A stretch of DNA of 61,982 nt, from contig JAUWLW010000012.1 of the NCBI GenBank assembly GCA_030613505.1, positions 1 to 61,982 on the forward strand, in the 5' to 3' direction. The notes beneath the pieces are model-generated. The model searched no databases. It was not told the DNA's origin and worked only from the letters and a program-made list of their open reading frames with translations. Shown piece after piece: positions 1-61,982 of this stretch. The DNA is from Candidatus Zixiibacteriota bacterium (GTDB lineage Bacteria > RBG-13-66-14 > B26-G2 > WVWN01). Numbering within the stretch: position 1 is the stretch's first letter; every line of letters begins with the position of its first letter. A program made the position numbers and the translations under genes.

Positions 1-84
1 CGCGGGTTTGGTTTCTTCGGCGGCGGCTACGGCCGTAGCCGCCGCGACCAGCCACGCGACGGTTAAAATTGTGCGCCACATCAT
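1..84 (-). CDS. N-terminus of a secreted protein (runs off the window)
   Basis: Only the first 28 codons are visible, read leftwards from an ATG at 84 (a second ATG follows at 81). The reading starts MMWRTILTVAWLVAAA and continues through an alanine-rich hydrophobic stretch into AEETKPA, a typical Sec signal peptide with cleavage near the Ala-Ala-Glu junction. A GGGG ribosome-binding sequence lies about 6 bases upstream, and a good promoter sits at 121-150. The mature protein is outside the window, so no function can be given. Confidence 0.6.
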   Translation of the reverse strand, partial: MMWRTILTVAWLVAAATAVAAAEETKPA

Positions 85-120
85 TTATTTCCCCTTTTTA
101 ACGAGCCACCGTTGGGCGTC

Positions 121-150
121 ATTATAACTCAGCTGCGCCCCACGTTCCAA
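121..150 (-). promoter_or_regulatory. Predicted sigma70-type promoter for the leftward secreted-protein gene
   Basis: Read on the minus strand: TTGGAA (-35, 145-150), an 18-bp spacer, and a perfect TATAAT (-10, 121-126), about 37 bases before the ATG at 84. It is arranged back to back with the rightward promoter at 201-229. Confidence 0.6.
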
Positions 151-200
151 TAGAAAGGTCGATTTGCTTCATTGTAGGTTCGCGCGAGGAAATGAAACGG

Positions 201-229
201 TTGCCGCGCGGGCGGCGGCATACTATAAT
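201..229 (+). promoter_or_regulatory. Predicted sigma70-type promoter for the pseudouridine synthase gene
   Basis: TTGCCG (201-206), a 17-bp spacer and TATAAT (224-229). Transcription would start near 236. This rules out an upstream ATG at 192 as the start of the next gene and supports the ATG at 267. Confidence 0.65.
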
Positions 230-266
230 TTCTAACGCCCGATTCAAACGCGGTGGCCTGGACGTG

Positions 267-1217
267 ATGGCGGAAGACGAACAAAAGAAGGTCCGCGTCG
301 TCGTCGACGGCGAGGACGCGGGGCAGCGGCTGGACTTCTTCCTGGGGCAGACGCTCCGCGAGTATTCGCGGTCCCGCCTCAAGGGCTTCATCGCGGCGGG
401 GGCCGTAGTCGTCAACGGCGCCGCGGCCAAGCCGTCCTACCGCGTCAAGGAGGGCGACGTCGTTGAGGCGTCGATCAGCCTCCCGCCCGGGCCGTTGGCC
501 GCGCCCGAGGATATTCCCGTCACCGTCTATTACGAAGACGAGGACGTAGTCGTCGTCGAGAAACCGGCGGGGATGCTCTCTCATCCCGCGGGAAACGTAA
601 CTTCGGGAACGCTCGTAAACGCGCTGCTGCACCGCGTCGGCGCGCTGGCGCCCGTCGGCGGCCCCACCCGCCCGGGCATCGTCCACCGCCTCGACCGTGG
701 GACCTCGGGGGTGCTGGTCGTGGCTCGCTCCGAGCTCGGGCATAAAAGTCTGGTCTCGCAATTTTCACAAAGGACGACCGGGCGGACGTACGTCGCGCTG
801 GCCGCGGGCTCCCTCCCGCTCGAGGAGGGGACGGTAGAAGCCCCCATAGGCCGCTCGAGCCGCGACCCCAAGCTCTTCGCCGTAAGCCCGCTAGCCGCCA
901 AGGAGGCCAAGACGGCCTTCGCCGTGGTGGAGCGGTTCGGCGACGAAGCGACGCTGTTGCGCCTTCGCCTTTACACCGGCCGCACCCACCAGATCCGCGT
1001 GCACCTCGCGTACTTGGGATACCCGGTTTTGGGCGACGAGAAGTACGGCAAGCCGAGCGACGTCGTCGACAGGCCGGCGCTGCACGCGCATGCCCTCGCT
1101 TTCGACCACCCGGCGTCGGGCGCGAGGATGCGTTTTCTGTCGCCTTTACCGCGGGATATAGTCGAGGCTTGCGAGCGGTTGCGGGCCAGGGGCGGACCGG
1201 CCGGCGGCGGCCTTTAA
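267..1217 (+). CDS. RluA/RluD-family 23S rRNA pseudouridine synthase
   Basis: This enzyme isomerises uridine to pseudouridine in structured RNA, most likely 23S rRNA. The 316-residue protein has an N-terminal S4 RNA-binding domain (about residues 15-65, with RLDFFLG and KGFIAAGAVVVNG) and then the RluA-type catalytic domain. The signature HRLDRGTSG carries the catalytic Asp at about residue 143, and the downstream RTHQIRVHLAYLGYPVLGD block is characteristic. Length and S4 domain fit the RluD/RluC type rather than the short RluA type. An ATG at 192 is in frame, but the promoter at 201-229 lies downstream of it and a GGTGG ribosome-binding sequence precedes 267, so 267 is preferred. The exact target uridines cannot be read from sequence. 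Confidence 0.93.
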   Translation: MAEDEQKKVRVVVDGEDAGQRLDFFLGQTLREYSRSRLKGFIAAGAVVVNGAAAKPSYRVKEGDVVEASISLPPGPLAAPEDIPVTVYYEDEDVVVVEKPAGMLSHPAGNVTSGTLVNALLHRVGALAPVGGPTRPGIVHRLDRGTSGVLVVARSELGHKSLVSQFSQRTTGRTYVALAAGSLPLEEGTVEAPIGRSSRDPKLFAVSPLAAKEAKTAFAVVERFGDEATLLRLRLYTGRTHQIRVHLAYLGYPVLGDEKYGKPSDVVDRPALHAHALAFDHPASGARMRFLSPLPRDIVEACERLRARGGPAGGGL

Positions 1218-1252
1218 TGGCGTATTTTTTTTACCGCCGCCCAAAATTGCGG

Positions 1253-1281
1253 TTGACGCTGGGGCGCGTTTAGGGTATAAT
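1253..1281 (+). promoter_or_regulatory. Near-consensus sigma70-type promoter of rho
   Basis: TTGACG (1253-1258), a 17-bp spacer and a perfect TATAAT (1276-1281). Transcription would begin near 1288 and leave a leader of about 47 bases before the rho ATG. No intrinsic terminator or long leader for autogenous control is visible. Confidence 0.8.
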
Positions 1282-1334
1282 CTAGGCGTTGCAGGGTATT
1301 TCTATCCTGCCATCTTTCCTCTGATACCCCTTTC

Positions 1335-2591
1335 ATGTCGTTAAACTTAGCCGAACTCAACGAAAAGACTACGGCCGAGCTTACCGCGCTTGCGCGCGAG
1401 ATGGGCGTTACCGGCGGTTCCGGCCTGCGCAAACAGCAGCTTATCTTCAAGTTGCTGGAGACGCAGGCGACGCAGAACGGCCTCATTTTCGCCGAGGGCG
1501 CCCTCGAGACCATGCCCGACGGCTACGGCTTCCTCCGTTCGGGGGCCAACAATTACCTCCCCGGGCCGGACGACATCTACGTCTCGCCGTCGCAGATCCG
1601 ACGGTTCAGCCTCCGCAAGGGCGACACCGTCTCCGGCCAGGTTCGCGCGCCGAAGGACAACGAGAAGTATTTCGCGCTGCTCAAGGTCGACGCCGTCAAC
1701 AACGTGGACCCGGAGCAGGCGGTCGAACGCAACCTCTTCGACAACCTGACGCCGGTGTACCCCGACGAGCGGTTCCACCTCGAGACGAAGGATGAAAATT
1801 TAACCCTCCGCGTCCTCGACTTGATAACGCCGGTGGGCAAGGGCCAGCGCGCGCTCATCGTCTCGCCGCCCCGCGCCGGTAAGACCACCATCCTCCAGAA
1901 TTACGCTCACGCCCTCGCCGAGAACCACCCGGACGTAATCCTCATCGTGTTGCTCATCGACGAGCGGCCCGAGGAAGTCACGGATATGAAGCGGTCCGTA
2001 CAGGGCGAGGTCATCTCGTCGACCTTCGACGAACCCGCCGACCGCCACGTCCACGTCGCCGAGATGGTGTTGGCGAAGGCCAAACGCCTGGTGGAGGCGG
2101 AGCACGACGTCGTGGTCCTTCTCGACTCCATCACGCGGCTCGCCCGGGCGTACAACACCGTAACGCCGCATTCGGGCCGCGTAATGACCGGCGGCATCGA
2201 CGCCTCCACCCTCCAGAAGCCCAAGCGCTTCTTCGGCGCCGCCCGCAACATCGAGGAGGGCGGTTCGCTCTCCGTCATCGCCACCGCCCTCGTCGACACC
2301 GGCTCCAAGATGGACGACATCATCTTCGAGGAATTCAAGGGGACCGGCAACATGGAGTGCATCCTCGACCGACGCCTCGTCGACCGGCGCACCTGGCCGT
2401 CGATAGACGTCGCCCGCTCGGGAACGCGCAAGGAGGAGCTGCTGCTCACCGAGGAGGAGATGAGCAAGGTCCGCCTTATACGCAAGGTCCTGACCGACAT
2501 GAACGGCGTCGAGGCCACCGAGATGCTCCTCTCCAAGCTGCGCAAGACGAAGAATAACGAGGAGTTCTTGGCGAATTTAGAGAACCTATAG
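1335..2591 (+). CDS. rho: Transcription termination factor Rho
   Basis: Rho is the hexameric RNA-dependent ATPase that releases untranslated transcripts from RNA polymerase. The 418 residues match the normal family length. The order is the Rho N-terminal helical domain (about 1-45, [12 protein letters not shown]), the cold-shock-like RNA-binding domain (about 50-125, with YGFLR and [12 protein letters not shown]), and the RecA-like ATPase domain. The ATPase has a P-loop PPRAGKTT (Lys about 183), the Walker B segment [17 protein letters not shown], and the R-loop region [15 protein letters not shown]. It has its own strong promoter and no large insertion in the RNA-binding domain. Start choice is clear from the conserved N-terminus. 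Confidence 0.98.
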
Positions 2592-2627
2592 CCCGGTCGA
2601 AGGCCGCGTTTGAAATGGAGACGTTAA

Positions 2628-2645
2628 GGGCGCCCCGGGGCGCCC
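2628..2645. repeat. Perfect 18-bp GC palindrome between rho and the EVE-nuclease gene
   Basis: GGGCGCCCC followed directly by its exact reverse complement. It is not followed by a T-run, so it is a poor intrinsic terminator on either strand; it may be a binding site or a weak hairpin end for the rho transcript. The outer arms GGGCGC/GCGCCC are the same as in the palindromes in front of the two nucleotidyltransferase genes near 39.7 and 40.6 kb. Confidence 0.5.
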
Positions 2646-2685
2646 GTTTCAACCCATGCTACACAAGCGTAGACAGCGATAGGAT

Positions 2686-3606
2686 ATGGTCGGGGAAAAG
2701 ATTACGGCGGACCACAAACCCCAATATTGGCTCTTCGTTACCAGGCCCAAGTATTACGAGGACGAGGACGGGCGAGACCTTGCGTACCTCGAACCGGGTT
2801 ATACGAGCGAGGAAGAAAAATGGTGGACTTGCCATAAAGACACCAAAAAGGGAGACCTGATTTTTCTATATCGAACGTCGCCCCGGTCGGATATCGGTTA
2901 TCTCATGCAGGCGACGAGCGACGCGTACCCTATATCCGATAACGTCTACGCCTCCCAACAAGGTTGGGCGTACGGTTGTGAATTTGCGGTCCTTTCGAAA
3001 TTTCGGAATCCCCTTACCTTTAACGAAATAGGCAATAACGAAAGATTGCGGGAATGGGCCGCATACCGAAAAAGGTTTCAGGGTACCGTATTTCACATCC
3101 CGGCCGAGGTTTGGGATGTCCTAAATGAACTTGTTTTAAAGAAAGATGCTTCATACCGCGAGGTACTTACGCCGAAAGTACAAAGGGGCGTGCTCCCCGA
3201 GAAAATAGCGAAAGAAAAAGACATCGAAGAACGTCTATTCCGAAATATAGGCCTCCTCCAGAGAATAGGTTATGATTTAGTTTTATACGAAGGTCGTGGA
3301 AAAAGAATTACGGGACGGCAGGTTCCTTGCGGTAAGAAGGGGGGCAGGATCGATTTATTATGTCGGGCCCGCGACGATGGTAACTTCGTGGTGATCGAGC
3401 TGAAGAGAGTCGAGGCCTCCTATCATGTGTTCGGACAGGTGTCTTCTTATATGGGGTGGGTACAAAATAAAATAGCCCGGGGCGTCCCGGTCCGGGGTTT
3501 GATAATAAGTCGGGGTGCCGACGTGAGGCTGAAAAACGCTTTGGAAACCAATAGCAATATTGAGCAGCGGAATATTAAAGAGCTACGGCTGGGGACGGAG
3601 CGATGA
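2686..3606 (+). CDS. EVE-domain/NucS-like (DUF91) nuclease fusion, putative modification-dependent restriction enzyme
   Basis: The 306-residue protein begins with an EVE/PUA-like fold (about 10-165: PQYWLFVTRP, a basic strand GDLIFLYRTSP, then FRNPLTFNEI and a final PAEVWDVL). It ends with a NucS/DUF91-like PD-(D/E)XK nuclease domain (about 180-295). The nuclease core shows GRIDLL with Asp 223, then VVIELKR with Glu 238 and Lys 240, followed by FGQVSSYMGWV. EVE domains are known to read modified bases, so the inferred role is cleavage of modified foreign DNA or RNA. An alternative is RNA or DNA repair. Codon use is clearly more AT-rich than in rho next door (many TTA, ATA and AAA codons), suggesting transfer. 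The 3' end overlaps the next gene by 4 bases. The ATG at 2686 has AGGA only one base upstream, so the exact start is uncertain. Confidence 0.75.
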   Translation: MVGEKITADHKPQYWLFVTRPKYYEDEDGRDLAYLEPGYTSEEEKWWTCHKDTKKGDLIFLYRTSPRSDIGYLMQATSDAYPISDNVYASQQGWAYGCEFAVLSKFRNPLTFNEIGNNERLREWAAYRKRFQGTVFHIPAEVWDVLNELVLKKDASYREVLTPKVQRGVLPEKIAKEKDIEERLFRNIGLLQRIGYDLVLYEGRGKRITGRQVPCGKKGGRIDLLCRARDDGNFVVIELKRVEASYHVFGQVSSYMGWVQNKIARGVPVRGLIISRGADVRLKNALETNSNIEQRNIKELRLGTER

Positions 3607-4229
3607 GAAATCCCCGAACATTCGGAACCACGTACAAACTTATAATCTTTACGTTTTCGGTGGCGACGTTTTGCGCGTCTCCCGCCCACGCCGGCTTCCA
3701 CGCCACGCCGGCAACCGTTAACGTTTTCGTCATCGGCTGCCAGACGCATCCCATCGCGGGGGCGCGGGTGGTCCTGGTGGGCGAGGCCGTAGCCGAGGAG
3801 CTGGGCGACGGGCGCTACCTCCTCGAGGACGTATACCCCGGCGAGCACCGCCTTCTAGTCTACGACGAATACGGCGACGTTTACGACGAGGGGCTCGAGA
3901 CGACCGTGCCGCTGGCGTCGGCCGAGCTCGAGGTCATGTTATGTTTGTGCATAGAGACGCGCATAACTCGCCTCGAGGGTACGGTGCGGGACGCGCGCGG
4001 CAAGGCGGTCAAATCGGCGGGCGTGGCCGTCCACGACCTCTTCCTCGAAACAACCACGGATGCTAAAGGGTGTTACGAACTCAAGCTGCCGCCCGGCACG
4101 TGGGAGGTAATGGCCTGGGCCGACGGCGGCGCCGAAGATGAGACCTTCGTCTCCGTAACCGTGGAGGGGCCGGCTGATCCCGGCGAGGAGGAAGCGGTGG
4201 CGCGGCTCGAGCTGAAGCTCGGCCAGTAA
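3603..4229 (+). CDS. Secreted protein with carboxypeptidase-regulatory-like beta-sandwich repeats
   Basis: A 208-residue protein with a signal peptide (hydrophobic core about 13-25, ending SPAHA before GFHATPATV). The mature part reads as two Ig-like/carboxypeptidase-regulatory-like sandwiches: one about 35-110 (PIAGARVVLVGE, then DGRYLLEDVYPGEHRLLVYD) and one about 120-195 ([20 protein letters not shown], then TDAKGCYELKLPPGTWEV). Such domains usually act as adhesive or structural modules outside the cytoplasm. The ATG overlaps the stop of the nuclease gene (ATGA) and has a GGGGACGGAG ribosome-binding site, so it may be co-transcribed with it, but its high-GC codon use matches the housekeeping genes. 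No enzyme motif is present. Confidence 0.7.
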   Translation: MRNPRTFGTTYKLIIFTFSVATFCASPAHAGFHATPATVNVFVIGCQTHPIAGARVVLVGEAVAEELGDGRYLLEDVYPGEHRLLVYDEYGDVYDEGLETTVPLASAELEVMLCLCIETRITRLEGTVRDARGKAVKSAGVAVHDLFLETTTDAKGCYELKLPPGTWEVMAWADGGAEDETFVSVTVEGPADPGEEEAVARLELKLGQ

Positions 4230-4231
4230 CG

Positions 4232-5365
4232 ATGCAGTACCGCGACTTCGGCAACCTCGGGTATAAAGTAAGCGCGCTGGGCTACGGCGCCATGCGCCTC
4301 CCGGAGGGCGAAAACGGCGACGTCCGACGCGAAGAGGCGGTGGCCATAATGCGCGAGGGCATCGACGCCGGCGTCAACTACGTCGACACCGCGCCGCTTT
4401 ACAATCGCGACCAATCGGAAGAAGTGGTGGGCGAAGCCCTTCAGGGCGGCTACCGCGAGCGCGTGTGGCTCTCCACCAAGAACCAACGCGTAAACGACGA
4501 CCCGGACGACTGGCGCCGCCGCCTCGACGATTCGCTCCGCAAACTCAAAACGGATTACCTGGACGTCTACCACCTGTGGGGGATAAGCTGGAAGGAGTTT
4601 ACGGAGCACCTGGCGATAAAGGACGGCCCGCTGGCGGCCGCGCGCCGGGCCCAGGAGGACGGCCTCTTCCGCCACCTCTTCTTCTCGTTCCACGCGCCGC
4701 CGGAGGATTTATTTAAGATAATCGATACCGGCGAATTCGTCGGTTGCACGGTCCAGTACAATTTGATAGACCGCAAAAAAGAGGCCGGCGTCGCATACGC
4801 CGCGGCCAAGGGCCTGGCGGTCGTGATTATGGGGCCGGTGGGGGGAGGGCGGCTGGCCGGGCCGTCGTCCGTGCTGGAAGGTTTGGAGTTTTCGGCCGCC
4901 AGCACCGCCGAGCTTGCGCTCCGCTTCGTCCTGGCCAACGCCGACGTGAGCTGCGCCATCTCCGGGATGAGCAGCCGCGCGCAGCTTCGCGAGAACGTGG
5001 CGACGGCGTCGCGGAACGACCAACTTGGCGCCGCCGAGCTCGCCCAAATAAACGAGAGCTTCGACGAGTACCGCAAGCTCGCCGAACTTTATTGCACCGG
5101 CTGCGATTACTGTTTGCCCTGTCCGGAGAACGTGGCTATACCGCGGGTATTCGCTTTGTTTAACCTGGCTCGAGTTTACGGCCTGGAGGAAGCTGCCAGG
5201 AAGCTGTACGCCGAGATAGGGCATACCGGTTTCTTCGCCAAGATGAACAACGGCGCGGCGTGTACCGCCTGCGGCGAGTGCGCCGAGAAGTGCCCCCAGA
5301 AGTTGGACATACCGGAGGAGTTGGCCGCGGCACTCGCGGCGCTGGGTAATGGACAGGGCGAGTGA
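4232..5365 (+). CDS. Aldo/keto reductase with C-terminal [4Fe-4S] ferredoxin-like domain
   Basis: The 377-residue protein has an aldo/keto reductase barrel (about 1-280). The family tetrad is visible: Asp and Tyr in YVDTAPLYN, Lys in LSTKNQ and His in VYHLWG. The C-terminal tail has two cysteine clusters, CTGCDYCLPC near residue 290 and CTACGECAEKCP near residue 345, which fit iron-sulfur binding. Members of this fused family are thought to be redox enzymes of anaerobes; the substrate is unknown. The gene follows the secreted protein by 2 bases and overlaps the CDF transporter by 17 bases, so it sits in one operon running towards dnaX. Confidence 0.88.
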   Translation: MQYRDFGNLGYKVSALGYGAMRLPEGENGDVRREEAVAIMREGIDAGVNYVDTAPLYNRDQSEEVVGEALQGGYRERVWLSTKNQRVNDDPDDWRRRLDDSLRKLKTDYLDVYHLWGISWKEFTEHLAIKDGPLAAARRAQEDGLFRHLFFSFHAPPEDLFKIIDTGEFVGCTVQYNLIDRKKEAGVAYAAAKGLAVVIMGPVGGGRLAGPSSVLEGLEFSAASTAELALRFVLANADVSCAISGMSSRAQLRENVATASRNDQLGAAELAQINESFDEYRKLAELYCTGCDYCLPCPENVAIPRVFALFNLARVYGLEEAARKLYAEIGHTGFFAKMNNGAACTACGECAEKCPQKLDIPEELAAALAALGNGQGE

Positions 5366-6305
5366 GAATATCCGCGCCAACCTGGCCGTTACGCGCCTGG
5401 CGGTCATATCCAATACGGCCTTGACGGCCGGGAAACTCGTCGCCGGCGCCGCGATGTCCTCCGCCGCGGTGCTGGCCGAGGGGCTGCATTCCGGCGTCGA
5501 CCTCCTGGCGGCGCTTATGGCCTTTTGGGCGGTCCGGAAAGCGCGGCGGCCGGCCGACGGCGACCACGCGTTCGGCCACGGCAAGTACGACACCCTCTCG
5601 GGCGCGGTCGAGGGGCTGTTGATTTTCGGCGCGGCGTTATTTATAATCGTCGAGGCCGCGCGGAAGATAGGCGGGGGCGGAACGGTTGAGCACCTCGGCC
5701 TGGGCGCCGCGGTCATGGCGGCGTCGGCGTTGATAAATTTCGTCGTGTCGGGGCGACTATTCGCCGTGGCGCGGCGGACGGGTTCGCTGGCGGTGGAGGC
5801 CGACGGCCATCACCTCCGCACCGACGTGTGGACGTCGCTGGGCGTCCTCGTCGGCATAGGCCTAATCAGACTTACCGGGGTTCATATTCTGGACCCGCTT
5901 GCGGCTCTCGCGGTAGCCGGTTTGATATTGATTACGGCGTGGCGCATCACGAGGAAATCTCTCTGCGACCTTCTGGACCGGCGCCTGCCGGCGGCGGAGG
6001 AAAAGCGTATCGCCGAGATCGTAACCAAGGGCCACCCCCACTGGCTCGAGTACCACAAGCTCCGGACCAGGCGCGCCGGCGGCCAGCGCCACGTCGACTT
6101 GCACCTCGTCACGTGCCGCGACATACCGGTCGACCTCGCCCACAGCTTGACGGAAGATCTGGAGGACGACATACGGCGGGAGTTCGCGGAAGCCGAAATA
6201 ATCACCCACGTCGAGGCGTGCGAGAAGACGGAGGACGAGTGCGACGACGTTTGCCCGATGTACGAGATTAAGATGAAGATCATTACGCGAGCCGAGGGGC
6301 GGTAA
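5349..6305 (+). CDS. Cation diffusion facilitator (CDF) metal efflux transporter
   Basis: A 318-residue inner-membrane antiporter of the CDF/FieF type that expels divalent metals (Zn, Fe, Mn or Co) in exchange for protons. The transmembrane metal site is visible as HSGVD (His 47, Asp 51) in helix 2 and HHLRTD (His 155, Asp 159) in helix 5. About six membrane segments are followed by the cytoplasmic ferredoxin-like domain (about 210-295) with GGQRHVDLHLV. The last 25 residues are unusually Cys/Asp/Glu rich (CEKTEDECDDVC), possibly an extra metal-binding tail. The ATG lies inside the end of the reductase gene, and the stop abuts the dnaX ATG. Confidence 0.92.
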   Translation: MDRASENIRANLAVTRLAVISNTALTAGKLVAGAAMSSAAVLAEGLHSGVDLLAALMAFWAVRKARRPADGDHAFGHGKYDTLSGAVEGLLIFGAALFIIVEAARKIGGGGTVEHLGLGAAVMAASALINFVVSGRLFAVARRTGSLAVEADGHHLRTDVWTSLGVLVGIGLIRLTGVHILDPLAALAVAGLILITAWRITRKSLCDLLDRRLPAAEEKRIAEIVTKGHPHWLEYHKLRTRRAGGQRHVDLHLVTCRDIPVDLAHSLTEDLEDDIRREFAEAEIITHVEACEKTEDECDDVCPMYEIKMKIITRAEGR

Positions 6306-7901
6306 ATGCCGGTTTCGGATTATCAGGTTTTCGCTCGGCGGTTCCGGCCGCTGAGTTTCGACGAGGTCGTCGGCCAGGAGGCGGTTACGCGTACGCTGGC
6401 CAACGCCGTAGCCGGCGGTCGCGTCGCCCAGGCGTATTTGTTCGCGGGGCCGCGGGGCGTGGGAAAGACGTCGGTGGCCCGCATCCTGGCCAAGGCGCTT
6501 AATTGCAGCCAGGGACCGACGGTTACGCCGTGCGGCGAGTGCGACAACTGTCGCGCCATCGCCGCCGGCAACGACACCGACGTACTCGAGATCGACGGCG
6601 CCTCCCACCGCGGCATCGACGACGTGCGCGAGCTGCGGGAGCGCGTCCGCTTCGCGCCGGGCCACAGCCCGTACAAGATATACATCATCGACGAAGTTCA
6701 CATGTTGACGGCGGAAGCGTTCAACGCCCTCCTCAAGACGCTGGAGGAACCGCCCTCGCACGTGGTCTTCGTCTTCGCGACGACGCGGCTCGACAAGGTC
6801 CCGCCCACCGTAGTGTCCCGCTGCCAGCGGTTCATCTTCAAGCGCATCGCGACCGCGGCTATCGAGGATAAGCTGCGCGTTATCGCCGAGAAAGAAGGGC
6901 TGAACGTCGAGCCGCAGGCGTTGTCGCTCATCGCGCGCCGGGCCGCCGGCAGCATGCGCGACGCCGAATCGCTCTTCGACCAGGTGATAGCGTTCGCCGG
7001 CGACGAGATAACGCCGCGCGACGTGGAGCGCACGCTGGGCCTGGTGGCGGCGGAGGCCGTGGAGAAGCTGGCGTCGGCGGCGTTGGCGGCCGACGGCGCG
7101 GCCGCGCTCCGCGCCGTGGACGCGCTGGTGCGGGAGGGCGCGGACCTGGTTCAAGCCGTGTACCAGCTCGTGGAGTACCTGCGGGACCTTATGGTCTTGG
7201 CTGCGGCGCCGGACGAACCTGACCTCGTGGACGTGAGCGGCGACGAGCTCGAGAAACTGCGCGCCGTCGCGGCCCAACAATCGCCCGCCACGTTACTTAA
7301 CGTTATAAACGTATTTCTGGAGGCCGCGGGGCCGATGTCGCGCGTCCTGTCGCCGCGGCTCGTTTTGGAGTACGCCACCCTCAAGGCGGCCCGGATCCGC
7401 AACCTGTTGCCGATAGAGGATTTGTTGAAAGCGTCCGGGGGCGAGGAAGAGACGATCGCGGCGGAGCCCCTGGAAGGGGTTCCGGCGCCCGGGCCGGCGC
7501 CCGCCGCGCCCACGGAGGTATCGAAGAGCCTCACCGAGACGTGGCAGCGCGTCTTGAGCGCGCTGGGCGAAAGCGACAAGGCGCTGCGTGCGTTGGTGGC
7601 GCCGGCGCGTATAATTTCGTTTACGGAGGACGAGTTTCGGTTGGGCTTTCCCGAGAAGTACCGCGTTAGCGCGGAGAAGGTGGGGGAGGAGGAGCGGCGC
7701 GCGTCGTTGGCCGAAGCCGTGGGCGCCGTCTTGGGCCGACCGGTAACGATACGGGGGGAGCGCGAGGCGGGCGCGCCCGCGTCGTCCGCGTCGGACGGAA
7801 CGCTGTTCCGGGATATGCCGCTGGTGACGGAGATACGCGACCGGTATGGCGGCGAGATAGTGGAAGAAAAAGAGGTTACTGCTCCCGAGGAAGAGAGTTA
7901 G
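6306..7901 (+). CDS. dnaX: DNA polymerase III subunit gamma/tau
   Basis: DnaX is the ATPase of the clamp-loader complex that places the sliding clamp on DNA. In 531 residues it shows the AAA+ P-loop GPRGVGKTS (about 45-53), the zinc module CGECDNCRAI, Walker B IYIIDEVHML and the sensor LLKTLEEPPSHVVFVFATT. These are followed by the helical collar domain and a Pro/Ala-rich linker (about 385-405). The C-terminal region (about 410-530) corresponds to a shortened tau-like domain. It starts directly after the CDF stop, 0 bases apart. No slippery A-run for programmed frameshifting was noticed. Confidence 0.96.
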   Translation: MPVSDYQVFARRFRPLSFDEVVGQEAVTRTLANAVAGGRVAQAYLFAGPRGVGKTSVARILAKALNCSQGPTVTPCGECDNCRAIAAGNDTDVLEIDGASHRGIDDVRELRERVRFAPGHSPYKIYIIDEVHMLTAEAFNALLKTLEEPPSHVVFVFATTRLDKVPPTVVSRCQRFIFKRIATAAIEDKLRVIAEKEGLNVEPQALSLIARRAAGSMRDAESLFDQVIAFAGDEITPRDVERTLGLVAAEAVEKLASAALAADGAAALRAVDALVREGADLVQAVYQLVEYLRDLMVLAAAPDEPDLVDVSGDELEKLRAVAAQQSPATLLNVINVFLEAAGPMSRVLSPRLVLEYATLKAARIRNLLPIEDLLKASGGEEETIAAEPLEGVPAPGPAPAAPTEVSKSLTETWQRVLSALGESDKALRALVAPARIISFTEDEFRLGFPEKYRVSAEKVGEEERRASLAEAVGAVLGRPVTIRGEREAGAPASSASDGTLFRDMPLVTEIRDRYGGEIVEEKEVTAPEEES

Positions 7902-7933
7902 CGCGCGGCCGCTGCCTCGGGGCGGAGGTGAAG

Positions 7934-8278
7934 ATGCTGGGAAACATAGGGAACCTGGCTCAACTGATGAGGCAGGCCAAGGACGTCCAGCAGAAGTTGG
8001 GCGAAGTTCAGCGGAAACTTTCGGCGATGACGGTGGAGGCGAGCGCCGGCGGCGGCATGGTCGCCGTCGTCGCCAACGGCCACCAGGAGATACTGTCGGT
8101 GAAGATAGACCCGGCGGTGGTGAACGCCGCCGAGGTGGAACTCCTGGAAGAGTTGGTCCTGGCCGCGGTCAACGCCGCCCGCAAAAAGGCGGAGGCGCTC
8201 GCCCGCGAAGAGATGTCCGGCGTCGCGCAGCAGCTGGGCCTTCCGGAAGGCTTCAAGCTCCCCGGCGCGTCGCCCTAG
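7934..8278 (+). CDS. YbaB/EbfC-family nucleoid-associated protein
   Basis: A 114-residue DNA-binding protein of the YbaB family, which dimerises and bends DNA. It starts MLGNIGNLAQLMRQA, has the basic helical arm with QQKLGEVQRKL, and the conserved core GGGMVAVVANGHQEILSVKIDP and LVLAAVNAARKKAE. An in-frame GTG at 7928 exists but overlaps the GGAGG ribosome-binding site that is correctly spaced for the ATG at 7934. It follows dnaX by 32 bases, the common dnaX-ybaB order; recR, which often comes next, is absent and a terminator follows instead. Confidence 0.93.
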   Translation: MLGNIGNLAQLMRQAKDVQQKLGEVQRKLSAMTVEASAGGGMVAVVANGHQEILSVKIDPAVVNAAEVELLEELVLAAVNAARKKAEALAREEMSGVAQQLGLPEGFKLPGASP

Positions 8279-8301
8279 GGTGGCGCGTTAGCCGGCGCTG
8301 T

Positions 8302-8326
8302 AAGGGCCCCGTCGGGGCCTTTTTTA
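8302..8326. terminator. Bidirectional intrinsic terminator
   Basis: GGCCCC and GGGGCC arms (8305-8310 and 8314-8319) around a GTC loop, with T-run 8320-8325 on the plus strand and a short A/T extension on the other side. It ends the dnaX-ybaB transcript; the convergent hydrolase gene on the minus strand ends at 8324 inside it. Confidence 0.85.
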
Positions 8327-9106
8327 TTTGACCTGCGCGGCGAGCCAATCTACCAACGCGTCTTCGAAAGACGGCTCGGCGTTGAAGATCCTGGTCCCGT
8401 GGCCCGCGTCCGTAAACAGCTTGAACGCGGCGTCGGCGGCGATCTCGTGAAGCTTCCCCACCGAGTCCGCCGAGTACTTGTCCTCGTCGCTGGCGACGAG
8501 GTACGCCGACCGGCCGCGGTACTTCGCCATGGCCGCGGCCGTCTCCACGCCGTGGTAGTCGAGGCCCGGCGAGAGCAGGACTACCGCGCGCACGTCCGCG
8601 TCGTCCGCGCCGTAGTTCAAAGCGAAGTTGGCGCCGATGGAGGCGCCGACGATTGCCAGTTTCGACGTGTCGGCCCCCTTCCCGGCGAGGAAGTCTTTGG
8701 CCGCGGCCACGTCGAGCAGCGACGACTTATGTTCCTCGTCGTCGAATTCGGCGTAGTGCCTGGTCTCGCCGTCTTTTTTCGTGCTGTCGCCGTGGCCGCG
8801 CGAATCGAGCGCCACTACGTTGAAGCCGGCCGCCGCCAACTTGGCGCCGAAGCCGTCGTACGAGCGGCGGTCGGCTATCAACATGTGCAACAATATGGCC
8901 GCGGGTTTCCCCGCGCCCGCGTCCCGGTACGACGCGTATATCTTCCACCCGTCGGAAGTGGCGAACGATACCGTCGTCGGCGCGGCGGCGCCTTCCCCCG
9001 CCGCCGGGGCCGCGGTCTCGGCCGCCGGCGCCCGCTCCTTCGCCTGGCACGCGGCGAAGAACGCCGCGGTGGACAATATTACGGCGAACGTCGTTATGGT
9101 CCTCAT
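8324..9106 (-). CDS. Alpha/beta-hydrolase lipoprotein
   Basis: A 260-residue protein with a lipoprotein signal peptide (lipobox FFAAC, Cys about 20), then an Ala/Pro/Glu linker to about residue 45. The hydrolase domain shows LLHMLIADRRSYDGFG, ALDSRGHGDST, the nucleophile elbow GASIGAN, a late acid in VASDEDKY and the catalytic His in DAGHGT, the order expected of the alpha/beta fold. It would act at the periplasmic face of a membrane on an unknown ester or amide. A strong AGGAGGAG ribosome-binding site precedes the ATG. The gene is monocistronic and convergent with ybaB. Confidence 0.88.
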   Translation of the reverse strand: MRTITTFAVILSTAAFFAACQAKERAPAAETAAPAAGEGAAAPTTVSFATSDGWKIYASYRDAGAGKPAAILLHMLIADRRSYDGFGAKLAAAGFNVVALDSRGHGDSTKKDGETRHYAEFDDEEHKSSLLDVAAAKDFLAGKGADTSKLAIVGASIGANFALNYGADDADVRAVVLLSPGLDYHGVETAAAMAKYRGRSAYLVASDEDKYSADSVGKLHEIAADAAFKLFTDAGHGTRIFNAEPSFEDALVDWLAAQVK

Positions 9107-9158
9107 TCCGCTCCTCCTGCGTTGTGGCCTTCGTACCGGCCCCCGCCTTCACGATTCA

Positions 9159-9188
9159 TTGGCGTATTCTCCACGCGTGTGTTATTAT
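9159..9188 (+). promoter_or_regulatory. Predicted promoter for the bactofilin-like gene
   Basis: TTGGCG (9159-9164), an 18-bp spacer and TATTAT (9183-9188), about 38 bases before the ATG at 9227. A GGGGAG ribosome-binding site follows. Confidence 0.5.
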
Positions 9189-9226
9189 ATTTTAAAGAAG
9201 CGGATGCCGCAAGGGGAGCGACGAAA

Positions 9227-10318
9227 ATGAAGAGAACGGCACTTATTTTAACGGCGGCGTTCGTCGCAGCGACGGGCGTCCGGGCCGCCGACTTCTCGGC
9301 CTATACCGTTAAGTCCGGCAACTACGTACACGTCCCGGCGGGCGAGGTCCTTACGGGCGGCACGGTCTTGACGGGTGCCGTCGTCGTAGTGGACGGCGAC
9401 GTGGACGGCGACCTGTTGGCGTTCGCGGCGTACGTGGAGGTGAACGGGGACGTCAACGGCGACCTCCTCGCGGCCGCGGCGACGATTATCGTCAACGGCA
9501 AAGTCGCCGGCTCGGCGCAGTGCTACGGCGCCGCGGTGTCGAACGCCGGCTCGGTAGCGGGCTCGCTCGAGGCCGCCGGGGCGGCGTTATTCCTGCGGGG
9601 AATCGTCGGCGGCGACGTTAAGAGCGCCGGCGCGGCTACCTGGCTGGGGGGCGCTTTTGCCGGCGACGTCGAGGCCGAGAGCGGGTACCTCGCCGTGGAG
9701 GACGACGCGCGGGTCGCGGGCGACGTATCATACCGGGCCGAGGAACTCGAGCTCTCGCCCGCCGCGGCCATAGCGGGCCGGTTTGAGGAGATGCCCGAAC
9801 CCGAGCCCGAGGAAAAAGAGGAGAAGGGTTTCAATTTCACGTGGTGGCTGATAAAGAACGTTTGGACGGTCGTCGCGCTCTTCGTTTTGGCGGCGTTCGT
9901 CGCCTGGCTCCGGCCCGTCATGTTGACGGCCATACCGGATAACGTCCGCACCCGCCCCGTGGCGTCGCTCTTGCTGGGTTTAGCCGTATTCGTCGGCGCG
10001 CCGGTGGCGGTCCTGGTACTGGCCGTAACGCTGGTGGGGATACCTTCCGCCCTCATATTGGCCGCCTTCTACGCGATGGCGCTGTATACGGCGTACGTGT
10101 TTGCCGGCGTCTTCCTCGGGCGGTTGATAACGACGCGGCTGTTCAAAGGCCGGGAGACGCCGGTGCTCTTCGCGGCGTTGGTCGGTATCGTGATTTTAGT
10201 CCTGGCGGGTAACATCCCGTATTTCAAGGTATTGCTCGCCCTCGCGGTGTGGGTGTTTGCGTTGGGCGGCGCCGCGATCTACGCGTGGGAGATGCGCAAG
10301 ACGCGGCCGCAACGTTAG
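9227..10318 (+). CDS. Secreted/membrane protein with polymer-forming (bactofilin-like) beta-helix and C-terminal membrane domain
   Basis: A 363-residue protein with a signal peptide (ends GVRAADFS). Next comes a right-handed beta-helix-like region (about 25-180) built of short turns such as VDGDVDGDLL, VNGDVNGDLL, VNGKVAGSA and IVGGDVKSAG, the rhythm of bactofilin/polymer-forming repeats. An acidic linker PEPEPEEKEEKG (about 188-199) leads to a membrane part with four or so hydrophobic segments (about 205-350). The helix would be outside the cytoplasm and the membrane domain in the inner membrane. The longer open frame that begins upstream at 8399 is antisense to the hydrolase gene and is rejected; the ATG at 9227 has promoter and ribosome-binding site. 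Confidence 0.75.
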   Translation: MKRTALILTAAFVAATGVRAADFSAYTVKSGNYVHVPAGEVLTGGTVLTGAVVVVDGDVDGDLLAFAAYVEVNGDVNGDLLAAAATIIVNGKVAGSAQCYGAAVSNAGSVAGSLEAAGAALFLRGIVGGDVKSAGAATWLGGAFAGDVEAESGYLAVEDDARVAGDVSYRAEELELSPAAAIAGRFEEMPEPEPEEKEEKGFNFTWWLIKNVWTVVALFVLAAFVAWLRPVMLTAIPDNVRTRPVASLLLGLAVFVGAPVAVLVLAVTLVGIPSALILAAFYAMALYTAYVFAGVFLGRLITTRLFKGRETPVLFAALVGIVILVLAGNIPYFKVLLALAVWVFALGGAAIYAWEMRKTRPQR

Positions 10319-10321
10319 CGG

Positions 10322-11050
10322 ATGACGGCGAAACCGCGCACGGCGGTAGACTGGCTCGAGTTTCTGCCCGGGAGGTTGGAGCAGACGCTGTTGGGGTACG
10401 ACGTTTCCCGGGACCAGATAGCGTCGCTCTGTGACGCCGCTGTGCACGAGAGGTTCTACGCCGTCGTGGTTAACCCCACCCACGTCCGCTTTGCCGCCGA
10501 GCGCTTGGCCGACGCGCCGGTGAAGACGGTTACGGTCGTGGGGTTCCCGATGGGGGCCAACGCCAAGGCGGTGAAAGTTTTCGAGACGCGGGACGCGCTG
10601 GCGCGGGGCGCGGACGAATTCGACATGGTCATAAACATTTCGGCGTTGACGCACGGCTACTTCGAATTCGTGTGCGGCGAGATCCGCGACGTCGTGGCCG
10701 CGGCCGACGGCCGGCCGGTCAAGGTCATAATCGAGTGCGGCGCGCTCACGGCCAACCAGAAGGTGGTCGCCGGCGACCTCGTGTGCCGGGCCGGCGCGCA
10801 TTTCGTAAAGACCTCCACCGGCTACGGCCCGGGCGGCGCGATGGAGGAGGACGTGCGGCTCCTGCGAAAGGTAGTCGGCGCCGCCGTCGGCATCAAGGCC
10901 TCCGGCGGAATACGGTCGTACGAGCGCGCGCTCAACCTCATGTCGGCGGGGGCGGACCGCGTCGGCACGTCGAGCGGCGTTGTCATTATGGAGGGGCTCC
11001 GCTACGCGGTGAAGGCGGGCCGCCTGGGCGACGCGGTCGTGAGAAGTTGA
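10322..11050 (+). CDS. deoC: Deoxyribose-phosphate aldolase
   Basis: DeoC reversibly splits 2-deoxyribose 5-phosphate into acetaldehyde and glyceraldehyde 3-phosphate in deoxynucleoside salvage. The 242-residue barrel contains VVGFPMGA, DEFDMVIN (the acidic active-site residue), KVIIECGALT, the Schiff-base lysine in FVKTSTGYG and the second lysine in GIKASGGIR, followed by GTSSGV. The N-terminal helix reads LEQTLL where many relatives have DHTLL. The gene starts 3 bases after the bactofilin-like gene and is followed at 1 base by the methyltransferase, so a loose operon is likely. Confidence 0.95.
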   Translation: MTAKPRTAVDWLEFLPGRLEQTLLGYDVSRDQIASLCDAAVHERFYAVVVNPTHVRFAAERLADAPVKTVTVVGFPMGANAKAVKVFETRDALARGADEFDMVINISALTHGYFEFVCGEIRDVVAAADGRPVKVIIECGALTANQKVVAGDLVCRAGAHFVKTSTGYGPGGAMEEDVRLLRKVVGAAVGIKASGGIRSYERALNLMSAGADRVGTSSGVVIMEGLRYAVKAGRLGDAVVRS

Positions 11051-11051
11051 C

Positions 11052-12047
11052 GTGGCGCCGTCGGAAAAGAAGCCGATACAATGCCCTAATTGCAACTCCT
11101 CCGAATATAAAGTTATACTGTCGGGGTGCGACTGGGAGTTTGGAAATCCCGGCGCTTTTTTTATTTTGCGGTGCCGCGCGTGTTCCTGGCGGTGGACCTG
11201 GCCGGCGGCTTCGGCGTCGTCGCTGGCGGCCTTGTATCCTGAGGATTCGTATTACGCCTACCGGCGCCCGGCACGCCCGCCGGCCGGCATCCGCGAGGCG
11301 GTTATCCGGGCGGCGCGCGGGTACCCGCCGAAGACGAAGGCGCCGGCGGCGTTGCGGCCGGCCGTAGCCGCCCTGGCACCGTGGCTGCGGCGCCGCTACC
11401 ACGACGTTCCGGAATACCGCGCGGGAGGCAGGTTGCTCGATGTCGGCTCCGGGGCCGGGGATTACTTATCGCTCGTCCGCGCCCTTGGCGGGGCGGCGGT
11501 GGGGGTCGAGGCCAACGAGGCCGCGGCGGCCCGGGCGCGCGAGGCGGGCTTGGACGTCGTAACCGGCGATGCGGCGGAAGTGCTGAGTTCGGGCGCTGTC
11601 GCCGGCCCCTTCGACGTGATAAGATTCCACCACACGTTGGAGCACCTCGTCGAGCCGCGGCGGGCGTTGCTGGCGGCCGCGGCGCTTGGGTGCCACGGCG
11701 CCCGGATGTGCGTGGCCGTGCCCAGCGCCGACGGCGCGGCGGCCCGTCTCTTCGGCCGCTACTGGTACCACTGGGCGCTTCCGTTCCACAGGACCCATTT
11801 CACCGTTAAGACCTTGCGGGAATTGTTGCGCGCCGCCGGGTGGAGGCCGACGCGCGTGTACTTCGTATCCGCGCCGGCGGGTTTTATCCGGACCGTCTTG
11901 TGCTGGCTGCTGTACGAGCGGGGAATTAATATAAAGCCGGGAAACAGGGTTGAGCGCCTCGCCGGCAAGTTATTGCGGCCGCTGGTGTTCTCGCTCGATT
12001 TTATGCGCTTCGGCGACAATCTCATCGTCGAGGCGGTTAAACCGTAA
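11052..12047 (+). CDS. Class I SAM-dependent methyltransferase with N-terminal zinc-ribbon-like motif
   Basis: A 331-residue protein that starts at GTG, one base after deoC. Residues about 9-45 hold two CxxC pairs (CPNC, CRAC) like a zinc ribbon. The Rossmann methyltransferase core has motif I LLDVGSGAGDYL (about 128-140), the acidic VEAN turn, and FHHTLEHLVEP, the signature of the Methyltransf_23 group. The zinc-ribbon/methyltransferase pattern is typical of enzymes acting on nucleotide-sugar or small-molecule precursors. The substrate is unknown. Confidence 0.85.
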   Translation: MAPSEKKPIQCPNCNSSEYKVILSGCDWEFGNPGAFFILRCRACSWRWTWPAASASSLAALYPEDSYYAYRRPARPPAGIREAVIRAARGYPPKTKAPAALRPAVAALAPWLRRRYHDVPEYRAGGRLLDVGSGAGDYLSLVRALGGAAVGVEANEAAAARAREAGLDVVTGDAAEVLSSGAVAGPFDVIRFHHTLEHLVEPRRALLAAAALGCHGARMCVAVPSADGAAARLFGRYWYHWALPFHRTHFTVKTLRELLRAAGWRPTRVYFVSAPAGFIRTVLCWLLYERGINIKPGNRVERLAGKLLRPLVFSLDFMRFGDNLIVEAVKP

Positions 12048-12079
12048 ACCCGCGCGCATAACGGTTTGCATTTGGGCTT

Positions 12080-14083
12080 ATGAAGAGAAGACGCTTTTTG
12101 GAGGTAACCGGGGCGGCCGGCGCCTGGGCGGCCGCTGGCGGCCTGGGAACCCTTGTGGCCTCGTGCGGCGAGCGCCGCGTCGAACGGCGCGGCGCCGCCA
12201 GGCGCGTAGTGGTGTTGGGCGTCGGCGGCATGGACGCCGGCGTCGTCGAGCGCATGATGGCCGAGGGTAAGCTGCCGAACCTCGCCGCGTTGGCCCGGGC
12301 CGGGACGTTCGCGACCCTTCGCACGACGACGCCCGCGGAGGCCCCGGTGGCTTGGGCCGCGTTCGCCACCGGCGCGGGCCCGGGTAGAAATGGCATCTTC
12401 GGCCATTTCGGCCGGAACGCGGATACGTATCGCACGACCGTCGCAGACGTCTGTTGCGAGCCCGGAAGGTACCTCGGCGATTGGCCCGTCGGCGGCCCCC
12501 GTTGCCGCTCGAACCTGAACGGCGAGCCTTTCTGGCGGTACGCCGCGCGCGAGGGCATAGCTACCGCGGCCTTGTGGGCTCCCGCCGAATTCCCGCCCCA
12601 AGAGGTGGAGGGCAGTTCTTTTTTGGCGGGCGGCGACGTCCCCGACGCGAGCCTGGGCGCGTATAATTATCATTTTTTCGCCACCGATAAGCATTTCGGC
12701 GAGCGTGACACGGCCGCGGGCGGGATATGGCGTAAGATAGATAGGCGCGGCGGCGTCGGTCGCGTGGCGTTGGAGCCGCCGGCGTGTTTGGCGGGCCGCG
12801 AGCTCGAGATAACGTTCGAGCCCGAGACCGAGCTATATTTGAATATTTCCGTGGCGGGGCGGAAGCAGCGCGTGAGGACCCGTACCTACAGCCATTACTT
12901 CTCGTTTCCTTTCGGGCGGGGGGTCTTGGGCCCCGGTCGCGTTATGGGTAGGTTCTTCGTGGCCTCGTCGGCGCCCGAGATACGGGTGTGGTTGTCGCCG
13001 CTCGAGGTGGACCCGCGCAAGCCGCTCTTCGACGTGGCGGCGCCGGCGCGCTTCGGCGAGGAGCTCGCGGCGGACGGCCCCTTCAGCACCCGCGGTAAGC
13101 CGCTCGACCTCGGCGCGCTTTACGACGGCGTTATCGGGCGGGGGCCGTTCGTCGGGCAATATTGCACCGAAGTCGAAGAGAAGCGCCGGCTGGGTTTGTT
13201 GACTTGGCAGCGGCACCGGCCGGACCTCTTCCTCCTCTTCGATTACGGCTTGGACGAAATCGCGCAAGTCCTCTGGCGCCATTACGACCCCGCGCACCCG
13301 GCCTACGACGACGAACTGTTCTTCTCGTACGGCGAGGCCTTCGAGCTCGCATACCGTTACGTCGACGAGACGCTGGGGAAATTTCTACGGGCAGCGGGTA
13401 GCGACGACGTCGCGTTCTTCGTCGTTTCGGCGCACGGCAACCGGTCCTTCCGCCGCAGTTTTTGCCCGGGCCGGTGGTTGCTCGAGAACGGTTATTTGGA
13501 ACTAGTTCCCGGCGCTAAGCCCTGGGGCGTCGACGCGCCCACGCCGGAAGCGGCGCTCCGCCGGGGCCGGTACCGGCCCGCGGTGGCGTGGGACCGGACG
13601 CGGGCGTACGCCCAGGGGTACGGCCAGATCTATCTAAACGTCAAGGGCCGGGAAAAGCGCGGGACCGTCGCCCACGGCGAGGTGAAGCGGTTGAAGGCCG
13701 AACTCCGCGGCCGCCTCCTCGACGCGCGCGACGGCGGCCGGAAGCCGGTGGTGGAGGTGGGCGACGGCGACGAGCTCTTCGCCGGGCCGCGCCGTTTTTG
13801 CGCGCCGGACCTCGTCGTCTCGCTGGCGGACGGGTACCGCGTCTCGTGGGAATCCGTACTGGGGGGCTTCGCCGGCGCCGTCTTCGCGGACAATCGCGGC
13901 GTCGTGTCCGGCCACCACGCCTCCGTCGCGCCGGACGCGGTACGCGGGTTGATATTCTCGAATTTGAAGTTGGACGCTTCCGGCGCGGCGGTGGAGGACG
14001 CGGGGCCGACGATATTGCGCACCCTGGGCCTCGAGCCGCCCGGCGGCGTCGACGGCGTCCCTATGGAGGCGGGGCCGCGTTAG
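12080..14083 (+). CDS. Tat-exported lipoprotein, alkaline-phosphatase-superfamily pseudoenzyme
   Basis: A 667-residue member of the type I phosphodiesterase/nucleotide pyrophosphatase branch of the alkaline phosphatase superfamily. The N-terminus has a twin-arginine signal (KRRRFLEVTG) ending in a lipobox-like VASC (Cys 29). The fold landmarks are present, but the usual metal ligands and nucleophile are changed. The expected GxDG reads GVGG (Gly 49), the nucleophile Ser/Thr before PVAW reads AEAPVAW (Ala 88), the DxxxH metal pair reads DEIAQ (Gln 396), and SDHG reads SAHG (Ala 451). The intact relative at 34524-35903 has all of these. I infer loss of catalysis, so a binding or structural role at the membrane. 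The frame is long and undamaged, so it is not a pseudogene. It converges with ispD with a 4-base overlap. Confidence 0.85.
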   Translation: MKRRRFLEVTGAAGAWAAAGGLGTLVASCGERRVERRGAARRVVVLGVGGMDAGVVERMMAEGKLPNLAALARAGTFATLRTTTPAEAPVAWAAFATGAGPGRNGIFGHFGRNADTYRTTVADVCCEPGRYLGDWPVGGPRCRSNLNGEPFWRYAAREGIATAALWAPAEFPPQEVEGSSFLAGGDVPDASLGAYNYHFFATDKHFGERDTAAGGIWRKIDRRGGVGRVALEPPACLAGRELEITFEPETELYLNISVAGRKQRVRTRTYSHYFSFPFGRGVLGPGRVMGRFFVASSAPEIRVWLSPLEVDPRKPLFDVAAPARFGEELAADGPFSTRGKPLDLGALYDGVIGRGPFVGQYCTEVEEKRRLGLLTWQRHRPDLFLLFDYGLDEIAQVLWRHYDPAHPAYDDELFFSYGEAFELAYRYVDETLGKFLRAAGSDDVAFFVVSAHGNRSFRRSFCPGRWLLENGYLELVPGAKPWGVDAPTPEAALRRGRYRPAVAWDRTRAYAQGYGQIYLNVKGREKRGTVAHGEVKRLKAELRGRLLDARDGGRKPVVEVGDGDELFAGPRRFCAPDLVVSLADGYRVSWESVLGGFAGAVFADNRGVVSGHHASVAPDAVRGLIFSNLKLDASGAAVEDAGPTILRTLGLEPPGGVDGVPMEAGPR

Positions 14084-14805
14084 CGGCCTTTTTTCTTGAG
14101 GGTGAGAACGGCCTCGGCGCGTGCGAGGTCTTCGGGGAAGGTTATTTTGAAGTTGTCGCGTTCGCCCTCGACGGACACGACGCGGCCGCCGGTTCGCTCG
14201 ACCGCCGCGGCGTCGTCGGTTACGTCCCACCTCTCGCGCGCCGCCGTCCGGTAGGCCTCGGCGACGGCCGCCAATTTGAAGGCTTGCGGCGTTTGTGCCG
14301 CGCGTAGGGCGTCGCGGGTGAGCGTGTTTTCGACGGCGCCGTCGTCGCCGATTTGCTTCACGGTGTCGACCAGCGGGACCGCGGGTACCGCGCCGTCGGC
14401 CGTCGCGAGCGCCGCCAGCAGGCGGCGCACCAGCGTCCGGGTCGCCAGCGGGCGCGCCGCGTCGTGGATGAGGACCGCGGCGTCGGCGGAGGCGAGGGCC
14501 GCGGCCGCGGCCAACCCCGCTACCGCCGCATCGCGCCGTGCCGCGCCGCCCGCGACGATGGCTCGAACCTTGTCGAAGCCGTAATCCGATGCGAGCCGGC
14601 GGAGTTTATTTTCGGAGCCCGGCGCGGCCACCGCCACTACCGCTTCCACCTCTTCACATTCCTCGAAGAGGGCCAGGCCGTAATATACTAAAGGGCGCCC
14701 GGCGAGGGGCGCGTAAATTTTGTCGCGGCCGCTCATGCGGCTGGAAGAGCCGGCCGCCAGGACTACGGCCGTGACGCGCACCGCTTTTCGCTTTTCGTCT
14801 CCCAT
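14080..14805 (-). CDS. ispD: 2-C-methyl-D-erythritol 4-phosphate cytidylyltransferase
   Basis: IspD makes CDP-methylerythritol, the third step of the MEP route to isoprenoid precursors. In 241 residues it shows the nucleotide-binding start VVLAAGSSSRM, the invariant loop Lys in GRDKIYAPLAGRP, VLIHDAARPL, and VENTLTRDALRAAQTPQAF, then VTDDAAAVE and NFKITFPEDL. It is the last gene of a minus-strand run, 3 bases after the PIN-TRAM gene, a common bacterial neighbour. Its presence implies the MEP pathway, notable beside the archaeal-type HMG-CoA synthase at 53.7 kb. No IspF fusion is present. Confidence 0.96.
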   Translation of the reverse strand: MGDEKRKAVRVTAVVLAAGSSSRMSGRDKIYAPLAGRPLVYYGLALFEECEEVEAVVAVAAPGSENKLRRLASDYGFDKVRAIVAGGAARRDAAVAGLAAAAALASADAAVLIHDAARPLATRTLVRRLLAALATADGAVPAVPLVDTVKQIGDDGAVENTLTRDALRAAQTPQAFKLAAVAEAYRTAARERWDVTDDAAAVERTGGRVVSVEGERDNFKITFPEDLARAEAVLTLKKKGR

Positions 14806-14808
14806 GGC

Positions 14809-15810
14809 TCAGCTCGGCCCGGTGCTAACGTAATCCTCGGAGCCGGGTATCTTGCCGAAGATCATGCGCCCGGCCGCGGTTTGGAGTACGCTCGTGACGA
14901 GGACGTCCAGCCCTTCGCCGATATGCGGCCGGCCATCCTCTACCACGACCATCGTCCCGTCGTCGAGGTAGCCGATGCCCTGGCCGGCCTCCTTTCCCTC
15001 TTTCACCACTTGCACCGCCAACATCTCGCCGGGAAGGACGACGGCCTTGAGGGCGTTTGACAGGTCGTTTAAATTCAGGATCTTTATGCCCTGGAGCTCG
15101 GCCACTTGGTTAAGGTTGTAGTCGTTAGTTACCAGGCTGGCGTCGAGGTCCTTCGACAGCCGCAGCAACTTTTCGTCCACCGTGGGTACGTCGGCGTACT
15201 CCTGCTCGAAAATTTCGACGCGGGCGAGAGCGGATTTCTGGATTTTATTTAGGATCTCCAGGCCGCGACGGCCCCGGTTCCTTTTGATGGGGTTGGACGA
15301 GTCGGCTATGAGCTGGATTTCCTTCAAAACGAATCGCGGGATGACGACGGTGCCCGGCAGGAAGCCGGACTCGATGACGTCGGCGATCCGGCCGTCTATG
15401 ATGACGCTGGTGTCGAGTATGTTGAGGATCGCGGCGCCCTGCCGGGGCTCGAGGGAGGCGAGGAGAGGCAAGTCGAGGAGCTTGGCCGCCCCCAGCATCG
15501 TCCCTGTGTAGCCGCAAACCAATACTATTAAGACGTATAGGTATTCGGGCGCTTCCACCGTTTGCGATAGGGCGTAGGCGAGGAGGTTCCCGCCAATGAG
15601 GCCCGCGATAAGGCCCAACGTCGCGGCTACCAGCGTCTGGACCGAGTACCGTTCCAACAGGATTTCGGCCAGGACGATAAGGCAGCCGACGGCGAAGCCG
15701 AGGACCACCCCCCAGAAAGGCGCCGATTCCGCCTTGGATATGAAGGGGGCGAAGAAGTAGCCGACGACCGACGTCGCGGCGATAAGTAGGAACCTTAAAA
15801 TGTGGAGCAT
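14809..15810 (-). CDS. Membrane PIN-TRAM domain protein (YacL family)
   Basis: A 333-residue protein with four N-terminal membrane segments (about 1-110), then a PIN nuclease-like domain (about 125-250) with the acidic residues of [37 protein letters not shown]. It ends in a TRAM RNA-binding domain (about 255-320: [31 protein letters not shown] is the region, positions 257-287). The family is widespread beside ispD in bacteria and is predicted to be a membrane-anchored ribonuclease, but its role is unproven. It lies 21 bases after recX. Confidence 0.93.
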
Positions 15811-15831
15811 CTTATTTCGCGGCGGCCCCCG

Positions 15832-16458
15832 CTAAGTTGAAAACAATTCGTCGGCGAGGCGCCGCGCCAGGTCCGCGTTGAAGCCGCGGCGCGCGAGAAA
15901 CGACATGGCAGCCGCCCGGCCCTTCCGTTCGCCTTTATCCCTCAACGCCTCGAGGCGGGGAGCGAGCGCCCGCTTCGCCAGCGCCTCCTCCCCCTCGTCG
16001 AAGTTTTCGGCGAGCGCCGCTTCCACATCTTCCGGGGCGACGCCCTTGGCCGCGAGCTCCGCCCGCAGCGCGCGACGGCCCTTGGGCTTGAGTCGCACGC
16101 GGTCCCGGACCCAGGCGCCGGCGAGCGCCCTGTCGTCAACCAAACCGCCCGCCGCCAGGAGCTCCACCGTGGCGGTTACGACGTCGCCGTCGTAGCCGTA
16201 CCGCCGGAGGCGCTGCTCGAGCTCGTGGCGGCTTCGTAAGCGGTCGCGCAAGTACCTCAGCACCCGCGCGTGCGCGCGGTCTACCTCCGCGGCGAAGGCC
16301 ATCCGCCGAAGCTCGTCTTCGGCGAGCTCTCGGCCTATCTCGAGGCCTAAGTCGCTTGCCGCCGCGGCCGACAGCCCCACCGCGAACGCGCCGTCGACGA
16401 ATACCGATACCCGGTCGGGACGGCGTTTTTGGCGCTCGAGGGCCGTGATCGTGGCCAC
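15832..16458 (-). CDS. recX: RecX regulatory protein
   Basis: RecX binds RecA filaments and limits RecA activity. The 208-residue protein has the three-helix repeats of the family: RVLRYLRDRLRSRHEL, LRRYGYDGDVVTATV and LAAGGLVDDRALAGAWV, then MSFLARRGFNADLARRL near the end. It follows recA by 7 bases in the same direction, the standard recA-recX arrangement. The N-terminal extension (about 1-55, starting MATITALERQ) is the usual one. Confidence 0.93.
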   Translation of the reverse strand: MATITALERQKRRPDRVSVFVDGAFAVGLSAAAASDLGLEIGRELAEDELRRMAFAAEVDRAHARVLRYLRDRLRSRHELEQRLRRYGYDGDVVTATVELLAAGGLVDDRALAGAWVRDRVRLKPKGRRALRAELAAKGVAPEDVEAALAENFDEGEEALAKRALAPRLEALRDKGERKGRAAAMSFLARRGFNADLARRLADELFST

Positions 16459-16465
16459 GTCGGCG

Positions 16466-17515
16466 TTATTCCGCCTCGGCGGGGGCTTCCTCCGCGGGCG
16501 GCGGCCCTTCCGGCGACTTTACCCCGATATCCGCCCGCACCGCCGCCTCGAGCTCCCGCGCGAGGCCCGGGTTTTCTTTCAAAAATTTTATGGCGTTGAC
16601 GCGGCCTTGCCCCAGCCGCTCGTCGCCGTACGAGTACCACGTCCCCGACTTCTCGGCTATTTTGCGCGCCACACCCAGGTCCAGCAGGTCCCCCAGCGCC
16701 GATATGCCCTCGCCGTAGACGATGTCGAACTCGGCCTGGCGGAAAGGCGGCGCCACTTTGTTCTTTACGACTTTGACGCGGACGCGGTTGCCGACCGGGA
16801 CGTCGCCCTCCTTGATGGTGGCGATGCGTCGAATGTCGAGCCGGACCGACGCGTAGAACTTGAGCGCGTTCCCTCCCGGCGTCGTCTCGGGGTTGCCGAA
16901 CATGACGCCGATCTTCATACGGATTTGATTGATGAAGACCACTATGCATTTCGTGCGCGAGATGACGCCGGTGAGCTTCCGCAGAGCCTGCGACATGAGC
17001 CGCGCCTGGAGGCCGATGTGAGCGTCTCCCATTTCCCCCTCCAGCTCGGCGCGGGGCACGAGCGCCGCGACCGAATCGACGACGACCACGTCCATGGCGT
17101 TCGACCGGACGAGCTGCTCGACGATGTCGAGGGCTTGCTCGCCCGAGTCCGGCTGCGAGACCCAGAGCTCGTCGACGTCGACGCCCAGCGTACGGGCGTA
17201 CTCCAGCGGGAAGGCGTACTCCAAATCCACCAGCGCGGCGGTGCCCCCTAACTTCTGCACCTCGGCGATGATGTGAAGCGCCAGCGTCGTCTTCCCCGAA
17301 GACTCGGGCCCGAAGATCTCGACGATGCGGCCGCGCGGGATGCCGCCGACGCCGAGGCCGGCGTCTAGGCTAAGGCACCCCGTCGAGACGACGTCCACGT
17401 CGGCCCGCGATTTATCGTCGCCCACGCGCATCAGAACCGTCTCGCCGTATTTCTTCTGTATCCCCTCGACGGCGTGTTTCAAAGAAACGTCTCGTTTTTC
17501 ACCTGCGGTCGCCAT
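16466..17515 (-). CDS. recA: Recombinase RecA
   Basis: RecA forms the ATP-dependent filament for homologous pairing and SOS signalling. The 349 residues are of normal length. Visible are the P-loop [29 protein letters not shown] (positions about 145-165), loop 1 with MSQALRKL, and loop 2 with [19 protein letters not shown]. The C-terminus is acidic and Pro/Ala/Glu-rich. The 75-base gap upstream (17516-17590) is AT-rich and ends in a GGGGAGAA ribosome-binding site. It may hold a -10 such as TAATAT, but I see no convincing -35 and no LexA box of either the GAAC-N4-GTTC or CTG-N10-CAG type. Confidence 0.98.
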
Positions 17516-17590
17516 ATATTCTCCCCGGGCAGAATGTGAAAATATTTACTTCGGTATATATTAACATAAAAAGCGCGTCGCGAAAAACCG

Positions 17591-18151
17591 TTAATCGCCG
17601 CCCAGGCGCCAACGCCCTAGTTCCTCGTAAATCGAACCCTCGGGCGTGAGGGTGGATTTGACGAGAGCGACGGCCTCGAGCCGCGCCGCGGGTACGGCGT
17701 ATTCGCCCAAGCTCTTTATCTTTTGGGCCGTCGCCGGGGCGCCGGCGCGCGGTTCTTTAACCCGGCCTATCGTGAGGTGCGGTTTGAAAGGGCGCTTCTC
17801 GCGACCGAAGCCGAGGGCCTCGAGCGCTTTATCCACCGCCGCCGCTACCGCCGCCGCTTCCTCGGCCCCTTCCGCCAAGCCTAACCATATGACGCGCGGC
17901 GCCCGGTCGTTGGGGAAACAACCGCAACCGGACAGCGAGAGCGCGAACGGCTCGGCCGCGGCCGCGACCGCCGCCAACGCTTCCTCTATCTTCGGGACCA
18001 GCTCCTCGTCGACGTCGCCCAAGAACTTCAACGTCAGGTGGACGTTTTCGGCCGGTACCCATCGCACGCCGCCGCGCCGGCCGCTTTCGCACACGTCGGC
18101 CAACGACGCCCGGTGGCTGGCCGGTAGTTCCGCCGCTACGAATAACCTCAC
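17591..18151 (-). CDS. thpR: RNA 2',3'-cyclic phosphodiesterase (2H family)
   Basis: A 186-residue 2H phosphoesterase, the ThpR/LigT family that opens 2',3'-cyclic phosphates on RNA. Both catalytic HxTx motifs are present: HLTLKFLG near residue 40 and HLTIGRVK near residue 125. The real start is the GTG at 18151, giving VRLFVAAELP, the family's usual beginning. It overlaps the cinA stop as GTGA, and the in-frame ATG further upstream lies wholly inside cinA. The cinA-thpR-recA order is seen in many bacteria. Confidence 0.92.
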   Translation of the reverse strand: MRLFVAAELPASHRASLADVCESGRRGGVRWVPAENVHLTLKFLGDVDEELVPKIEEALAAVAAAAEPFALSLSGCGCFPNDRAPRVIWLGLAEGAEEAAAVAAAVDKALEALGFGREKRPFKPHLTIGRVKEPRAGAPATAQKIKSLGEYAVPAARLEAVALVKSTLTPEGSIYEELGRWRLGGD

Positions 18152-19398
18152 CGCTTCTCTCCTTTTGCGTGCAAGTGCAGCCGCAACATGTCGAGGGCGT
18201 GCTGCGACGCGCGGAGGCGGACCCAGCCGCGGCCGCCGCCGAAGGAAAGCCTCTCGCTCGTCGTCCCGCCTTCCTCCGCCAGCGCGAAGCATACCGTCCC
18301 GACGGGTTTCTCGGACGTGCCGCCGGTGGGCCCGGCGACGCCGGTCACGGCCAGCGCGTACGTCGTGCCCAAGCGCGCCCGCGCCCCCTCGGCCATCTCG
18401 CGCGCCGTCTCATCGCTCACCGCGCCGTGGGTTGCGAGCGTCGCCTCCGCCACGCCCGACAAGTTTACCTTCGCTTCGTTGGCGTACGGGACGACGCCCC
18501 CCAGGAACCAGCTCGAGGCGCCGGCGACGTCCGTAACGCGCTTGGCTATAAGGCCGCCGGTGCAGGATTCCGCCAACGCGAGCGTCTCGCCCCGCGCGTG
18601 CAGCGCTTCGCCCACCGCCTGCTCGAGCGTGGCGCCGTCTTCGCCGAATACGTGGGCCCCCAGCGCTTCGCGGATGGTTTTTGCGATCGGCGCGGCGCGC
18701 TCGCGGAACGTCTCCTCGTTCGGGGCGGCGCCCCATATGCGGAGGTCGACCTGAGCCGTTTGCGGGAGATAGGCGAGGTGAACCCCCGGGGGAACGACGA
18801 CGCCCGCCAGCTGCTCCGCCACCGCCGATTCCGGCAGGCCCGTAGCGTGGAGTTGTTTTTCGTAAACCCGTTCCCCGACGTAACCTTTCTTCTCTAAAAA
18901 AGGCACCAGGCCGTGCTCGAAGATGTACTCCATCTCGGCCGGCACGCCGGGGAGTAGGCACAATACGAAACCCGCCTCCTCGACGACGATGCCGGGCGCG
19001 GTCCCGAGGGGGTTGGCCAATACGTGGGAGCCCGCCGGGACGCGGGCCTGTCCCACGTTGACCGCGGGCATCTTGACGCCGCGTCGCGCAAAGCGCCGCT
19101 CGATTTCTTTGAGCGTGGGCCGGTGCAGGACCAGCTCGAGGCCCAGGTGTTTTGCGACCGCGGCGAGGGTGCGGTCGTCCTCCGTAGGGCCCAGGCCGCC
19201 GGTCGTAATCGCCAACGGCGTAAGCGCGCGCGCCAGGTCTAACGCGGCGGCGATGTCGGCCTCCGCGTCCCCCACGACGAGCTGGCGCCGCGTCGCGATG
19301 CCGAGCGCGGCCAGCCGCCGCGAAAGGTACGCTGCGTTATTGTTAACCGTTTTGCCTATCAAAAGCTCGTCGCCGACGGCGATGACGGTCGCGTCCAT
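18148..19398 (-). CDS. cinA: CinA-family protein (nicotinamide-nucleotide amidohydrolase)
   Basis: A 416-residue CinA with both usual parts. The N-terminal molybdopterin-binding/COG1058-type domain (about 1-170) includes VGDELLIG, NNNAAYLSRRLAALG and TTGGLGPTEDD. The C-terminal amidohydrolase domain (about 255-410) includes LALAESCTGGLIAKRVTDV with the active-site Ser-Cys region and YALAVTGVAGPTGGT. The C-terminal activity deamidates nicotinamide mononucleotide; the N-terminal part is linked to ADP-ribose hydrolysis in characterised members. It is translationally coupled to thpR. Confidence 0.95.
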   Translation of the reverse strand: MDATVIAVGDELLIGKTVNNNAAYLSRRLAALGIATRRQLVVGDAEADIAAALDLARALTPLAITTGGLGPTEDDRTLAAVAKHLGLELVLHRPTLKEIERRFARRGVKMPAVNVGQARVPAGSHVLANPLGTAPGIVVEEAGFVLCLLPGVPAEMEYIFEHGLVPFLEKKGYVGERVYEKQLHATGLPESAVAEQLAGVVVPPGVHLAYLPQTAQVDLRIWGAAPNEETFRERAAPIAKTIREALGAHVFGEDGATLEQAVGEALHARGETLALAESCTGGLIAKRVTDVAGASSWFLGGVVPYANEAKVNLSGVAEATLATHGAVSDETAREMAEGARARLGTTYALAVTGVAGPTGGTSEKPVGTVCFALAEEGGTTSERLSFGGGRGWVRLRASQHALDMLRLHLHAKGEKR

Positions 19399-19413
19399 AA
19401 CTTCACCTAAGCC

Positions 19414-21567
19414 TTATCGCAGCTCGAACGCGGGCGGCGGCGCCCCGTGGAAACGCATCAGCGCCGCGTTCTTGGCCGCGAGCATTTCTCGTTCTTCGTC
19501 ACTTTTTGTATTCCGAAAAGCCCACTCCAGCGAGAGCTTCGGCGCCTCGACGTGAATATAGTCGAGGTAAATGTCGCCGTTGCCGAGCGGGTATAGTTGG
19601 AATTCGTATCGGCGGTCCCTGTCGCACTCGAAGGCTACCGCGGCCCAGCCGTACGTCCCGGCCGCGGGGAGGTCGGCCGGCGTCACGCGGCGAACGGCAA
19701 CCGCGGCCGGCGGCTCGCCGTCGTGCCGTTCGACTACCACCAGCTCGGCCGCGGGCGCGAAGGGGCGCGCCGGCTCGCATACCGCTACTCGGTAGTTTAC
19801 TTTTACCGCGCCCGCCGGCCAGTAATAGGGGCCCGCGCGCGCCATCGTTCCCAACAGACCTTGCTCGGCGGTGCAATATAGCGCGCGGCGGTTGCGCGCG
19901 CGTACGTCGAAGATCGGGACGCCGACGTTGAAGTCGAAGGCGTCCTCTTCAAGCGTCTTAAAGGTCCACTTGAACGCTTTGTTCGCGGGTATAACCGGCG
20001 TTACCCCCCGCCGCAACATGACGTAATCGCCGTCGGCGTATACGCAGCCGTACTTCTCGTTTCTCAATAACTTGACGAGCGTTATGCGGTTGCGGTGCTC
20101 CGAGACGACGGGCGGCGTCCTCCACGGTTCGCCCAGGCGGGCCGTGCGTATCACGACCTCGCGCGGCAGCAGCTCTTTCACGTAACGGAACTTATGGGGA
20201 TACAAATATACGCGCCACCGCTCCGAGAAACGGGGCAGGAGGAACATGGAAGCCGCCAGCGAATCGTCTTGGGAGACAAAGCGCGCCACGCGCGGGAACC
20301 GTCCTGCCCACCGCTCGGCGTGGTACCACGACGGGTTGTAGCGGAGCCCCAGCGGCCCGAACGCGAGGGCGGACGCGATGCCGGCGAATATTAAATACGC
20401 CGCGGCGGCGCGGCGCGCCCACCCGACGGACCAACCTTTACGGCCGACCCACCTTTCGACGCGGCCCCACGCCCGCACGGCGAAGTAGACGAGGAACGGG
20501 ACTAACGGCATCGCGTACTGGTATTGGATAACGTAATGGCTCCGCACCTGCGAGAACAGGGCGTACGTTGCGGGAGTGACGTACGCCAACCATCCCCATC
20601 CCGCGGCCGCCGGCAGGAACGCCCACGGCGTCAGCATATGGAGCAGGTACGCCGCCCGGGCCGGGTTCGCCGCGCGCTCGAGGAAGAACGCCGGGTGGCG
20701 GGCCGCGTATTTCAGAAGGTCCACCGGCGAGCCGGCTGCGCCGAAGGTATGTAGGATGGGGTTGGAGGCGAGGTCCGTGACGTCCATGAGCTGCGGATAC
20801 ACTACGTACGTCGCGACCAGGAAGTATACGAAAGAGAAGGCGGCGACGAGCAGCCCCCACCGAACCTGTTTCAATCCTAAAATTATAAACAAACCGGCGG
20901 CGCACGTGTATAGCGCCAACTCCTCGAGTAGGAGGGCGGTGAAGAAGAAGCACAACAGGCCGAGGCGGGGCCTGCCGGCCTCGAGGGCCCAAAACGCCCA
21001 CAGCACCAGCGCCGGCGCGAACACCCGCGGATGGAAGTCGTAGAGGGCGACCCAGTGCGCGGAGGCGAAGAGCAGCGGCGACAGCGCGAACGCCAACGCG
21101 AGGTAGCGCGAAGCGGTGTGGCGGCGGGAGACGAGGTATGCCGGGACCGCCGCGGACGCCAAGGCTAAAACCTGGAGGACGATGAGCGTGCGCGCGCTCG
21201 GAAACAGCAGCGACAGCGGCGAGAGTAGTTGGTTCGCCAGCGCGACGTGGTTGAGGTGGGGCAGGGTGAAGAGGACGGTTTGATACAGGAAGCCGCCCCG
21301 GCCGCCGGCCCAGAAGACGTGGTGTTGTATGCCCAGGTCCACCGCCGGCGCCCAGAACGCGTCGAACTTCTTATTGCCGAGGTAGATGAAGGTGACGGCA
21401 AAGGCGGCGGCCGCCGCGGCCAACAGGACCACTGCCCGGGCGCGACTCCGGTCCGGAGCCGCGGGACGTCTTAGCCGGGGTGCGAGCCAAGCCCACGCGC
21501 CGGCCGCCGCGGCCGCGGCCGCGACGATACCGAGCTGCGCCAATATGTCGGCTAGCGCCGGCGACAT
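19414..21567 (-). CDS. DUF2079 family polytopic membrane protein
   Basis: A 717-residue membrane protein. The first 490 or so residues hold about ten hydrophobic helices; the rest is a soluble region (about 500-717) with a beta-rich end. The DUF2079 landmarks are DLGIQHHVFW, LFTLPHLNHVALANQLL and LYDFHPRVFAP; DUF2079 proteins resemble GT-C glycosyltransferases, so a role in transferring sugars from a lipid carrier is possible but not shown. The start at ATG 21567 has an AAGGGGG ribosome-binding site and lies 8 bases after pgpA; a longer frame to 21834 overlaps pgpA and is rejected. Confidence 0.8.
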   Translation of the reverse strand: MSPALADILAQLGIVAAAAAAAGAWAWLAPRLRRPAAPDRSRARAVVLLAAAAAAFAVTFIYLGNKKFDAFWAPAVDLGIQHHVFWAGGRGGFLYQTVLFTLPHLNHVALANQLLSPLSLLFPSARTLIVLQVLALASAAVPAYLVSRRHTASRYLALAFALSPLLFASAHWVALYDFHPRVFAPALVLWAFWALEAGRPRLGLLCFFFTALLLEELALYTCAAGLFIILGLKQVRWGLLVAAFSFVYFLVATYVVYPQLMDVTDLASNPILHTFGAAGSPVDLLKYAARHPAFFLERAANPARAAYLLHMLTPWAFLPAAAGWGWLAYVTPATYALFSQVRSHYVIQYQYAMPLVPFLVYFAVRAWGRVERWVGRKGWSVGWARRAAAAYLIFAGIASALAFGPLGLRYNPSWYHAERWAGRFPRVARFVSQDDSLAASMFLLPRFSERWRVYLYPHKFRYVKELLPREVVIRTARLGEPWRTPPVVSEHRNRITLVKLLRNEKYGCVYADGDYVMLRRGVTPVIPANKAFKWTFKTLEEDAFDFNVGVPIFDVRARNRRALYCTAEQGLLGTMARAGPYYWPAGAVKVNYRVAVCEPARPFAPAAELVVVERHDGEPPAAVAVRRVTPADLPAAGTYGWAAVAFECDRDRRYEFQLYPLGNGDIYLDYIHVEAPKLSLEWAFRNTKSDEEREMLAAKNAALMRFHGAPPPAFELR

Positions 21568-21575
21568 TTTCCCCC

Positions 21576-22070
21576 TTAGGTGAAGACGTTTTCCAGTAGG
21601 CCGGTCGCGCGGGCGAGGACGCGGGCGGTTTGAAGGACGAGGTTGGCGTACACTGCCGCTACGACGTCGTCCGCCATTATGCCCCATCCGCCCGGTAAGC
21701 GCTGCGAGCGCCCCGCCGGGAAGGGTTTCAATATATCGAAAGCCCGGAAAAGTACGAACGCGAAAACGGCGTAGGCGAGGGTTTTGGGTAAAAAGGCGAC
21801 GGCGACGAAGTACCCCGCGAACTCGTCGACGCACACGCGGCCGGGGTCTTTCTTACCCCAGACCTTCTCGCCCACGCCGCCGGCCCAGATGCCCGCCGCG
21901 GCCGCCACCGCGGCCGTGCCAATTATAACGAAACCGTCGGCCGGGAGGAGCCACCAATAGACGGCCAGCGCGCCCAGCGTACCTACCGTACCGGGCGCGA
22001 GGGGCGAGTAGCCGAGGTAGGCCACCGAGGCCACGAATGTCGCGAGCCGCCGCTCGAGTTGTCCCGCCAT
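21576..22070 (-). CDS. pgpA: Phosphatidylglycerophosphatase A
   Basis: PgpA removes the phosphate from phosphatidylglycerol phosphate. The 164-residue membrane protein has the family blocks YSPLAPGTVGTLGAL near the N-terminus and KKDPGRVCVDEFAGYFVAV with the conserved acidic residues, then GWGIMADDVVAAVYANL. It lies 7 bases after pgsA, so two consecutive steps of phosphatidylglycerol synthesis are encoded together. Confidence 0.94.
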   Translation of the reverse strand: MAGQLERRLATFVASVAYLGYSPLAPGTVGTLGALAVYWWLLPADGFVIIGTAAVAAAAGIWAGGVGEKVWGKKDPGRVCVDEFAGYFVAVAFLPKTLAYAVFAFVLFRAFDILKPFPAGRSQRLPGGWGIMADDVVAAVYANLVLQTARVLARATGLLENVFT

Positions 22071-22077
22071 AACCTCT

Positions 22078-22662
22078 CTAGCGGACGAAGATGTCCGCCA
22101 CCACCTGTCGGTTCTTCCAGAGGTACCACACGCCGGTAACGAGCGTCAGTACGACCGCGACCCAAAGCGTGAACGCGATCGCGCCGTCTACCACGGGGTC
22201 GAGCGCGCCGGGCCACTCTTTCCCCAGCCAATGGGCCGCGATAGAGTGGCCCAATATACCGGCGATGGCCGCCATCTGGAACGCCGTCTTCCACTTGGCG
22301 AGGGTGGTGGGGTAGATGTATATGCCTTTCGCGCCGGCTACGGCGCGGAACCCGGTTATAATCAGCTCCCGGGCGACGATGGCGAGGACCATCCACAGAG
22401 GAACTACGCCCAGGCTGGCGAAGCTCACCAGCGCCGTGACGACGATGACTTTGTCGGCGAGTGGGTCGATCACCTTCCCGAAATCGGTCACGCAATTGAG
22501 CCGTCGGGCGAGGTAGCCGTCGAGGATGTCCGTGGCGATGGCGCCCACGAAGATGAAGAAGGCCGCCGTGTGATGCGCGGTCGAGTTCGAAAGTAGGAAG
22601 ACCAGGAATACCGGCGCGGATAGGATCCGAAGCAACGTAAGGATGTTGGGCCAGTTAAGCAC
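22078..22662 (-). CDS. pgsA: CDP-diacylglycerol-glycerol-3-phosphate 3-phosphatidyltransferase
   Basis: PgsA makes phosphatidylglycerol phosphate from CDP-diacylglycerol and glycerol 3-phosphate in the inner membrane. The 194 residues begin MLNWPNILTLLRILSAP and contain the CDP-alcohol phosphotransferase signature spread over about residues 43-70: DILDGYLARR, TDFGKVIDPLADK. About six hydrophobic segments follow. The start overlaps the rimO stop by 8 bases. Confidence 0.95.
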   Translation of the reverse strand: MLNWPNILTLLRILSAPVFLVFLLSNSTAHHTAAFFIFVGAIATDILDGYLARRLNCVTDFGKVIDPLADKVIVVTALVSFASLGVVPLWMVLAIVARELIITGFRAVAGAKGIYIYPTTLAKWKTAFQMAAIAGILGHSIAAHWLGKEWPGALDPVVDGAIAFTLWVAVVLTLVTGVWYLWKNRQVVADIFVR

Positions 22663-23992
22663 GGCACGCTCCCTGAGCCGCGCGCGCTACGAGTTCGTAA
22701 CCCTCCCAACCCGCGATTTCGACGCGCGCGAATTGCCCCGCCGCAAGCTCCCCGGCATCCCGGATTATCGTGACGGGGTCGCCTTCCGGCCCTTGGAAGT
22801 ACGTTCGCGCGACGGCGACCCCTTCCGGCGTGACGCGGTCGACAAGGACGTCGAACGAGCGGCCCTGGAGCTCGCGATAGCGTTCGGCCAGTACGTCCTG
22901 TTGGCGCAGCATCAGTTCCTCGCGCCGCGCGGCCGCGGCGTCGCGCGACGGCCTGTCGGGCAGGGCGGCCGCCGGCGTCCCCTCCTCCGGCGAGAACTCG
23001 AAGACGCCTACGTGGTCGAAGCGCGCCGCTCCGATGAAGTCGGCGAGAAGCTCGACGTCGTCCTCCGTCTCCCCGGGAAATCCGACGATGAAGCTCGTGC
23101 GGAGCGCCGCGCCCGGGACCGACGCGCGTACGTGCTCCAGGCGGGCGAGCGCCTCCTCGGGCGGCCACGCCGGCCGGCCCATGGCATCCAGGAGATGCGG
23201 CGCGACGTGCTGCAGCGGGACGTCGACGTAGTTGACGACGGCCTCGACGTCGGCGAACGCCGCGAGTAGTTCTTCCGTCAGTCGCGCCGGGTGCAGGTAG
23301 AGGACGCGCAGCCACGGCACGCCGACGCCGCCGAGACGCCGAAGGAGCGTCGCCAGGTTCGGGCCGCGGTCGAGGTCCTCGCCGTAGCGGCTCGAGTCCT
23401 GCGCCAACAGCACCAGCTCGGCGACGCCGTGTGCCGCGGCGAAAGCGACCTCTCGCGCGACGTCGTCCGCGTCCCGCGAGCGGTAGGGGCCGCGGAGGCG
23501 CGGGATGGTGCAGAAGGTGCAGGGGTGGTCGCAGCCCTCGGCGATTTTAAGAAACGATACGTGGGGCGCCGTAAGGCGGGGTCGCGCGGCGACGCCGGCC
23601 AGCGGCGGCCGGGGCGGGCCGACGTCGATTACGCGCCCGCCCGACGCGGCTTCGCGCACCGCCCGGGCCAGCCGGGCCGCCGCGTCCACGCCCAGTACGA
23701 CGTCGACGCGTTCGAATTCCCGGGCGAGAGCGTCGGCCGCCAGTTGCGGCCAGCAACCCGTGACGACGAGCGTCGCGTCCGGTTTCATGCGCGGCGAAAG
23801 TTCGGCCAGGACTTGCCGTCCTTCGTCGCGGGCGGGCCCGATGAAGGCGCAAGTGTTCACGAGGACGACGTCCGCGGCTTCTTCGTCCAACGTCAACTCG
23901 TACCCTTCGCCGAGGAGCTCGCCCACCGCCACTTCGGCGTCGACCAGGTTCTTGGCACACCCGAGACTTATGACTGCTAACGTCCGGTTCAC
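22655..23992 (-). CDS. rimO: Ribosomal protein S12 methylthiotransferase RimO
   Basis: RimO is a radical-SAM enzyme that adds a methylthio group to an Asp of ribosomal protein S12. In 445 residues it shows the UPF0004 domain (SLGCAKNLVDAE at the N-terminus), the radical-SAM cluster CDHPCTFC (about 152-159) followed by IPRLRGPYRSR, and a C-terminal TRAM domain (about 375-440). The GTG at 23992 overlaps the lolA stop (GTGA) and gives the standard VNRTLAVISLGCAKN start; the ATG far upstream lies inside lolA. GCAKNLVDAE favours RimO over MiaB. Confidence 0.94.
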   Translation of the reverse strand: MNRTLAVISLGCAKNLVDAEVAVGELLGEGYELTLDEEAADVVLVNTCAFIGPARDEGRQVLAELSPRMKPDATLVVTGCWPQLAADALAREFERVDVVLGVDAAARLARAVREAASGGRVIDVGPPRPPLAGVAARPRLTAPHVSFLKIAEGCDHPCTFCTIPRLRGPYRSRDADDVAREVAFAAAHGVAELVLLAQDSSRYGEDLDRGPNLATLLRRLGGVGVPWLRVLYLHPARLTEELLAAFADVEAVVNYVDVPLQHVAPHLLDAMGRPAWPPEEALARLEHVRASVPGAALRTSFIVGFPGETEDDVELLADFIGAARFDHVGVFEFSPEEGTPAAALPDRPSRDAAAARREELMLRQQDVLAERYRELQGRSFDVLVDRVTPEGVAVARTYFQGPEGDPVTIIRDAGELAAGQFARVEIAGWEGYELVARAAQGACRA

Positions 23993-24675
23993 GGCCCGTG
24001 TCGCTCGTTCAAGTCGACGATTTCGACCCCCGGCGGGACCTCGAACGAGAAGAGGCTCGCCGGCAGGCCCGGGTTGAATTCGTACGCCGAGAACCGGTAC
24101 GACGTGCAGTTGCGGGCGGCGTCGTAGTAGTCGACTCGAACCGCGACGAGACGTTCGCGGTCGATCCACATCCGTATTTCGGGGAACGGCGCCGGTTCTC
24201 TCTTGGCGTCCAGGTGGAGCTCGTACGTGCGGCCGCCGGTCTCGGCTGCCAGCTCGACGTCGTAATCGGTCGATAGGTTGTCGAGCGTCTGCGGCAGGTC
24301 GGCCATGTACGAGAGGCCGGGCCCGGCGTAGCGGAGTACTTGGGTGCCGCCGGCAGCGTAGACGTACATGTACTCGCCGTCGAAGACGACGGTCTGCTGG
24401 ACCGGTTCGCGGAACTCGACGCGCACCAGGTTCGGCTGGCGCGCGTAGAGTGCCCCCGCGCTGGAGGAGGTCTTGCCCAGGTAGGGCGAGGAGGTCATCA
24501 CGACGACGTCGGCCCGGAAGTCGTCCAGGGCTTTATAACGTTTGGTGACGCGGGTCAGGAGCTCGTCGGCGCTTATCGACGGCGACGTGTCGTAAGGCCA
24601 AACCGCCGCGGTCGGAGCCGCGGCGTTCGCGACGAGCCAACATAGGAGGGTAACATTAAATAATGTCCGCGTCAT
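23989..24675 (-). CDS. lolA: LolA-like outer-membrane lipoprotein carrier
   Basis: A 228-residue secreted protein with a signal peptide (cleavage near NAAAPTAA). The body has the half-barrel pattern of LolA: LLTRVTKRYKALDDFRADVVV, GALYARQPNLVRVEF, VFDGEYMYVYAAG and a C-terminal FEVPPGVEIVDL, each seen in separate strands. LolA ferries lipoproteins across the periplasm, so it supports a diderm envelope. It overlaps ftsK by 20 bases and rimO by 4 bases; ftsK-lolA adjacency is common. Confidence 0.88.
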   Translation of the reverse strand: MTRTLFNVTLLCWLVANAAAPTAAVWPYDTSPSISADELLTRVTKRYKALDDFRADVVVMTSSPYLGKTSSSAGALYARQPNLVRVEFREPVQQTVVFDGEYMYVYAAGGTQVLRYAGPGLSYMADLPQTLDNLSTDYDVELAAETGGRTYELHLDAKREPAPFPEIRMWIDRERLVAVRVDYYDAARNCTSYRFSAYEFNPGLPASLFSFEVPPGVEIVDLNERHGP

Positions 24676-26929
24676 CGGGCCTCGCTACGGTGTCTTCCAT
24701 TTCGTCCAAGGATTTAATGAGCACTTTACGCCCCTTGGGCCCTTCGTCGGGGCCGACTATGCCGCGGCGTTCCATGATGTCGATTAAGCGGCCGGCGCGG
24801 GCGAAGCCGACGCGGAAGCGACGCTGCAGCATCGAGACCGACGCCTTCTTTAGCGAGATGACGAGGGCCACGGCGTCGTCGAAGAGCTCGTCTTCGTGCT
24901 CGAGGTAGTGTTCGCCCGGCGCTGCCGGCTCGTCGGCGACCTCTCGCACGGACGTCAGGTCCTGCGGCGGCGGCTGCTCGGCCCAGAACTTGACGACGCG
25001 GCCGACCTCGTCTTCGCCCACGTATGCCCCCTGGACGCGCTCGGGCTCGGCGGCGCCGGTGGGGAGGAACAGCATGTCGCCCTCCGGCAGAAGGTGCTGC
25101 GCGCCCGTGCGGTCGAGGATGGTCCGCGAGTCCACTTGCGACGAGACGCTGAAGGCGATGCGGCTGGGGAAGTTGGCCTTGATGACGCCGGTGATGACGT
25201 CCACCGAAGGCCGCTGGGTCGCGACGACGAGATGTATCCCCACCGCCCGCGCCATCTGCGCCAGGCGGACGAGGTGCTCCTCGACTTTGCGCGCCTTTTC
25301 GCGGACCATCAGGTCGTTGAGCTCGTCGGCGACGACGACGACGTAGGGCAGTGGCCGTCCCTCTTCTTCGTCGGTCCCCGCCTTGATTTTCTCCGCAAGT
25401 TGGCGGCGACCCTCGTCCGTGACGAAGAGGTTGTTGTAAGCCTCGATGTTGCGCGCGCCCACCGCGGCGAGGAGTTTGTAGCGTCCCTCCATCCGCCGCA
25501 CGACGGCCTTGAGCGCCTTCACGGCTTCTTCCAGCTCCGTAAACAGCACCTGGTCGTAGCGCCGGTGCGGTATGTCCCTGAAGATCGAGAGATCGACTTT
25601 TTTAGGGTCGATTATGATAAATTGTACCTCGTCCGGCGTCGACGTCATCAAGAGGGACGTAACGACGGCGTTCAGAAATATACTCTTGCCCGAGCCGGTG
25701 GCGCCGGCCACGAGGAGATGCGGCATCCTGGTGAGGTCCGCGGTGACGACCTGGCCGTCGTGCCGCCTTCCGAGGGGTACGGTCAGTTTCGAACGTTGGG
25801 CCTCTTTCTTGAAGACTTTGGTGCTAAGCAGTTCGCGCAGGCCGACGCGCGTGGCCACCGGGTTGGGTACGTCCACCGCGACGGCGCCGCGGCTGGCCAG
25901 GCTGGCCACCGTTATGCCCGGTACGGCCATGTTTCGGGCCAGGTCCTCTTCCAGCGATTTCATAGCGCCGAACTTTTGCCCGGGCGCGAGCTCGACTTCG
26001 AAGCGGGAGACGCGGGGGCCGACTTTTATCTCGCGGACGCGTCCTTCGACTTTGTAAGCGGTGAGCCCGGCCTCGAGCCGCTTCTTGCAGTCGGTGAGAT
26101 ATCCGCGGGAAACTTCTTCTTTGGGCGGCGCGGGGGGCGCCAGGAGGTCGCGGGGAGGTAGTTTGTAGGGCCCGGACGGCCTGCGGCGGCGCGCGGGTGG
26201 CGCCTCGGTCGGCGGCTCGGTCGGCGGCGGGGGCGGCTCGAGCGCGGCCTCCTCGATTATCTCATCTCCGCCGGGTGGGGCGGTTTCAATTTCGACTTCT
26301 TCTTCGTATAGCTCGCCTTCCTCGCGCCGGAATACGGAGGAAGCGCCGCGGACCGTCCATTTCGCGACGGAGGCCGCGGCGTTCAACAACCCCTTGGGCG
26401 AAACGCCGGCGACGGCCCACGCCGCGGCGACGAGGAGCGTGACGGCCGCGAGCACGAGGCCGAATATCCTCCCGACGGCGAATATCAGGACGTTTCGGAG
26501 GAACAGCCCCACGGCGCCCCCCCGCGCGACGGCGTCCGCGAAAGCTTCCTCGCCTTCGCCCCCTACGGCAAGTGCCAGCAGCGTAGCGCCGAGGAATACG
26601 GCCAGCATGAAGACGATGAGCCTGAACTCGCGCGCCAGCGACACGCCGCCTCGAAACTGGAAGAAGGCCCACAGGCCGAAAAAGAAGGGGATGGCGAGGG
26701 CCGCCCGCCCCAACGTCTCAAGCAGCCAGAAGGAAAGCCACGCGCCGGCGATACCCAGCTTGTTACGGATCGGCTGGTCGGCGGAAGCCAAACCCGTGGG
26801 GTCGTCGGCGTCGTGAGTTACCAGGCTCGCCGCGCACGCCGCCGCGACGACGACGAGAACGACGCCCAACAGTTGGCGGGCGTATTTGAATCCCGAGTCC
26901 GCTTTCTTCTTGCCGCTACGTCCGGCCAT
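24656..26929 (-). CDS. ftsK: FtsK/SpoIIIE-family DNA translocase
   Basis: A 757-residue septal DNA pump that clears chromosomes at division. Four N-terminal membrane segments (about 18-175) are followed by a short Pro-rich linker (about 220-275), an alpha domain (about 285-380) and the RecA-like motor. The motor has P-loop GATGSGKSIF and Walker B VVVADELNDLM. A C-terminal winged-helix gamma domain (about 685-745: VSMLQRRFRVGFARAGRLID) usually reads KOPS-like sites. The linker is short, as in many non-proteobacterial FtsK proteins. Confidence 0.97.
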   Translation of the reverse strand: MAGRSGKKKADSGFKYARQLLGVVLVVVAAACAASLVTHDADDPTGLASADQPIRNKLGIAGAWLSFWLLETLGRAALAIPFFFGLWAFFQFRGGVSLAREFRLIVFMLAVFLGATLLALAVGGEGEEAFADAVARGGAVGLFLRNVLIFAVGRIFGLVLAAVTLLVAAAWAVAGVSPKGLLNAAASVAKWTVRGASSVFRREEGELYEEEVEIETAPPGGDEIIEEAALEPPPPPTEPPTEAPPARRRRPSGPYKLPPRDLLAPPAPPKEEVSRGYLTDCKKRLEAGLTAYKVEGRVREIKVGPRVSRFEVELAPGQKFGAMKSLEEDLARNMAVPGITVASLASRGAVAVDVPNPVATRVGLRELLSTKVFKKEAQRSKLTVPLGRRHDGQVVTADLTRMPHLLVAGATGSGKSIFLNAVVTSLLMTSTPDEVQFIIIDPKKVDLSIFRDIPHRRYDQVLFTELEEAVKALKAVVRRMEGRYKLLAAVGARNIEAYNNLFVTDEGRRQLAEKIKAGTDEEEGRPLPYVVVVADELNDLMVREKARKVEEHLVRLAQMARAVGIHLVVATQRPSVDVITGVIKANFPSRIAFSVSSQVDSRTILDRTGAQHLLPEGDMLFLPTGAAEPERVQGAYVGEDEVGRVVKFWAEQPPPQDLTSVREVADEPAAPGEHYLEHEDELFDDAVALVISLKKASVSMLQRRFRVGFARAGRLIDIMERRGIVGPDEGPKGRKVLIKSLDEMEDTVARPDDADII

Positions 26930-26931
26930 AA

Positions 26932-27837
26932 TTACGGCGCTTCACAGATGTAGATATTATTGGCCCTCGCAAATACGAAATGGGTACCGTCCGGCGCGTA
27001 CCGGGGGTTCCGGTCCTTGTCGGTCCACTTGTCGGGGGCGCGCGTGAGCCAGGTCTCGGCGCCCGCTCTGTGTTCGCAAGCGAACAGGCCGTCGCGGTGT
27101 GGGAAGATGAGGTACTTGTCGTCGGGCGAGGCGGTTAAGCCTTCCAAGAACGGCTTGTCGGTATTGATGACGATCCTGGGTATGCCGGTGCCCTCGGCCT
27201 TTTTCTCGCTGATATATTCGGTGTGGGGCTGCGGGTTAAAAGGTACCTGGCGCTCGACGTAGTATACGAAATTGGCGCCGGGCTTTTGCACCGCGTTGTA
27301 GAGAGCGAACCCCGTTATGTGGCCGTACGTTATTTTCAGCGTTTCGCCGGACTCCAGGTCCAGGCGGTAGATTAACTGGTCGCCGGCGCCGGTGTAGTAA
27401 ACGTATTTGCCGCTCTCGTCGCCGGCGAGGGACGAATCGGCGTCGACGTCCGCGTCGTACTTTTTTATCGCACCGCCCGTCGCCGGTACGGTCCACAATC
27501 TGTATTTACTGCTCCCCTCGTCCTTGCGGACGAACGCCACGACGTCGCCTTCCAACCACGCGGGTTTCCGGGGAGCCCGGGCCGCCGAGCCGAAATCCGG
27601 CGTTATGTTCTTTTTCCGACGTGTTACAAGGTCGTAGACGGCGACGTGGTACGCCTCCACTAATACGATTTGGCCGCCGCCCGGCGCGTAGTACGGGTCC
27701 CAGGCGTTCGAGAGGAGCAATTGGACGGTATTCTCTTTTTCCGGTTGATCTTCGGGCGGCGCGGGTTCCGTTTCGTCGCTGCAAGCCAACACCGCCAGTA
27801 TTACGCCTACCGTGACCAACCAAGGCCATCGCTTCAT
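26932..27837 (-). CDS. TolB-like beta-propeller lipoprotein
   Basis: A 301-residue lipoprotein (lipobox VLAC, Cys about 20, then an acidic/Pro linker). The rest shows repeated propeller blades: WDPYYAPGGGQIVLVE, KPAWLEGDVVAFVRKD, ASPDDKYLIFPHRDG and NPRYAPDGTHFVFARA, each with the TolB/WD40-like pattern. It probably sits in the periplasm attached to a membrane; substrate or partner is unknown. It is 31 bases after uppP and 2 bases before ftsK. Confidence 0.75.
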   Translation of the reverse strand: MKRWPWLVTVGVILAVLACSDETEPAPPEDQPEKENTVQLLLSNAWDPYYAPGGGQIVLVEAYHVAVYDLVTRRKKNITPDFGSAARAPRKPAWLEGDVVAFVRKDEGSSKYRLWTVPATGGAIKKYDADVDADSSLAGDESGKYVYYTGAGDQLIYRLDLESGETLKITYGHITGFALYNAVQKPGANFVYYVERQVPFNPQPHTEYISEKKAEGTGIPRIVINTDKPFLEGLTASPDDKYLIFPHRDGLFACEHRAGAETWLTRAPDKWTDKDRNPRYAPDGTHFVFARANNIYICEAP

Positions 27838-27868
27838 TTGGATACCCCCTGCGTTGTGGGAGGTCCGT

Positions 27869-28639
27869 TTATATGAGGAGGGCGAGCAGGCCCAGCGCGG
27901 CGCAGTACGCGCCGAACCACCCGAACCCGCGGCCCCGTACCAACGCGAGCACTATATATATGGCCGCTAAGCCGGCGACGAACGCTATGACGAACGCCAG
28001 CGTCAGCCCCGCCCAATCACCTTGAAATCCTCTTGTTTTCGTGGCCTCCAAAGCCGCCGCTCCCAGAATGGCGGGTACCGAGAGGAGGAAGGAGAACGTG
28101 GCGGCCTCGGCGCCGGCGAGGCCGACGAGCAGGCCGGCGACGATGGTCATCCCGGAACGCGATACCCCCGGCGCAATTGCCAACGCCTGGGCCGCGCCAA
28201 CGGCTAGTGCCGCGGCGAAGCCCATTTCCGCCAACCTTCCGTCGCCGCGTCGCACCAGCGACGACGCAGCCAAGACGCCGCCGGTGAACAGCAGCGCTAC
28301 GGCCACGACCCGGGTGCTTTCGAAGAGGAGTTCGATCCGGCTTTCGAACGCCAGGCCGACGACGGCCGCGGGTAGCGACGCTACGACTACAAGCGCGACG
28401 AACCTCAACCAACCGCGCGTGCCGCCCGCCGCGGCCGTGAATATCGTCTTCAGGCGCCGGCGAAAGTAGATGAGGATAGCGAGGGCCGTCGCGGCGTGTA
28501 GCGCTACTTCGACGACGATCCCCGGCGCGTCGATCCCCAAATACTGTTGCGCCAGGACGAGATGGCCCGACGACGAAACCGGCAAGAACTCCGTCAAACC
28601 CTGTACCAGCCCCAGCGCCGCGTAACGTAACGATTCCAG
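27869..28639 (-). CDS. uppP: Undecaprenyl-diphosphatase UppP, apparent CTG start
   Basis: UppP recycles the undecaprenyl carrier used for peptidoglycan and other polymers. The family blocks are clear: GLVQGLTEFLPVSSSGHLVL at the N-terminus, PAAVVGLAFE, the GVSRSGMTI block and about seven membrane segments. The conserved beginning of the family (a short tail before LGxVQGLTEF) is only obtained from a CTG at 28639. No ATG, GTG or TTG lies between it and two in-frame TAA codons just upstream, and an AAAGGAG ribosome-binding site is 9 bases away. The alternative TTG at 28597 would remove the conserved LGLVQG segment. Length from CTG is 256 residues. A strong promoter is at 28669-28697. Confidence 0.88.
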   Translation of the reverse strand: MESLRYAALGLVQGLTEFLPVSSSGHLVLAQQYLGIDAPGIVVEVALHAATALAILIYFRRRLKTIFTAAAGGTRGWLRFVALVVVASLPAAVVGLAFESRIELLFESTRVVAVALLFTGGVLAASSLVRRGDGRLAEMGFAAALAVGAAQALAIAPGVSRSGMTIVAGLLVGLAGAEAATFSFLLSVPAILGAAALEATKTRGFQGDWAGLTLAFVIAFVAGLAAIYIVLALVRGRGFGWFGAYCAALGLLALLI

Positions 28640-28668
28640 CGTATTAGGCTCCTTTTATTATTTTAGAA

Positions 28669-28697
28669 ATACTATCAACTCCGCCCGTCGAAGTCAA
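28669..28697 (-). promoter_or_regulatory. Predicted strong promoter for the uppP-ftsK-lolA-rimO run
   Basis: On the minus strand TTGACT (28692-28697), a 17-bp spacer and TAGTAT (28669-28674). Transcription would begin near 28662, giving a leader of about 20 bases that carries the AAAGGAG site before the uppP CTG codon. It also supports a start upstream of 28597. Confidence 0.7.
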
Positions 28698-28762
28698 TAA
28701 TCAATAAAAGTATTACGTTTGGGGGGGCTTCTTTACGGGACGGTGGGCGCGGGGGGAAGGCC

Positions 28763-30616
28763 CTACTCGATATAACCCAAAGCGCGAAGGTCCGCGGCGC
28801 CGGCCGCGTCCAACGTTGACACCTTGGCTCTTCCTTGTCGGTCGACTTCCCGTTTCCAGGATTGAATCCGCACCCGCAGGCGCGCGGCGATTTCGTCTTC
28901 CGGGAGCGGCTTCAGCTCGCCCGGGTCGCGCCGTAGGTTGAAATATTTCCCCGGTTGGCTCATGTCTTCGTGCTTCACGATGAGTTTGTAGGGCCATACG
29001 ATTATGGCGTCTTCCCGCGGCCCGCGTTTTCGCGGGCGGGTGAACTCGCTGCCGACGAAGATAGGCCGCGGCTCCTCGCCGCCGTCGGAAAGCGGAAGGG
29101 GGCGTCCTTGAAACGTCGCCGGGGCCTCGAGCCCCGCGAGCGCCAAGATGGTGGGCGCGAGGTCGACCTGGCTGACCGGCGTGTCGACCTTCGCGGGGGA
29201 TTCGCCGGGCGCCGCGATGAACAGCGGGACGCGGATTACAGGTTCGTAGACGGATTTGCCGTGGTCCCACGTGTCGTGCTCCCAAAATTCTTCGCCGTGG
29301 TCGCCGGTGAAGATTACGATCGTATTTTCGTCGCCGGCGAGCGTGGGGAGGACCATCGGCGCCAGCAAATCGTCCACGAACGTACATTCGCCCTCGTAAA
29401 GGCGGTGGTGGGCGAATCGCCGGCCTTTCATTTTGGGCCGGTATTGTTTTATAAACCTTCCGTCGCGGGGGAGGTAATACCCGGGGGGCGGCGAGTAGGG
29501 GGCGTGGGGGTCCATGTAATGGACCCAGAGGAAATAGGGGCGGCGGTGCGGCCGGGCGAGATAACGTCCCAATAACACCGTTAGCTCGCGGCTGGTTGCG
29601 GGGCACAGCTTACGCTCCATCAGCGTGCGGGCCGCCGGGCCGTACCAATTGGTGTAGTAAAAGCAGGTAGCCCGCAGGAGGGGAAGCCATTGCCAATAGA
29701 CGAAATTGTCGAAACCGTCCGTCAGCGGGCTGTGCCGGTCGACGAGGCGGTTGGCGACGAAGGCGGTGGTTTCGTATCCGGCGTCGCGGAATAGTTGGGC
29801 CAGCGTGGGGCTGACGACGTCCGCCCGCGGCCCCGAGCGCGCGACGTGCGTATCCACGTATTGGCCCGTAAAGACCGAACCCATGGAGGGGGTGGTCCAC
29901 GACGCGGCGGACCACGCGCGCCGATAGACGATCGCGTTGCTCTCCGTGTACTCGTGGAGGTGGGGCGTGAGGCTGTCGCGGAACGCGTCCGCGCGCCAGG
30001 CGTCGAGGACGACGAGGACGACGTTCGGACCGTGGGCGACGGGTCTCAACGCGGCCTCGGCCCAGCGCGCCGCGACGAGCGCCACGAAGGCGACGGCGCC
30101 GGCGACGCGCAATACCCGCCCCGCTGCCGCCCACCAGTTTCGCCCCACGACGTAGCGCCGCAACGCGAGCGTCCCTACTACGCCCAGAAGCGCGAAGACG
30201 GCCCAGTAGCCGAGGAACGGCCCGACGTCGCCGAGGGCCCACGTCGCGAAGCCGAGGTCTACCTTGCGGGGCACGAAAAGGCCGGCGACGAACCACCCCA
30301 GGCGCGACGCCGCGACCGCGGCCGCGGCGACCGCGCCCCGCCACGGCGGCGTTTTCCCGGCCCTTTCTTTTCGGGTAACTATGAGTTTTCGACCGGCGTT
30401 GACGACCTCGGCTATTACTATAACCGTCAGCACCAGGGAGCCGTAAAACACCGAGCGGCCGTACGCCGATTCCAACAGCCGGTCGGGTTGCCACGTGTAA
30501 AAGGGCGGCCAGAAACGATTGATAATCGCCTCCGACGCGCCCCAAAAGAACGCCGTCGCCGCGGCGAACGTAATAAAGGAGACTATTTTTAAGAGCGCTT
30601 TTTTTGCTTTGTCCAC
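28763..30616 (-). CDS. Five-TM sulfatase-like hydrolase/transferase, paralogue 1
   Basis: A 617-residue protein with five membrane helices in the first 190 residues and an extracytoplasmic sulfatase-fold domain (about 200-600). The metal site starts VVLDAWRAD, the nucleophile position is Thr 241 in SWTTPSM rather than the Cys/Ser of formylglycine sulfatases, and TGDHGEEFWEH carries later metal ligands. The architecture resembles LtaS/EptA-type phosphoglycerol or phosphoethanolamine transferases, so modification of an envelope polymer or lipid is more likely than sulfate release. The start is GTG 30616 with a poor ribosome-binding site. FFWGASEAIIN in helix 1 is shared with the next two genes. 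Confidence 0.82.
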   Translation of the reverse strand: MDKAKKALLKIVSFITFAAATAFFWGASEAIINRFWPPFYTWQPDRLLESAYGRSVFYGSLVLTVIVIAEVVNAGRKLIVTRKERAGKTPPWRGAVAAAAVAASRLGWFVAGLFVPRKVDLGFATWALGDVGPFLGYWAVFALLGVVGTLALRRYVVGRNWWAAAGRVLRVAGAVAFVALVAARWAEAALRPVAHGPNVVLVVLDAWRADAFRDSLTPHLHEYTESNAIVYRRAWSAASWTTPSMGSVFTGQYVDTHVARSGPRADVVSPTLAQLFRDAGYETTAFVANRLVDRHSPLTDGFDNFVYWQWLPLLRATCFYYTNWYGPAARTLMERKLCPATSRELTVLLGRYLARPHRRPYFLWVHYMDPHAPYSPPPGYYLPRDGRFIKQYRPKMKGRRFAHHRLYEGECTFVDDLLAPMVLPTLAGDENTIVIFTGDHGEEFWEHDTWDHGKSVYEPVIRVPLFIAAPGESPAKVDTPVSQVDLAPTILALAGLEAPATFQGRPLPLSDGGEEPRPIFVGSEFTRPRKRGPREDAIIVWPYKLIVKHEDMSQPGKYFNLRRDPGELKPLPEDEIAARLRVRIQSWKREVDRQGRAKVSTLDAAGAADLRALGYIE

Positions 30617-30779
30617 GCTATTCGAGAAGCTCGAGCCGCGGCGTTAATCTCGTCTTCCATATGGGCCGACGCGCGTGCCCCGAGACGTCTTGCGATAGCG
30701 ACGGGCGCAAACGCTTCGTTCGTCACGGCCCGCCACGCCGGCCTGCCCCGGCGCGTTCCTCGCGGCAAGGTGGTTTGCT

Positions 30780-32636
30780 CTATTGAACGTAACCCAAGGC
30801 GCGGAGGTCCGCGGCGTCCGCGAAATCCGCGGCTCGAGCGGGCTGCGAGTCTTTGGGCTTAACGGCCTTCTTCCACTTTTTCAATTTCGCCCGGAGCGCT
30901 CGGGCCGCGTCGTCTTCCGGGAGGCGGTTGCGCTCGCCCGGGTCTTGCTCCAGGTTGTAGTACTCGCCGGGCGCGTCCATCTTCCAGTGCTCGAGGCTCA
31001 ACTTCCAAGGCCACAGTACGACGGCGTCTCGCCGCGGCGGCCGGTAGTCTTTCCGGTCGGTGTAATCGCTGCCGATGAAGATTAGTTTGTCTTGGCCCTC
31101 CCGCGGCGTCCCCACGAGAGGCCGCCCGGGCATATCAGCGGGTACGTCGACGCCGGCGAGGTAGAGGAAAGTCGGCGTCAGGTCGATGAGGCCGGTGGGC
31201 ACGTCGCTCACGGCCGGCTCCCGCCCCGGGACCGCGACTATGAGGGGCACGCGCGTGACCGTTTCGTAGACCGATTTGCCGTGGCCGTACGTGTAGTGCT
31301 CCCAGAACTCCTCGCCGTGGTCGCTGGTTATAATTACGACGGTGTTGTCGGGGTCCGGTATGGCCTTGAAAACTCGCGGCAGGAGGTCGTCCAGGAAGGC
31401 GCATTCGCCCTCGTAGAGGCGGTGGTAGGCGTCGCCCCGCTCGCGCAGGTAGGGCTTATGGTCTTTTATGAATTTTTCGTCGGCGGGGTCGTAGTAACCG
31501 GGCGGGGGGTTATACGGCGCGTGGGGGTCCATATAGTGTACCCACAAAAAGAACGGCCTGCGGCGCGGCCCGGCGAGGTACGACCGCGTAAGCCGCGTGA
31601 TAGTGCGGCTCGTCTCGGGCCGGTACCGTTTGCGGGGGAGGTACTTTTGGCGGACCGGCGCGCAGCACCAGTTGGTGCTGTAAAAATGTATCGCGCGGAG
31701 GCGCGGCCGCCAGTCCCAGTATATGAAGTAATCGAAGCCGGTGGTAATAGGCGTATAGTGCTCCAGGACGGTGTTGCCCACGACGGCGCCGGTGTCGTAA
31801 CCGACGTCGCGCAGGTACGCCGCCGCGGTGCGGTGGAGGTCGTGCGTGGGCCGGGGCCACAGCCGCGTCGCGTCCGGATAGTGGCCCGTAAAGCACGCCG
31901 CCATCGACGGGTACGTCCACGGCGCGCACGCCCACGTGCGTTCGTAAACGACGGCGTTTTTTTCCGCGTAGGCCGACAGCTTGGGCATAAGGTCCGGCCG
32001 AAAGCAATCGGCTCGCCACGCGTCGAGCACGATGAACAGGATATTGGGGCCTCGGGGAACGGGCCGGAGGGCGGGGACGACGAAGTGCGCCGCGACGAGA
32101 AGGGCGAACCCCGCGACGCCGACGACGCGCAAGACCTTCCCGGCCCGCCGCCACCGCTTTCCCGCGGCGCGCCGGGCTAGTAGGACGGCGAGGCCTACGC
32201 CCAGAACGACGAACGCGAGCCAATATTCTAAAAACGGCGCCGGCTCGCGGAGGTTCACGACCAAATCGCCGATCTTAACTTTGCCTTTGCGGAAGAGGCC
32301 GATGACGAACCAGCCGACGTTGGAAGTTACCAACGCCGCCGTTACCGCGGCGGTACCCCACCGGCGCGCCGTCTCCAGCACCCGTTTGCCGGTTAGGAGT
32401 TTCACGACGCCGGATATTATTAACGCCGCGACGGCCGCGGCCGCGGCGAGCATGCCTACGACGAAGAAGTAGAACACCGCCCGCCGGTACGCCGATTCGT
32501 AGACGAGGTCGCCCCACCACGTCCCGGCGGGGTGCCAGAAATAGTTGAAGACGGCTTCCGTCGCGCCCCAGAAGAACGCCAAGGCTACGACGAACGTCGC
32601 CCATGCCAAAACACTCTTTAACGTTTTGATAACCAT
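30780..32636 (-). CDS. Five-TM sulfatase-like hydrolase/transferase, paralogue 2
   Basis: A 618-residue tandem paralogue of the gene at 28763. It has the same layout: five N-terminal helices with FFWGATEAVFNYFW, then the catalytic domain with VVLDAWRADCF, WTYPSM (Thr at the nucleophile position) and SDHGEEFWEH plus YGHGKSVYE. The conserved LWVHYMDPHAPYNPPPGYY block (positions about 378-396) binds the active-site side in this group. It is separated from paralogue 1 by 163 bases that hold no clear promoter or gene, and from paralogue 3 by 44 bases. Confidence 0.83.
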   Translation of the reverse strand: MVIKTLKSVLAWATFVVALAFFWGATEAVFNYFWHPAGTWWGDLVYESAYRRAVFYFFVVGMLAAAAAVAALIISGVVKLLTGKRVLETARRWGTAAVTAALVTSNVGWFVIGLFRKGKVKIGDLVVNLREPAPFLEYWLAFVVLGVGLAVLLARRAAGKRWRRAGKVLRVVGVAGFALLVAAHFVVPALRPVPRGPNILFIVLDAWRADCFRPDLMPKLSAYAEKNAVVYERTWACAPWTYPSMAACFTGHYPDATRLWPRPTHDLHRTAAAYLRDVGYDTGAVVGNTVLEHYTPITTGFDYFIYWDWRPRLRAIHFYSTNWCCAPVRQKYLPRKRYRPETSRTITRLTRSYLAGPRRRPFFLWVHYMDPHAPYNPPPGYYDPADEKFIKDHKPYLRERGDAYHRLYEGECAFLDDLLPRVFKAIPDPDNTVVIITSDHGEEFWEHYTYGHGKSVYETVTRVPLIVAVPGREPAVSDVPTGLIDLTPTFLYLAGVDVPADMPGRPLVGTPREGQDKLIFIGSDYTDRKDYRPPRRDAVVLWPWKLSLEHWKMDAPGEYYNLEQDPGERNRLPEDDAARALRAKLKKWKKAVKPKDSQPARAADFADAADLRALGYVQ

Positions 32637-32680
32637 GCGGTAACTCTATTTTCCATGCCGGCCTGTTGAAATCGTAGCTA

Positions 32681-34516
32681 TTAAATATACCCTAGGGCCC
32701 GGAGGTCCGGCGCCGCCTCGTCCCCATAATCCGGACAAGTGTATGCTTGTTTATTCTCCGCCCTCCACGCTCGAAGCGCCCTTCGGAGCCGTTTGGCGTT
32801 GTCGTCTCGCGGCAGTCGGTGCTTCTCGCCGGGGTCGGCGGCGAGGTTGTAGTATTCGCCCCGTCGCCCGGGTTTTTCGTGAAACAAGATAAGTTTATAA
32901 GGCCAAATGATTACGGCGTCCCGGCGTTCGGGTTTTTTCGCGCGGAGCCTGAAAGAAAAGCTCCCGATGAATACGGGCCGACTCTCGTCGTGGATAACGC
33001 CGCCCGCCGGCGTGAGGAAAGGCCGGCCCTGCATCGTTGGCGGCGGCTCGCGCCCCGCGAGTGTCAGGAATGTCGGCGCGACGTCCACCAGGCTTACGGG
33101 GGTGCGGACTACCTCCGCCTCCGCGCCCGGCAAAGACATAATTAGAGGTACGCGTACCAGCGTATCGTATACCGACTTGCCGTGGCCGTACGTATACTTC
33201 CGGTGTTCCCAGAATTCCTCGCCGTGGTCCGCCGTGATCGCGACGACGGTGCGCGGTCGCGAGGCCAGCTCGGGTACGACTTCCCCCAATAAGTCGTCCA
33301 TAAAAACACATTCGCCGTCGTAAAGCCGTTTGTAAGCGTCGCGCAGGCCGGGGTCCCACGGACGGTAGTCCTGGATGTACTTCTCGTCGGCGGGGTCGTA
33401 GTAGCCGGGGGGAGGTTTGTAGGGGCCGTGGGGGTCCATGTAATGTACCCACAGGAAATAGGGGCGCTTGTGGGGGCGGTTGGCGTACGAGGCCATTTTC
33501 CGGGTAAGAATTTGGCTGTCCCGGTAGCTCGGCTTGCCGTGGAAAAGGTCGCGCACCGCCGGGCCGTACCAGTGCGTCTCGTAGAAATGTATGCCGCTGA
33601 GAACCGGGTTCCAACCCGGGAAGTAGAAATTCTCGAAGCCGTCGTTTATAGTGTTGTGGCGGTTGAGGATGCGGTTTGCTGAGAAGGCCGTGGTCTCGTA
33701 ACCGGCCGCGTATAGGAGCTGCGCCAGCGTGGGGTTACGGTTATCCGAGTCGGGGTGCCGGCGGAGCTTGTGCGTGTCGTGGTATTGCCCGGTGAACGTC
33801 GTCGTCATCGCCGGCAGCGTCCACGTCCCGTTGGTCCACGCGCGCTCGAAGAAGAGGGCTTTTTCCCGGCTGAACGAGTATAAATTGGGCATCAAATCCG
33901 GCCGCAGCGTATCGGCCCGCCAGGCGTCGAGGACGATAAGAATTATATTGGGCCCGGTGGCTCGCGGCCGCAACGTTTGAGACGCGTGGTAGGTAACGAC
34001 GACCGCGAGGAAAAGCGCCGCGCCGGCCGCTTGGAGGTATCGCGCCGTTTTCCTCGCCCAGCGTCTCTTCCCCAACGCGAACGCGAGGCCGAAGGCCACT
34101 GCCGCCCCCGCGAGCGCGAAGAACCCCCAGTACTCGAAAAAAGGCGCCCGCTCCTGTATGTCCAGTTTGAAGAGGCCGACGTTCAGTTCGTAGGAGTTGG
34201 CCAGGCCGAGCGTTAACCAGCCGGCGTTGACCGCGACGACGGCCGCGACCGCGGTCGCGCCGCTCCACCGCCCGGGGCCCCCCGGCCACCGCCTCTCTAT
34301 GAGCGCCTTCAATCCAACTGCCAGGAGGGTTATAACGGCCACCGCCGCGGCGTAGAAGACCACGCGGTTGTACGTCGAGGGGAGCCACAGGTCCGTCCGC
34401 CACACGCCCTTGGGCGGCCAACGGTAATTGATAAAAGCTTCCGCCGCGCCCCAGAAGAACGCGACGGCGGCGACGAACGCCGCCCATGCCAGGATTCTCC
34501 GCAAGACTCTAGCCAT
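32681..34516 (-). CDS. Five-TM sulfatase-like hydrolase/transferase, paralogue 3
   Basis: A 611-residue tandem paralogue with FFWGAAEAFINYRWPP in helix 1, VVLDAWRADTL, WTLPAM (Thr at the nucleophile position), ADHGEEFWEH and YGHGKSVYD. It starts 7 bases downstream of the alkaline-phosphatase-superfamily gene, so those two are almost surely one transcript. The three copies are clearly diverged from each other, so the triplication is old and each copy may act on a different acceptor. The exact reaction cannot be read from sequence. Confidence 0.83.
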   Translation of the reverse strand: MARVLRRILAWAAFVAAVAFFWGAAEAFINYRWPPKGVWRTDLWLPSTYNRVVFYAAAVAVITLLAVGLKALIERRWPGGPGRWSGATAVAAVVAVNAGWLTLGLANSYELNVGLFKLDIQERAPFFEYWGFFALAGAAVAFGLAFALGKRRWARKTARYLQAAGAALFLAVVVTYHASQTLRPRATGPNIILIVLDAWRADTLRPDLMPNLYSFSREKALFFERAWTNGTWTLPAMTTTFTGQYHDTHKLRRHPDSDNRNPTLAQLLYAAGYETTAFSANRILNRHNTINDGFENFYFPGWNPVLSGIHFYETHWYGPAVRDLFHGKPSYRDSQILTRKMASYANRPHKRPYFLWVHYMDPHGPYKPPPGYYDPADEKYIQDYRPWDPGLRDAYKRLYDGECVFMDDLLGEVVPELASRPRTVVAITADHGEEFWEHRKYTYGHGKSVYDTLVRVPLIMSLPGAEAEVVRTPVSLVDVAPTFLTLAGREPPPTMQGRPFLTPAGGVIHDESRPVFIGSFSFRLRAKKPERRDAVIIWPYKLILFHEKPGRRGEYYNLAADPGEKHRLPRDDNAKRLRRALRAWRAENKQAYTCPDYGDEAAPDLRALGYI

Positions 34517-34523
34517 CGCGGCG

Positions 34524-35903
34524 TTAACCGATGATTTTTCCTATTGTGTTTTTGGGGGGCTCGAGGCCGAAGGCCTTTATTACCGTCGGCGCCACGTCGT
34601 AGATTTTAAGGTCGTCGCGGCGGCCGGAGGCCACGCCCGGGCCGGCGTAAGCGCAGATGCCGTGCTGGGCGTGGTTGGCGTCGTCGGGGCCGGTGTCGTT
34701 CTCGTGGACGTGGACCGCGGCGTTGCCGACGGAGCCGATGGACCGCCAGTCGAGGTCGCCGAAGTAGACGATCAGGTCCGGCGCGACGTTGCCGACGGCG
34801 CGGTAGAGCTCCTCCGGCCTGAACGCCCGCGTACCGATGTTGACGCCCTGTTCGTCCGTTATGGCCTCGAGCTTTTCCTTGAGCTCGGTGCGTACTTTCT
34901 CGTAATCGCCGGCCGGGATGGTGCCCTGCGGCTCGCGGCCCGCGACGTTGAGGAAGCACCGGCCGTAGTAGCCGCCGTCGCCCCAGGCCGTCGTCTTTTC
35001 CCAGTCGACGAGGTCGTATTTAAACTTCGTCCGCTCGAGCGGCGGCTCCTTGAGCGCCAGGTAACCCTCTTTAATCAACCAATCGTTGAAGCAGATGCCG
35101 CCGACCATACTCTTGATGCCGTGGTCCGAGACTATCATGACGTGGGCGTCGTCCGGCAGCACCGCTATGAACTCGCCGACCTTGCCGTCCAAGTAGACGT
35201 AGTATTCTTTTAATTTATCCTTGTAGCGCGGGTCCTCCTCGTAGTTGGGATGCGTCGGGTCGAAGTACTTCCACATGCCGTGGTGCAGCCGGTCCGGCCC
35301 CATCTCGACGAACATAAGGAAGTCCCACGGCTTGTTGGTGGCCAGCCACCGGACGACGTCGAAGCGGTTGGCGGTCATCTTCCACACCTGCTCGAGGAGG
35401 TACTCCTTGTCGTCGGTGCGGAAGTCGCCGACGTCGATGATGTATTCGCCGAACTCTTTTATTATTTCGCTCTTGAGCGAGGCGGGGTAGGTGAACTCGC
35501 TGTCGGCGTCGGGCGTGAGGAAGCAGGAGATGAGGTGGCCGTTGACCGGCTTGGGCGGGTAGCTGGGCGGCACGCCGACGACGATGACCTGCTTGCCGGC
35601 GCGGCCCAGCACGTCCCAAGCCGCGTCGACGCGGACCGCCTGCGAGTTGGCGAAGAAGAGGCCGTCGTAGGAGTGGTCGCGGCGGTTGCGGAAGCCGTAG
35701 AAGCCGAGCTGGCCCGGGTCCTGCGACGTCATCATGCACATCCACGCCGGGACCGTGATGGCCGGGATGGTGGACTCCAGCGGCCCCCAGGTGCCGCGTT
35801 CCACTATGGATTTAATGTTCGGCAGCTCGTCTAGCCACTTGTCGAATACGAGGACCGGGTCCGCGCAGTCCAGGCCGATGACGGCGAGTTTGGGAGTGGG
35901 CAT
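34524..35903 (-). CDS. Alkaline-phosphatase-superfamily (type I phosphodiesterase-like) enzyme, intact
   Basis: A 459-residue protein without a signal peptide, so likely cytoplasmic. All catalytic landmarks are present: metal Asp 12 in GLDCAD, nucleophile Thr 50 in PAITVPAW, GPDRLHH with the DxxxH metal pair, VSDHG, and a late His in NHAQHG. Relatives hydrolyse phosphodiesters or nucleotide pyrophosphates, but the substrate here is unknown. It lies between the type IIG gene (18 bases upstream) and the three sulfatase-like genes. Two dead copies of its first codons occur at 39763-39825 and 40622-40732, and the remote pseudoenzyme at 12080 is a relative. Confidence 0.9.
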   Translation of the reverse strand: MPTPKLAVIGLDCADPVLVFDKWLDELPNIKSIVERGTWGPLESTIPAITVPAWMCMMTSQDPGQLGFYGFRNRRDHSYDGLFFANSQAVRVDAAWDVLGRAGKQVIVVGVPPSYPPKPVNGHLISCFLTPDADSEFTYPASLKSEIIKEFGEYIIDVGDFRTDDKEYLLEQVWKMTANRFDVVRWLATNKPWDFLMFVEMGPDRLHHGMWKYFDPTHPNYEEDPRYKDKLKEYYVYLDGKVGEFIAVLPDDAHVMIVSDHGIKSMVGGICFNDWLIKEGYLALKEPPLERTKFKYDLVDWEKTTAWGDGGYYGRCFLNVAGREPQGTIPAGDYEKVRTELKEKLEAITDEQGVNIGTRAFRPEELYRAVGNVAPDLIVYFGDLDWRSIGSVGNAAVHVHENDTGPDDANHAQHGICAYAGPGVASGRRDDLKIYDVAPTVIKAFGLEPPKNTIGKIIG

Positions 35904-35921
35904 TGTAATCTCCTGAATTAA

Positions 35922-38900
35922 CTAGGCGTAACGCTCGCCGGGTTTCCAACGTTTAACGGCGATAACGCGCGTGGGAGCGCCGGGCAACTCGGTCTTAATA
36001 ACTTCGCTTAAAGGGAACTCTTTTACGCGTCGTTTTATAAATTTCTTTTCCGCCGCCGTAAGCTCGGAATACGCGTCGAGCACCAAGTCATCCAACTCGG
36101 CTTCGAGGGCGCGGAGTTTTTCGGCGAGCGTCGGTTTGCGGGCGGACCATTCTTCTAAAATAGTTAACGCTTCCGCTAGGGTCGACGCGTCGCGGGGAAC
36201 GGGCGTCGCCTCGAGAGCTTTTTTAGATAAATAATCTTTACTCTCGAGCAAAGCCCGATAAAGGATATATTTCAGAACGTCGACGTCGCCGCGAACGGAA
36301 CTTAACGAGTCATCTTGAAGGACACCTTCGTCGAATACCTCCGAACTCTCGACGTGTAGTTTCGCGATATAAGGCCGGAAGTCGGCGCTCGGGTGTTGGG
36401 CGAAGGGGACCGTCGCCCCGCCTATCGCCTTGTCCAATTTTTCCGTTACCGCCCGGTCGCCGCCGACCATCTCGCGCGCCAGGTCGTGGGCTCTCGCTGA
36501 AGCGCCAGCTATCGCGGCGGTTAAGCCCGGTTCCTTAATTAACCTAGCGGGGAAGGGCAAGGACTCGAGGACGCGTACGTAGAAATGCGAATAAAATTTC
36601 TGGATTACGCCGGCCCTTAAGTTTAAAAGGGCGTAATAACGCGGCACTAATGAATTTATTAAACCGGCTAATAAACAGGGGTCGTTCGGATATCCGGGTT
36701 TGGATTTAGCGGCGCTACAACCCATAAGCGTATTTAGGAAAACCGTAAACCGCTCGGGCCGAAAAACTACGGCCTGCGCCGTTAAAGATAAGTTAGGTAC
36801 TATTACTTGGTTTTCTTCGAAGAACGCACGTGACTTAGCGTCGGACAATACTTCTTCGCGGTAGTCGATGTAGCGGCCTTGCCAGTCTATGGACCAGGCG
36901 CGGACTTCGCGGCCGTCGAGAACCGGGACCGGGTTGCCGATTTCCTTCGGGTCTTCTGATATCAACTTACTACGGTCGACTTTGGTGCGGGTCGCCGCGC
37001 CCCAGCCGGCAGAGAGAGGCTTGGGGCACTGGTTAAGCTTTTCGAGGATCGGTAAGTCGCCGGCGGTTAGTTGCAAGCGCCAGGAGCCGTCGGGCGCGAG
37101 GCTGACCCAGCGGTCTTGCTCGACCTCCTCGTATACTTCCGCGGCGGGGCCGGCTAAGTCGTCGAGGGTCCTTATGCCCGGTACTATTTTTACTTTATGG
37201 CCTTCGGGAGGCGGCGTTTTAGTGAGGAATAATAGGAAAGGGTTGACGTTTGCCGAAAAGACTTTGCACCATTCCAGCGGGACTACCTTATCTATTTGGT
37301 TTTCGGCTAGGGCGTCCCGTACCAGCGTCGCGGAGTCCGCGTCGGCGACGCCCAGCGATACGATTACCCCTAATTTGCTTCCCTCCTCGAGCCAATCCAA
37401 CCCTTTGAGGAGGAAATAATTGCTAATGTCGGTATTACCTTTACGGAAGCGGGAAAACGCGTCGGTATAGGCCGCGCGTGCCTCGCGCGACAAGCGCTCG
37501 TTACGGATGTAGGGGGGGTTTCCTACCACGTACTGGAATTCGGCGCCCGAGTCCCGCATTTTTTCCGCGGCTTCGAGTTGGTCGTTATAATATATGTCGG
37601 CCAGGAGGCTGGGCTCTACGTCGGGGGCCCACCCTACAAGAGAGTCGATATTAAAGACGTTGAACTTCGGCAGCGTGTATTCCTCGGCGTAACGTTCGCC
37701 GCGCCTTCGGGCTTCGTCGTACGTGTTAAGGGTGGCGAAGAGGAGGTTCATTACGGTTATGTGCGTCGCGAAAGGGTTTATGTCGAAACCGACGACGCGG
37801 CTTAACGCGTTTAAACGTTCGGCCGCAGATACTCGTTTACTTTTTAATTCGGCCAGAAGCGATTGAGCTGCGGGTACGACAAAACCGCCGGAGCCGCAAG
37901 CGAAATCTAAAATTTTACCTGGCCCGGGCCACCCGACCTCCTTCAATATATACTCGGTTACTTCGCGCGGCGTATAGAACTCACCCAGCTTTTTCCTCTT
38001 TTCGGGGGGCAAGTATTCCTGGTAAAGTTCGGCTAAAACGTTTTCGTCCACCTCTTTGAAGTTGAACGCGTTCAATAGGAAAAAAACTCGTTCCAGGACG
38101 CGGTTTAGGGCGCCGTCGTCTTTGATATACCAGTCGAACAACCCCGGCTCAAAGAACCAAGGATAGAGAAAAGCGGCGTCGTGGTACGCTACGTTTAATA
38201 GCTCGGGATAAGCGTCTCTTAAAAAGGTAACGAACGAACGCCAAACGCTAATGCCGCCGTTAGATATTTTGCGGCCTATGAAACCCTTATCTTCGACGAT
38301 GCGGATAAAAAGGATTTTATTAAGCGCCGAGTAAACGACGTCCGTGAAATAGATATCTTGGAGTTCTTTAGGCTTATCGACGGCGCGGGAGTACGGTTGT
38401 ATCGCTTTAAACGCCGGGAAAGATTTTTCGAATATCTCCCGCGGTACTGAAAATTCTTGGTCCAATTCCCGCCGGGCTTTATCGATAAAATATATACGCT
38501 CTTTTTCCAACATTTTTTTAAGGTGTATGCTATGGGTCCGCTCCCGTTTCCTTTCCAATTCGTCGCGTCGCGGTACGTATTCTTTAGAATAGCTATCGTC
38601 GTACTTCTCCCAAGCTTGCGCTACGTAGCCGTACAACAGATCATTGCAAATGCGTAACCCTTCGATAAGGCGGTCTAAATTATCCTCGTTTACCGGTATG
38701 TAGCAAAATTCCGTCTTACCTGTTCGGAAATCTTCCAGAAAGTCTTCTGCTTCCAGATTGGCAGCTGATACCGACCAAAATAATCCCCGGTCGCGGCGGT
38801 CGGGTTTTTTTAAGTTAATTTCGCCTTGCATCCGCCCGGTAGGCGAATATACTTTCATCCTTATTGGGGACGCTAGAATAACGTATATTTCTCCGCCCCG

Positions 38901-39182
38901 CAGATAGCCTAAAGCCTGTTCCAACGTCTTACCCGCTTCTAAGTCGCCGTCGCGGATCTTAGTTTCAAATACTATATGCGGCCTTTTATCGTCCGCGACT
39001 ACCCTTAAGTCGGTCCGGTCGGCTTCGAAACGGATATTCCTATTTTCGTACCCTAAACCTCTATTTATAACTTGTTCTTTAAATAATACCCGCCATTCTA
39101 TTTCCCCCATATCGGGCTTATCGTCGTACTCGGCCCAATATTTTTCCAACCAATCCTTTTCTTTTTTCGTTTTCTTTACCAT
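35922..39182 (-). CDS. Type IIG restriction-modification enzyme (fused nuclease and adenine methyltransferase)
   Basis: A 1086-residue single-chain restriction-modification protein. The N-terminal nuclease domain carries a PD-(D/E)XK pattern: Asp 58 in RTDLRV, then Glu 73 and Lys 75 in VFETK. The central N6-adenine methyltransferase has motif I DFACGSGGF (about 425) and motif IV NPPYIRN (about 555), followed by a large C-terminal target-recognition region. Such enzymes both methylate and cut at one recognition site, which cannot be predicted here. Base composition is much richer in AT than the flanking genes, with many TTA, AAA and ATA codons, suggesting recent transfer. Its ATG lies inside the end of a truncated HEPN gene (ATGGTAA overlap), so it is coupled to the MNT-HEPN transcript. 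Confidence 0.9.
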   Translation of the reverse strand: MVKKTKKEKDWLEKYWAEYDDKPDMGEIEWRVLFKEQVINRGLGYENRNIRFEADRTDLRVVADDKRPHIVFETKIRDGDLEAGKTLEQALGYLRGGEIYVILASPIRMKVYSPTGRMQGEINLKKPDRRDRGLFWSVSAANLEAEDFLEDFRTGKTEFCYIPVNEDNLDRLIEGLRICNDLLYGYVAQAWEKYDDSYSKEYVPRRDELERKRERTHSIHLKKMLEKERIYFIDKARRELDQEFSVPREIFEKSFPAFKAIQPYSRAVDKPKELQDIYFTDVVYSALNKILFIRIVEDKGFIGRKISNGGISVWRSFVTFLRDAYPELLNVAYHDAAFLYPWFFEPGLFDWYIKDDGALNRVLERVFFLLNAFNFKEVDENVLAELYQEYLPPEKRKKLGEFYTPREVTEYILKEVGWPGPGKILDFACGSGGFVVPAAQSLLAELKSKRVSAAERLNALSRVVGFDINPFATHITVMNLLFATLNTYDEARRRGERYAEEYTLPKFNVFNIDSLVGWAPDVEPSLLADIYYNDQLEAAEKMRDSGAEFQYVVGNPPYIRNERLSREARAAYTDAFSRFRKGNTDISNYFLLKGLDWLEEGSKLGVIVSLGVADADSATLVRDALAENQIDKVVPLEWCKVFSANVNPFLLFLTKTPPPEGHKVKIVPGIRTLDDLAGPAAEVYEEVEQDRWVSLAPDGSWRLQLTAGDLPILEKLNQCPKPLSAGWGAATRTKVDRSKLISEDPKEIGNPVPVLDGREVRAWSIDWQGRYIDYREEVLSDAKSRAFFEENQVIVPNLSLTAQAVVFRPERFTVFLNTLMGCSAAKSKPGYPNDPCLLAGLINSLVPRYYALLNLRAGVIQKFYSHFYVRVLESLPFPARLIKEPGLTAAIAGASARAHDLAREMVGGDRAVTEKLDKAIGGATVPFAQHPSADFRPYIAKLHVESSEVFDEGVLQDDSLSSVRGDVDVLKYILYRALLESKDYLSKKALEATPVPRDASTLAEALTILEEWSARKPTLAEKLRALEAELDDLVLDAYSELTAAEKKFIKRRVKEFPLSEVIKTELPGAPTRVIAVKRWKPGERYA

Positions 39183-39349
39183 CGGTTTTCGCCTATTTCT
39201 TTTGCTAAAATAAAAGCTTTTAACGCTTTTTCCGCCGCTTGGTGGGCTTCAATACAGGCGTTCACGTAATATTTTAAACTAATAAGCCCTTGCGCGGCGC
39301 CGAGGTCTCGTTCCGCGTATTCCAGCCACGCTTTTTCTTCATCTTCCAT
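39176..39349 (-). pseudogene. Truncated HEPN toxin gene
   Basis: Starting at ATG 39349 the frame encodes 57 residues: MEDEEKAWLEYAERDL, then YYVNACIEAHQAAEKALKAF, the first two helices of a HEPN domain. It then stops where a full HEPN protein (about 125-130 residues; compare 39840-40229) would go on to the KTHSLPEL-type helix. The missing end coincides with the start of the type IIG gene, which overlaps by 7 bases. The simplest reading is that arrival of the restriction gene removed the toxin's second half. Its antitoxin-type partner at 39339-39680 is complete. Confidence 0.75.
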
Positions 39350-39680
39350 AAATAACTCGTCCCTTCGCGACGACCTCCTCCCTGAAGAATCGCCTTTTCT
39401 CGCATAGCGCCGCGAACTCTTCGGGCGTATAGACAAAAAAATCTATGCCTACGTACGGGTCGGTTAGGGTTATAACGTCGTCCAACCGGTCGAAGAATAT
39501 TTTGGGCGTTTTTTTGATGACTACTAAATCCAAGTCCGACCACTCGTCGACCTCCCCGGTGGCGAGCGAGCCGAAAAGGATCACCTTCTCGGCGCCGTAC
39601 TCGTCGATGAGGAGCGGGAGGACCCGCGCGAGCTCCGCCTCCAGCGCGGCCTTGCGTCTTTTATGCACCGCGGTAACCAT
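39339..39680 (-). CDS. MNT-type minimal nucleotidyltransferase (antitoxin-like), copy 2 of the phosphatase-side array
   Basis: A 113-residue minimal nucleotidyltransferase with the active-site pattern ILFGSLATGEVDEWSDLDLVV (Gly-Ser and the Asp-x-Asp pair). In MNT-HEPN pairs this protein neutralises the HEPN ribonuclease; the characterised MntA does so by adenylylating HepT. Its first 121 bases are about 90% identical to those of the copy at 40201-40560, while the second half is much more diverged. It overlaps its truncated HEPN partner by 11 bases and has its own promoter-operator at 39688-39739. Confidence 0.85.
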   Translation of the reverse strand: MVTAVHKRRKAALEAELARVLPLLIDEYGAEKVILFGSLATGEVDEWSDLDLVVIKKTPKIFFDRLDDVITLTDPYVGIDFFVYTPEEFAALCEKRRFFREEVVAKGRVIYGR

Positions 39681-39687
39681 ATATGAA

Positions 39688-39739
39688 GGGCGCCTCTCGA
39701 AGCGCCCGGTATAATAACCTGTGGCGCGCGGCCGGTCAA
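39688..39739 (-). promoter_or_regulatory. Promoter with palindromic operator for MNT-HEPN pair 2
   Basis: TTGACC (39734-39739), a 17-bp spacer and TATTAT (39711-39716) on the minus strand, then the inverted repeat GGGCGC-N8-GCGCCC at 39688-39707 at the expected transcription start, 8 bases before the ATG at 39680. The same layout recurs at pair 1. The inverted repeat could be an autoregulatory operator or a 5' hairpin that limits translation. Confidence 0.65.
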
Positions 39740-39762
39740 CGGCTACGACGACCCGCCGCCGG

Positions 39763-39825
39763 CTAGAGAGCGGGCACCGAGTCCGCGTAGTCGAGGCCGA
39801 TGACGGCTAGTTTAGGGTCGGGCAT
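39763..39825 (-). pseudogene. 5' stub of the alkaline-phosphatase-superfamily gene, copy 2
   Basis: ATG at 39825 with an AGGAA ribosome-binding site opens 20 codons: MPDPKLAVIGLDYADSVPAL then TAG. Residues KLAVIGLD and AD match the start of the intact gene at 35903. Homology ends after about 16 codons, and the sequence then runs into the shared promoter region of the MNT pair. It is a duplicated gene beginning, not a functional gene. Confidence 0.8.
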
Positions 39826-39839
39826 GTCGTATGTTCCTT

Positions 39840-40229
39840 TTAAGGTTTAGCGATCGCGAATACAGTTTCGGCGACTTCTCGAGCTAGGGCGAGTGCGTTT
39901 CGCGCTTCGTCTTCGTCCGAAAACCACGACGGCTCGTCGCCTTCGATTAAGTCCGGGTACCGGGTAGGGATGTAATACTTATTTAATACGTCGATCGCGT
40001 CGCGGTATGACGCGAGCGCGGGCTCTTTCAATAGTACGAAAAGCTCGGGAAGGCTGTGGGTTTTAGGTACGGTTTTACCGCGATATAGGAGAAGGCCCTT
40101 AAGCGCTTTTTCGACCGCTTGTTGTGCGTGGAAGCACGCGTTCGCGCATAGCTCCCCCTCGAGCAACTTTTGGCACGCGCGGAGGTCGCGTTCGGCGAAC
40201 TCAAACCAAAGTTGCCATTCCGGCTTCAT
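39840..40229 (-). CDS. HEPN-domain protein (toxin-like) of MNT-HEPN pair 1
   Basis: A 129-residue HEPN protein starting at ATG 40229: LWFEFAERDLRACQKLL, NACFHAQQAVEKALKGLL, KTVPKTHSLPELFVLL and a C-terminal helix ending AETVFAIAKP. This is the group with the 'EKALK...THxLxxL' pattern; no canonical RxxxxH ribonuclease motif is obvious, so its activity is uncertain. It overlaps the nucleotidyltransferase gene by 29 bases, giving tight translational coupling. It is the intact model for the truncated gene at 39176. Confidence 0.85.
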   Translation of the reverse strand: MKPEWQLWFEFAERDLRACQKLLEGELCANACFHAQQAVEKALKGLLLYRGKTVPKTHSLPELFVLLKEPALASYRDAIDVLNKYYIPTRYPDLIEGDEPSWFSDEDEARNALALAREVAETVFAIAKP

Positions 40230-40560
40230 ATACGACCCGCCCTTTCGCGACGATCTCTTCTCGGAAAAACCGGCGCCCCCCGCACATTCGTTCGAACTCG
40301 GCGGGCGTATAAACGACGACGTCCGTAGCAAGCTGCGGTCTGGTAAGTCTCGTTACGTCGTCGATCCGGTCCATGAATCCCTTCCCCGTTTCCTTGATAA
40401 CGACCAAATCCAAATCCGACCATTCGCCTATTTCCCCGGTGGCGAGCGAGCCGAAGAGGATCACCTTCTCGGCGCCGTACTCGTCGATGAGGAGCGGGAG
40501 GACGCGGGCGAGTTCCGCCTCCAGCGCGGCTTTGCGTTTTTCGTGTGCGGCGGTAACCAT
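40201..40560 (-). CDS. MNT-type minimal nucleotidyltransferase (antitoxin-like), copy 1 of the phosphatase-side array
   Basis: A 119-residue nucleotidyltransferase with ILFGSLATGEIGEWSDLDLVV and a C-terminal RRFFREEIVAKGRV block. Its 5' part is about 90% identical in DNA to the copy at 39339-39680. Beyond the DLVVIK codons the two proteins fall to roughly 60% identity, and their HEPN partners are still more different. It has its own promoter and palindrome upstream and is coupled to the HEPN gene at 39840. Confidence 0.87.
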   Translation of the reverse strand: MVTAAHEKRKAALEAELARVLPLLIDEYGAEKVILFGSLATGEIGEWSDLDLVVIKETGKGFMDRIDDVTRLTRPQLATDVVVYTPAEFERMCGGRRFFREEIVAKGRVVYEAGMATLV

Positions 40561-40566
40561 AGCGAA

Positions 40567-40618
40567 GGGCGCTCCTCGAAGCGCCCGTTATCATAACCCA
40601 CGGCGCGCGGCCGGTCAA
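40567..40618 (-). promoter_or_regulatory. Promoter with palindromic operator for MNT-HEPN pair 1
   Basis: TTGACC (40613-40618), a 17-bp spacer, TATGAT (40590-40595), then the inverted repeat GGGCGCTTCGAGGAGCGCCC at 40567-40586, 6 bases before the ATG. Compared with pair 2 the arm is one base pair longer (AGCGCCC pairs with GGGCGCT), so pairing is kept although the sequence changed. This favours a functional hairpin or operator. Confidence 0.68.
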
Positions 40619-40621
40619 CGG

Positions 40622-40732
40622 CTATAACGACCCGCCGGCCCCCTTCTTCCACGTCGGCGTGGTATCGGGCCGGTTATAGGCCGGGTCCGCGCAGTCGAGG
40701 CCGATGACGGCGAGTTTAACGTCGGTTGTCAT
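40622..40732 (-). pseudogene. 5' stub of the alkaline-phosphatase-superfamily gene, copy 1
   Basis: ATG at 40732 with a GGAG ribosome-binding site opens 36 codons. The beginning MTTDVKLAVIGLDCADPAYN matches the intact gene (KLAVIGLDCADP, 12 of 12), then unrelated residues lead to TAG at 40622. It overlaps the stop of the potassium channel gene by 17 bases, suggesting that the channel and the phosphatase gene were once adjacent and coupled. It is the upstream boundary of the whole phosphatase-side MNT-HEPN/type IIG insertion. Confidence 0.82.
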
Positions 40733-41486
40733 GTCTATCTCCGTCAGGTTCGTCGTCGCCTTCGCGCGCGTGGCGCTTTTTATCGAGGTGCTCCGAGATC
40801 AATATTCCCACCAGGCCGCCGACGAGGACCGAGACGTATAGGACCCCCATGATCGACTCCAACACCGCCGCCACCTGGGCTATGTGCGTCAACGGCGTGA
40901 TGTCGCCGTAACCCAGCGTCGTCAGCGTTGCGAAGCTGAAGAGGACGAAGTCGGAGTAGTCGACGAGCTTGTTAGGATTGGTTTGCTCGCTTATGTGAAA
41001 GGACCCAGGTTGGAGCAGCTCGATCCAGAGGAACAACATGCTGAAGAAAAGGCCGATGAGGATGTACGCGCTCACCGCGCCCGCTATCTCGTCTACCGTA
41101 ACCCGCCGGTAGCGGCTTACCCGCGACAGGACCGCGACGACGGCGAAGCCGTAAAATATCGCCCAGCCGGGGATTATTACGACGTTTAGGGTCGGGTTTT
41201 TCAGGTAAAGGATGTCCAACCACGACAGGCCCGCGAATAGCGAGAAGACCGCGGCCAGGGGTATAAATTCCTTCTTTTTGCGGCACACGGCGTAAATTGC
41301 CAACAAGAGGGCCGCCGTCTGGAATAAGTTGAATATGCTTATAACCGCGGGCTTGTGAACGAAGAACGGGTACGCGATCATGAGGCCGACCAGCACGATT
41401 AGCAGCCAAACGAGTCGCCCCTCGCGCCAGCGCCCGGGGTGGGCGGCTTTCGATAAGACTTCGGCCTCCCGCGATAATTTTCCCAT
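40716..41486 (-). CDS. Potassium channel (voltage-gated-like, single pore domain)
   Basis: A 256-residue inner-membrane protein with six to seven hydrophobic segments. The last pair flanks a pore loop with the selectivity filter TLGYGD (about residue 203-208) in LFSFATLTTLGYGDITPL. There is no clear voltage-sensor arginine ladder and no RCK domain; the C-terminus is short and charged. It would conduct K+ across the inner membrane. The end overlaps the phosphatase 5' stub at 40622-40732. The upstream side carries the third dead copy of the sat 3' end. Confidence 0.88.
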   Translation of the reverse strand: MGKLSREAEVLSKAAHPGRWREGRLVWLLIVLVGLMIAYPFFVHKPAVISIFNLFQTAALLLAIYAVCRKKKEFIPLAAVFSLFAGLSWLDILYLKNPTLNVVIIPGWAIFYGFAVVAVLSRVSRYRRVTVDEIAGAVSAYILIGLFFSMLFLWIELLQPGSFHISEQTNPNKLVDYSDFVLFSFATLTTLGYGDITPLTHIAQVAAVLESIMGVLYVSVLVGGLVGILISEHLDKKRHAREGDDEPDGDRHDNRR

Positions 41487-41526
41487 TTCGTCTAAGAAAA
41501 GGCCTTGCTTTGGACGGGCGGGTTGG

Positions 41527-41593
41527 CTAAGGTGTTCGCTTCGCCGCCTCCAGCAGCAACTTCGCTATCTCGGTCCGGGTGAACTCCGGCGGC
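41527..41593 (-). pseudogene. Duplicated 3' end of sat, distal copy
   Basis: Reads PPEFTR, EIAKLLLEAAK, then RTP and a stop on the minus strand. The 54-base core 41540-41593 matches 52 of 54 bases of the true sat end at 42963-43016. It begins 3 bases after the stop of the HepT gene at 41597 and ends in front of the channel gene. It has no start and cannot be functional. Confidence 0.88.
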
Positions 41594-41596
41594 CGA

Positions 41597-41941
41597 TTAT
41601 TCTTTTACGATCCTCTCGATCTTTTCGGTTAAAGGCGGTAACTCGTCGCGGACGGTTTCGAATACGAGTTCCGCGTCGACGTCGAAGTAAACGTGGACCA
41701 ATCGGTTCCGCATTCCGATGATATTCGCCCACGGGACCTCAGGATGGCCTTCGCGCGTAGCGACCGAGATCCGGCTTGCGGCCTCGCCGATGATCTCTAT
41801 ACATTTGAATAGCGCCAGTGTTAGCTGTTTATCGCGGGCTAAGTCGGAGACCTTCTTGCCGCGCATGAACGTTAACGCGTCGCGCGACGCGTCGAGCATG
41901 TGCTGTAGCCGCGTCCGGTCGTCAACGTGCATATTGCACAA
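41597..41941 (-). CDS. HepT-like HEPN ribonuclease (toxin), DUF86, distal module
   Basis: A 114-residue DUF86/HepT-family protein (111 if the second ATG at 41932 is used). The ribonuclease motif RX4HXY is exact: RNRLVHVY in MRNRLVHVYFDVD. In characterised HepT the Tyr of this motif is the residue adenylylated by MntA, so it is a likely classical MntA-HepT pair. It overlaps the mntA gene by 20 bases. It is only about 45% identical to the proximal HepT at 42306, although their antitoxin genes start almost identically. Confidence 0.9.
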   Translation of the reverse strand: MCNMHVDDRTRLQHMLDASRDALTFMRGKKVSDLARDKQLTLALFKCIEIIGEAASRISVATREGHPEVPWANIIGMRNRLVHVYFDVDAELVFETVRDELPPLTEKIERIVKE

Positions 41942-42212
41942 CCGCCGCTGCCATGACGTCGTCCCGGAAGTATTTACTTAATTCGGCGGGCGTACGTATG
42001 TCGGCCTTGCGGCCTATTATCGCCGACAATTCCAGCTCCATACCGGCGAGGCCTATATAACCCGGGACGTGTCCCGGCTCGAACTCGACCAGGAAGTCCA
42101 CGTCGCTGTCGGGGCCGAAGTCCTCGGTCAACGCCGAGCCGAAGACCGAAAGCCTCGCCATGTGGTACTTTCGGCAGAAGGTTGCGATTGGTTCTTGGGG
42201 TAGTTCTATCAT
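41922..42212 (-). CDS. MntA-like adenylyltransferase antitoxin, distal module
   Basis: A 96-residue minimal nucleotidyltransferase with the active site SVFGSALTEDFGPDSDVDFLV (GSx10DxD form typical of MntA). It is expected to adenylylate HepT. The DNA for its first half, plus the spacer and the sat 3' stub in front (42061-42304), is nearly identical to 42772-43016, whereas the second half is diverged (for example GYIGLAGMELELSAII against GLIRLAAMERELSELI). It begins 25 bases after the stop of the sat stub, exactly as the proximal copy follows the real sat stop. Confidence 0.9.
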   Translation of the reverse strand: MIELPQEPIATFCRKYHMARLSVFGSALTEDFGPDSDVDFLVEFEPGHVPGYIGLAGMELELSAIIGRKADIRTPAELSKYFRDDVMAAAVVQYAR

Positions 42213-42304
42213 GATTGTACTTTCGGGAGGACCCGGTTTAATCCGCCGCTTTCGCCGCCTCCAGCAGCAACTTCGCGATCTCGGCCCGGGTGAACTCGGG
42301 CGGC
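42061..42304. repeat. Direct repeat unit A: sat 3' stub + spacer + first half of mntA (distal)
   Basis: Nearly identical to 42772-43016, with only scattered substitutions visible. The repeat ends abruptly inside mntA near the codons for PGHVPG. The 54-base sat-end core recurs at 41540, 42251 and 42963, that is with periods of 711 and 712 bases. Confidence 0.88.
42238..42304 (-). pseudogene. Duplicated 3' end of sat, middle copy
   Basis: Reads PPEFTR, EIAKLLLEAAK, AAD and a TAA stop, 19 of 21 residues identical to the end of the real Sat protein. It starts right after the stop codon of the proximal HepT gene at 42306. The core 42251-42304 matches 52 of 54 bases of the true sat end. The stop, 25-base spacer and next mntA start are the same as at the real gene. 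Confidence 0.9.
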
Positions 42305-42305
42305 C

Positions 42306-42644
42306 TTATCCTTTATTTAACGCGCCCCTTAGCGCCGTGATTAGCGGCGGGAGTTCTTCTTTTACCGTCCGCCAAACGATATCCAAGTTAACGTCGTGGT
42401 AAGCGTGTATTAACCAATTCCGCATGCCCACGATATCCGCCCACGGTACGGCCGTTAGTTTTTTCCGTACATCCGGCGAGACTTTGTTCGCCGCCTCGCC
42501 GAGTACCTCTAACGCGCGTAAAACGGCGAAAGCGACCATCTGGTCGGCGCCGAAATCGTCTCGCGTTTTACCGGCCGTGAACTTGGTGGCCGCTTCGGCC
42601 GCTTCGACCATATGCCGCAACCGGATGCGATCGTCATCGCGCAT
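42306..42644 (-). CDS. HepT-like HEPN ribonuclease (toxin), DUF86, proximal module
   Basis: A 112-residue DUF86/HepT protein with an exact RX4HXY motif (RNWLIHAY in MRNWLIHAYHDVN). Other family blocks are LRALEVLGEAANKVS and VPWADIVGMRN. It overlaps its mntA partner by 11 bases. Its stop is followed after only a base or so by the sat 3' stub, so the module boundary is very sharp. The protein differs strongly from the distal HepT while their antitoxin beginnings are alike. Confidence 0.9.
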   Translation of the reverse strand: MRDDDRIRLRHMVEAAEAATKFTAGKTRDDFGADQMVAFAVLRALEVLGEAANKVSPDVRKKLTAVPWADIVGMRNWLIHAYHDVNLDIVWRTVKEELPPLITALRGALNKG

Positions 42645-42924
42645 ATTGTTCTACAGCGGCTGCTACGACCTTGTCCCGGAAGTAACGGCTTAAGTCCCCG
42701 GCCGTCCGCAAATCCGCTTTACGCCCAATTAATTCGGAAAGCTCCCGCTCCATGGCGGCGAGTCTTATAAGGCCCGGGACGTGTCCCGGCTCGAACTCGA
42801 CCAGGAAGTCCACGTCGCTGTCGGGGCCGAAGTCCTCGGTCAACGCCGAGCCGAAGACCGAGAGCCTCGCGATATGGTTCGTTCGGCAGAAGGTTGCGAT
42901 TGGTTCTTGGGGCAGTTCTATCAT
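42634..42924 (-). CDS. MntA-like adenylyltransferase antitoxin, proximal module
   Basis: A 96-residue minimal nucleotidyltransferase with SVFGSALTEDFGPDSDVDFLV. It starts 25 bases after the stop of the intact sat gene and is probably co-transcribed from the sat promoter, because no separate promoter is seen in the 25-base gap. It is the direct counterpart of 41922-42212. Confidence 0.9.
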   Translation of the reverse strand: MIELPQEPIATFCRTNHIARLSVFGSALTEDFGPDSDVDFLVEFEPGHVPGLIRLAAMERELSELIGRKADLRTAGDLSRYFRDKVVAAAVEQYAR

Positions 42925-43016
42925 GATTGTACTTTCGGGAGGACCCGGTTTAATCCGCCCCTTTCGCCGCCTCCAGCAGCAACTTCGCGATCTCGGGCCG
43001 GGTGAACTCCGGCGGC
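42772..43016. repeat. Direct repeat unit B: true sat 3' end + spacer + first half of mntA (proximal)
   Basis: Partner of 42061-42304. The part from 42950 to 43016 is the functional end of sat. The repeat includes the stop codon, the whole 25-base spacer and about 150 bases of mntA. Confidence 0.88.
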
Positions 43017-44110
43017 GGCAGCTTCCCCTCGCGCAGCATCTCGCGGACCTTGGTGCCGGAGAGGAAGACGTGGTCCTCTTTGCCGTGGGGGCAGGTCTTG
43101 GTGGAGGCCATGTTGCCGCACTTCGTACACCAGAACGCGTGGTCGAAGAACAAGGGCGTTATCTCGAGCTCGGCCCGGTCGAACTCCTTGAATATATGAT
43201 GCGCGTCGTACGTACCGTAGTAGTCGCCGACGCCGGCGTGGTCGCGGCCTACGATGAAGTGGGTGCAGCCGTAGTTCTTGCGGACGATGGCGTGGAAGAT
43301 GGCCTCCCGCGGCCCGGCGTAGCGCATCGCCGCCGGGTTGACTACCAGGCACACGCGGTCGGCGGCGTAATAGCCGTCCATCAGGGTTTTGTAGCACTCC
43401 ATCCGGACCTCGGCCGGAATGTCGTCGCTCTTGGTCTCCCCCACGATGGGGTGGATCATCAGGCCGTCGACTATTTCCATGGCGCACTTCTGCAAGTACT
43501 CGTGCGCGCGATGGATGGGGTTGCGGGTCTGAAAACCGACGACGGTATCCCAACCCTTCTCTTCGAACAGCGCGCGCGTCTCGACGGGCGATAGGCGGTA
43601 CTCGAGGAAGCGGCGGTGCGGGATGGGCCGGGGCAGCGTTACCGGCCCGCCCAAGAGCACGTCGCACATGTTGAGCGTGGCCTTAACGCCCGGGTGCGCT
43701 TCGTCGTCGGTCTGGAAGACGGCGACGCAGCGTTCGCGCTTGTCGTACGTGTACTTCTCCTCCACCGTCATTACGGCCAGGACGTCGCCGCCCGGGCCGC
43801 CGGTCAGCGCGACCTCCTCGCCGAGCGCAATTTCGTCGGCGACCTCCGGGTCGACGCCCAGCGTGACGGGTATGGTCCAGGGAAGGCCGCCCGCGAGGCG
43901 CATATCTTTGACGACGGCCCGGTAGTCGGCGCCGCTCATAAAGCCCTCGAGGGGGCTCAGGCCGCCGTTGCCGATCATTTCCAAGTCGGACGCGGTCCGC
44001 TCGTCGATGGCTACTTTTTTAATGGTGGCGGCGCGCGCCAGCAGCTCGCCGGCCTGTTCGGGCGGTACGATGCGGTTTATCAGCTTGCCGCCGTGGGGGG
44101 CGATGGTCAT
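42950..44110 (-). CDS. sat: Sulfate adenylyltransferase (ATP sulfurylase)
   Basis: Sat makes adenosine 5'-phosphosulfate from ATP and sulfate, or runs backwards in sulfur oxidation. In 386 residues it shows GLSPLEGFM, the substrate motif VVGFQTRNPIHRAHEYL, the metal-binding CTKCGNMASTKTCPHG and FLSGTKVREMLREG. It is the Sat type of bacteria and archaea, without an APS kinase domain. ATG 44110 has an AGAGAGG site and fits the promoter at 44161-44189; an in-frame ATG at 44170 lies upstream of the likely transcription start. No APS reductase or kinase gene is nearby. Its last 54 bases recur twice downstream behind MntA-HepT pairs. Confidence 0.95.
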   Translation of the reverse strand: MTIAPHGGKLINRIVPPEQAGELLARAATIKKVAIDERTASDLEMIGNGGLSPLEGFMSGADYRAVVKDMRLAGGLPWTIPVTLGVDPEVADEIALGEEVALTGGPGGDVLAVMTVEEKYTYDKRERCVAVFQTDDEAHPGVKATLNMCDVLLGGPVTLPRPIPHRRFLEYRLSPVETRALFEEKGWDTVVGFQTRNPIHRAHEYLQKCAMEIVDGLMIHPIVGETKSDDIPAEVRMECYKTLMDGYYAADRVCLVVNPAAMRYAGPREAIFHAIVRKNYGCTHFIVGRDHAGVGDYYGTYDAHHIFKEFDRAELEITPLFFDHAFWCTKCGNMASTKTCPHGKEDHVFLSGTKVREMLREGKLPPPEFTRPEIAKLLLEAAKGAD

Positions 44111-44160
44111 CGGAACCTCTCTTGTTTGATAAGGAGCGAAGCGTTTAAAATTATTCCGTA

Positions 44161-44189
44161 AACATAACATATCGGCCCTACCCGGTCAA
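44161..44189 (-). promoter_or_regulatory. Predicted promoter of sat
   Basis: TTGACC (44184-44189), a 17-bp spacer and TATGTT (44161-44166) on the minus strand. Start of transcription near 44154 gives a 44-base leader. It likely also drives the two MntA-HepT modules downstream of sat. Confidence 0.65.
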
Positions 44190-44287
44190 GGAGACGCCCG
44201 CCGGGCTGCGCCGTTCCTTTATTAATTAGTTACCTGGGCGTAACGTTTCGTTAGCGCTTTTCGGCGAGTGCGAACGCGGCTCCTTTA

Positions 44288-44316
44288 TTGTGAATGCGTC
44301 GCCGATGTGGTAAGCT
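44288..44316 (+). promoter_or_regulatory. Predicted promoter of the PPIase lipoprotein gene
   Basis: TTGTGA (44288-44293), a 17-bp spacer and TAAGCT (44311-44316), about 51 bases before the ATG at 44374, which has a GAGGAG site. Confidence 0.5.
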
Positions 44317-44373
44317 ACGAGGATACTCAATCCCTATAGCGAACCTCTGTTCGGTCTTACGAGGAGTATTCGT

Positions 44374-46188
44374 ATGTTCACCAAACGGGCTTTGGCGTTA
44401 CGGGCTTCGACGTCTTTGGCGTCGCTGGTCCTTATCGTCGCCGGCTGCGTCCCGACGCACGAGAGCGTGGTCGCCACCATAGACGGCGAGTATGAAATCA
44501 ACGCCGGAGACATCAGTTATTATTACGAGCGAGGCCTGGCCGCCGGCCAGTGGTCGGGGGAAGGGGACGTTGGGCAAACGTTGCGCGACATCCTGGAGGC
44601 CGCGGTTATAGGGAAAATCCTCGAGCTGGAAGCCCGGGAGCGCGGCTATGACCAGGACCCGACCGTGCGGGAAGAACTCGCCGCCTTTCGAAGCTATGCG
44701 TTGAAGGATTATATGCGGCGGCGCATCGGCGACTCCGTTACCGTAACGCCGGCGGAGATACTCGATTATTACGAGAAGAGCCGGAAGCGCCGCATGTATT
44801 CCTTTATCGATACCGACGACCCCGCCCGGGCCGAAGAGGCGCACGAGGCTCTCGACGCCGGCCGACCGTGGGAGGAAGTGGTCGCGGAGTATTCGGTTTT
44901 TACGGCTTACACCCGGGAAGGTGGAAAGTGGGACGCCCCCAAGGAGTACGGCCGCGGCGATTTCGGCGAGGCGCTCTTCGCCCTGGAGGTCGGCGCGTAT
45001 ACGGACGTCATCGAGGGTCCCGACGGCATATCGTGGCATATCTACCGCGCCGACAAAATCGTCCACGGCTCCGGCTCGAGTTACGAACAAGCGGCTCCGG
45101 ATATCGCAACTATTTTGAAAGACTGGAAAACCGAGGAGCGTTTCCGCGAACTCGCCCGCGGCTGGCGCAAGACGGCGCCGATAAAGCGCGACGGGGAAAT
45201 GTGGCGGGCGATATTCGAGGCGCCGTTCGCCGAGCTCAAGAGCGATTATACGGGCAAGGGCATAATACTCTCGGACGTGGGCGGAATCCCCGTATACTAC
45301 GACGACGTGTTTGCGATCGTAGAGAAGTATTTCCTCCTGCCGCCCGACGAAATGGCCCGGATGCGGGAGACGAGGCCCGACCGTTACGAGCGGATTTGGG
45401 AGAATTTCCTCCAGTTGCACGAAGACGAAGCCCTCCTGGAGTATCAGGCGTTGCGAGAGGGCGTAGACCGATTGCCCGCGTTCCGGCGCGAGATGGCGGC
45501 TCGCCGGACCGATTTGATGATGGATATATTGTACCGGAATGAGTTCATGCCCGAGATTCCGGTACCTACCGACGACGAGATAAAGGCTTATTACGAAGCG
45601 TACCGCGACGACTTCTACACCCCCGAGAGGGTCGAAGTATACCTCGTCGCTATGCCGGACCGGGCGGAGGTGGAACGTTATTACGGAGAGATAAAAGCCG
45701 GCGGGGATACCGTCATCGACGGCGAGGCGCGGAACCGCGCGCGCGGCCAGGCCGAGCAGGGACTTTACGAGCTCCCGGCGCCGCGGCCGCCCGAAGAGCA
45801 AGAGTGGCTGGGCGTCGTCGCTATCACAGCCGACCCCGCGCTCCCCAACGCGCCGCCGGACCCGCCTTTCGCCGCCGAACTTCGGCCTCGCGTCTTTCCC
45901 TTCCGGAAACTCAACGTGCTCAGCGAGGTATTCCGGTTGCGCGGCGGCCGGTGGGCTTTCTACGAGCCTATATACCACTTGCCGACCCAACAACCCGGCC
46001 TCGACGACCCCGAAGTCGCGTACTTTTGCCGTAAGGGCGTTTTTGAGGAGAGGGTTAAGTCCCCCGAGATATCCGCCGCGGCCGAGGAGTGGGTCCGTTC
46101 GCTGCGCGCGCGGCACGACGTCGAAATCGACGAAGCGGCGCTGGCGCGGGTCGCGGCGGAATTGCGCCGCCGGGGGCCGGAGGAGTAG
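44374..46188 (+). CDS. SurA/PpiD-like peptidyl-prolyl isomerase lipoprotein
   Basis: A 604-residue lipoprotein (lipobox IVAGC, Cys about 26). An N-terminal chaperone-like helical region follows (about 35-130, with DGEYEINAGDISYYYERG). A parvulin-type rotamase domain spans about 135-230: RRMYSFIDTDD, AHEALDAGRPWEEVVAEYS, GGKWDAPKEYGRGDFGEALFALEVG. Another helical part is followed by a second, less clear PPIase-like half with PTDDEIKAYYEAYRDDFY near residue 400. It would fold or escort outer-membrane or secreted proteins in the periplasm. It ends at a strong bidirectional terminator. Confidence 0.85.
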   Translation: MFTKRALALRASTSLASLVLIVAGCVPTHESVVATIDGEYEINAGDISYYYERGLAAGQWSGEGDVGQTLRDILEAAVIGKILELEARERGYDQDPTVREELAAFRSYALKDYMRRRIGDSVTVTPAEILDYYEKSRKRRMYSFIDTDDPARAEEAHEALDAGRPWEEVVAEYSVFTAYTREGGKWDAPKEYGRGDFGEALFALEVGAYTDVIEGPDGISWHIYRADKIVHGSGSSYEQAAPDIATILKDWKTEERFRELARGWRKTAPIKRDGEMWRAIFEAPFAELKSDYTGKGIILSDVGGIPVYYDDVFAIVEKYFLLPPDEMARMRETRPDRYERIWENFLQLHEDEALLEYQALREGVDRLPAFRREMAARRTDLMMDILYRNEFMPEIPVPTDDEIKAYYEAYRDDFYTPERVEVYLVAMPDRAEVERYYGEIKAGGDTVIDGEARNRARGQAEQGLYELPAPRPPEEQEWLGVVAITADPALPNAPPDPPFAAELRPRVFPFRKLNVLSEVFRLRGGRWAFYEPIYHLPTQQPGLDDPEVAYFCRKGVFEERVKSPEISAAAEEWVRSLRARHDVEIDEAALARVAAELRRRGPEE

Positions 46189-46213
46189 AGGTCGTTGAGC
46201 TCCGGCAAGCGGT

Positions 46214-46243
46214 AAAAAAAGCCCCGCGGAGGCGGGGCTTTTT
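46214..46243. terminator. Bidirectional intrinsic terminator
   Basis: A-run, GCCCCGC (46221-46227), loop GGAG, GCGGGGC (46232-46238), then T-run. It serves the lipoprotein gene ending at 46188 and the convergent secreted-protein gene ending at 46262. Confidence 0.9.
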
Positions 46244-46261
46244 CGTTTTAACGTAGTACGT

Positions 46262-47116
46262 TTAGCGGAACAACGACTTCACTTTGCCCAAGCTGATAGG
46301 CGTTACCGACGTCGTGTTGCCGAGGTCGATTTCCATCGCTACGAGCGAGCCGGTGTACCGGTTGACCCAATAGACTTCGCCGAAGGCTCCCGAGGAGGGG
46401 CCGCCGCACGCGCCGTTGGTGTTGTTCCGCGGCAGCGTGAAGCTGCGCACGAGCGAGCCGGCTTTCGTGAAGCCAGCCGAAGCCTGGCCGGACGTCCACG
46501 AGCAGGCGACGATGTAGCCGCCGGAACCGCCGTTGAACTTGTCGACGTAGGTAGCACCGCCGCACGTCGACATCGGGAAGGAGCAGGTCCAGGTGCCGGC
46601 ACTTGAGCCGGACGTGGTGTAACGATAGAACATGCCGCGGTTATTGGGGCCGTTGGTGTAGTAGTAGGTGCCGTCGTAGAAGTTGTTCATCGGCCAGGCC
46701 GAACCGGCCGCCGTCATCGACGCTACCGGCGCGCCGCCGGTGACGCGGTAGACGTAGAGGCGCCTTGTGGTGGGGCATACGAGCGACATGTACCCGGACC
46801 CGAGGTGGGCGACGTCGCCGCCGCGCGGTACCGAGGCGCCGGAGATGGAGTGCGTGCTTACCATCGAGCCGGTGGAGGTGAAGCGGCGCAGGTGGTTCGG
46901 GCTGTAGAAGACGCCGTATACGTACGAGGCGTCGCGGAAGATGCCGAGTGCGTACGGCGTGGACGTGCCCGACATGGTGAACGAGCGGATGACCGAGCCG
47001 AGCGTGTCACATTGAGCGGGCGGCCCGTTATTCCCCGCCGTAAGCGCGTCAGGCGCCGCCGCGAACGCGGTACTCGCAATTAGTACCGCAAGACCAGCGT
47101 AAACTAAGTTCCTCAT
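46262..47116 (-). CDS. Secreted beta-propeller-like protein, paralogue A
   Basis: A 284-residue secreted protein: a signal peptide (MRNLVYAGLAVLIAST, cleavage near AFAAAPDA), then Ser/Gly/Tyr-rich repeats such as TPYALGIFRDASYVYGVFY, NNFYDGTYYYTNGP and GEVYWVNRYTGSLVAME that look like propeller blades. Several Cys may form disulfides (CSFPMSTCGG). I do not recognise a characterised family. The ATG has an AGGAGAAA site and the promoter at 47161-47189 is very strong, so the protein may be abundant. Paralogue B lies directly upstream with its own promoter. Confidence 0.75.
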   Translation of the reverse strand: MRNLVYAGLAVLIASTAFAAAPDALTAGNNGPPAQCDTLGSVIRSFTMSGTSTPYALGIFRDASYVYGVFYSPNHLRRFTSTGSMVSTHSISGASVPRGGDVAHLGSGYMSLVCPTTRRLYVYRVTGGAPVASMTAAGSAWPMNNFYDGTYYYTNGPNNRGMFYRYTTSGSSAGTWTCSFPMSTCGGATYVDKFNGGSGGYIVACSWTSGQASAGFTKAGSLVRSFTLPRNNTNGACGGPSSGAFGEVYWVNRYTGSLVAMEIDLGNTTSVTPISLGKVKSLFR

Positions 47117-47160
47117 TTTTTCTCCTTTCTCCTTTTTTTGTGTAGTTAAGTCTAACGTGC

Positions 47161-47189
47161 ATGCTACGTCTAAACGCGCGGCTTGTCAA
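47161..47189 (-). promoter_or_regulatory. Near-consensus promoter of secreted paralogue A
   Basis: A perfect TTGACA (47184-47189), a 17-bp spacer and TAGCAT (47161-47166) on the minus strand; the leader is about 38 bases and contains two AGGAG-like sites. Confidence 0.78.
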
Positions 47190-47315
47190 GCAAAAAAAGA
47201 ACGCCACCACGGGCCGGCGGCTAAAGCGCCATCGTTCCCCGGTTTTCACGAAATCGGAGGGGAGAACGGCCTCCCTGCGCAACGCTACTCCTACCTCTTT
47301 ATTACAGTTTTAATA

Positions 47316-48203
47316 TCAGCGATATAGCGACTTGATTCTGCCGATGCTCGCCGGCGCGACCGCGGGACGGGCGCGGGCCGCGACGTCGAACTCGAACGCG
47401 TACAGCGACGAACCCGTGAACCAGGCCGCCCACACCGCGTCGCCGTAGGTGGCGGGTCGGGAGGATTTGCCGTAGGCTAGGCCGTTGGCGTTCTCGAGCG
47501 GAGGCGTCCAGGTCCGCACCAGCGAGCCGCCGGGGAACGTCGTCATGCACATCGGCTCGCCGCCCAGCCAGGAGCAGGCGACGAAGTACGGCCCGGGGGC
47601 GTTGTTGCCGTAGTCGGCGTGGGCGGCGCCGCCGCAATACGTCATGCCGTCGGGCCAGCCGGTGCAGCTCCACGTGCCGGCGGCCGCGCCGGTTTCCTCG
47701 TAGCGATTGAATTTGCCGAGGTCGGACGGGCCGTTGACGTAGTAATAGGTACCGTCCCAGAAGCAGTTGAGCGGGAACGAGGCCCCCGCCACCGGAAACG
47801 ACGTCACCGCCGAGCCGCCCGTTACGGGGAAGACGAGCAGGTGTCGCTTCGTCGCGTCCACGAACGCCAGATACCCGGCGCCGACGTGAGCGCGGCACGC
47901 GTCGCGCGGCGTCGACGTGCTGTTTAAGACGTACGAGCTTACGCGGGCGCCGGCCGTGGTGAAGCGGTAGAGGTAATTTTGGCTCGAGCCGTGTATCAGG
48001 CCGTAGACGTACGACGGGTCGCGGTAGATGCCGAGGGCGTACGGCTTGGCCACGCCCGTCATCCGAAACGAGCTGATGACGGTGCCGAAGCCGTCGGCTG
48101 CCGGCACGGCCCCGTGCGTACCGCGGCCCGCCGTGACCGCGTCCGGCGCGACCGCGAGCGCGGCGCTCGCGGCGCCCAAGGCCGCGAAAATTATATGCCG
48201 CAT
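47316..48203 (-). CDS. Secreted beta-propeller-like protein, paralogue B
   Basis: A 295-residue secreted protein related to paralogue A over its length: signal peptide MRHIIFAALGAASAALA, start of mature part APDAVTAGRG (A has APDALTAGNN), KPYALGIYRDPSYVYGLIH, NCFWDGTYYYVNGP and GDAVWAAWFTGSSLYAFE. The start ATG 48203 is chosen because the strong promoter at 48249-48277 and a GCGGAAAAC leader fit it; an in-frame ATG 12 codons upstream at 48239 would lie only a few bases after the predicted transcription start. Function unknown; an extracellular or surface role is likely. The pair seems to have arisen by duplication and each copy kept its own promoter. Confidence 0.75.
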   Translation of the reverse strand: MRHIIFAALGAASAALAVAPDAVTAGRGTHGAVPAADGFGTVISSFRMTGVAKPYALGIYRDPSYVYGLIHGSSQNYLYRFTTAGARVSSYVLNSTSTPRDACRAHVGAGYLAFVDATKRHLLVFPVTGGSAVTSFPVAGASFPLNCFWDGTYYYVNGPSDLGKFNRYEETGAAAGTWSCTGWPDGMTYCGGAAHADYGNNAPGPYFVACSWLGGEPMCMTTFPGGSLVRTWTPPLENANGLAYGKSSRPATYGDAVWAAWFTGSSLYAFEFDVAARARPAVAPASIGRIKSLYR

Positions 48204-48248
48204 CTGTTTTCCGCTTCTACTCGCCGACACAACTTCCATACGGTTCCC

Positions 48249-48277
48249 ATTTTACGTTGAAAACGGGCGTCCGTCAA
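48249..48277 (-). promoter_or_regulatory. Near-consensus promoter of secreted paralogue B
   Basis: TTGACG (48272-48277), a 17-bp spacer and TAAAAT (48249-48254) on the minus strand. Confidence 0.7.
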
Positions 48278-48304
48278 CTGCGGGATTTACTTGCGCCGTC
48301 GTCG

Positions 48305-48412
48305 AATGGAACTTCCGACGGCGACGGCGGTAAGGTGCCGCCCGGCGTATACGTTTATATGCTGCGCGCCGGGCCGTACGCCGCGACGAAGAAGCTCGTC
48401 GTCGCCCGCTGA
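48305..48412 (+). pseudogene. 3' remnant of a FlgD-Ig/C-terminal-sorting-type domain gene
   Basis: The frame ends DGDGGKVPPGVYVYML, then TKKLVVAR and a TGA stop at 48410. The G-x-GVYvY...KKLVV pattern is the last strand pair of FlgD-Ig-like C-terminal domains that end many secreted proteins of FCB-type bacteria. Nothing upstream belongs to the same protein, since the minus-strand promoter of paralogue B begins there, and a terminator follows. It is best read as the tail of a deleted plus-strand secreted-protein gene. The stretch 48204-48570 otherwise holds only the promoters and terminator listed. Confidence 0.6.
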
Positions 48413-48431
48413 CGCGTATCGCCGTAAAATT

Positions 48432-48456
48432 AAGCCGCCCTCCGGGGCGGCTTTTC
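48432..48456 (+). terminator. Intrinsic terminator left from the deleted gene
   Basis: AAGCCGCCC (48432-48440), loop TCCG, GGGCGGCTT (48445-48453), then T-rich sequence. No intact plus-strand gene ends near it, only the FlgD-Ig-type tail. Confidence 0.75.
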
Positions 48457-48491
48457 TTTGGGCCGAAGTCCGGCCCCGCGGCGGAATTCGT

Positions 48492-48521
48492 TTGACAACG
48501 CGACGTATTTTATGCGTTAAT
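48492..48521 (+). promoter_or_regulatory. Predicted promoter of the DUF3795 gene
   Basis: TTGACA (48492-48497), an 18-bp spacer and GTTAAT (48516-48521), about 50 bases before the ATG at 48571, which has a GGGAGGA ribosome-binding site. Confidence 0.5.
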
Positions 48522-48570
48522 CGGCAAACCTTTGAAGCGGTCCAGATAAAATTCGAGCGGGAGGAAACGA

Positions 48571-48912
48571 ATGGAAGAGTTGCTCGGCGCCTGCGGCCTG
48601 GATTGCGGCGCCTGCCCGGCGTACGTCGCGACGCGCGAGAACGACGCCGAAATGATAGCCGCCGTCGCCGCGCGGTGGTCGGTGGAGTACGGCCACGAAA
48701 TCAAGCCGGAGTACGTGTGGTGCGAGGGGTGCACGACGGAGGGCGAGCGGAAGTGCGGCCACGCGCGCGAGTGCGACGTGCGCGCCTGCGTCCTCGGCCG
48801 CGGCGTCGCCAACTGCGCCTACTGCGACGACTACGGCTGCGAAACAATTACCAAGTTTTTCGAGATGGCGCCGGCGGCGAAGGAAAAGCTGGACGCCCTC
48901 CGCGGGAGTTGA
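48571..48912 (+). CDS. DUF3795 cysteine-rich protein
   Basis: A 113-residue cytoplasmic protein rich in cysteines: CGLDCGACPAYVA at the N-terminus, CEGCTTEGERKCGHARECDVRAC in the middle (positions 51-73) and CAYCDDYGCE near residue 90. This is the DUF3795 pattern, common in anaerobes and archaea; the cysteines probably bind zinc or an iron-sulfur cluster. Function is unknown. It has its own promoter and is independent of carA. Confidence 0.9.
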   Translation: MEELLGACGLDCGACPAYVATRENDAEMIAAVAARWSVEYGHEIKPEYVWCEGCTTEGERKCGHARECDVRACVLGRGVANCAYCDDYGCETITKFFEMAPAAKEKLDALRGS

Positions 48913-48934
48913 CGCCGCCCTTCGCCGAAAAATA

Positions 48935-48963
48935 TTGCGCCCCTAAGCGTATTTTGATAGAAT
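48935..48963 (+). promoter_or_regulatory. Predicted promoter of carAB
   Basis: TTGCGC (48935-48940), a 17-bp spacer and TAGAAT (48958-48963). Transcription from about 48970 gives a 98-base leader before carA. Confidence 0.6.
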
Positions 48964-48997
48964 GAGCGGAGCGTGGCGCTTGGCCGCGTCCCACGAA

Positions 48998-49024
48998 ATG
49001 CCTGTAACGTTAAAATTACTGTGA
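48998..49024 (+). CDS. Possible carAB leader peptide (8 codons)
   Basis: ATG-CCT-GTA-ACG-TTA-AAA-TTA-CTG-TGA encodes MPVTLKLL and ends 9 bases before the terminator-like hairpin in front of carA. This spacing resembles pyrBI-type attenuation, in which translation of a leader close behind RNA polymerase prevents termination when UTP is low. The ribosome-binding site is weak, so this is only a candidate. Confidence 0.3.
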   Translation: MPVTLKLL

Positions 49025-49033
49025 CCGAGATTG

Positions 49034-49063
49034 CGCCGGCCCGCCGGGAGCCGGCGTTATTTT
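49034..49063 (+). promoter_or_regulatory. Terminator-like hairpin (attenuator) immediately before the carA start
   Basis: CGCCGGC (49034-49040), a 9-base loop, GCCGGCG (49050-49056), then TTATTTTTTAT leading into the carA ATG at 49068. It has the form of an intrinsic terminator, and no normally spaced ribosome-binding site lies between it and the ATG (GGGAG at 49046-49050 is 17 bases away and in the hairpin). Confidence 0.55.
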
Positions 49064-49067
49064 TTAT

Positions 49068-50177
49068 ATGGCGAAAGACGGGTTTTTAATCCTCGAGGAC
49101 GGCCGGACCTTCCGCGGCGAGGGCTTCGGCTCGACGGGCTTGGCGCTGGGCGAGGTGGTCTTCAATACCGCCATCACCGGCTACCAGGAGATCCTGACCG
49201 ACCCCTCGTACGCCGGCCAGGTCGTCGCGCTGACTTACCCTCACGTAGGGAACTACGGCGTTAACGACGACGACGTCGAATCGCGCGGCATCTTCCTCCC
49301 GGCGCTGGTCGTCCGCTCCTACGAGGACTTCCCCAGCAACTGGCGGGCGACGGCGTCGCTGGGTCAATACCTGGAGCGGCACGGCGTCGTGGGCCTCTCC
49401 GACATAGACACGCGCGCGCTCACGCGCCACATCCGCGAGGCGGGGGCGATGCGGGGCGCGGTGGCCGTCGGCGTCTACGACGAAGGCGACGTCCTCGGGC
49501 AGGTCCTGGCGTCGCCGCCCATGGCGGGCCGCGACCTCGTCCGCGACGTTACGCGCGACGGCGCCGAAGTCTTCGCGCCGGCGGAGGACGACGCGCGGTG
49601 GCGCGTAGCGGCGCTCGATTGCGGCATCAAGAACAACATCCTCCGCCAGCTGGCGCGCCGCGGCGTCGAAGTTACCGTTTTCCCGGCGACGGCGACGGCG
49701 GATGAAATCCTGGCCGCTCGAGCCGACGGCCTGTTTATCTCCAACGGCCCGGGCGACCCGGCGGCGTTGCCGTACGTAGTCGACATCGTCAAAGGTTTTC
49801 TCGGACGTGTGCCCATCTTCGGGATATGCCTGGGGCACCAAATATTGGGGCTCGCGCTCGGCGGCCGGACCTACAAGCTCAAGTTCGGCCACCACGGCGC
49901 CAACCACCCGGTCAAGAACCTCAAGACGGGCCGCGTCGAGATAACGTCGCAGAACCACGGCTTCGCCGTCGACGCGTCGTCGCTGCCGGCGGGCGTCCGC
50001 GTCACGCACGTGAACCTCAACGACGATACTGTCGAGGGGTTGCGGGCGGACGATTACGCCGCCATGAGCCTGCAGTACCACCCCGAGGCCGCGCCCGGGC
50101 CCCACGACGCCTCCTATAATTTCGACGTATTTTTGGAGATGCTCGAGCGGCGCACGCAGAAGACGTTCGGCTTCTAG
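49068..50177 (+). CDS. carA: Carbamoyl-phosphate synthase small (glutaminase) subunit
   Basis: CarA releases ammonia from glutamine for carbamoyl phosphate, used for pyrimidines and arginine. In 369 residues the N-terminal domain has [21 protein letters not shown] (positions about 26-46) and [11 protein letters not shown]; the class I glutaminase domain has the nucleophile Cys in FGICLGHQ and the His-Glu pair in [12 protein letters not shown]. The start at ATG 49068 gives the usual [11 protein letters not shown] beginning, although the ribosome-binding site is unusual. It precedes carB by 2 bases. Confidence 0.97.
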
Positions 50178-50179
50178 CC

Positions 50180-53401
<3,222 letters not shown>

Positions 53402-53422
53402 GCGGCCGTTTATTGACGTTTA

Positions 53423-53444
53423 AGGGCCGGCGGCCCGGCTTTTT
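53423..53444 (+). terminator. Intrinsic terminator of carAB
   Basis: GCCGG (53426-53430), loop CGGC, CCGGC (53435-53439), then TTTTT (53440-53444). Confidence 0.75.
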
Positions 53445-53470
53445 CCCTAGTACGGTGGACTAAATTATTC

Positions 53471-53499
53471 TTGACACCGCGGCCTGGATATTATAGATT
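53471..53499 (+). promoter_or_regulatory. Predicted promoter of the HMG-CoA synthase operon with long leader
   Basis: A perfect TTGACA (53471-53476), a 17-bp spacer and TAGATT (53494-53499). The leader to the ATG at 53689 is about 185 bases, long for this genome. It contains a small TTCGTT/AACGAA hairpin possibility but nothing I can name as a riboswitch. An open frame of 62 codons in this leader (ending 53659) has no ribosome-binding site and is probably chance. Confidence 0.6.
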
Positions 53500-53688
53500 T
53501 AGCGTCCTCGTGAATTCGTTCGCGAAGTTAACGAAATACGTCGCGATTGCAAGGGTAACGTGGTTTGTTTTTCCAACGCATATTAGGTTCTTTGGAGGTT
53601 GTTCCCGGCGCCGTCGCGCGCTGAATTTTAACCCGCCCGGACGTTACGAGGGTGGGTAAATTTATCCTGTTCCAGGAGGTAACGACGT

Positions 53689-54744
53689 ATGGCGGGAATC
53701 GTAGGCTGGGGCTGCCACATGCCGCGCCACCGCGTTAAGGTGGAGGAGATAGCGAAGGTATGGGGCGCCGACGCCCAGGCATATAAGAAAGGCCTCAACG
53801 TTCAGGAGAAGTCGGTCCCGGCGCCGGATACCGACACCATAACGCTCTCGGTTACGGCGGCGCGGCGGGCCGTCGCTCGAGCCGGCGTCGACCCGGCCGC
53901 AATCGGCGCCTGCTACGTCGGCTCGGAGTCCCACCCCTACGCCGTCAAGCCGTCGGGGACGACGGTGGCGGAGGTGCTGGGCGCTACGCCCGAGTGCCGC
54001 TGCGCCGACTTCGAGTTCGCGTGCAAGGCCGGCACCGAGGCTATGACGGTGGCGCTCCGCCTGGTGGACGCCGGCGAGGTGACGTACGCGCTCGGCATCG
54101 GCGCCGACACGTCGCAGGGGGCGCCCGGCGACGCGTTGGAGTACACGGCCTCCGCGGGCGCCGCGGCCTTCTTAATGGGCGCGGACAACCTGGTGGCCGA
54201 GTGCGAGCACACCTATTCTTATATGACCGATACCGCGGACTTCTGGCGCCGCGAGTATCAGTACTACCCGCAGCACGCCGGCCGTTTCACCGGCGAGCCC
54301 GCGTATTTCAAGCACGTCCTCGGTTGCGCCAAGGGCATATTGGATAAGGCCGGCCTGAAGCCGGAGGACTTCGCCTACTGCGTCTTCCACCAGCCCAACG
54401 GCAAGTTCCCGGCGACGGTTGCCAAAAAGCTCGGCTTCAAGAAGGAGCAGTGGGAACAGGGCCTGCTTTGCCCGCTCCTCGGCAACACGTATTCCGGCTC
54501 GTCGCCGATGGGCCTGACCGCCATACTCGACGTCGTGAAGCCCGGCGACCGTATCCTCCACGTCTCGTACGGCTCGGGCGCGGGCTCCGACGGCTTCGTC
54601 TTCCGCTGCACGGACCGCATCGCCGAGGTCCAGAAGCTCGCGCCGCAGACGCGGGAGCTTTTGGAGGGCGAGCGCTTCTACCTACAATACGGCGAGTACG
54701 CGAAGTTCCGCGGCAAAATAATTATGAACGTCAAAGGAGCGTAG
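53689..54744 (+). CDS. Hydroxymethylglutaryl-CoA synthase, archaeal type
   Basis: Condenses acetyl-CoA and acetoacetyl-CoA to HMG-CoA. The 351-residue protein is of the short archaeal type rather than the longer eukaryotic/MvaS type. Catalytic residues are in place: Glu in GSESHPYAVKP, Cys in FEFACKAGTEA and His in VFHQPNGKFP. It starts MAGIVGWGCHMPRHRV behind an AGGAGGT site. It is followed after 3 bases by thiolase and then DUF35, the three-gene set that in archaea encodes a thiolase-HMG-CoA synthase complex bridged by the DUF35 protein. In this bacterium ispD is also present, so a role other than mevalonate synthesis is likely. Confidence 0.93.
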   Translation: MAGIVGWGCHMPRHRVKVEEIAKVWGADAQAYKKGLNVQEKSVPAPDTDTITLSVTAARRAVARAGVDPAAIGACYVGSESHPYAVKPSGTTVAEVLGATPECRCADFEFACKAGTEAMTVALRLVDAGEVTYALGIGADTSQGAPGDALEYTASAGAAAFLMGADNLVAECEHTYSYMTDTADFWRREYQYYPQHAGRFTGEPAYFKHVLGCAKGILDKAGLKPEDFAYCVFHQPNGKFPATVAKKLGFKKEQWEQGLLCPLLGNTYSGSSPMGLTAILDVVKPGDRILHVSYGSGAGSDGFVFRCTDRIAEVQKLAPQTRELLEGERFYLQYGEYAKFRGKIIMNVKGA

Positions 54745-54747
54745 TAG

Positions 54748-55908
54748 ATGAGGGACGTTGCCATAATCGGCGTGGGCGCCAACCCCAAGTGGGGCGAGCT
54801 GTGGGGGCGGTCGCTGCGCGATATTTTCGTGGAGGCCGCGCTCGCCGCCATGGACGACGCCGGCGTCGACCGTATAGACAGCATGTACGTGGGCTGTATG
54901 TCCTCCGGCCTCTTCGCGGGGCAGGAGCACATCGGCTCGCTGTTGGCGGATTACCTGGGCCAGCGGCACCTGCCGGCGACGCGCATCGAGACCGCCTGCG
55001 CCTCGGGGGGCGTGGCCGTCAAAATGGCCGCGCTGGAGGTGGCGAGCGGCCACGCGGACGTGGTCCTGGCCGGCGGCGTAGAGAAGATGACGGACGTGGG
55101 CGGCGCCGACGCGACGTACGCGTTGGGGACCGCCGCCGACGCCGAGTACGAATGCTACCACGGCGCAACCTTCCCGGGCCTTTACGCCATGATCGCCCGC
55201 GCCCACATGGACCGCTACGGCACCACCGCCGAGATGCTGGCGCAGGTGGCCGTCAAGAACCACGACAACGGTGCCCTCAACCCCATGGCCCAATACCCGT
55301 TTAAGATAACGGCCGAACGGGTTTTGAACTCCATAATGATCGCGGACCCGCTGCACATCCTCGACTGCTCGCCCATAACGGACGGTGCCGCGGCGGCTGT
55401 CCTGTGCCCGCTCGAGACGGCGAAGAAACTAACGAAGAAGCAACCGGTCAAGGTCGCCGGCTTCGGTCAGGCCACCGACGCCATTCAGCTCGCGCAGCGC
55501 GAGGATATGACCTGGCTCGAGTCGACAGCGCAAGCGGCCGCGCGCGCTTACGAAATGGCCGGCGTCGAGGCCAAGGATATCGACCTGTTCGAAGTCCACG
55601 ACTGCTTCACCATCGCCGAGCTCGTCGTGATGGAATCGTTGGGGTTGGTGGGGAAGGGCGAGGGCGGCAAGGCCACGCTTGAGGGCCGGACGGCACGCGA
55701 CGGCGACATCCCGGTCAATGCCTCCGGCGGCCTAAAGTCCAAAGGCCACCCCGTCGGCGCGACGGGCGTGGCGCAGGTGATGGAAGTCGTGAAGCAGCTC
55801 CGCGGCGAGGCGGGCGACCGTCAAATTAAGGACGCCAAACGCGGCCTGACGCAGAACATGGGCGGCTCCGGCGGCTCCTCGGTGGTTCACATATTGGAGG
55901 TGGCGTAG
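54748..55908 (+). CDS. Acetyl-CoA acetyltransferase (archaeal/SCP-x-type thiolase)
   Basis: A 386-residue thiolase of the archaeal type. The nucleophile Cys is in [16 protein letters not shown], and the later His motifs are [10 protein letters not shown] and [14 protein letters not shown]; the protein ends with [13 protein letters not shown]. It makes or cleaves acetoacetyl-CoA and is expected to hand it directly to the HMG-CoA synthase next door. The following DUF35 gene starts immediately after its stop codon. Confidence 0.94.
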
Positions 55909-56295
55909 ATGCCCTCGGCCAGTTATACGAGAGAGATCCCGCAGCGCTACCGCCTCGAGGCGGGCAAGTGCTCGAGCTGCGGCAAGATTTATTACCCGCC
56001 TCGCCTCGTGTGCGTGTGCGGCGGCCGCGACTTCGAAACGGTTGCGTTGTCTGATACCGGCAAGGTCGTGACGTACACGATTATCCGCGTGGGCCCGAGC
56101 GACTTCGTCGAGGAGGTCCCGTACGGCCTCGGCATCGTCGAGGTCGACGGCGGCGTGCGCCTAATGGCGCAGCTCGTCGACGTACCGCTCGACGATATAA
56201 AGACGGGTATGCCGGTTAGGCTCGAGTTCCGCAAGATTTACCAGGAGGGCGAGGCCGGTATCATCTGCTACGGCCACAAGGCCGTGCCGGCGTAA
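55909..56295 (+). CDS. DUF35 zinc-ribbon/OB-fold scaffold protein
   Basis: A 128-residue protein with an N-terminal rubredoxin-like zinc ribbon (CSSCGKIYYPPRLVCVCGG, two CxxC/CxC pairs, about residues 24-42) and a C-terminal OB fold (about 50-120). In archaea this protein bridges thiolase and HMG-CoA synthase and lets acetoacetyl-CoA pass between them; the direct adjacency here supports the same role. Stop-to-start contact with the thiolase gene points to translational coupling. Confidence 0.93.
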   Translation: MPSASYTREIPQRYRLEAGKCSSCGKIYYPPRLVCVCGGRDFETVALSDTGKVVTYTIIRVGPSDFVEEVPYGLGIVEVDGGVRLMAQLVDVPLDDIKTGMPVRLEFRKIYQEGEAGIICYGHKAVPA

Positions 56296-56337
56296 GTACG
56301 GAGGGGCGACCGGCGAATCGTCCTGGTATCGATTTTA

Positions 56338-56934
56338 ATGAAAAATAACCCGGAAAAACGCCGCCGTTCGATCAGGCTTACGAGTTACAAATATATGGCG
56401 CCTGGTGCGTATTTCGTAACGTTGTGTACTCAAGGCGGTAAATGCACGTTCGGTAAAGTATCACCGGAGGGCAAGGTAACCCTGAATTCGTTTGGCGAAA
56501 TCGCCTCGGAGGAATGGCGTCGTTCTATGGGTTTACGCGCTGAAGTAGATTTGGACGCGTTCGTGGTAATGCCAAATCACATCCACGGGGTCGTCGTTAT
56601 CAAACACGATCTTTCCGGAAATAATGTCGGGGCGACTGGCCAGTCGCCCCAACAACGAACCGATTATCCACCGCGGGGGCCGGTACCCCGTTCTTTGGCG
56701 TCATTTATCGTGGGTTATAAGGGCGCCGTGACGAGGCGTATTAACGCGTTACGGAAGACACCCCGGGCACCGGTCTGGCAGCGTAATTATTACGAACGCG
56801 TTTTACGGGACGGCGACGAGTTGAACCGGGCTCGGTTTTATATTCAAGAAAACCCGGCGCGGTGGGCGGACGACGATTACAATCCGGCAGCGGGGCCGGC
56901 ACACGCCGAAGCCGCGCCGGCCGTATTCCGGTAA
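56338..56934 (+). CDS. RAYT (REP-associated tyrosine transposase, HUH/Y1 family)
   Basis: A 198-residue Y1 transposase-like protein with the HUH motif MPNHIHGVVVI (about 77-87), an N-terminal YFVTLCTQGG block and a C-terminal VWQRNYYERVLRD with the candidate catalytic Tyr. RAYTs are single-copy domesticated transposases linked to spread of REP palindromes. A 22-base palindrome lies inside the frame at 56629-56650 and encodes the GATGQSP residues; a second copy follows the gene at 56944-56970. The gene interrupts the HMG-CoA synthase-to-mccB cluster on the same strand without breaking a coding frame. Confidence 0.9.
   Translation: MKNNPEKRRRSIRLTSYKYMAPGAYFVTLCTQGGKCTFGKVSPEGKVTLNSFGEIASEEWRRSMGLRAEVDLDAFVVMPNHIHGVVVIKHDLSGNNVGATGQSPQQRTDYPPRGPVPRSLASFIVGYKGAVTRRINALRKTPRAPVWQRNYYERVLRDGDELNRARFYIQENPARWADDDYNPAAGPAHAEAAPAVFR
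56629..56650. repeat. REP-like palindrome inside the RAYT gene
   Basis: A perfect palindrome whose central 20 bases are GGGCGACTGGCCAGTCGCCC, read in frame within the transposase gene. Confidence 0.85.
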
Positions 56935-56943
56935 CGTTTTTTC

Positions 56944-56970
56944 GTAGGGCGACTGGCCAGTCGCCCCTAC
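56944..56970. repeat. REP-like palindrome 3' of the RAYT gene
   Basis: GTAGGGCGACTGG followed by its reverse complement with one extra C. It shares the 20-base core with the copy at 56629-56650 and lies between the RAYT stop and the mccB start. Confidence 0.87.
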
Positions 56971-56982
56971 AAAGACTAAATT

Positions 56983-58590
56983 ATGTTCCGCCTCGAGTCC
57001 AAAGTCGATACGAAGTCGAAGGAGTTCAAGGAGAACCGCGACGTGAATCTCGCGGTGGTCGCGGAGTACCGCGAGCGGCTGGCGCAGGTCCGCGAGATGG
57101 GCCCCGAGGGCCAGCGGGAGCGCCACGTCAAGCGCGGCAAGATGCTGGTGCGCGACCGCATCCGCGGCCTCTTCGACCGCAACACGCCTTTTCTGGAATT
57201 CAGCCCTCTCGCCGCCCGGGACATGTACGACAACGAGGCGCCCTGCGCGGGCCTCGTCACGGGCGTGGGCGTCGTTCACGGCCGCGAGGTCCTGGTCGTC
57301 GCCAACGACGCCACCGTCAAGGGCGGCACCTATTTCCCAATAACCATCAAGAAGCACGTCCGCGCGCAAGAGATCGCGCTGCAGAACCGGCTGCCGTGCG
57401 TCTACCTCGTCGACTCCGGCGGCATCTTCCTGCCGCTGCAGGAGGGGACCTTCCCGGACCGCGACCATTTCGGCCGCATCTTCTACAACCAGGCCCGCCT
57501 CTCCGCGTTGAACATCCCGCAGATCGCCGCGGTGATGGGCTCCTGCACGGCGGGCGGCGCGTACCAGCCGGCGATGTCGGACGAGGCCATAATCGTCCGC
57601 AAGGAGGGAACCATCTTCATCGGCGGGCCGCCTCTGGTCAAGGCCGCCACCGGCGAGGAGGTCACCGACGAGGAGCTGGGCGGCGCCGACGTCCACTGCC
57701 GCATCTCGGGCGTCGCCGACCACTACGCCCTCAACGACGAGCACGCGCTCGAGATGTGCCGCAACGTAGTGCAGAACCTGGAGAAGCCCCGACGCTACGA
57801 ACTGGGCCGCGACGAGCCCGAGGACCCCCACTACGACCCCGAAGAGCTCTACGGCATTGTCCCCACCAACGTCAACAAGCCCTACGACATCCGCGAAGTT
57901 ATCGCGCGCCTGGTCGACGGCTCGCGCTTCCACGAGTTCAAAGAGCTCTACGCGCCGACGATCGTGTGCGGCTTCGCGCGCCTTATGGGGTACCCGGTCG
58001 GCATCCTCGGCAACAACGGCGTCCTCTTCTCGGAGTCGTCGTTGAAGGCGTCGCACTTCATCGAGCTGTGCACCATGCGGCGCATCCCCATAATATTTTT
58101 GCAGAACATTACCGGTTTCATCGTCGGCAAGCAGTACGAGCACGGCGGCATCGCCCGCGACGGCGCCAAGTTGGTCCACGCGGTGGCCTGCGCCGACGTG
58201 CCCAAGTTCACCGTCATCGTCGGCGGTTCCTTCGGCGCCGGCAACTACGCCATGTGCGGCCGGGCGTACGAGCCGCGGCTCTTGTGGATGTGGCCCAACG
58301 CCCGCATCTGCGTCATGGGCGGCGACCAGGCTTCCAACGTCCTGTTGACGGTGAAGCTCCGTCAGCTGAAGAAGAAGGGCGTCGAGTGGACCGAGGAGCA
58401 GCAGGAGGAGTTCCGCCGGCCATTGATGGAGGAGTACGAGCGCCAGAGTACGCCCTATTACTCGACGGCGCACATTTGGGACGACGGCATCCTGGAGGCC
58501 ACCGAGACGCGGACCGCGCTGGGCCTCGCCATCGCGATGTCGCTCAACGCGCCCATTCCCGAGACGCGCTACGGCGTGTTTAGGATGTAG
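56983..58590 (+). CDS. mccB: Methylcrotonyl-CoA carboxylase beta (carboxyltransferase) subunit
   Basis: Transfers carboxyl from biotin to 3-methylcrotonyl-CoA (or the reverse). The 535 residues carry the acyl-CoA carboxyltransferase N and C domains; diagnostic blocks are [22 protein letters not shown] (positions about 145-166), [14 protein letters not shown], the oxyanion [30 protein letters not shown] and QNITGFIVG. These match methylcrotonyl-CoA rather than propionyl-CoA carboxylases. The biotin-carboxylase/carrier alpha subunit is not in the window. The stop is followed at once by an MNT gene, which separates it from the hydratase gene that would normally come next. Confidence 0.92.
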
Positions 58591-58908
58591 ATGGATGACC
58601 TGAAAAAAATTCTTCCCGAGCTCAAGGCCGCCCTCGAGCGCCGCTACGGCGAGCGGCTCGTGAAGTTTGTTCTCTTCGGCTCGCACGCCCGCGGCGAGGC
58701 GACGGAGGATTCCGATATCGACGTGCTGGCGGTCGTGGAAAACCTCACCGACGGCCCGCGGGAACGCTTTGCGGTGAGCGCGATAGCGGCCGACGTATCC
58801 TGCGATTACGATACGTTGATCAACCTCGTGTTAAAGTCGGCCCAAGATTACGGCTCCCGTAATACGCCTCTACTTATGAACGTCAGGCGGGAAGGGGTAG
58901 AGGTTTGA
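58591..58908 (+). CDS. MNT-type minimal nucleotidyltransferase between mccB and the hydratase gene
   Basis: A 105-residue minimal nucleotidyltransferase: FVLFGSHARGEATEDSDIDVLAVV holds the Gly-Ser and Asp-x-Asp active site (positions about 26-49). It starts directly after the mccB stop (TAGATG), so it depends on the metabolic operon for transcription and probably for translation. It overlaps the following HEPN gene by 4 bases. No duplicated mccB end is found beyond the HEPN gene, unlike the other sites. Confidence 0.88.
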   Translation: MDDLKKILPELKAALERRYGERLVKFVLFGSHARGEATEDSDIDVLAVVENLTDGPRERFAVSAIAADVSCDYDTLINLVLKSAQDYGSRNTPLLMNVRREGVEV

Positions 58909-59291
58909 AGAACGAAACCGAAGTACGCGATTACTTAGCGAAAACGCGGGAGGAAATAACGACATCCAGCGACCTATTGGGTCTCTCTCATGTCGCCGCT
59001 TCGCTTTCGCGCGCTTATTACGCTATGTATTACGTCGCCCAGGCGTTGTTGTTATCAGTAGATAAATCGTACTCTACCCACAAGGGAACTATCAACGGCT
59101 TCGCGGAGCATTTCGTAAAAACCGGGGAGTTCGCGCCTCATTATCGCAAACGGCTCGCCCAGTCTTTCGATTTAAGGATGGAGGCCGATTACGACCCGAC
59201 GCCCGACGTGGACGCGGCTTCGGCCCGGGAAGTCCTAATCTGGGCGGAGGAATTCCTTGCCGCCGCGGAGGAATATCTGAAGAAGGTTTAA
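58905..59291 (+). CDS. HEPN-domain (UPF0332-like) toxin-type protein
   Basis: A 128-residue HEPN protein of the UPF0332-like group: SLSRAYYAMYYVAQALL, STHKGTINGFAEHFVKTG and LRMEADYDP are its usual blocks. It starts inside the end of the nucleotidyltransferase gene and stops 1 base before the hydratase gene. AT-rich codons differ from mccB. There is no exact RX4HXY motif, so ribonuclease activity is uncertain. Confidence 0.87.
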   Translation: MKNETEVRDYLAKTREEITTSSDLLGLSHVAASLSRAYYAMYYVAQALLLSVDKSYSTHKGTINGFAEHFVKTGEFAPHYRKRLAQSFDLRMEADYDPTPDVDAASAREVLIWAEEFLAAAEEYLKKV

Positions 59292-59292
59292 C

Positions 59293-60078
59293 ATGGCCGA
59301 CTACGAGACGATAACGTTCGACGCGTCGGGCCCGGCGATTTGGGTGACGCTCAACCGCGACGACGTCCGCAACGCCTTCAACGGCCGGATGCTCGCGGAC
59401 CTGCTCGACGCGTTCGAGACGGCGCCCAAGGTCCCCGGCGGCCGCGTCGTCGTCCTTACCGGCGTCGGCTCGGCCTTCTGCGCCGGCGCGGACCTCAACT
59501 GGATGCGCGCCGTCCGCGACTTCACGTACGAGCAGAACCTGGAGGAGTCGAACCAGGTGTCGGCGGTAATGCGGCGAATTTACGACTGCCCGCTGCCCAC
59601 AATAGCCCGCGTCAACGGCCCGGCCATCGGCGGCGGCGCCGGCCTCGTCGCCTGCTGCGACCTGGCGGTGGCGAGCGAGGCCGCGCGCTTCAGCTTGAGC
59701 GAAGTCAAGCTGGGCCTAATCCCGAGCTGTATCTCGCCCTACGTCATCCGCAAAATAGGCGAGGGCAGCGCCCGCGAGCTCTTCCTCACCGGCGAGCGCA
59801 TATCGGCTCAGAAGGCCCGCGAGATAGGCCTGGTCAACGAAGTGGCCAAGGAGGGCGAGCTCGACGTCGTCGTCGCCAAGTGGGTCAACCAGCTCGTGAC
59901 CTCCGGGCCGGTGGCGATCGCGAAGTGCAAGGAGCTCATCCGGAACGTGCCGCAGATGAACCTGGACGAGGCGGGCCCCTACACCGCGGAGATGATCGCG
60001 AAGATGCGTACGTCCGAGGAGGGCCAGGAGGGCATGGCGGCCTTCCTGGAGAAGCGCAAGCCCAAGTGGGCGGAATAA
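59293..60078 (+). CDS. liuC: Methylglutaconyl-CoA hydratase (enoyl-CoA hydratase family)
   Basis: Interconverts 3-methylglutaconyl-CoA and HMG-CoA. The 261-residue crotonase has the LiuC-type blocks GSAFCAGADLNWMR (oxyanion-hole region), CPLPTIARVNGPAIGGGAGLVACCDLAVAS over about residues 96-125, FSLSEVKLGLIPSCISPYV and the two catalytic-region glutamates. Together with MccB it forms the core of leucine/isovalerate breakdown; HMG-CoA synthase and thiolase upstream can link the pathway to acetoacetyl-CoA and acetyl-CoA. The last 58 bases reappear at 60874-60930 behind another MNT-HEPN pair. Confidence 0.92.
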   Translation: MADYETITFDASGPAIWVTLNRDDVRNAFNGRMLADLLDAFETAPKVPGGRVVVLTGVGSAFCAGADLNWMRAVRDFTYEQNLEESNQVSAVMRRIYDCPLPTIARVNGPAIGGGAGLVACCDLAVASEAARFSLSEVKLGLIPSCISPYVIRKIGEGSARELFLTGERISAQKAREIGLVNEVAKEGELDVVVAKWVNQLVTSGPVAIAKCKELIRNVPQMNLDEAGPYTAEMIAKMRTSEEGQEGMAAFLEKRKPKWAE

Positions 60079-60085
60079 AGTTACG

Positions 60086-60439
60086 ATGAAGAAGGACGCG
60101 TTAAATGAGACGTACCTTACGCCGCGGGAGAAGCGCGCGGTCGCGGCCTTCGTGCGCGGTATCAAGAAGGAGCTGGGGGAAGATATCTTAAAGGTAACGT
60201 TATTCGGCTCGAAAGTCCGCGGCGATTGCCGCCCCGGTTCGGATGTTGACCTACTGTTAGTTCTACGCGTTAAAGACTGCAAAGCGGAGGACAAGATTTA
60301 TACTATCCTCGTGGACGTGGAGCTCGCGACGGACACGACCCTTTCGCCCATCGTGTATTTTCGCCGCCAATACGAGCGGAGCAAGCGTTTGGGCTCGCCG
60401 TTTATTAGAACGGTGGAGGCGGAGGGCGTCGCGCTATGA
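60086..60439 (+). CDS. MNT-type minimal nucleotidyltransferase downstream of liuC
   Basis: A 117-residue nucleotidyltransferase: VTLFGSKVRGDCRPGSDVDLLLVL holds the active site (positions about 33-56). It starts 7 bases after the liuC stop and overlaps its HEPN partner by 4 bases (ATGA). It is not closely related in sequence to the module at 58591, so the two plus-strand pairs are independent arrivals or long diverged. Confidence 0.87.
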   Translation: MKKDALNETYLTPREKRAVAAFVRGIKKELGEDILKVTLFGSKVRGDCRPGSDVDLLLVLRVKDCKAEDKIYTILVDVELATDTTLSPIVYFRRQYERSKRLGSPFIRTVEAEGVAL

Positions 60440-60864
60440 ACGACGAAGTAGCGGCGTTGGCCCGGTGGCGACTTGAATCCGCTAAGGCGCGTTTAGCCGA
60501 AGCCCGCGATTTATTGCGAAGCCGCGGTTACCCGGGTGCGATAAACAGGGCGTATTACGCGATATTTACGGCGGCGCGCGCTCTCCTCGCGTTGAAGGAG
60601 ATTGATAGCAGAACTCACCAAGCGGCGTTCCTTTTGTTTCATAAACATTACGTTAAAACGGGCTTATTCCCGAGGGAACTGGCTGAATTGGCCAAGAGGG
60701 CGAAGGGTATCCGCGAAGCGGCGGACTACGACGATTACGTAAAGGTTCCCGCCGCGGACGCCCGGCGCGAAGTCGCCGCCGCGGCCAAGTTCGTCCGCGC
60801 GGTGGAGAAGTTCGTTAAAGACGACAAACGCGTGAAACGTGAAGGTGGCCGAAAAACGAAATAG
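60436..60864 (+). CDS. HEPN-domain (UPF0332-like) toxin-type protein
   Basis: A 142-residue HEPN protein: GAINRAYYAIFTAARALLA, RTHQAAFLLFHKHYVKTG and IREAADYDDYV are the usual UPF0332-like blocks. The basic tail ends KREGGRKTK. It stops 9 bases before the duplicated liuC 3' end. The N-terminal MNDEV overlaps the nucleotidyltransferase stop, so the pair is coupled. Confidence 0.87.
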   Translation: MNDEVAALARWRLESAKARLAEARDLLRSRGYPGAINRAYYAIFTAARALLALKEIDSRTHQAAFLLFHKHYVKTGLFPRELAELAKRAKGIREAADYDDYVKVPAADARREVAAAAKFVRAVEKFVKDDKRVKREGGRKTK

Positions 60865-60873
60865 TGACGGGAA

Positions 60874-60930
60874 GGGCCAGAGGGTATGGCGGCCTTCCTG
60901 GAGAAACGCAAGCCCGGCTGGGCTGAGTAA
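60874..60930 (+). pseudogene. Duplicated 3' end of liuC
   Basis: Reads EGMAAFLEKRKP, then GWAE and TAA; the intact gene ends EGMAAFLEKRKP, KWAE. About 41 of the last 48 bases agree with 60031-60078, and one base is missing a little further upstream. There is no start codon of its own. It lies directly beyond the MNT-HEPN pair 60086-60864, the same geometry as at sat. Confidence 0.9.
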
Positions 60931-60966
60931 AAAGCGAAAGGAAGACATCAGCAAGGACCGTTTAAG

Positions 60967-61982
60967 GTGCTGAAGAAAGGCTTAATAGAGTATCGCCGAA
61001 GGGAGTACGACGCGGGCGACGGCAGAATATCTCATGCCGCCGTTCTAAAGGTCTTAAAAAAAGATTTCAATTTTCGTACTTTTAAATCGGAAGACCAAGA
61101 ACTGCTCGTGCTGAAGACGTTAGCCGGCGAATCGGTCTTCGGAATAATGGCGACCGGTTCCGGGAAGTCGCTGGCGTTTTTACTGCCGCCATTTCTTCAA
61201 AGAAAATTACGGGTGTGCCTGGTAGTAAGCCCTTTGAAAGCGCTAATGTCCCAGTTCGACGAAAAACACGATTGGGTCAAGACGATCCATACGGACGTCG
61301 AGGTTCGCCAGCGCAAGAATATATGGCGCCAGATTCGGGAAGGCAAAGTCCACGTCCTCTTGGTAGCGCCGGAGCGCCTCAAGAACGACGTTTTCAAAGA
61401 ACGGCTTATCGAAGCGGTCCGGCGCGGCGGCCGGGAGCTCGGGCCGCTCGTGTTGGACGAAGTCCATTGTGTAACGGATTGGGGCCGCGATTTCCGTCCC
61501 GAATATTGGTGGGCCGCCGAGCACTTGGCCGACATCGAACGTCGCTTGGGCGCTAAACGACCTATCCCAAAGGTTTTGCTGACCGCTACCGCAGACGACC
61601 GCGTGCGCCAAGAGGTCCTCGCGCGATTCGGCTTCCGGGGAAGAGGAGTTTTATCACCGGCGAATATTATCCAGGGCCCGGTGCCGCGCCCGGAGATATT
61701 TATAGCGGCGATAAAATGTCGTACCCCCGAAAAAAAGCACGACGTCGCCCGGAAATTCCTTGAACGGCAGGCGAAGCGCCCCCTTCCCGCCGGCGTGAAG
61801 CGCCGGGCGTTGGTATATAACTTTGAAGCCGTCAAGGGGGACATTGGATGCGCCGAAATTACGGCCGAAAACGCGCATATTTATAGAAAAGAACACAGAT
61901 TAAAAGCTAACCAACTCGCCAAGTTATTAAAACTACAAAGTTCGAAAACGTGCCGTATCCGGGCGTTGCCGTACGCATCCAC
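60967..61982 (+). CDS. RecQ-like DEAD/DEAH helicase (3' end outside the window)
   Basis: At least 338 residues, starting at GTG 60967 with an AAGGA site 9 bases upstream. No ATG is in frame before the liuC remnant stop at 60928. The helicase core is clear: FRTFKSEDQ (Q-like motif), P-loop MATGSGKSLAF (about 61-71), SPLKALM (Ia), DEVHCVTDWGRDFRPEYW (motif II and the RecQ-type aromatic-rich loop, positions about 178-195) and LLTATADD (III). An N-terminal extension of about 40 residues precedes it. The start of the second RecA domain (KRRALVYNFEAV) is visible, but what follows looks atypical. Its neighbours suggest an accessory or defence gene. Confidence 0.85.
   Translation, partial: MLKKGLIEYRRREYDAGDGRISHAAVLKVLKKDFNFRTFKSEDQELLVLKTLAGESVFGIMATGSGKSLAFLLPPFLQRKLRVCLVVSPLKALMSQFDEKHDWVKTIHTDVEVRQRKNIWRQIREGKVHVLLVAPERLKNDVFKERLIEAVRRGGRELGPLVLDEVHCVTDWGRDFRPEYWWAAEHLADIERRLGAKRPIPKVLLTATADDRVRQEVLARFGFRGRGVLSPANIIQGPVPRPEIFIAAIKCRTPEKKHDVARKFLERQAKRPLPAGVKRRALVYNFEAVKGDIGCAEITAENAHIYRKEHRLKANQLAKLLKLQSSKTCRIRALPYAS

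Follow-up and report, generated by a model that had tools for sequence, protein, structure and literature searches.

A putative pseudoenzyme clade with an alkaline-phosphatase-superfamily fold and a Tat-type lipoprotein signal in one order of Coatesbacteria

Pseudoenzymes have been well studied among kinases and proteases, while in the open-access papers that we searched none was found for the alkaline phosphatase superfamily. The superfamily domain of PorX holds one zinc (Zn1) with Asp360, His364 and His499 and the other (Zn2) with Asp237, Thr271, Asp414 and His415, Thr271 being the nucleophile (PMC11320123). It is the same seven-residue two-zinc site that is found in the intact relatives of the protein described here. 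When the nucleophile is replaced in the T271V mutant, Zn2 is lost, and the D360A/H364A mutant binds only 0.63 Zn per monomer. In addition, the domain is able to form a dimer whose catalytic sites lie face to face (PMC11320123).

The window, by which we mean the whole stretch of 61,982 nucleotides that was analysed, is contig C91 of a 2.86 Mb genome that is 93% complete and has its nearest relatives in Candidatus Coatesbacteria (CP070633, CP070755). The gene under study (Table 1) reads from ATG to stop through 667 codons in both the list of open reading frames and the sequence, and the original prediction of an undamaged frame is borne out. Its product matches PF01663 with 88 bits against a gathering score of 23 (E 1.2e-24). 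An AlphaFold2 model made with 51 sequences is confident (pLDDT 90.2, pTM 0.90), Foldseek ranks phosphonoacetate hydrolase and the Xanthomonas NPP (Xac NPP) at the top for it, and VIA-align places it on Xac NPP (2gsn_A) with Z 26.4 and rmsd 3.5 over 348 aligned residues. By this model, the protein is predicted to have an alkaline-phosphatase-superfamily fold. Genome comparison shows that the arrangement of deoC and this gene is conserved across the order; elsewhere among the sampled classes and orders, deoC and cinA are on contigs separate from the family member. The intervening methyltransferase gene is present in the same-genus genome G003 and was not found at the corresponding place in another, G001, and it is thus no fixed partner of the gene.

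Table 1. Coordinates of the gene, its codons of interest and other features of the window
Feature	Position	Strand	Evidence or remark
deoC, upstream of the putative pseudoenzyme gene	10322..11050	+	proximity retained in a second family of the order
Methyltransferase gene, immediately upstream	11052..12047	+	between deoC and the putative pseudoenzyme gene
Putative pseudoenzyme gene, PF01663 fold, 667 aa	12080..14083	+	ORF calls, Pfam, predicted model, structural alignment
Predicted Tat-type lipoprotein signal, KRRRFL ... LVAS-Cys29	12080..12166	+	sequence; same architecture in intact relatives
Codon 49, Gly replacing the GxDG Zn2-ligand Asp	12224..12226	+	alignments of relatives, 2gsn profile alignment
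Codon 88, nucleophile position, Ala here; intact relatives have Ser/Thr and the 87% orthologue has Ser	12341..12343	+	alignments
Codon 109, His; the orthologues have Arg/Lys/Arg and intact relatives Phe; aligned to Xac NPP Asn111	12404..12406	+	alignments
Codon 392, Zn1-ligand Asp retained (Asn in G003 and G002)	13253..13255	+	alignment
Codon 396, Gln replacing the Zn1-ligand His (Q/R within the genus)	13265..13267	+	alignments
Codon 451, Ala replacing the SDHG Zn2-ligand Asp (Ala throughout the order-level clade)	13430..13432	+	alignments
Codon 452, SDHG His retained	13433..13435	+	alignment
Codon 613, last Zn1-ligand His retained	13916..13918	+	alignment
Terminator-like hairpin and T run at the gene end	14071..14090	+	consensus match only
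IspD-type cytidylyltransferase gene, convergent, overlapping the stop codon	14080..14805	-	named from sequence; dN/dS control
Three consecutive sulfatase-family genes (PF00884)	28763..34516	-	adjoin the intact PF01663 gene at 34524
Distant relative with an intact catalytic site, 459 aa, lacking a signal peptide	34524..35903	-	Pfam, alignment
Eco57I/N6-methylase protein, 1086 aa, TaqI-like specificity domain, additional N-terminal part	35922..39182	-	

Seven positions were scored, namely the ligands of the two zinc ions and the nucleophile (D, S/T, D, H, D, H and H in intact proteins). They were mapped by profile alignment to Xac NPP (2gsn), in which 49 corresponds to the GxDG aspartate, 88 to the nucleophile threonine and 451-452 to the Asp-His of SDHG. 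Aligned with 51 and with 128 relatives, the window protein reads G49, A88, D392, Q396, A451, H452 and H613, and the four substitutions that had been predicted (G49, A88, Q396 and A451) are exactly as claimed. Given that the seven-residue set is incomplete, the protein is a homologue by fold and profile and not a canonical PF01663 enzyme. Three of the four Zn2 ligands, nucleophile included, and one of the three Zn1 ligands are gone, so the dinuclear site should be abolished by comparison with the PorX mutants; canonical dinuclear hydrolysis has almost certainly been lost, as far as the residues predict it. Beyond the four positions originally named, D108, F109, F454, W609 and D612, all family-conserved residues of the catalytic motifs, have been lost as well, the conserved acidic D108 and D612 both being replaced. 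Across the four orthologues compared, no conserved compensating acidic or histidine residue was found near the lost ligands. Two candidates were rejected: D52 corresponds to the second D that intact relatives commonly have in their GxDGxD pattern, and at H612 two orthologues have G/A. For the window protein taken by itself, a simple Fisher test did not separate catalytic from other conserved positions significantly (p 0.059), and the argument for a pseudoenzyme rests instead on sharing across the clade.

Such sharing is indeed found. The same-genus orthologues of G001, G003 and G002 are 87, 70 and 61% identical to the window protein, and a 70%-identical orthologue with the same synteny in L065 (WVWN01000046.1) appears to be that of G003. 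At positions 49/88/392/396/451/452/613 the window protein reads GADQAHH, G001 GSDQAHH, G003 GANRAHH and G002 GANQAHH. Hence all four have lost D49, H396 and D451 while retaining H452 and H613, and two of them retain D392. The loss of the nucleophile is not universal in the genus, since the 87%-identical G001 orthologue has Ser88; sharing across the genus thus holds for G49, Q/R396 and A451 and fails for the change from Ser to Ala at 88. A second family of the order has a positional orthologue (genome G004, L045:9498-11435), located between deoC and cinA. It reads DSEHAYH, with D49, S88 and H396 kept and with E392, A451 and Y452 changed. The five degraded proteins form one clade with support 100/100 in a tree from which the catalytic columns were removed, and with support 100/96 in a separate tree, which extends the loss beyond one genome to five genomes of one clade. 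As judged from sequence, the window gene is part of a conserved pseudoenzyme clade of known fold. Ala451 is the sole canonical loss common to all five members and thus the best candidate for the earliest one, an order given by parsimony only and with a long L045 branch. Compared with L045, the losses of D49 and H396 are limited to the window's genus, and the active site has apparently been dismantled stepwise within one Coatesbacteria order.

Active-site loss is rare in the family, given that all seven positions are intact in 103 of 129 aligned proteins (the window protein and 128 relatives) and that none of 87 further relatives is substituted at the positions it covers, although both samples depend on the search, the second having been collected with a profile that includes degraded members. 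Most of the non-intact remainder of the 129 are fragments or belong to a shorter subfamily whose last column fails to align. Two family members, L144:7827-10262 from Omnitrophota (E49, G88, E396, Y613) and L119:7821-9788 from Deltaproteobacteria (P88, A451, Y452), have several catalytic positions changed, apparently through independent losses. Unusual residues at the position of the nucleophile or of SDHG are also seen in L059:8734-10626 and L106:7851-10019, which are very divergent or possibly misaligned. Kinship of the window clade with L119, which shares Ala451 and Tyr452 with the L045 protein, was considered and rejected: they group in two trees and fall apart without the catalytic columns and with other rows. 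A group of L119 and the genus alone, with L045 left out, is rejected (p-AU 0.008), and the resemblance of L119 to the clade is probably convergent. As to the nearest intact sister of the clade, a grouping of the five degraded rows with the intact class-level L043/L044 is not rejected (p-AU 0.35).

The gene evolves under purifying selection. Nei-Gojobori dN/dS, taken pairwise within the genus, is 0.185 against G001, 0.246 against G003 and 0.320 against G002, and the neighbouring genes (IspD, RecA, CinA, DeoC, DnaX and others) give 0.08-0.41 in the same comparisons. Because independent same-genus assemblies share G49, a non-His396 and A451 and dN/dS is 0.19-0.32, the substitutions are not attributable to sequencing error, to chance or to an oddity of a single genome. 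We counted 96 family-conserved positions, defined as those at which 85% or more of the intact relatives agree. Sixty-seven of them are unchanged in all four genus proteins, and at 12 every one of the four departs from the family residue (49, 108, 109, 233, 320, 344, 396, 451, 454, 503, 609 and 612), eight of these 12 being metal ligands or lying in catalytic motifs (49, 108, 109, 396, 451, 454, 609 and 612). The 67 retained positions and the confident model agree with the claim that fold-defining segments are kept, and the dN/dS range together with the lost canonical residues supports the proposal of selection for something other than hydrolytic chemistry. The former pocket region seems still to be constrained, since invariance among the four proteins is somewhat higher around the motifs than elsewhere (0.61 vs 0.48).

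The original prediction offered the protein at 34524 as an internal control. It serves poorly as one: although catalytically intact, it has no signal peptide, belongs to a distant subfamily and shares only 29% identity with the window protein over ~300 residues of the C-terminal half. A better control is a pair of intact tandem homologues on contig C43 of the same genome (35 and 31% identity), one membrane-anchored and one a Tat lipoprotein, beside which lies a 440-aa intact homologue. In distantly related genomes a recurring cluster (L047:6014-14602, L053:6427-14030 and L048:5741-15615) combines a 471-aa PF01663 protein that is 55% identical to the 34524 protein with an APS-kinase-like protein, a 440-aa PF01663 protein, two PF01663 proteins of 660-720 aa and a 268-aa protein without a Pfam match; parts of such a cluster are split across two contigs in the window's genome. 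On either side of the 34524 gene, the sulfatase-family proteins have hydrophobic, membrane-like N-terminal parts, and the 1086-aa protein resembles a type IIG restriction-modification enzyme. Some intact relatives have as neighbours genes for an NDP-sugar epimerase, a glycosyltransferase, YceG and an LPG-synthase-like membrane protein, which would be compatible with an envelope role.

In the N-terminus of the window protein, MKRRRFLEVTGAAGAWAAAGGLGTLVASCGERR, a twin-arginine motif is followed by a hydrophobic stretch and by a lipobox whose cysteine is residue 29 (KRRRFL ... LVASC), by which the protein is predicted to be a Tat-exported lipoprotein. This signal had been taken as a notable clue. 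However, the same type of N-terminus is found in the intact class-level L043 and L044, in L024 and in the second intact tandem paralogue (MKRRNFLKATGTGAAVAAAGGLAPLLEAC), so the signal is apparently inherited and says little about present function. The comparison was made by eye, a regular-expression count being crude and missing true lipoboxes such as LLEAC. The signal looks inherited from an ancestor enzyme that plausibly needed folding with zinc.

In our view, the best overall explanation, with a probability of roughly 0.55, is a non-hydrolytic Tat lipoprotein with a stepwise-eroded site that would bind a ligand or a partner in the envelope. Since the gene is intact and under selection despite the lost residues, the protein now probably binds rather than cuts, and we lean towards non-catalytic ligand binding as the selected function; a ligand-binding or scaffold role is plausible. 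An ancestral exported two-zinc phosphodiesterase-fold protein would have lost its site stepwise within one order, and the present protein would bind a phospho-, sulfo- or nucleotide-type ligand of the envelope, or a partner protein, without hydrolysis. The window's genus would have gained a basic residue (H/R/K109; R396 in one genome) that could hold an anion without metal. Position 109, aligned with Asn111 of Xac NPP, a phosphate-oxygen ligand, is basic in all four genus proteins and Ser in the G004 orthologue. The basic 109 and the loss of D49, D108, D451 and D612 make a metal-free anion site plausible, and anion binding in the former pocket is a tentative hypothesis, drawn from a single genus and from no more than two of its positions. 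More doubtful is the fuller version, in which the two-zinc pocket was rebuilt as a metal-free anion receptor and a sister-family intermediate (D49/S88/H396 kept, D451/H452 lost) is extant.

Many pseudoenzymes modulate partner proteins, and the dead protein might likewise associate with the intact tandem paralogues and modulate them as a regulatory or structural partner. We consider this unlikely. The intact tandem pair, complete or in part, occurs in each of the five genomes that have the degraded gene, but common descent confounds this co-occurrence, the pair is also present in other genomes that have no dead protein, and the pair and the gene are not neighbours in the window's genome. The dimerisation of the PorX superfamily domain with facing sites (PMC11320123) would nevertheless suit such an association. 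A still less probable alternative is that the protein has remained an enzyme, a mononuclear or metal-independent hydrolase, transferase or lyase acting through D392, H452, H613 and new residues. One metal might still bind, given the conservation of H452 and H613 and the presence of D392 in two of four, and residual activity is possible in the G004 orthologue with its D49, S88 and H396; moreover, a review warns that pseudoenzymes may have their catalytic residues moved to other positions (PMC10211241). Against this, the residue at 88 differs among the four proteins (A/S/A/A), two orthologues have Asn at 392 and nothing acidic or His is conserved near the lost ligands in compensation. Finally, a slowly decaying relic with no selected function is very improbable, for although the stem branch is long (~0.9-1.1 changes per column) and ligand loss is progressive, the frame is open in every genome of the lineage examined, dN/dS is comparable to that of the neighbours, the 67 positions are kept and order-level synteny is maintained.

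The intact class-level relatives, the half-degraded order-level orthologue and the more degraded genus form a natural series in which to study how a protein can stay useful while its metal site is taken apart. They also caution against labelling all PF01663 matches as phosphodiesterases.

Like other PF01663 proteins (Xanthomonas NPP 2gsn, human ENPPs), the window protein has the fold, over residues 38-667, the GxDG and SDHG positions and the order of ligands. Unlike them, it has four of the seven metal and nucleophile residues replaced and is a predicted Tat lipoprotein, and only 348 of its 667 residues align to Xac NPP, its family having a long extra middle part. Phosphonoacetate hydrolase (1ei6, 3szy; TIGR02335) gives the best Foldseek E-values, and its NCBIfam model matches the window protein over the N-terminal motif, but the window protein lacks the catalytic residues and misses the equivalog cut-off by far (28.9 bits vs 407.55). 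With the intact PF01663 proteins of 660-800 aa from Coatesbacteria, Acidobacteriota, Zixibacteria, Omnitrophota and others it shares ~26-36% identity over most of its length and, with several of them, a Tat-lipoprotein N-terminus; in contrast to the window protein, these keep all seven catalytic positions. PorX, the type IX secretion regulator, differs from the window protein, as predicted from its residues, in being an active zinc phosphodiesterase and a response regulator, and its domain can act through dimerisation as well as catalysis. In being a conserved protein whose catalytic residues were lost in a clade, the window protein is comparable to pseudokinases, pseudonucleases and iRhoms.

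Follow-up and report, generated by a model that had tools for sequence, protein, structure and literature searches.

The window, which is the whole 61,982-nt stretch analysed here, corresponds to contig G000:C91, from a draft genome of 2.86 Mb (G000). On its minus strand, sat is followed by an mntA-hepT pair, a copy of the sat 3′ end, another mntA-hepT pair, another copy of the sat 3′ end, and an ion-channel gene. The intact sat gene (ATP sulfurylase), which is the target gene, occupies coordinates 42,950–44,110 (within an ORF spanning 42,950–44,170, the start at 44,110 being conserved) and has orthologues in the related genomes G001, G002, and G003; the duplicated segment is its real 3′ end (54 nt, 42,963–43,016). 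Downstream, and all on the minus strand, lie mntA1 (42,634–42,924) and hepT1 (42,306–42,644), sat-end stub 1 (42,251–42,305), mntA2 (41,922–42,212) and hepT2 (41,597–41,941; start codon uncertain), and sat-end stub 2 (41,540–41,594), after which come the native spacer and the channel gene (PF07885; 40,716–41,486), identified by alignment with G002 as the next gene at the empty site. The sequence-only reading had reported that the sat 3′ end recurs at 42,251–42,304 and 41,540–41,593, with 52 of 54 bases identical in each copy and spacings of 712 and 711 nt, that exactly one mntA-hepT pair separates consecutive copies, and that the stubs start right after a hepT stop codon. All of this was reproduced: the single pair between copies agrees with gene calls and with matches to PF01909 and PF01934, and no more than a few bases separate the start of each stub from a hepT stop codon. 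The real end differs from each of stubs 1 and 2 in two positions out of 54, and the stubs differ from each other in three; a match of 96% over 54 nt scores 89.7 bits, far beyond chance. In the last stub, recognisable identity ends 2–3 codons ahead of the stop codon, and its last codons (AAKRTP-stop versus AAKGAD-stop) differ from those of the real sat.

Both pairs consist of a PF01909 gene adjoining a PF01934 gene, with scores above the Pfam cut-offs. The GSX10DXD motif is present in both MntA proteins as GSALTEDFGPDSDVD, and the RX4HXY motif appears in the HepT proteins as RNWLIHAY and RNRLVHVY (both motifs as defined in PMC7641770); the HepT products, which are 41% identical to each other, are also similar to the solved toxin chains 5yep, 7aer, and 6m6u. 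In the type VII system, MntA neutralises the RNase toxin HepT by transferring AMP to it, and HEPN/MNT is predicted to be the most abundant toxin-antitoxin module of prokaryotes (PMC7641770). The modules from the window share with that system the domain pair, the two motifs and the resemblance to solved HepT chains, but they differ in having the antitoxin gene first and in being flanked by copies of a host gene end. They also scored below the NCBIfam equivalog cut-off (28.9–38.2 bits versus 60 bits) and, judged by these scores, are a divergent branch of MntA-HepT relatives and not certified equivalogs. The leader between sat and the module is of only 25–28 nt, and promoter prediction on the module strand, from sat to the channel gene, returned none; since this leaves little room for a promoter, mntA-hepT is likely to be transcribed from sat. 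At the sites examined in the genus, the cargo lies parallel to its target gene, which is not so at locus L165; with this orientation and a short leader, the genus modules would probably be transcribed from their host gene.

The sat gene is present in the four genomes from the genus, and its surroundings form an allelic series. In G002 the channel gene follows sat directly, with no module in between, and this is the empty site, with sat followed by the channel gene, that the sequence-only reading had anticipated. In G003, sat is followed by a single module with its stub. G001 carries a pair of modules and a pair of stubs, and its second hepT is shortened and fused to the last stub. Identity of sat is 93.5% between the window and G001, 84.9% between the window and G003, 80.9% between the window and G002, and 80.1% between G003 and G002, a pattern by which G002 is placed as the outgroup. 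The window, G001, and G003 have an alignable spacer past the last stub, and part of it also aligns with the spacer between sat and the channel gene from G002. This native flank past the last stub, together with the series of zero, one, two and two modules, indicates that modules entered an ordinary gene junction and that a target segment was duplicated. The stubs coincide with the module boundaries in the three genomes with modules, and the case that would have contradicted the initial reading, a stub without any module, was not seen in the genus, where every stub is accompanied by at least part of a module. All the genus genomes are possibly draft assemblies, and the independent assemblies agree. 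Because the junction between the hepT stop codon and the stub, as well as the leader length, are common to G003, G001, and the window, a single ancestral insertion is favoured. The first module would have entered the end of sat after the split from G002.

A plain tandem duplication of a chromosomal segment comprising the sat end and the module, with no insertion event, would account through unequal exchange for the step from one to two modules, and the two modules from G001 are nearly identical. Nevertheless, it leaves unexplained the single module and stub in G003, the native flank and the empty site in G002, as well as the two-copy cases found at other genes (rtcB and the dehydrogenase-like and hydratase-like genes, see below). 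We consider it highly improbable, and as a sole cause it is contradicted by G003 and G002. Insertion with target duplication at sat is, instead, very probable.

Recombination between the repeats is the likely source of the tandem state. The sat-end copies are closer within than between genomes (on average, 3.1 versus 6.2 mismatches per 47 positions; label permutation, p = 0.0034) and, given a single old insertion, this likeness within genomes indicates concerted evolution, i.e., that the repeats recombine. The two modules from G001 are 93–100% alike. Those from the window have 229 of their first 237 bases in common (92–98% identity over the first ca. 237 nt) and then fall to 45–70% identity, so that neither module is a simple copy of the other; mntA2 is chimeric, with a 5′ part nearly identical to mntA1, a divergent 3′ part and a conversion-like tract. 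From these sequence patterns, the modules from the window would be better explained by unequal exchange, with later conversion or replacement of an allele, than by a second independent insertion, the less likely alternative. The initial reading had proposed that each stub provides a place for the next module to land; amplification and gene conversion through repeat recombination account at least as well for the concerted evolution and for the leader and 5′ part of mntA being almost identical in each genome.

Duplication of gene ends extends beyond sat, beyond 3′ ends and beyond MntA-HepT: in the genus, copies of both 5′ and 3′ gene ends flank MNT-HEPN pairs, restriction-modification (R-M) genes, HicAB and other cargo. 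Host genes with no Pfam match were named by reading their sequences. The nearest example directly follows the channel gene, where an array on the minus strand (35,849–40,729) contains three copies of the 5′ start of a gene designated here gene X (34,524–35,903). The first stub (40,675–40,729) overlaps the 3′ end of the channel gene and is followed by MNT-HEPN pair A, composed of a nucleotidyltransferase gene (40,201–40,560, PF01909) and a HEPN gene (39,840–40,331, PF05168), whose real start is probably within this ORF. Behind the second stub (39,771–39,825) are pair B, with an MNT gene (39,339–39,680, PF01909) and a truncated HEPN gene (39,176–39,436; PF05168 positions 2–48 of 117), and a type IIG-like R-M gene (35,922–39,182; best PADLOC match, REase_MTase_IIG) that shares the inter-repeat unit of pair B, up to the real 5′ start of gene X (35,849–35,903). 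In G002, the end of the channel gene joins the start of gene X with nothing in between. A further case lies on the plus strand (60,018–60,931), where the real 3′ end (60,018–60,079) of an enoyl-CoA-hydratase-like gene (59,293–60,078) is followed by pair C and by a hydratase-end stub (60,870–60,931). Pair C comprises an MNT-like gene (60,086–60,439), assigned from its inter-repeat position and sequence and 77 and 67% identical to its counterparts from G001 and G003, respectively, and a HEPN gene (60,436–60,864, PF05168). The hydratase 3′ end flanks an MNT-HEPN pair in the window, G001, and G003; between the window and G003 the hydratase is 92% identical and the HEPN product 56%, indicating that the cargo evolves faster than its flanks. 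Another HEPN gene (58,926–59,273), for which no flanking copy was found, is situated directly upstream of the hydratase-like gene, in G003 as well as in the window.

Elsewhere in G000, the start of rtcB is duplicated (91 nt, 98% identical) around a BglII-type restriction enzyme and a methylase, and the site is empty in three relatives. This insertion corresponds to positions 13,300–15,150 of locus L078 (33,225–35,103 in contig G000:C7), and rtcB apparently now starts with TTG. In G001, three copies of the start of accC, 95–98% alike, surround two unrelated cargos, with an empty site in G003. Three further 3′ ends are duplicated in the genus: that of an acyl-CoA-dehydrogenase-like gene around a HEPN gene, that of a yebC-like gene around two small proteins, and that of another gene around HicAB. 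Likewise, G005, from another family of the same class, contains three copies of an hdrC-like 3′ end around two MntA-HepT pairs, and a broken hepT flanked by copies of a tRNA-Val 3′ end. The repeats were scanned in 831 kb of contigs chosen for their HEPN matches, with 397 kb of G002 (zero repeats) and 400 kb of an unrelated genome (one repeat) for comparison; the resulting densities are biased towards the HEPN-chosen contigs, and the counts still include a few pairs of secreted paralogues and the repeat of a copA start.

The duplications at gene X, rtcB, and accC begin almost exactly at the start codon, a precision that is awkward for our interpretation, being tighter than random staggered ends would predict. 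Additionally, the first codons of the real gene X (MPTPKLA) differ from the native ones, which are kept in the stub (MTTDVKLA; MTTDAKLA in the empty site from G002), and the incoming DNA could have brought its own gene end. This bears on a different explanation, namely that DNA from a relative, consisting of a gene end plus a module, was captured by homologous recombination within the gene end on one side and by an illegitimate event on the other, leaving the native end as the stub. The start of gene X would agree with such a capture, as would the difference in the last codons between the real sat and its last stub and the fact that the upstream neighbours of gcvH are different in every genome. 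Against it, the sat copies are closer within than between genomes and the rtcB copies are 98% identical over 91 nt, as if the end of the host itself had been copied; moreover, a module-bearing donor at the same gene would be required for each of many targets. We regard this capture as rather unlikely.

Repeats with the same arrangement are also found in other phyla. Under a strict criterion (a direct repeat, ≥40 nt long and ≥80% identical, that begins just past hepT, with its partner just upstream of the module), 6 of the 79 named HepT loci outside of the genus carry a flanking repeat, versus 4 of 1,932 control anchors from the same loci (Fisher p = 6 × 10−7, to be taken as indicative, since control anchors from a single locus are mutually dependent). 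With a looser geometry, which includes tandem-module matches and intergenic repeats, the figures are 21 of 80 HepT loci versus 4 of 128 controls, with the same caution. A contig from Thermoflexia (L121, positions 1,779–3,478) reproduces the design of the window, with a methyltransferase-like 3′ end, MntA-HepT, a copy of that end, an MNT-HEPN pair and another copy; the remaining five loci are from Bryobacterales, Armatimonadetes, Thermoanaerobaculum, Melioribacter, and Anaerolineae. A broader proposal is that a putative insertion process joins small defence units to host genes near start or stop codons, duplicates the gene end and generates cassette-like arrays in several phyla, with MntA-HepT and MNT-HEPN modules as its commonest visible users; for the moment, we consider this generalisation doubtful.

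Several known routes of insertion were evaluated. Ku-dependent end joining was rejected, as Ku (PF02735) is absent from the four genus genomes. Insertion mediated by a reverse transcriptase was rejected with less force: RVT_1 has no match in G000, but there is one match each in G001 and G003. The contigs of the genus that contain arrays have no match to the integrase family (PF00589), and G001 and G002 have only two such matches per genome, which may be the usual Xer pair; this lack of integrases on the array contigs, and the diversity of targets, led us to discard site-specific integration. With no Ku, no integrase on the array contigs and no RVT_1 in G000, what is left is an illegitimate event that duplicates its target.

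A further possibility is that the repeats are att sites and belong to integrative elements that target gene ends, or to decayed CIMEs without an integrase, with stacking in tandem by accretion through site-specific recombination. Known elements do enter 3′ gene ends, duplicate them and accumulate in tandem, including CIMEs devoid of integrase (PMC5704250), so that the likeness lies in tandem units split by copies of a host gene end, and one of the cases from G005 is at a tRNA-Val 3′ end. The arrays described here differ, nonetheless, in that their contigs show no integrase-family match, the targets are unrelated and include 5′ as well as 3′ ends, the copies vary in length (46–157 nt), no common core is visible by eye in targets or boundaries, and most units contain only 1–3 genes; an origin as att sites is therefore improbable, and a target-duplicating insertion remains our preferred reading. 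Integron gene cassettes also form arrays of small gene units separated by repeated sites, attC. The resemblance is in the small units with a repeated separator, but the separator here is the end of the neighbouring host gene instead of attC, and each array has its own.

The sequence-only reading knew of no described mode of insertion that copies the end of a host gene, which is incorrect: insertion with a long target duplication has been known for R-M genes since 2000. As described in PMC3874152, PMC3031569, and PMC1643837, R-M genes were found from Helicobacter genomes to insert with a long and variable duplication of the target (Nobusato et al., 2000; Furuta et al., 2010), and the flanking repeats are expected in these accounts to permit tandem amplification by unequal crossing-over. 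Two hallmarks of this process are visible here, with direct duplications of variable length flanking the inserts and single-copy empty sites at sat and gene X (in G002), rtcB (in three relatives), and accC (in G003). Both situations share the lack of a transposase, long and variable direct copies of the target, in the order of 100 bp, and their detection between related genomes; they differ in that the cargo here includes MntA-HepT and other toxin-antitoxin pairs besides R-M genes, in that the copies are gene ends that spare the host gene and delimit tandem arrays of different modules, and in the concerted evolution and the presence in several other phyla. By analogy, what happened at sat looks like one more event of this type, only with a different cargo. 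The phenomenon is thus real, reproducible and more general than first noted, while being less novel in principle, as the mode of insertion had already been named.

Overall, the sat locus likely originated when a type VII MntA-HepT module inserted and ca. 50–60 bp of the sat 3′ end were duplicated, the repeats recombining afterwards. The insertion would have been illegitimate and independent of Ku, and the most likely course would be a template-switching repair or replication event that left and re-entered the chromosome at staggered points, copying a variable stretch; as the joining step, template switching is plausible but tentative, somewhat short of an even bet. We found neither a donor locus nor a very fresh insertion in which the chemistry of the junctions could be observed. 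Selection would keep only those events whose duplication leaves the host gene whole, and this would be why the inserts are at gene starts and ends. The direct repeats would then supply the homology for unequal exchange and gene conversion, which would account for the modules being in tandem, for the homogenised repeats and for the chimeric mntA2.

A literature search for direct repeats around HEPN/MNT genes, weak in that subscription journals were mostly outside its scope, returned no report of such an insertion for MntA-HepT or MNT-HEPN, and we found no account of how HEPN/MNT genes move without a transposase. The extension of target-duplicating insertion to MntA-HepT arrays across phyla looks new, and the new parts would be the toxin-antitoxin cargo, the gene-end arrays of mixed units, the evidence for ongoing recombination of the repeats and the spread across phyla. 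The allelic series, the clean empty sites and the signature of gene-end repeats make both the mode of entry and the growth of arrays testable, and gene-end direct repeats can be used as a signature for recently acquired defence genes. These loci also show that small units can enter housekeeping operons and leave the genes unbroken.

A few other repeats deserve separate mention. The gcvH locus (31,317–33,280 in contig G000:C19, locus L088) was rejected as a clean case, as gcvH is separated from hepT by its native promoter region and the stub is behind another gene. This is a more complex rearrangement, in which mntA-hepT is accompanied by 58 nt copied from the start of gcvH, and the gene upstream of gcvH differs per genome. 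In G003, a copper-ATPase-like gene has a 201-nt copy (90% identity) of its own start just upstream, with no obvious ORF in between (contig G003:C4, L076 positions 17,865–18,619); this may be a duplication from which the cargo has disappeared or in which it has decayed. Repeats in genes for secreted proteins with the C-terminal motif VKALFK or similar (e.g., G003:C11, 63,129/65,181) were discarded as matches between paralogues, not insertions. Many of these secreted paralogues, at 23,000–33,000 in G003:C49 and at 63,129–65,290 in G003:C11, end in (V/I)K(A/G)LF(K/R/E), possibly a sorting or attachment signal. Finally, positions 28,760–34,491 of the window comprise three tandem paralogous units of ca. 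2 kb, with blocks of 60–76% identity, apparently from an ordinary expansion of a gene family.
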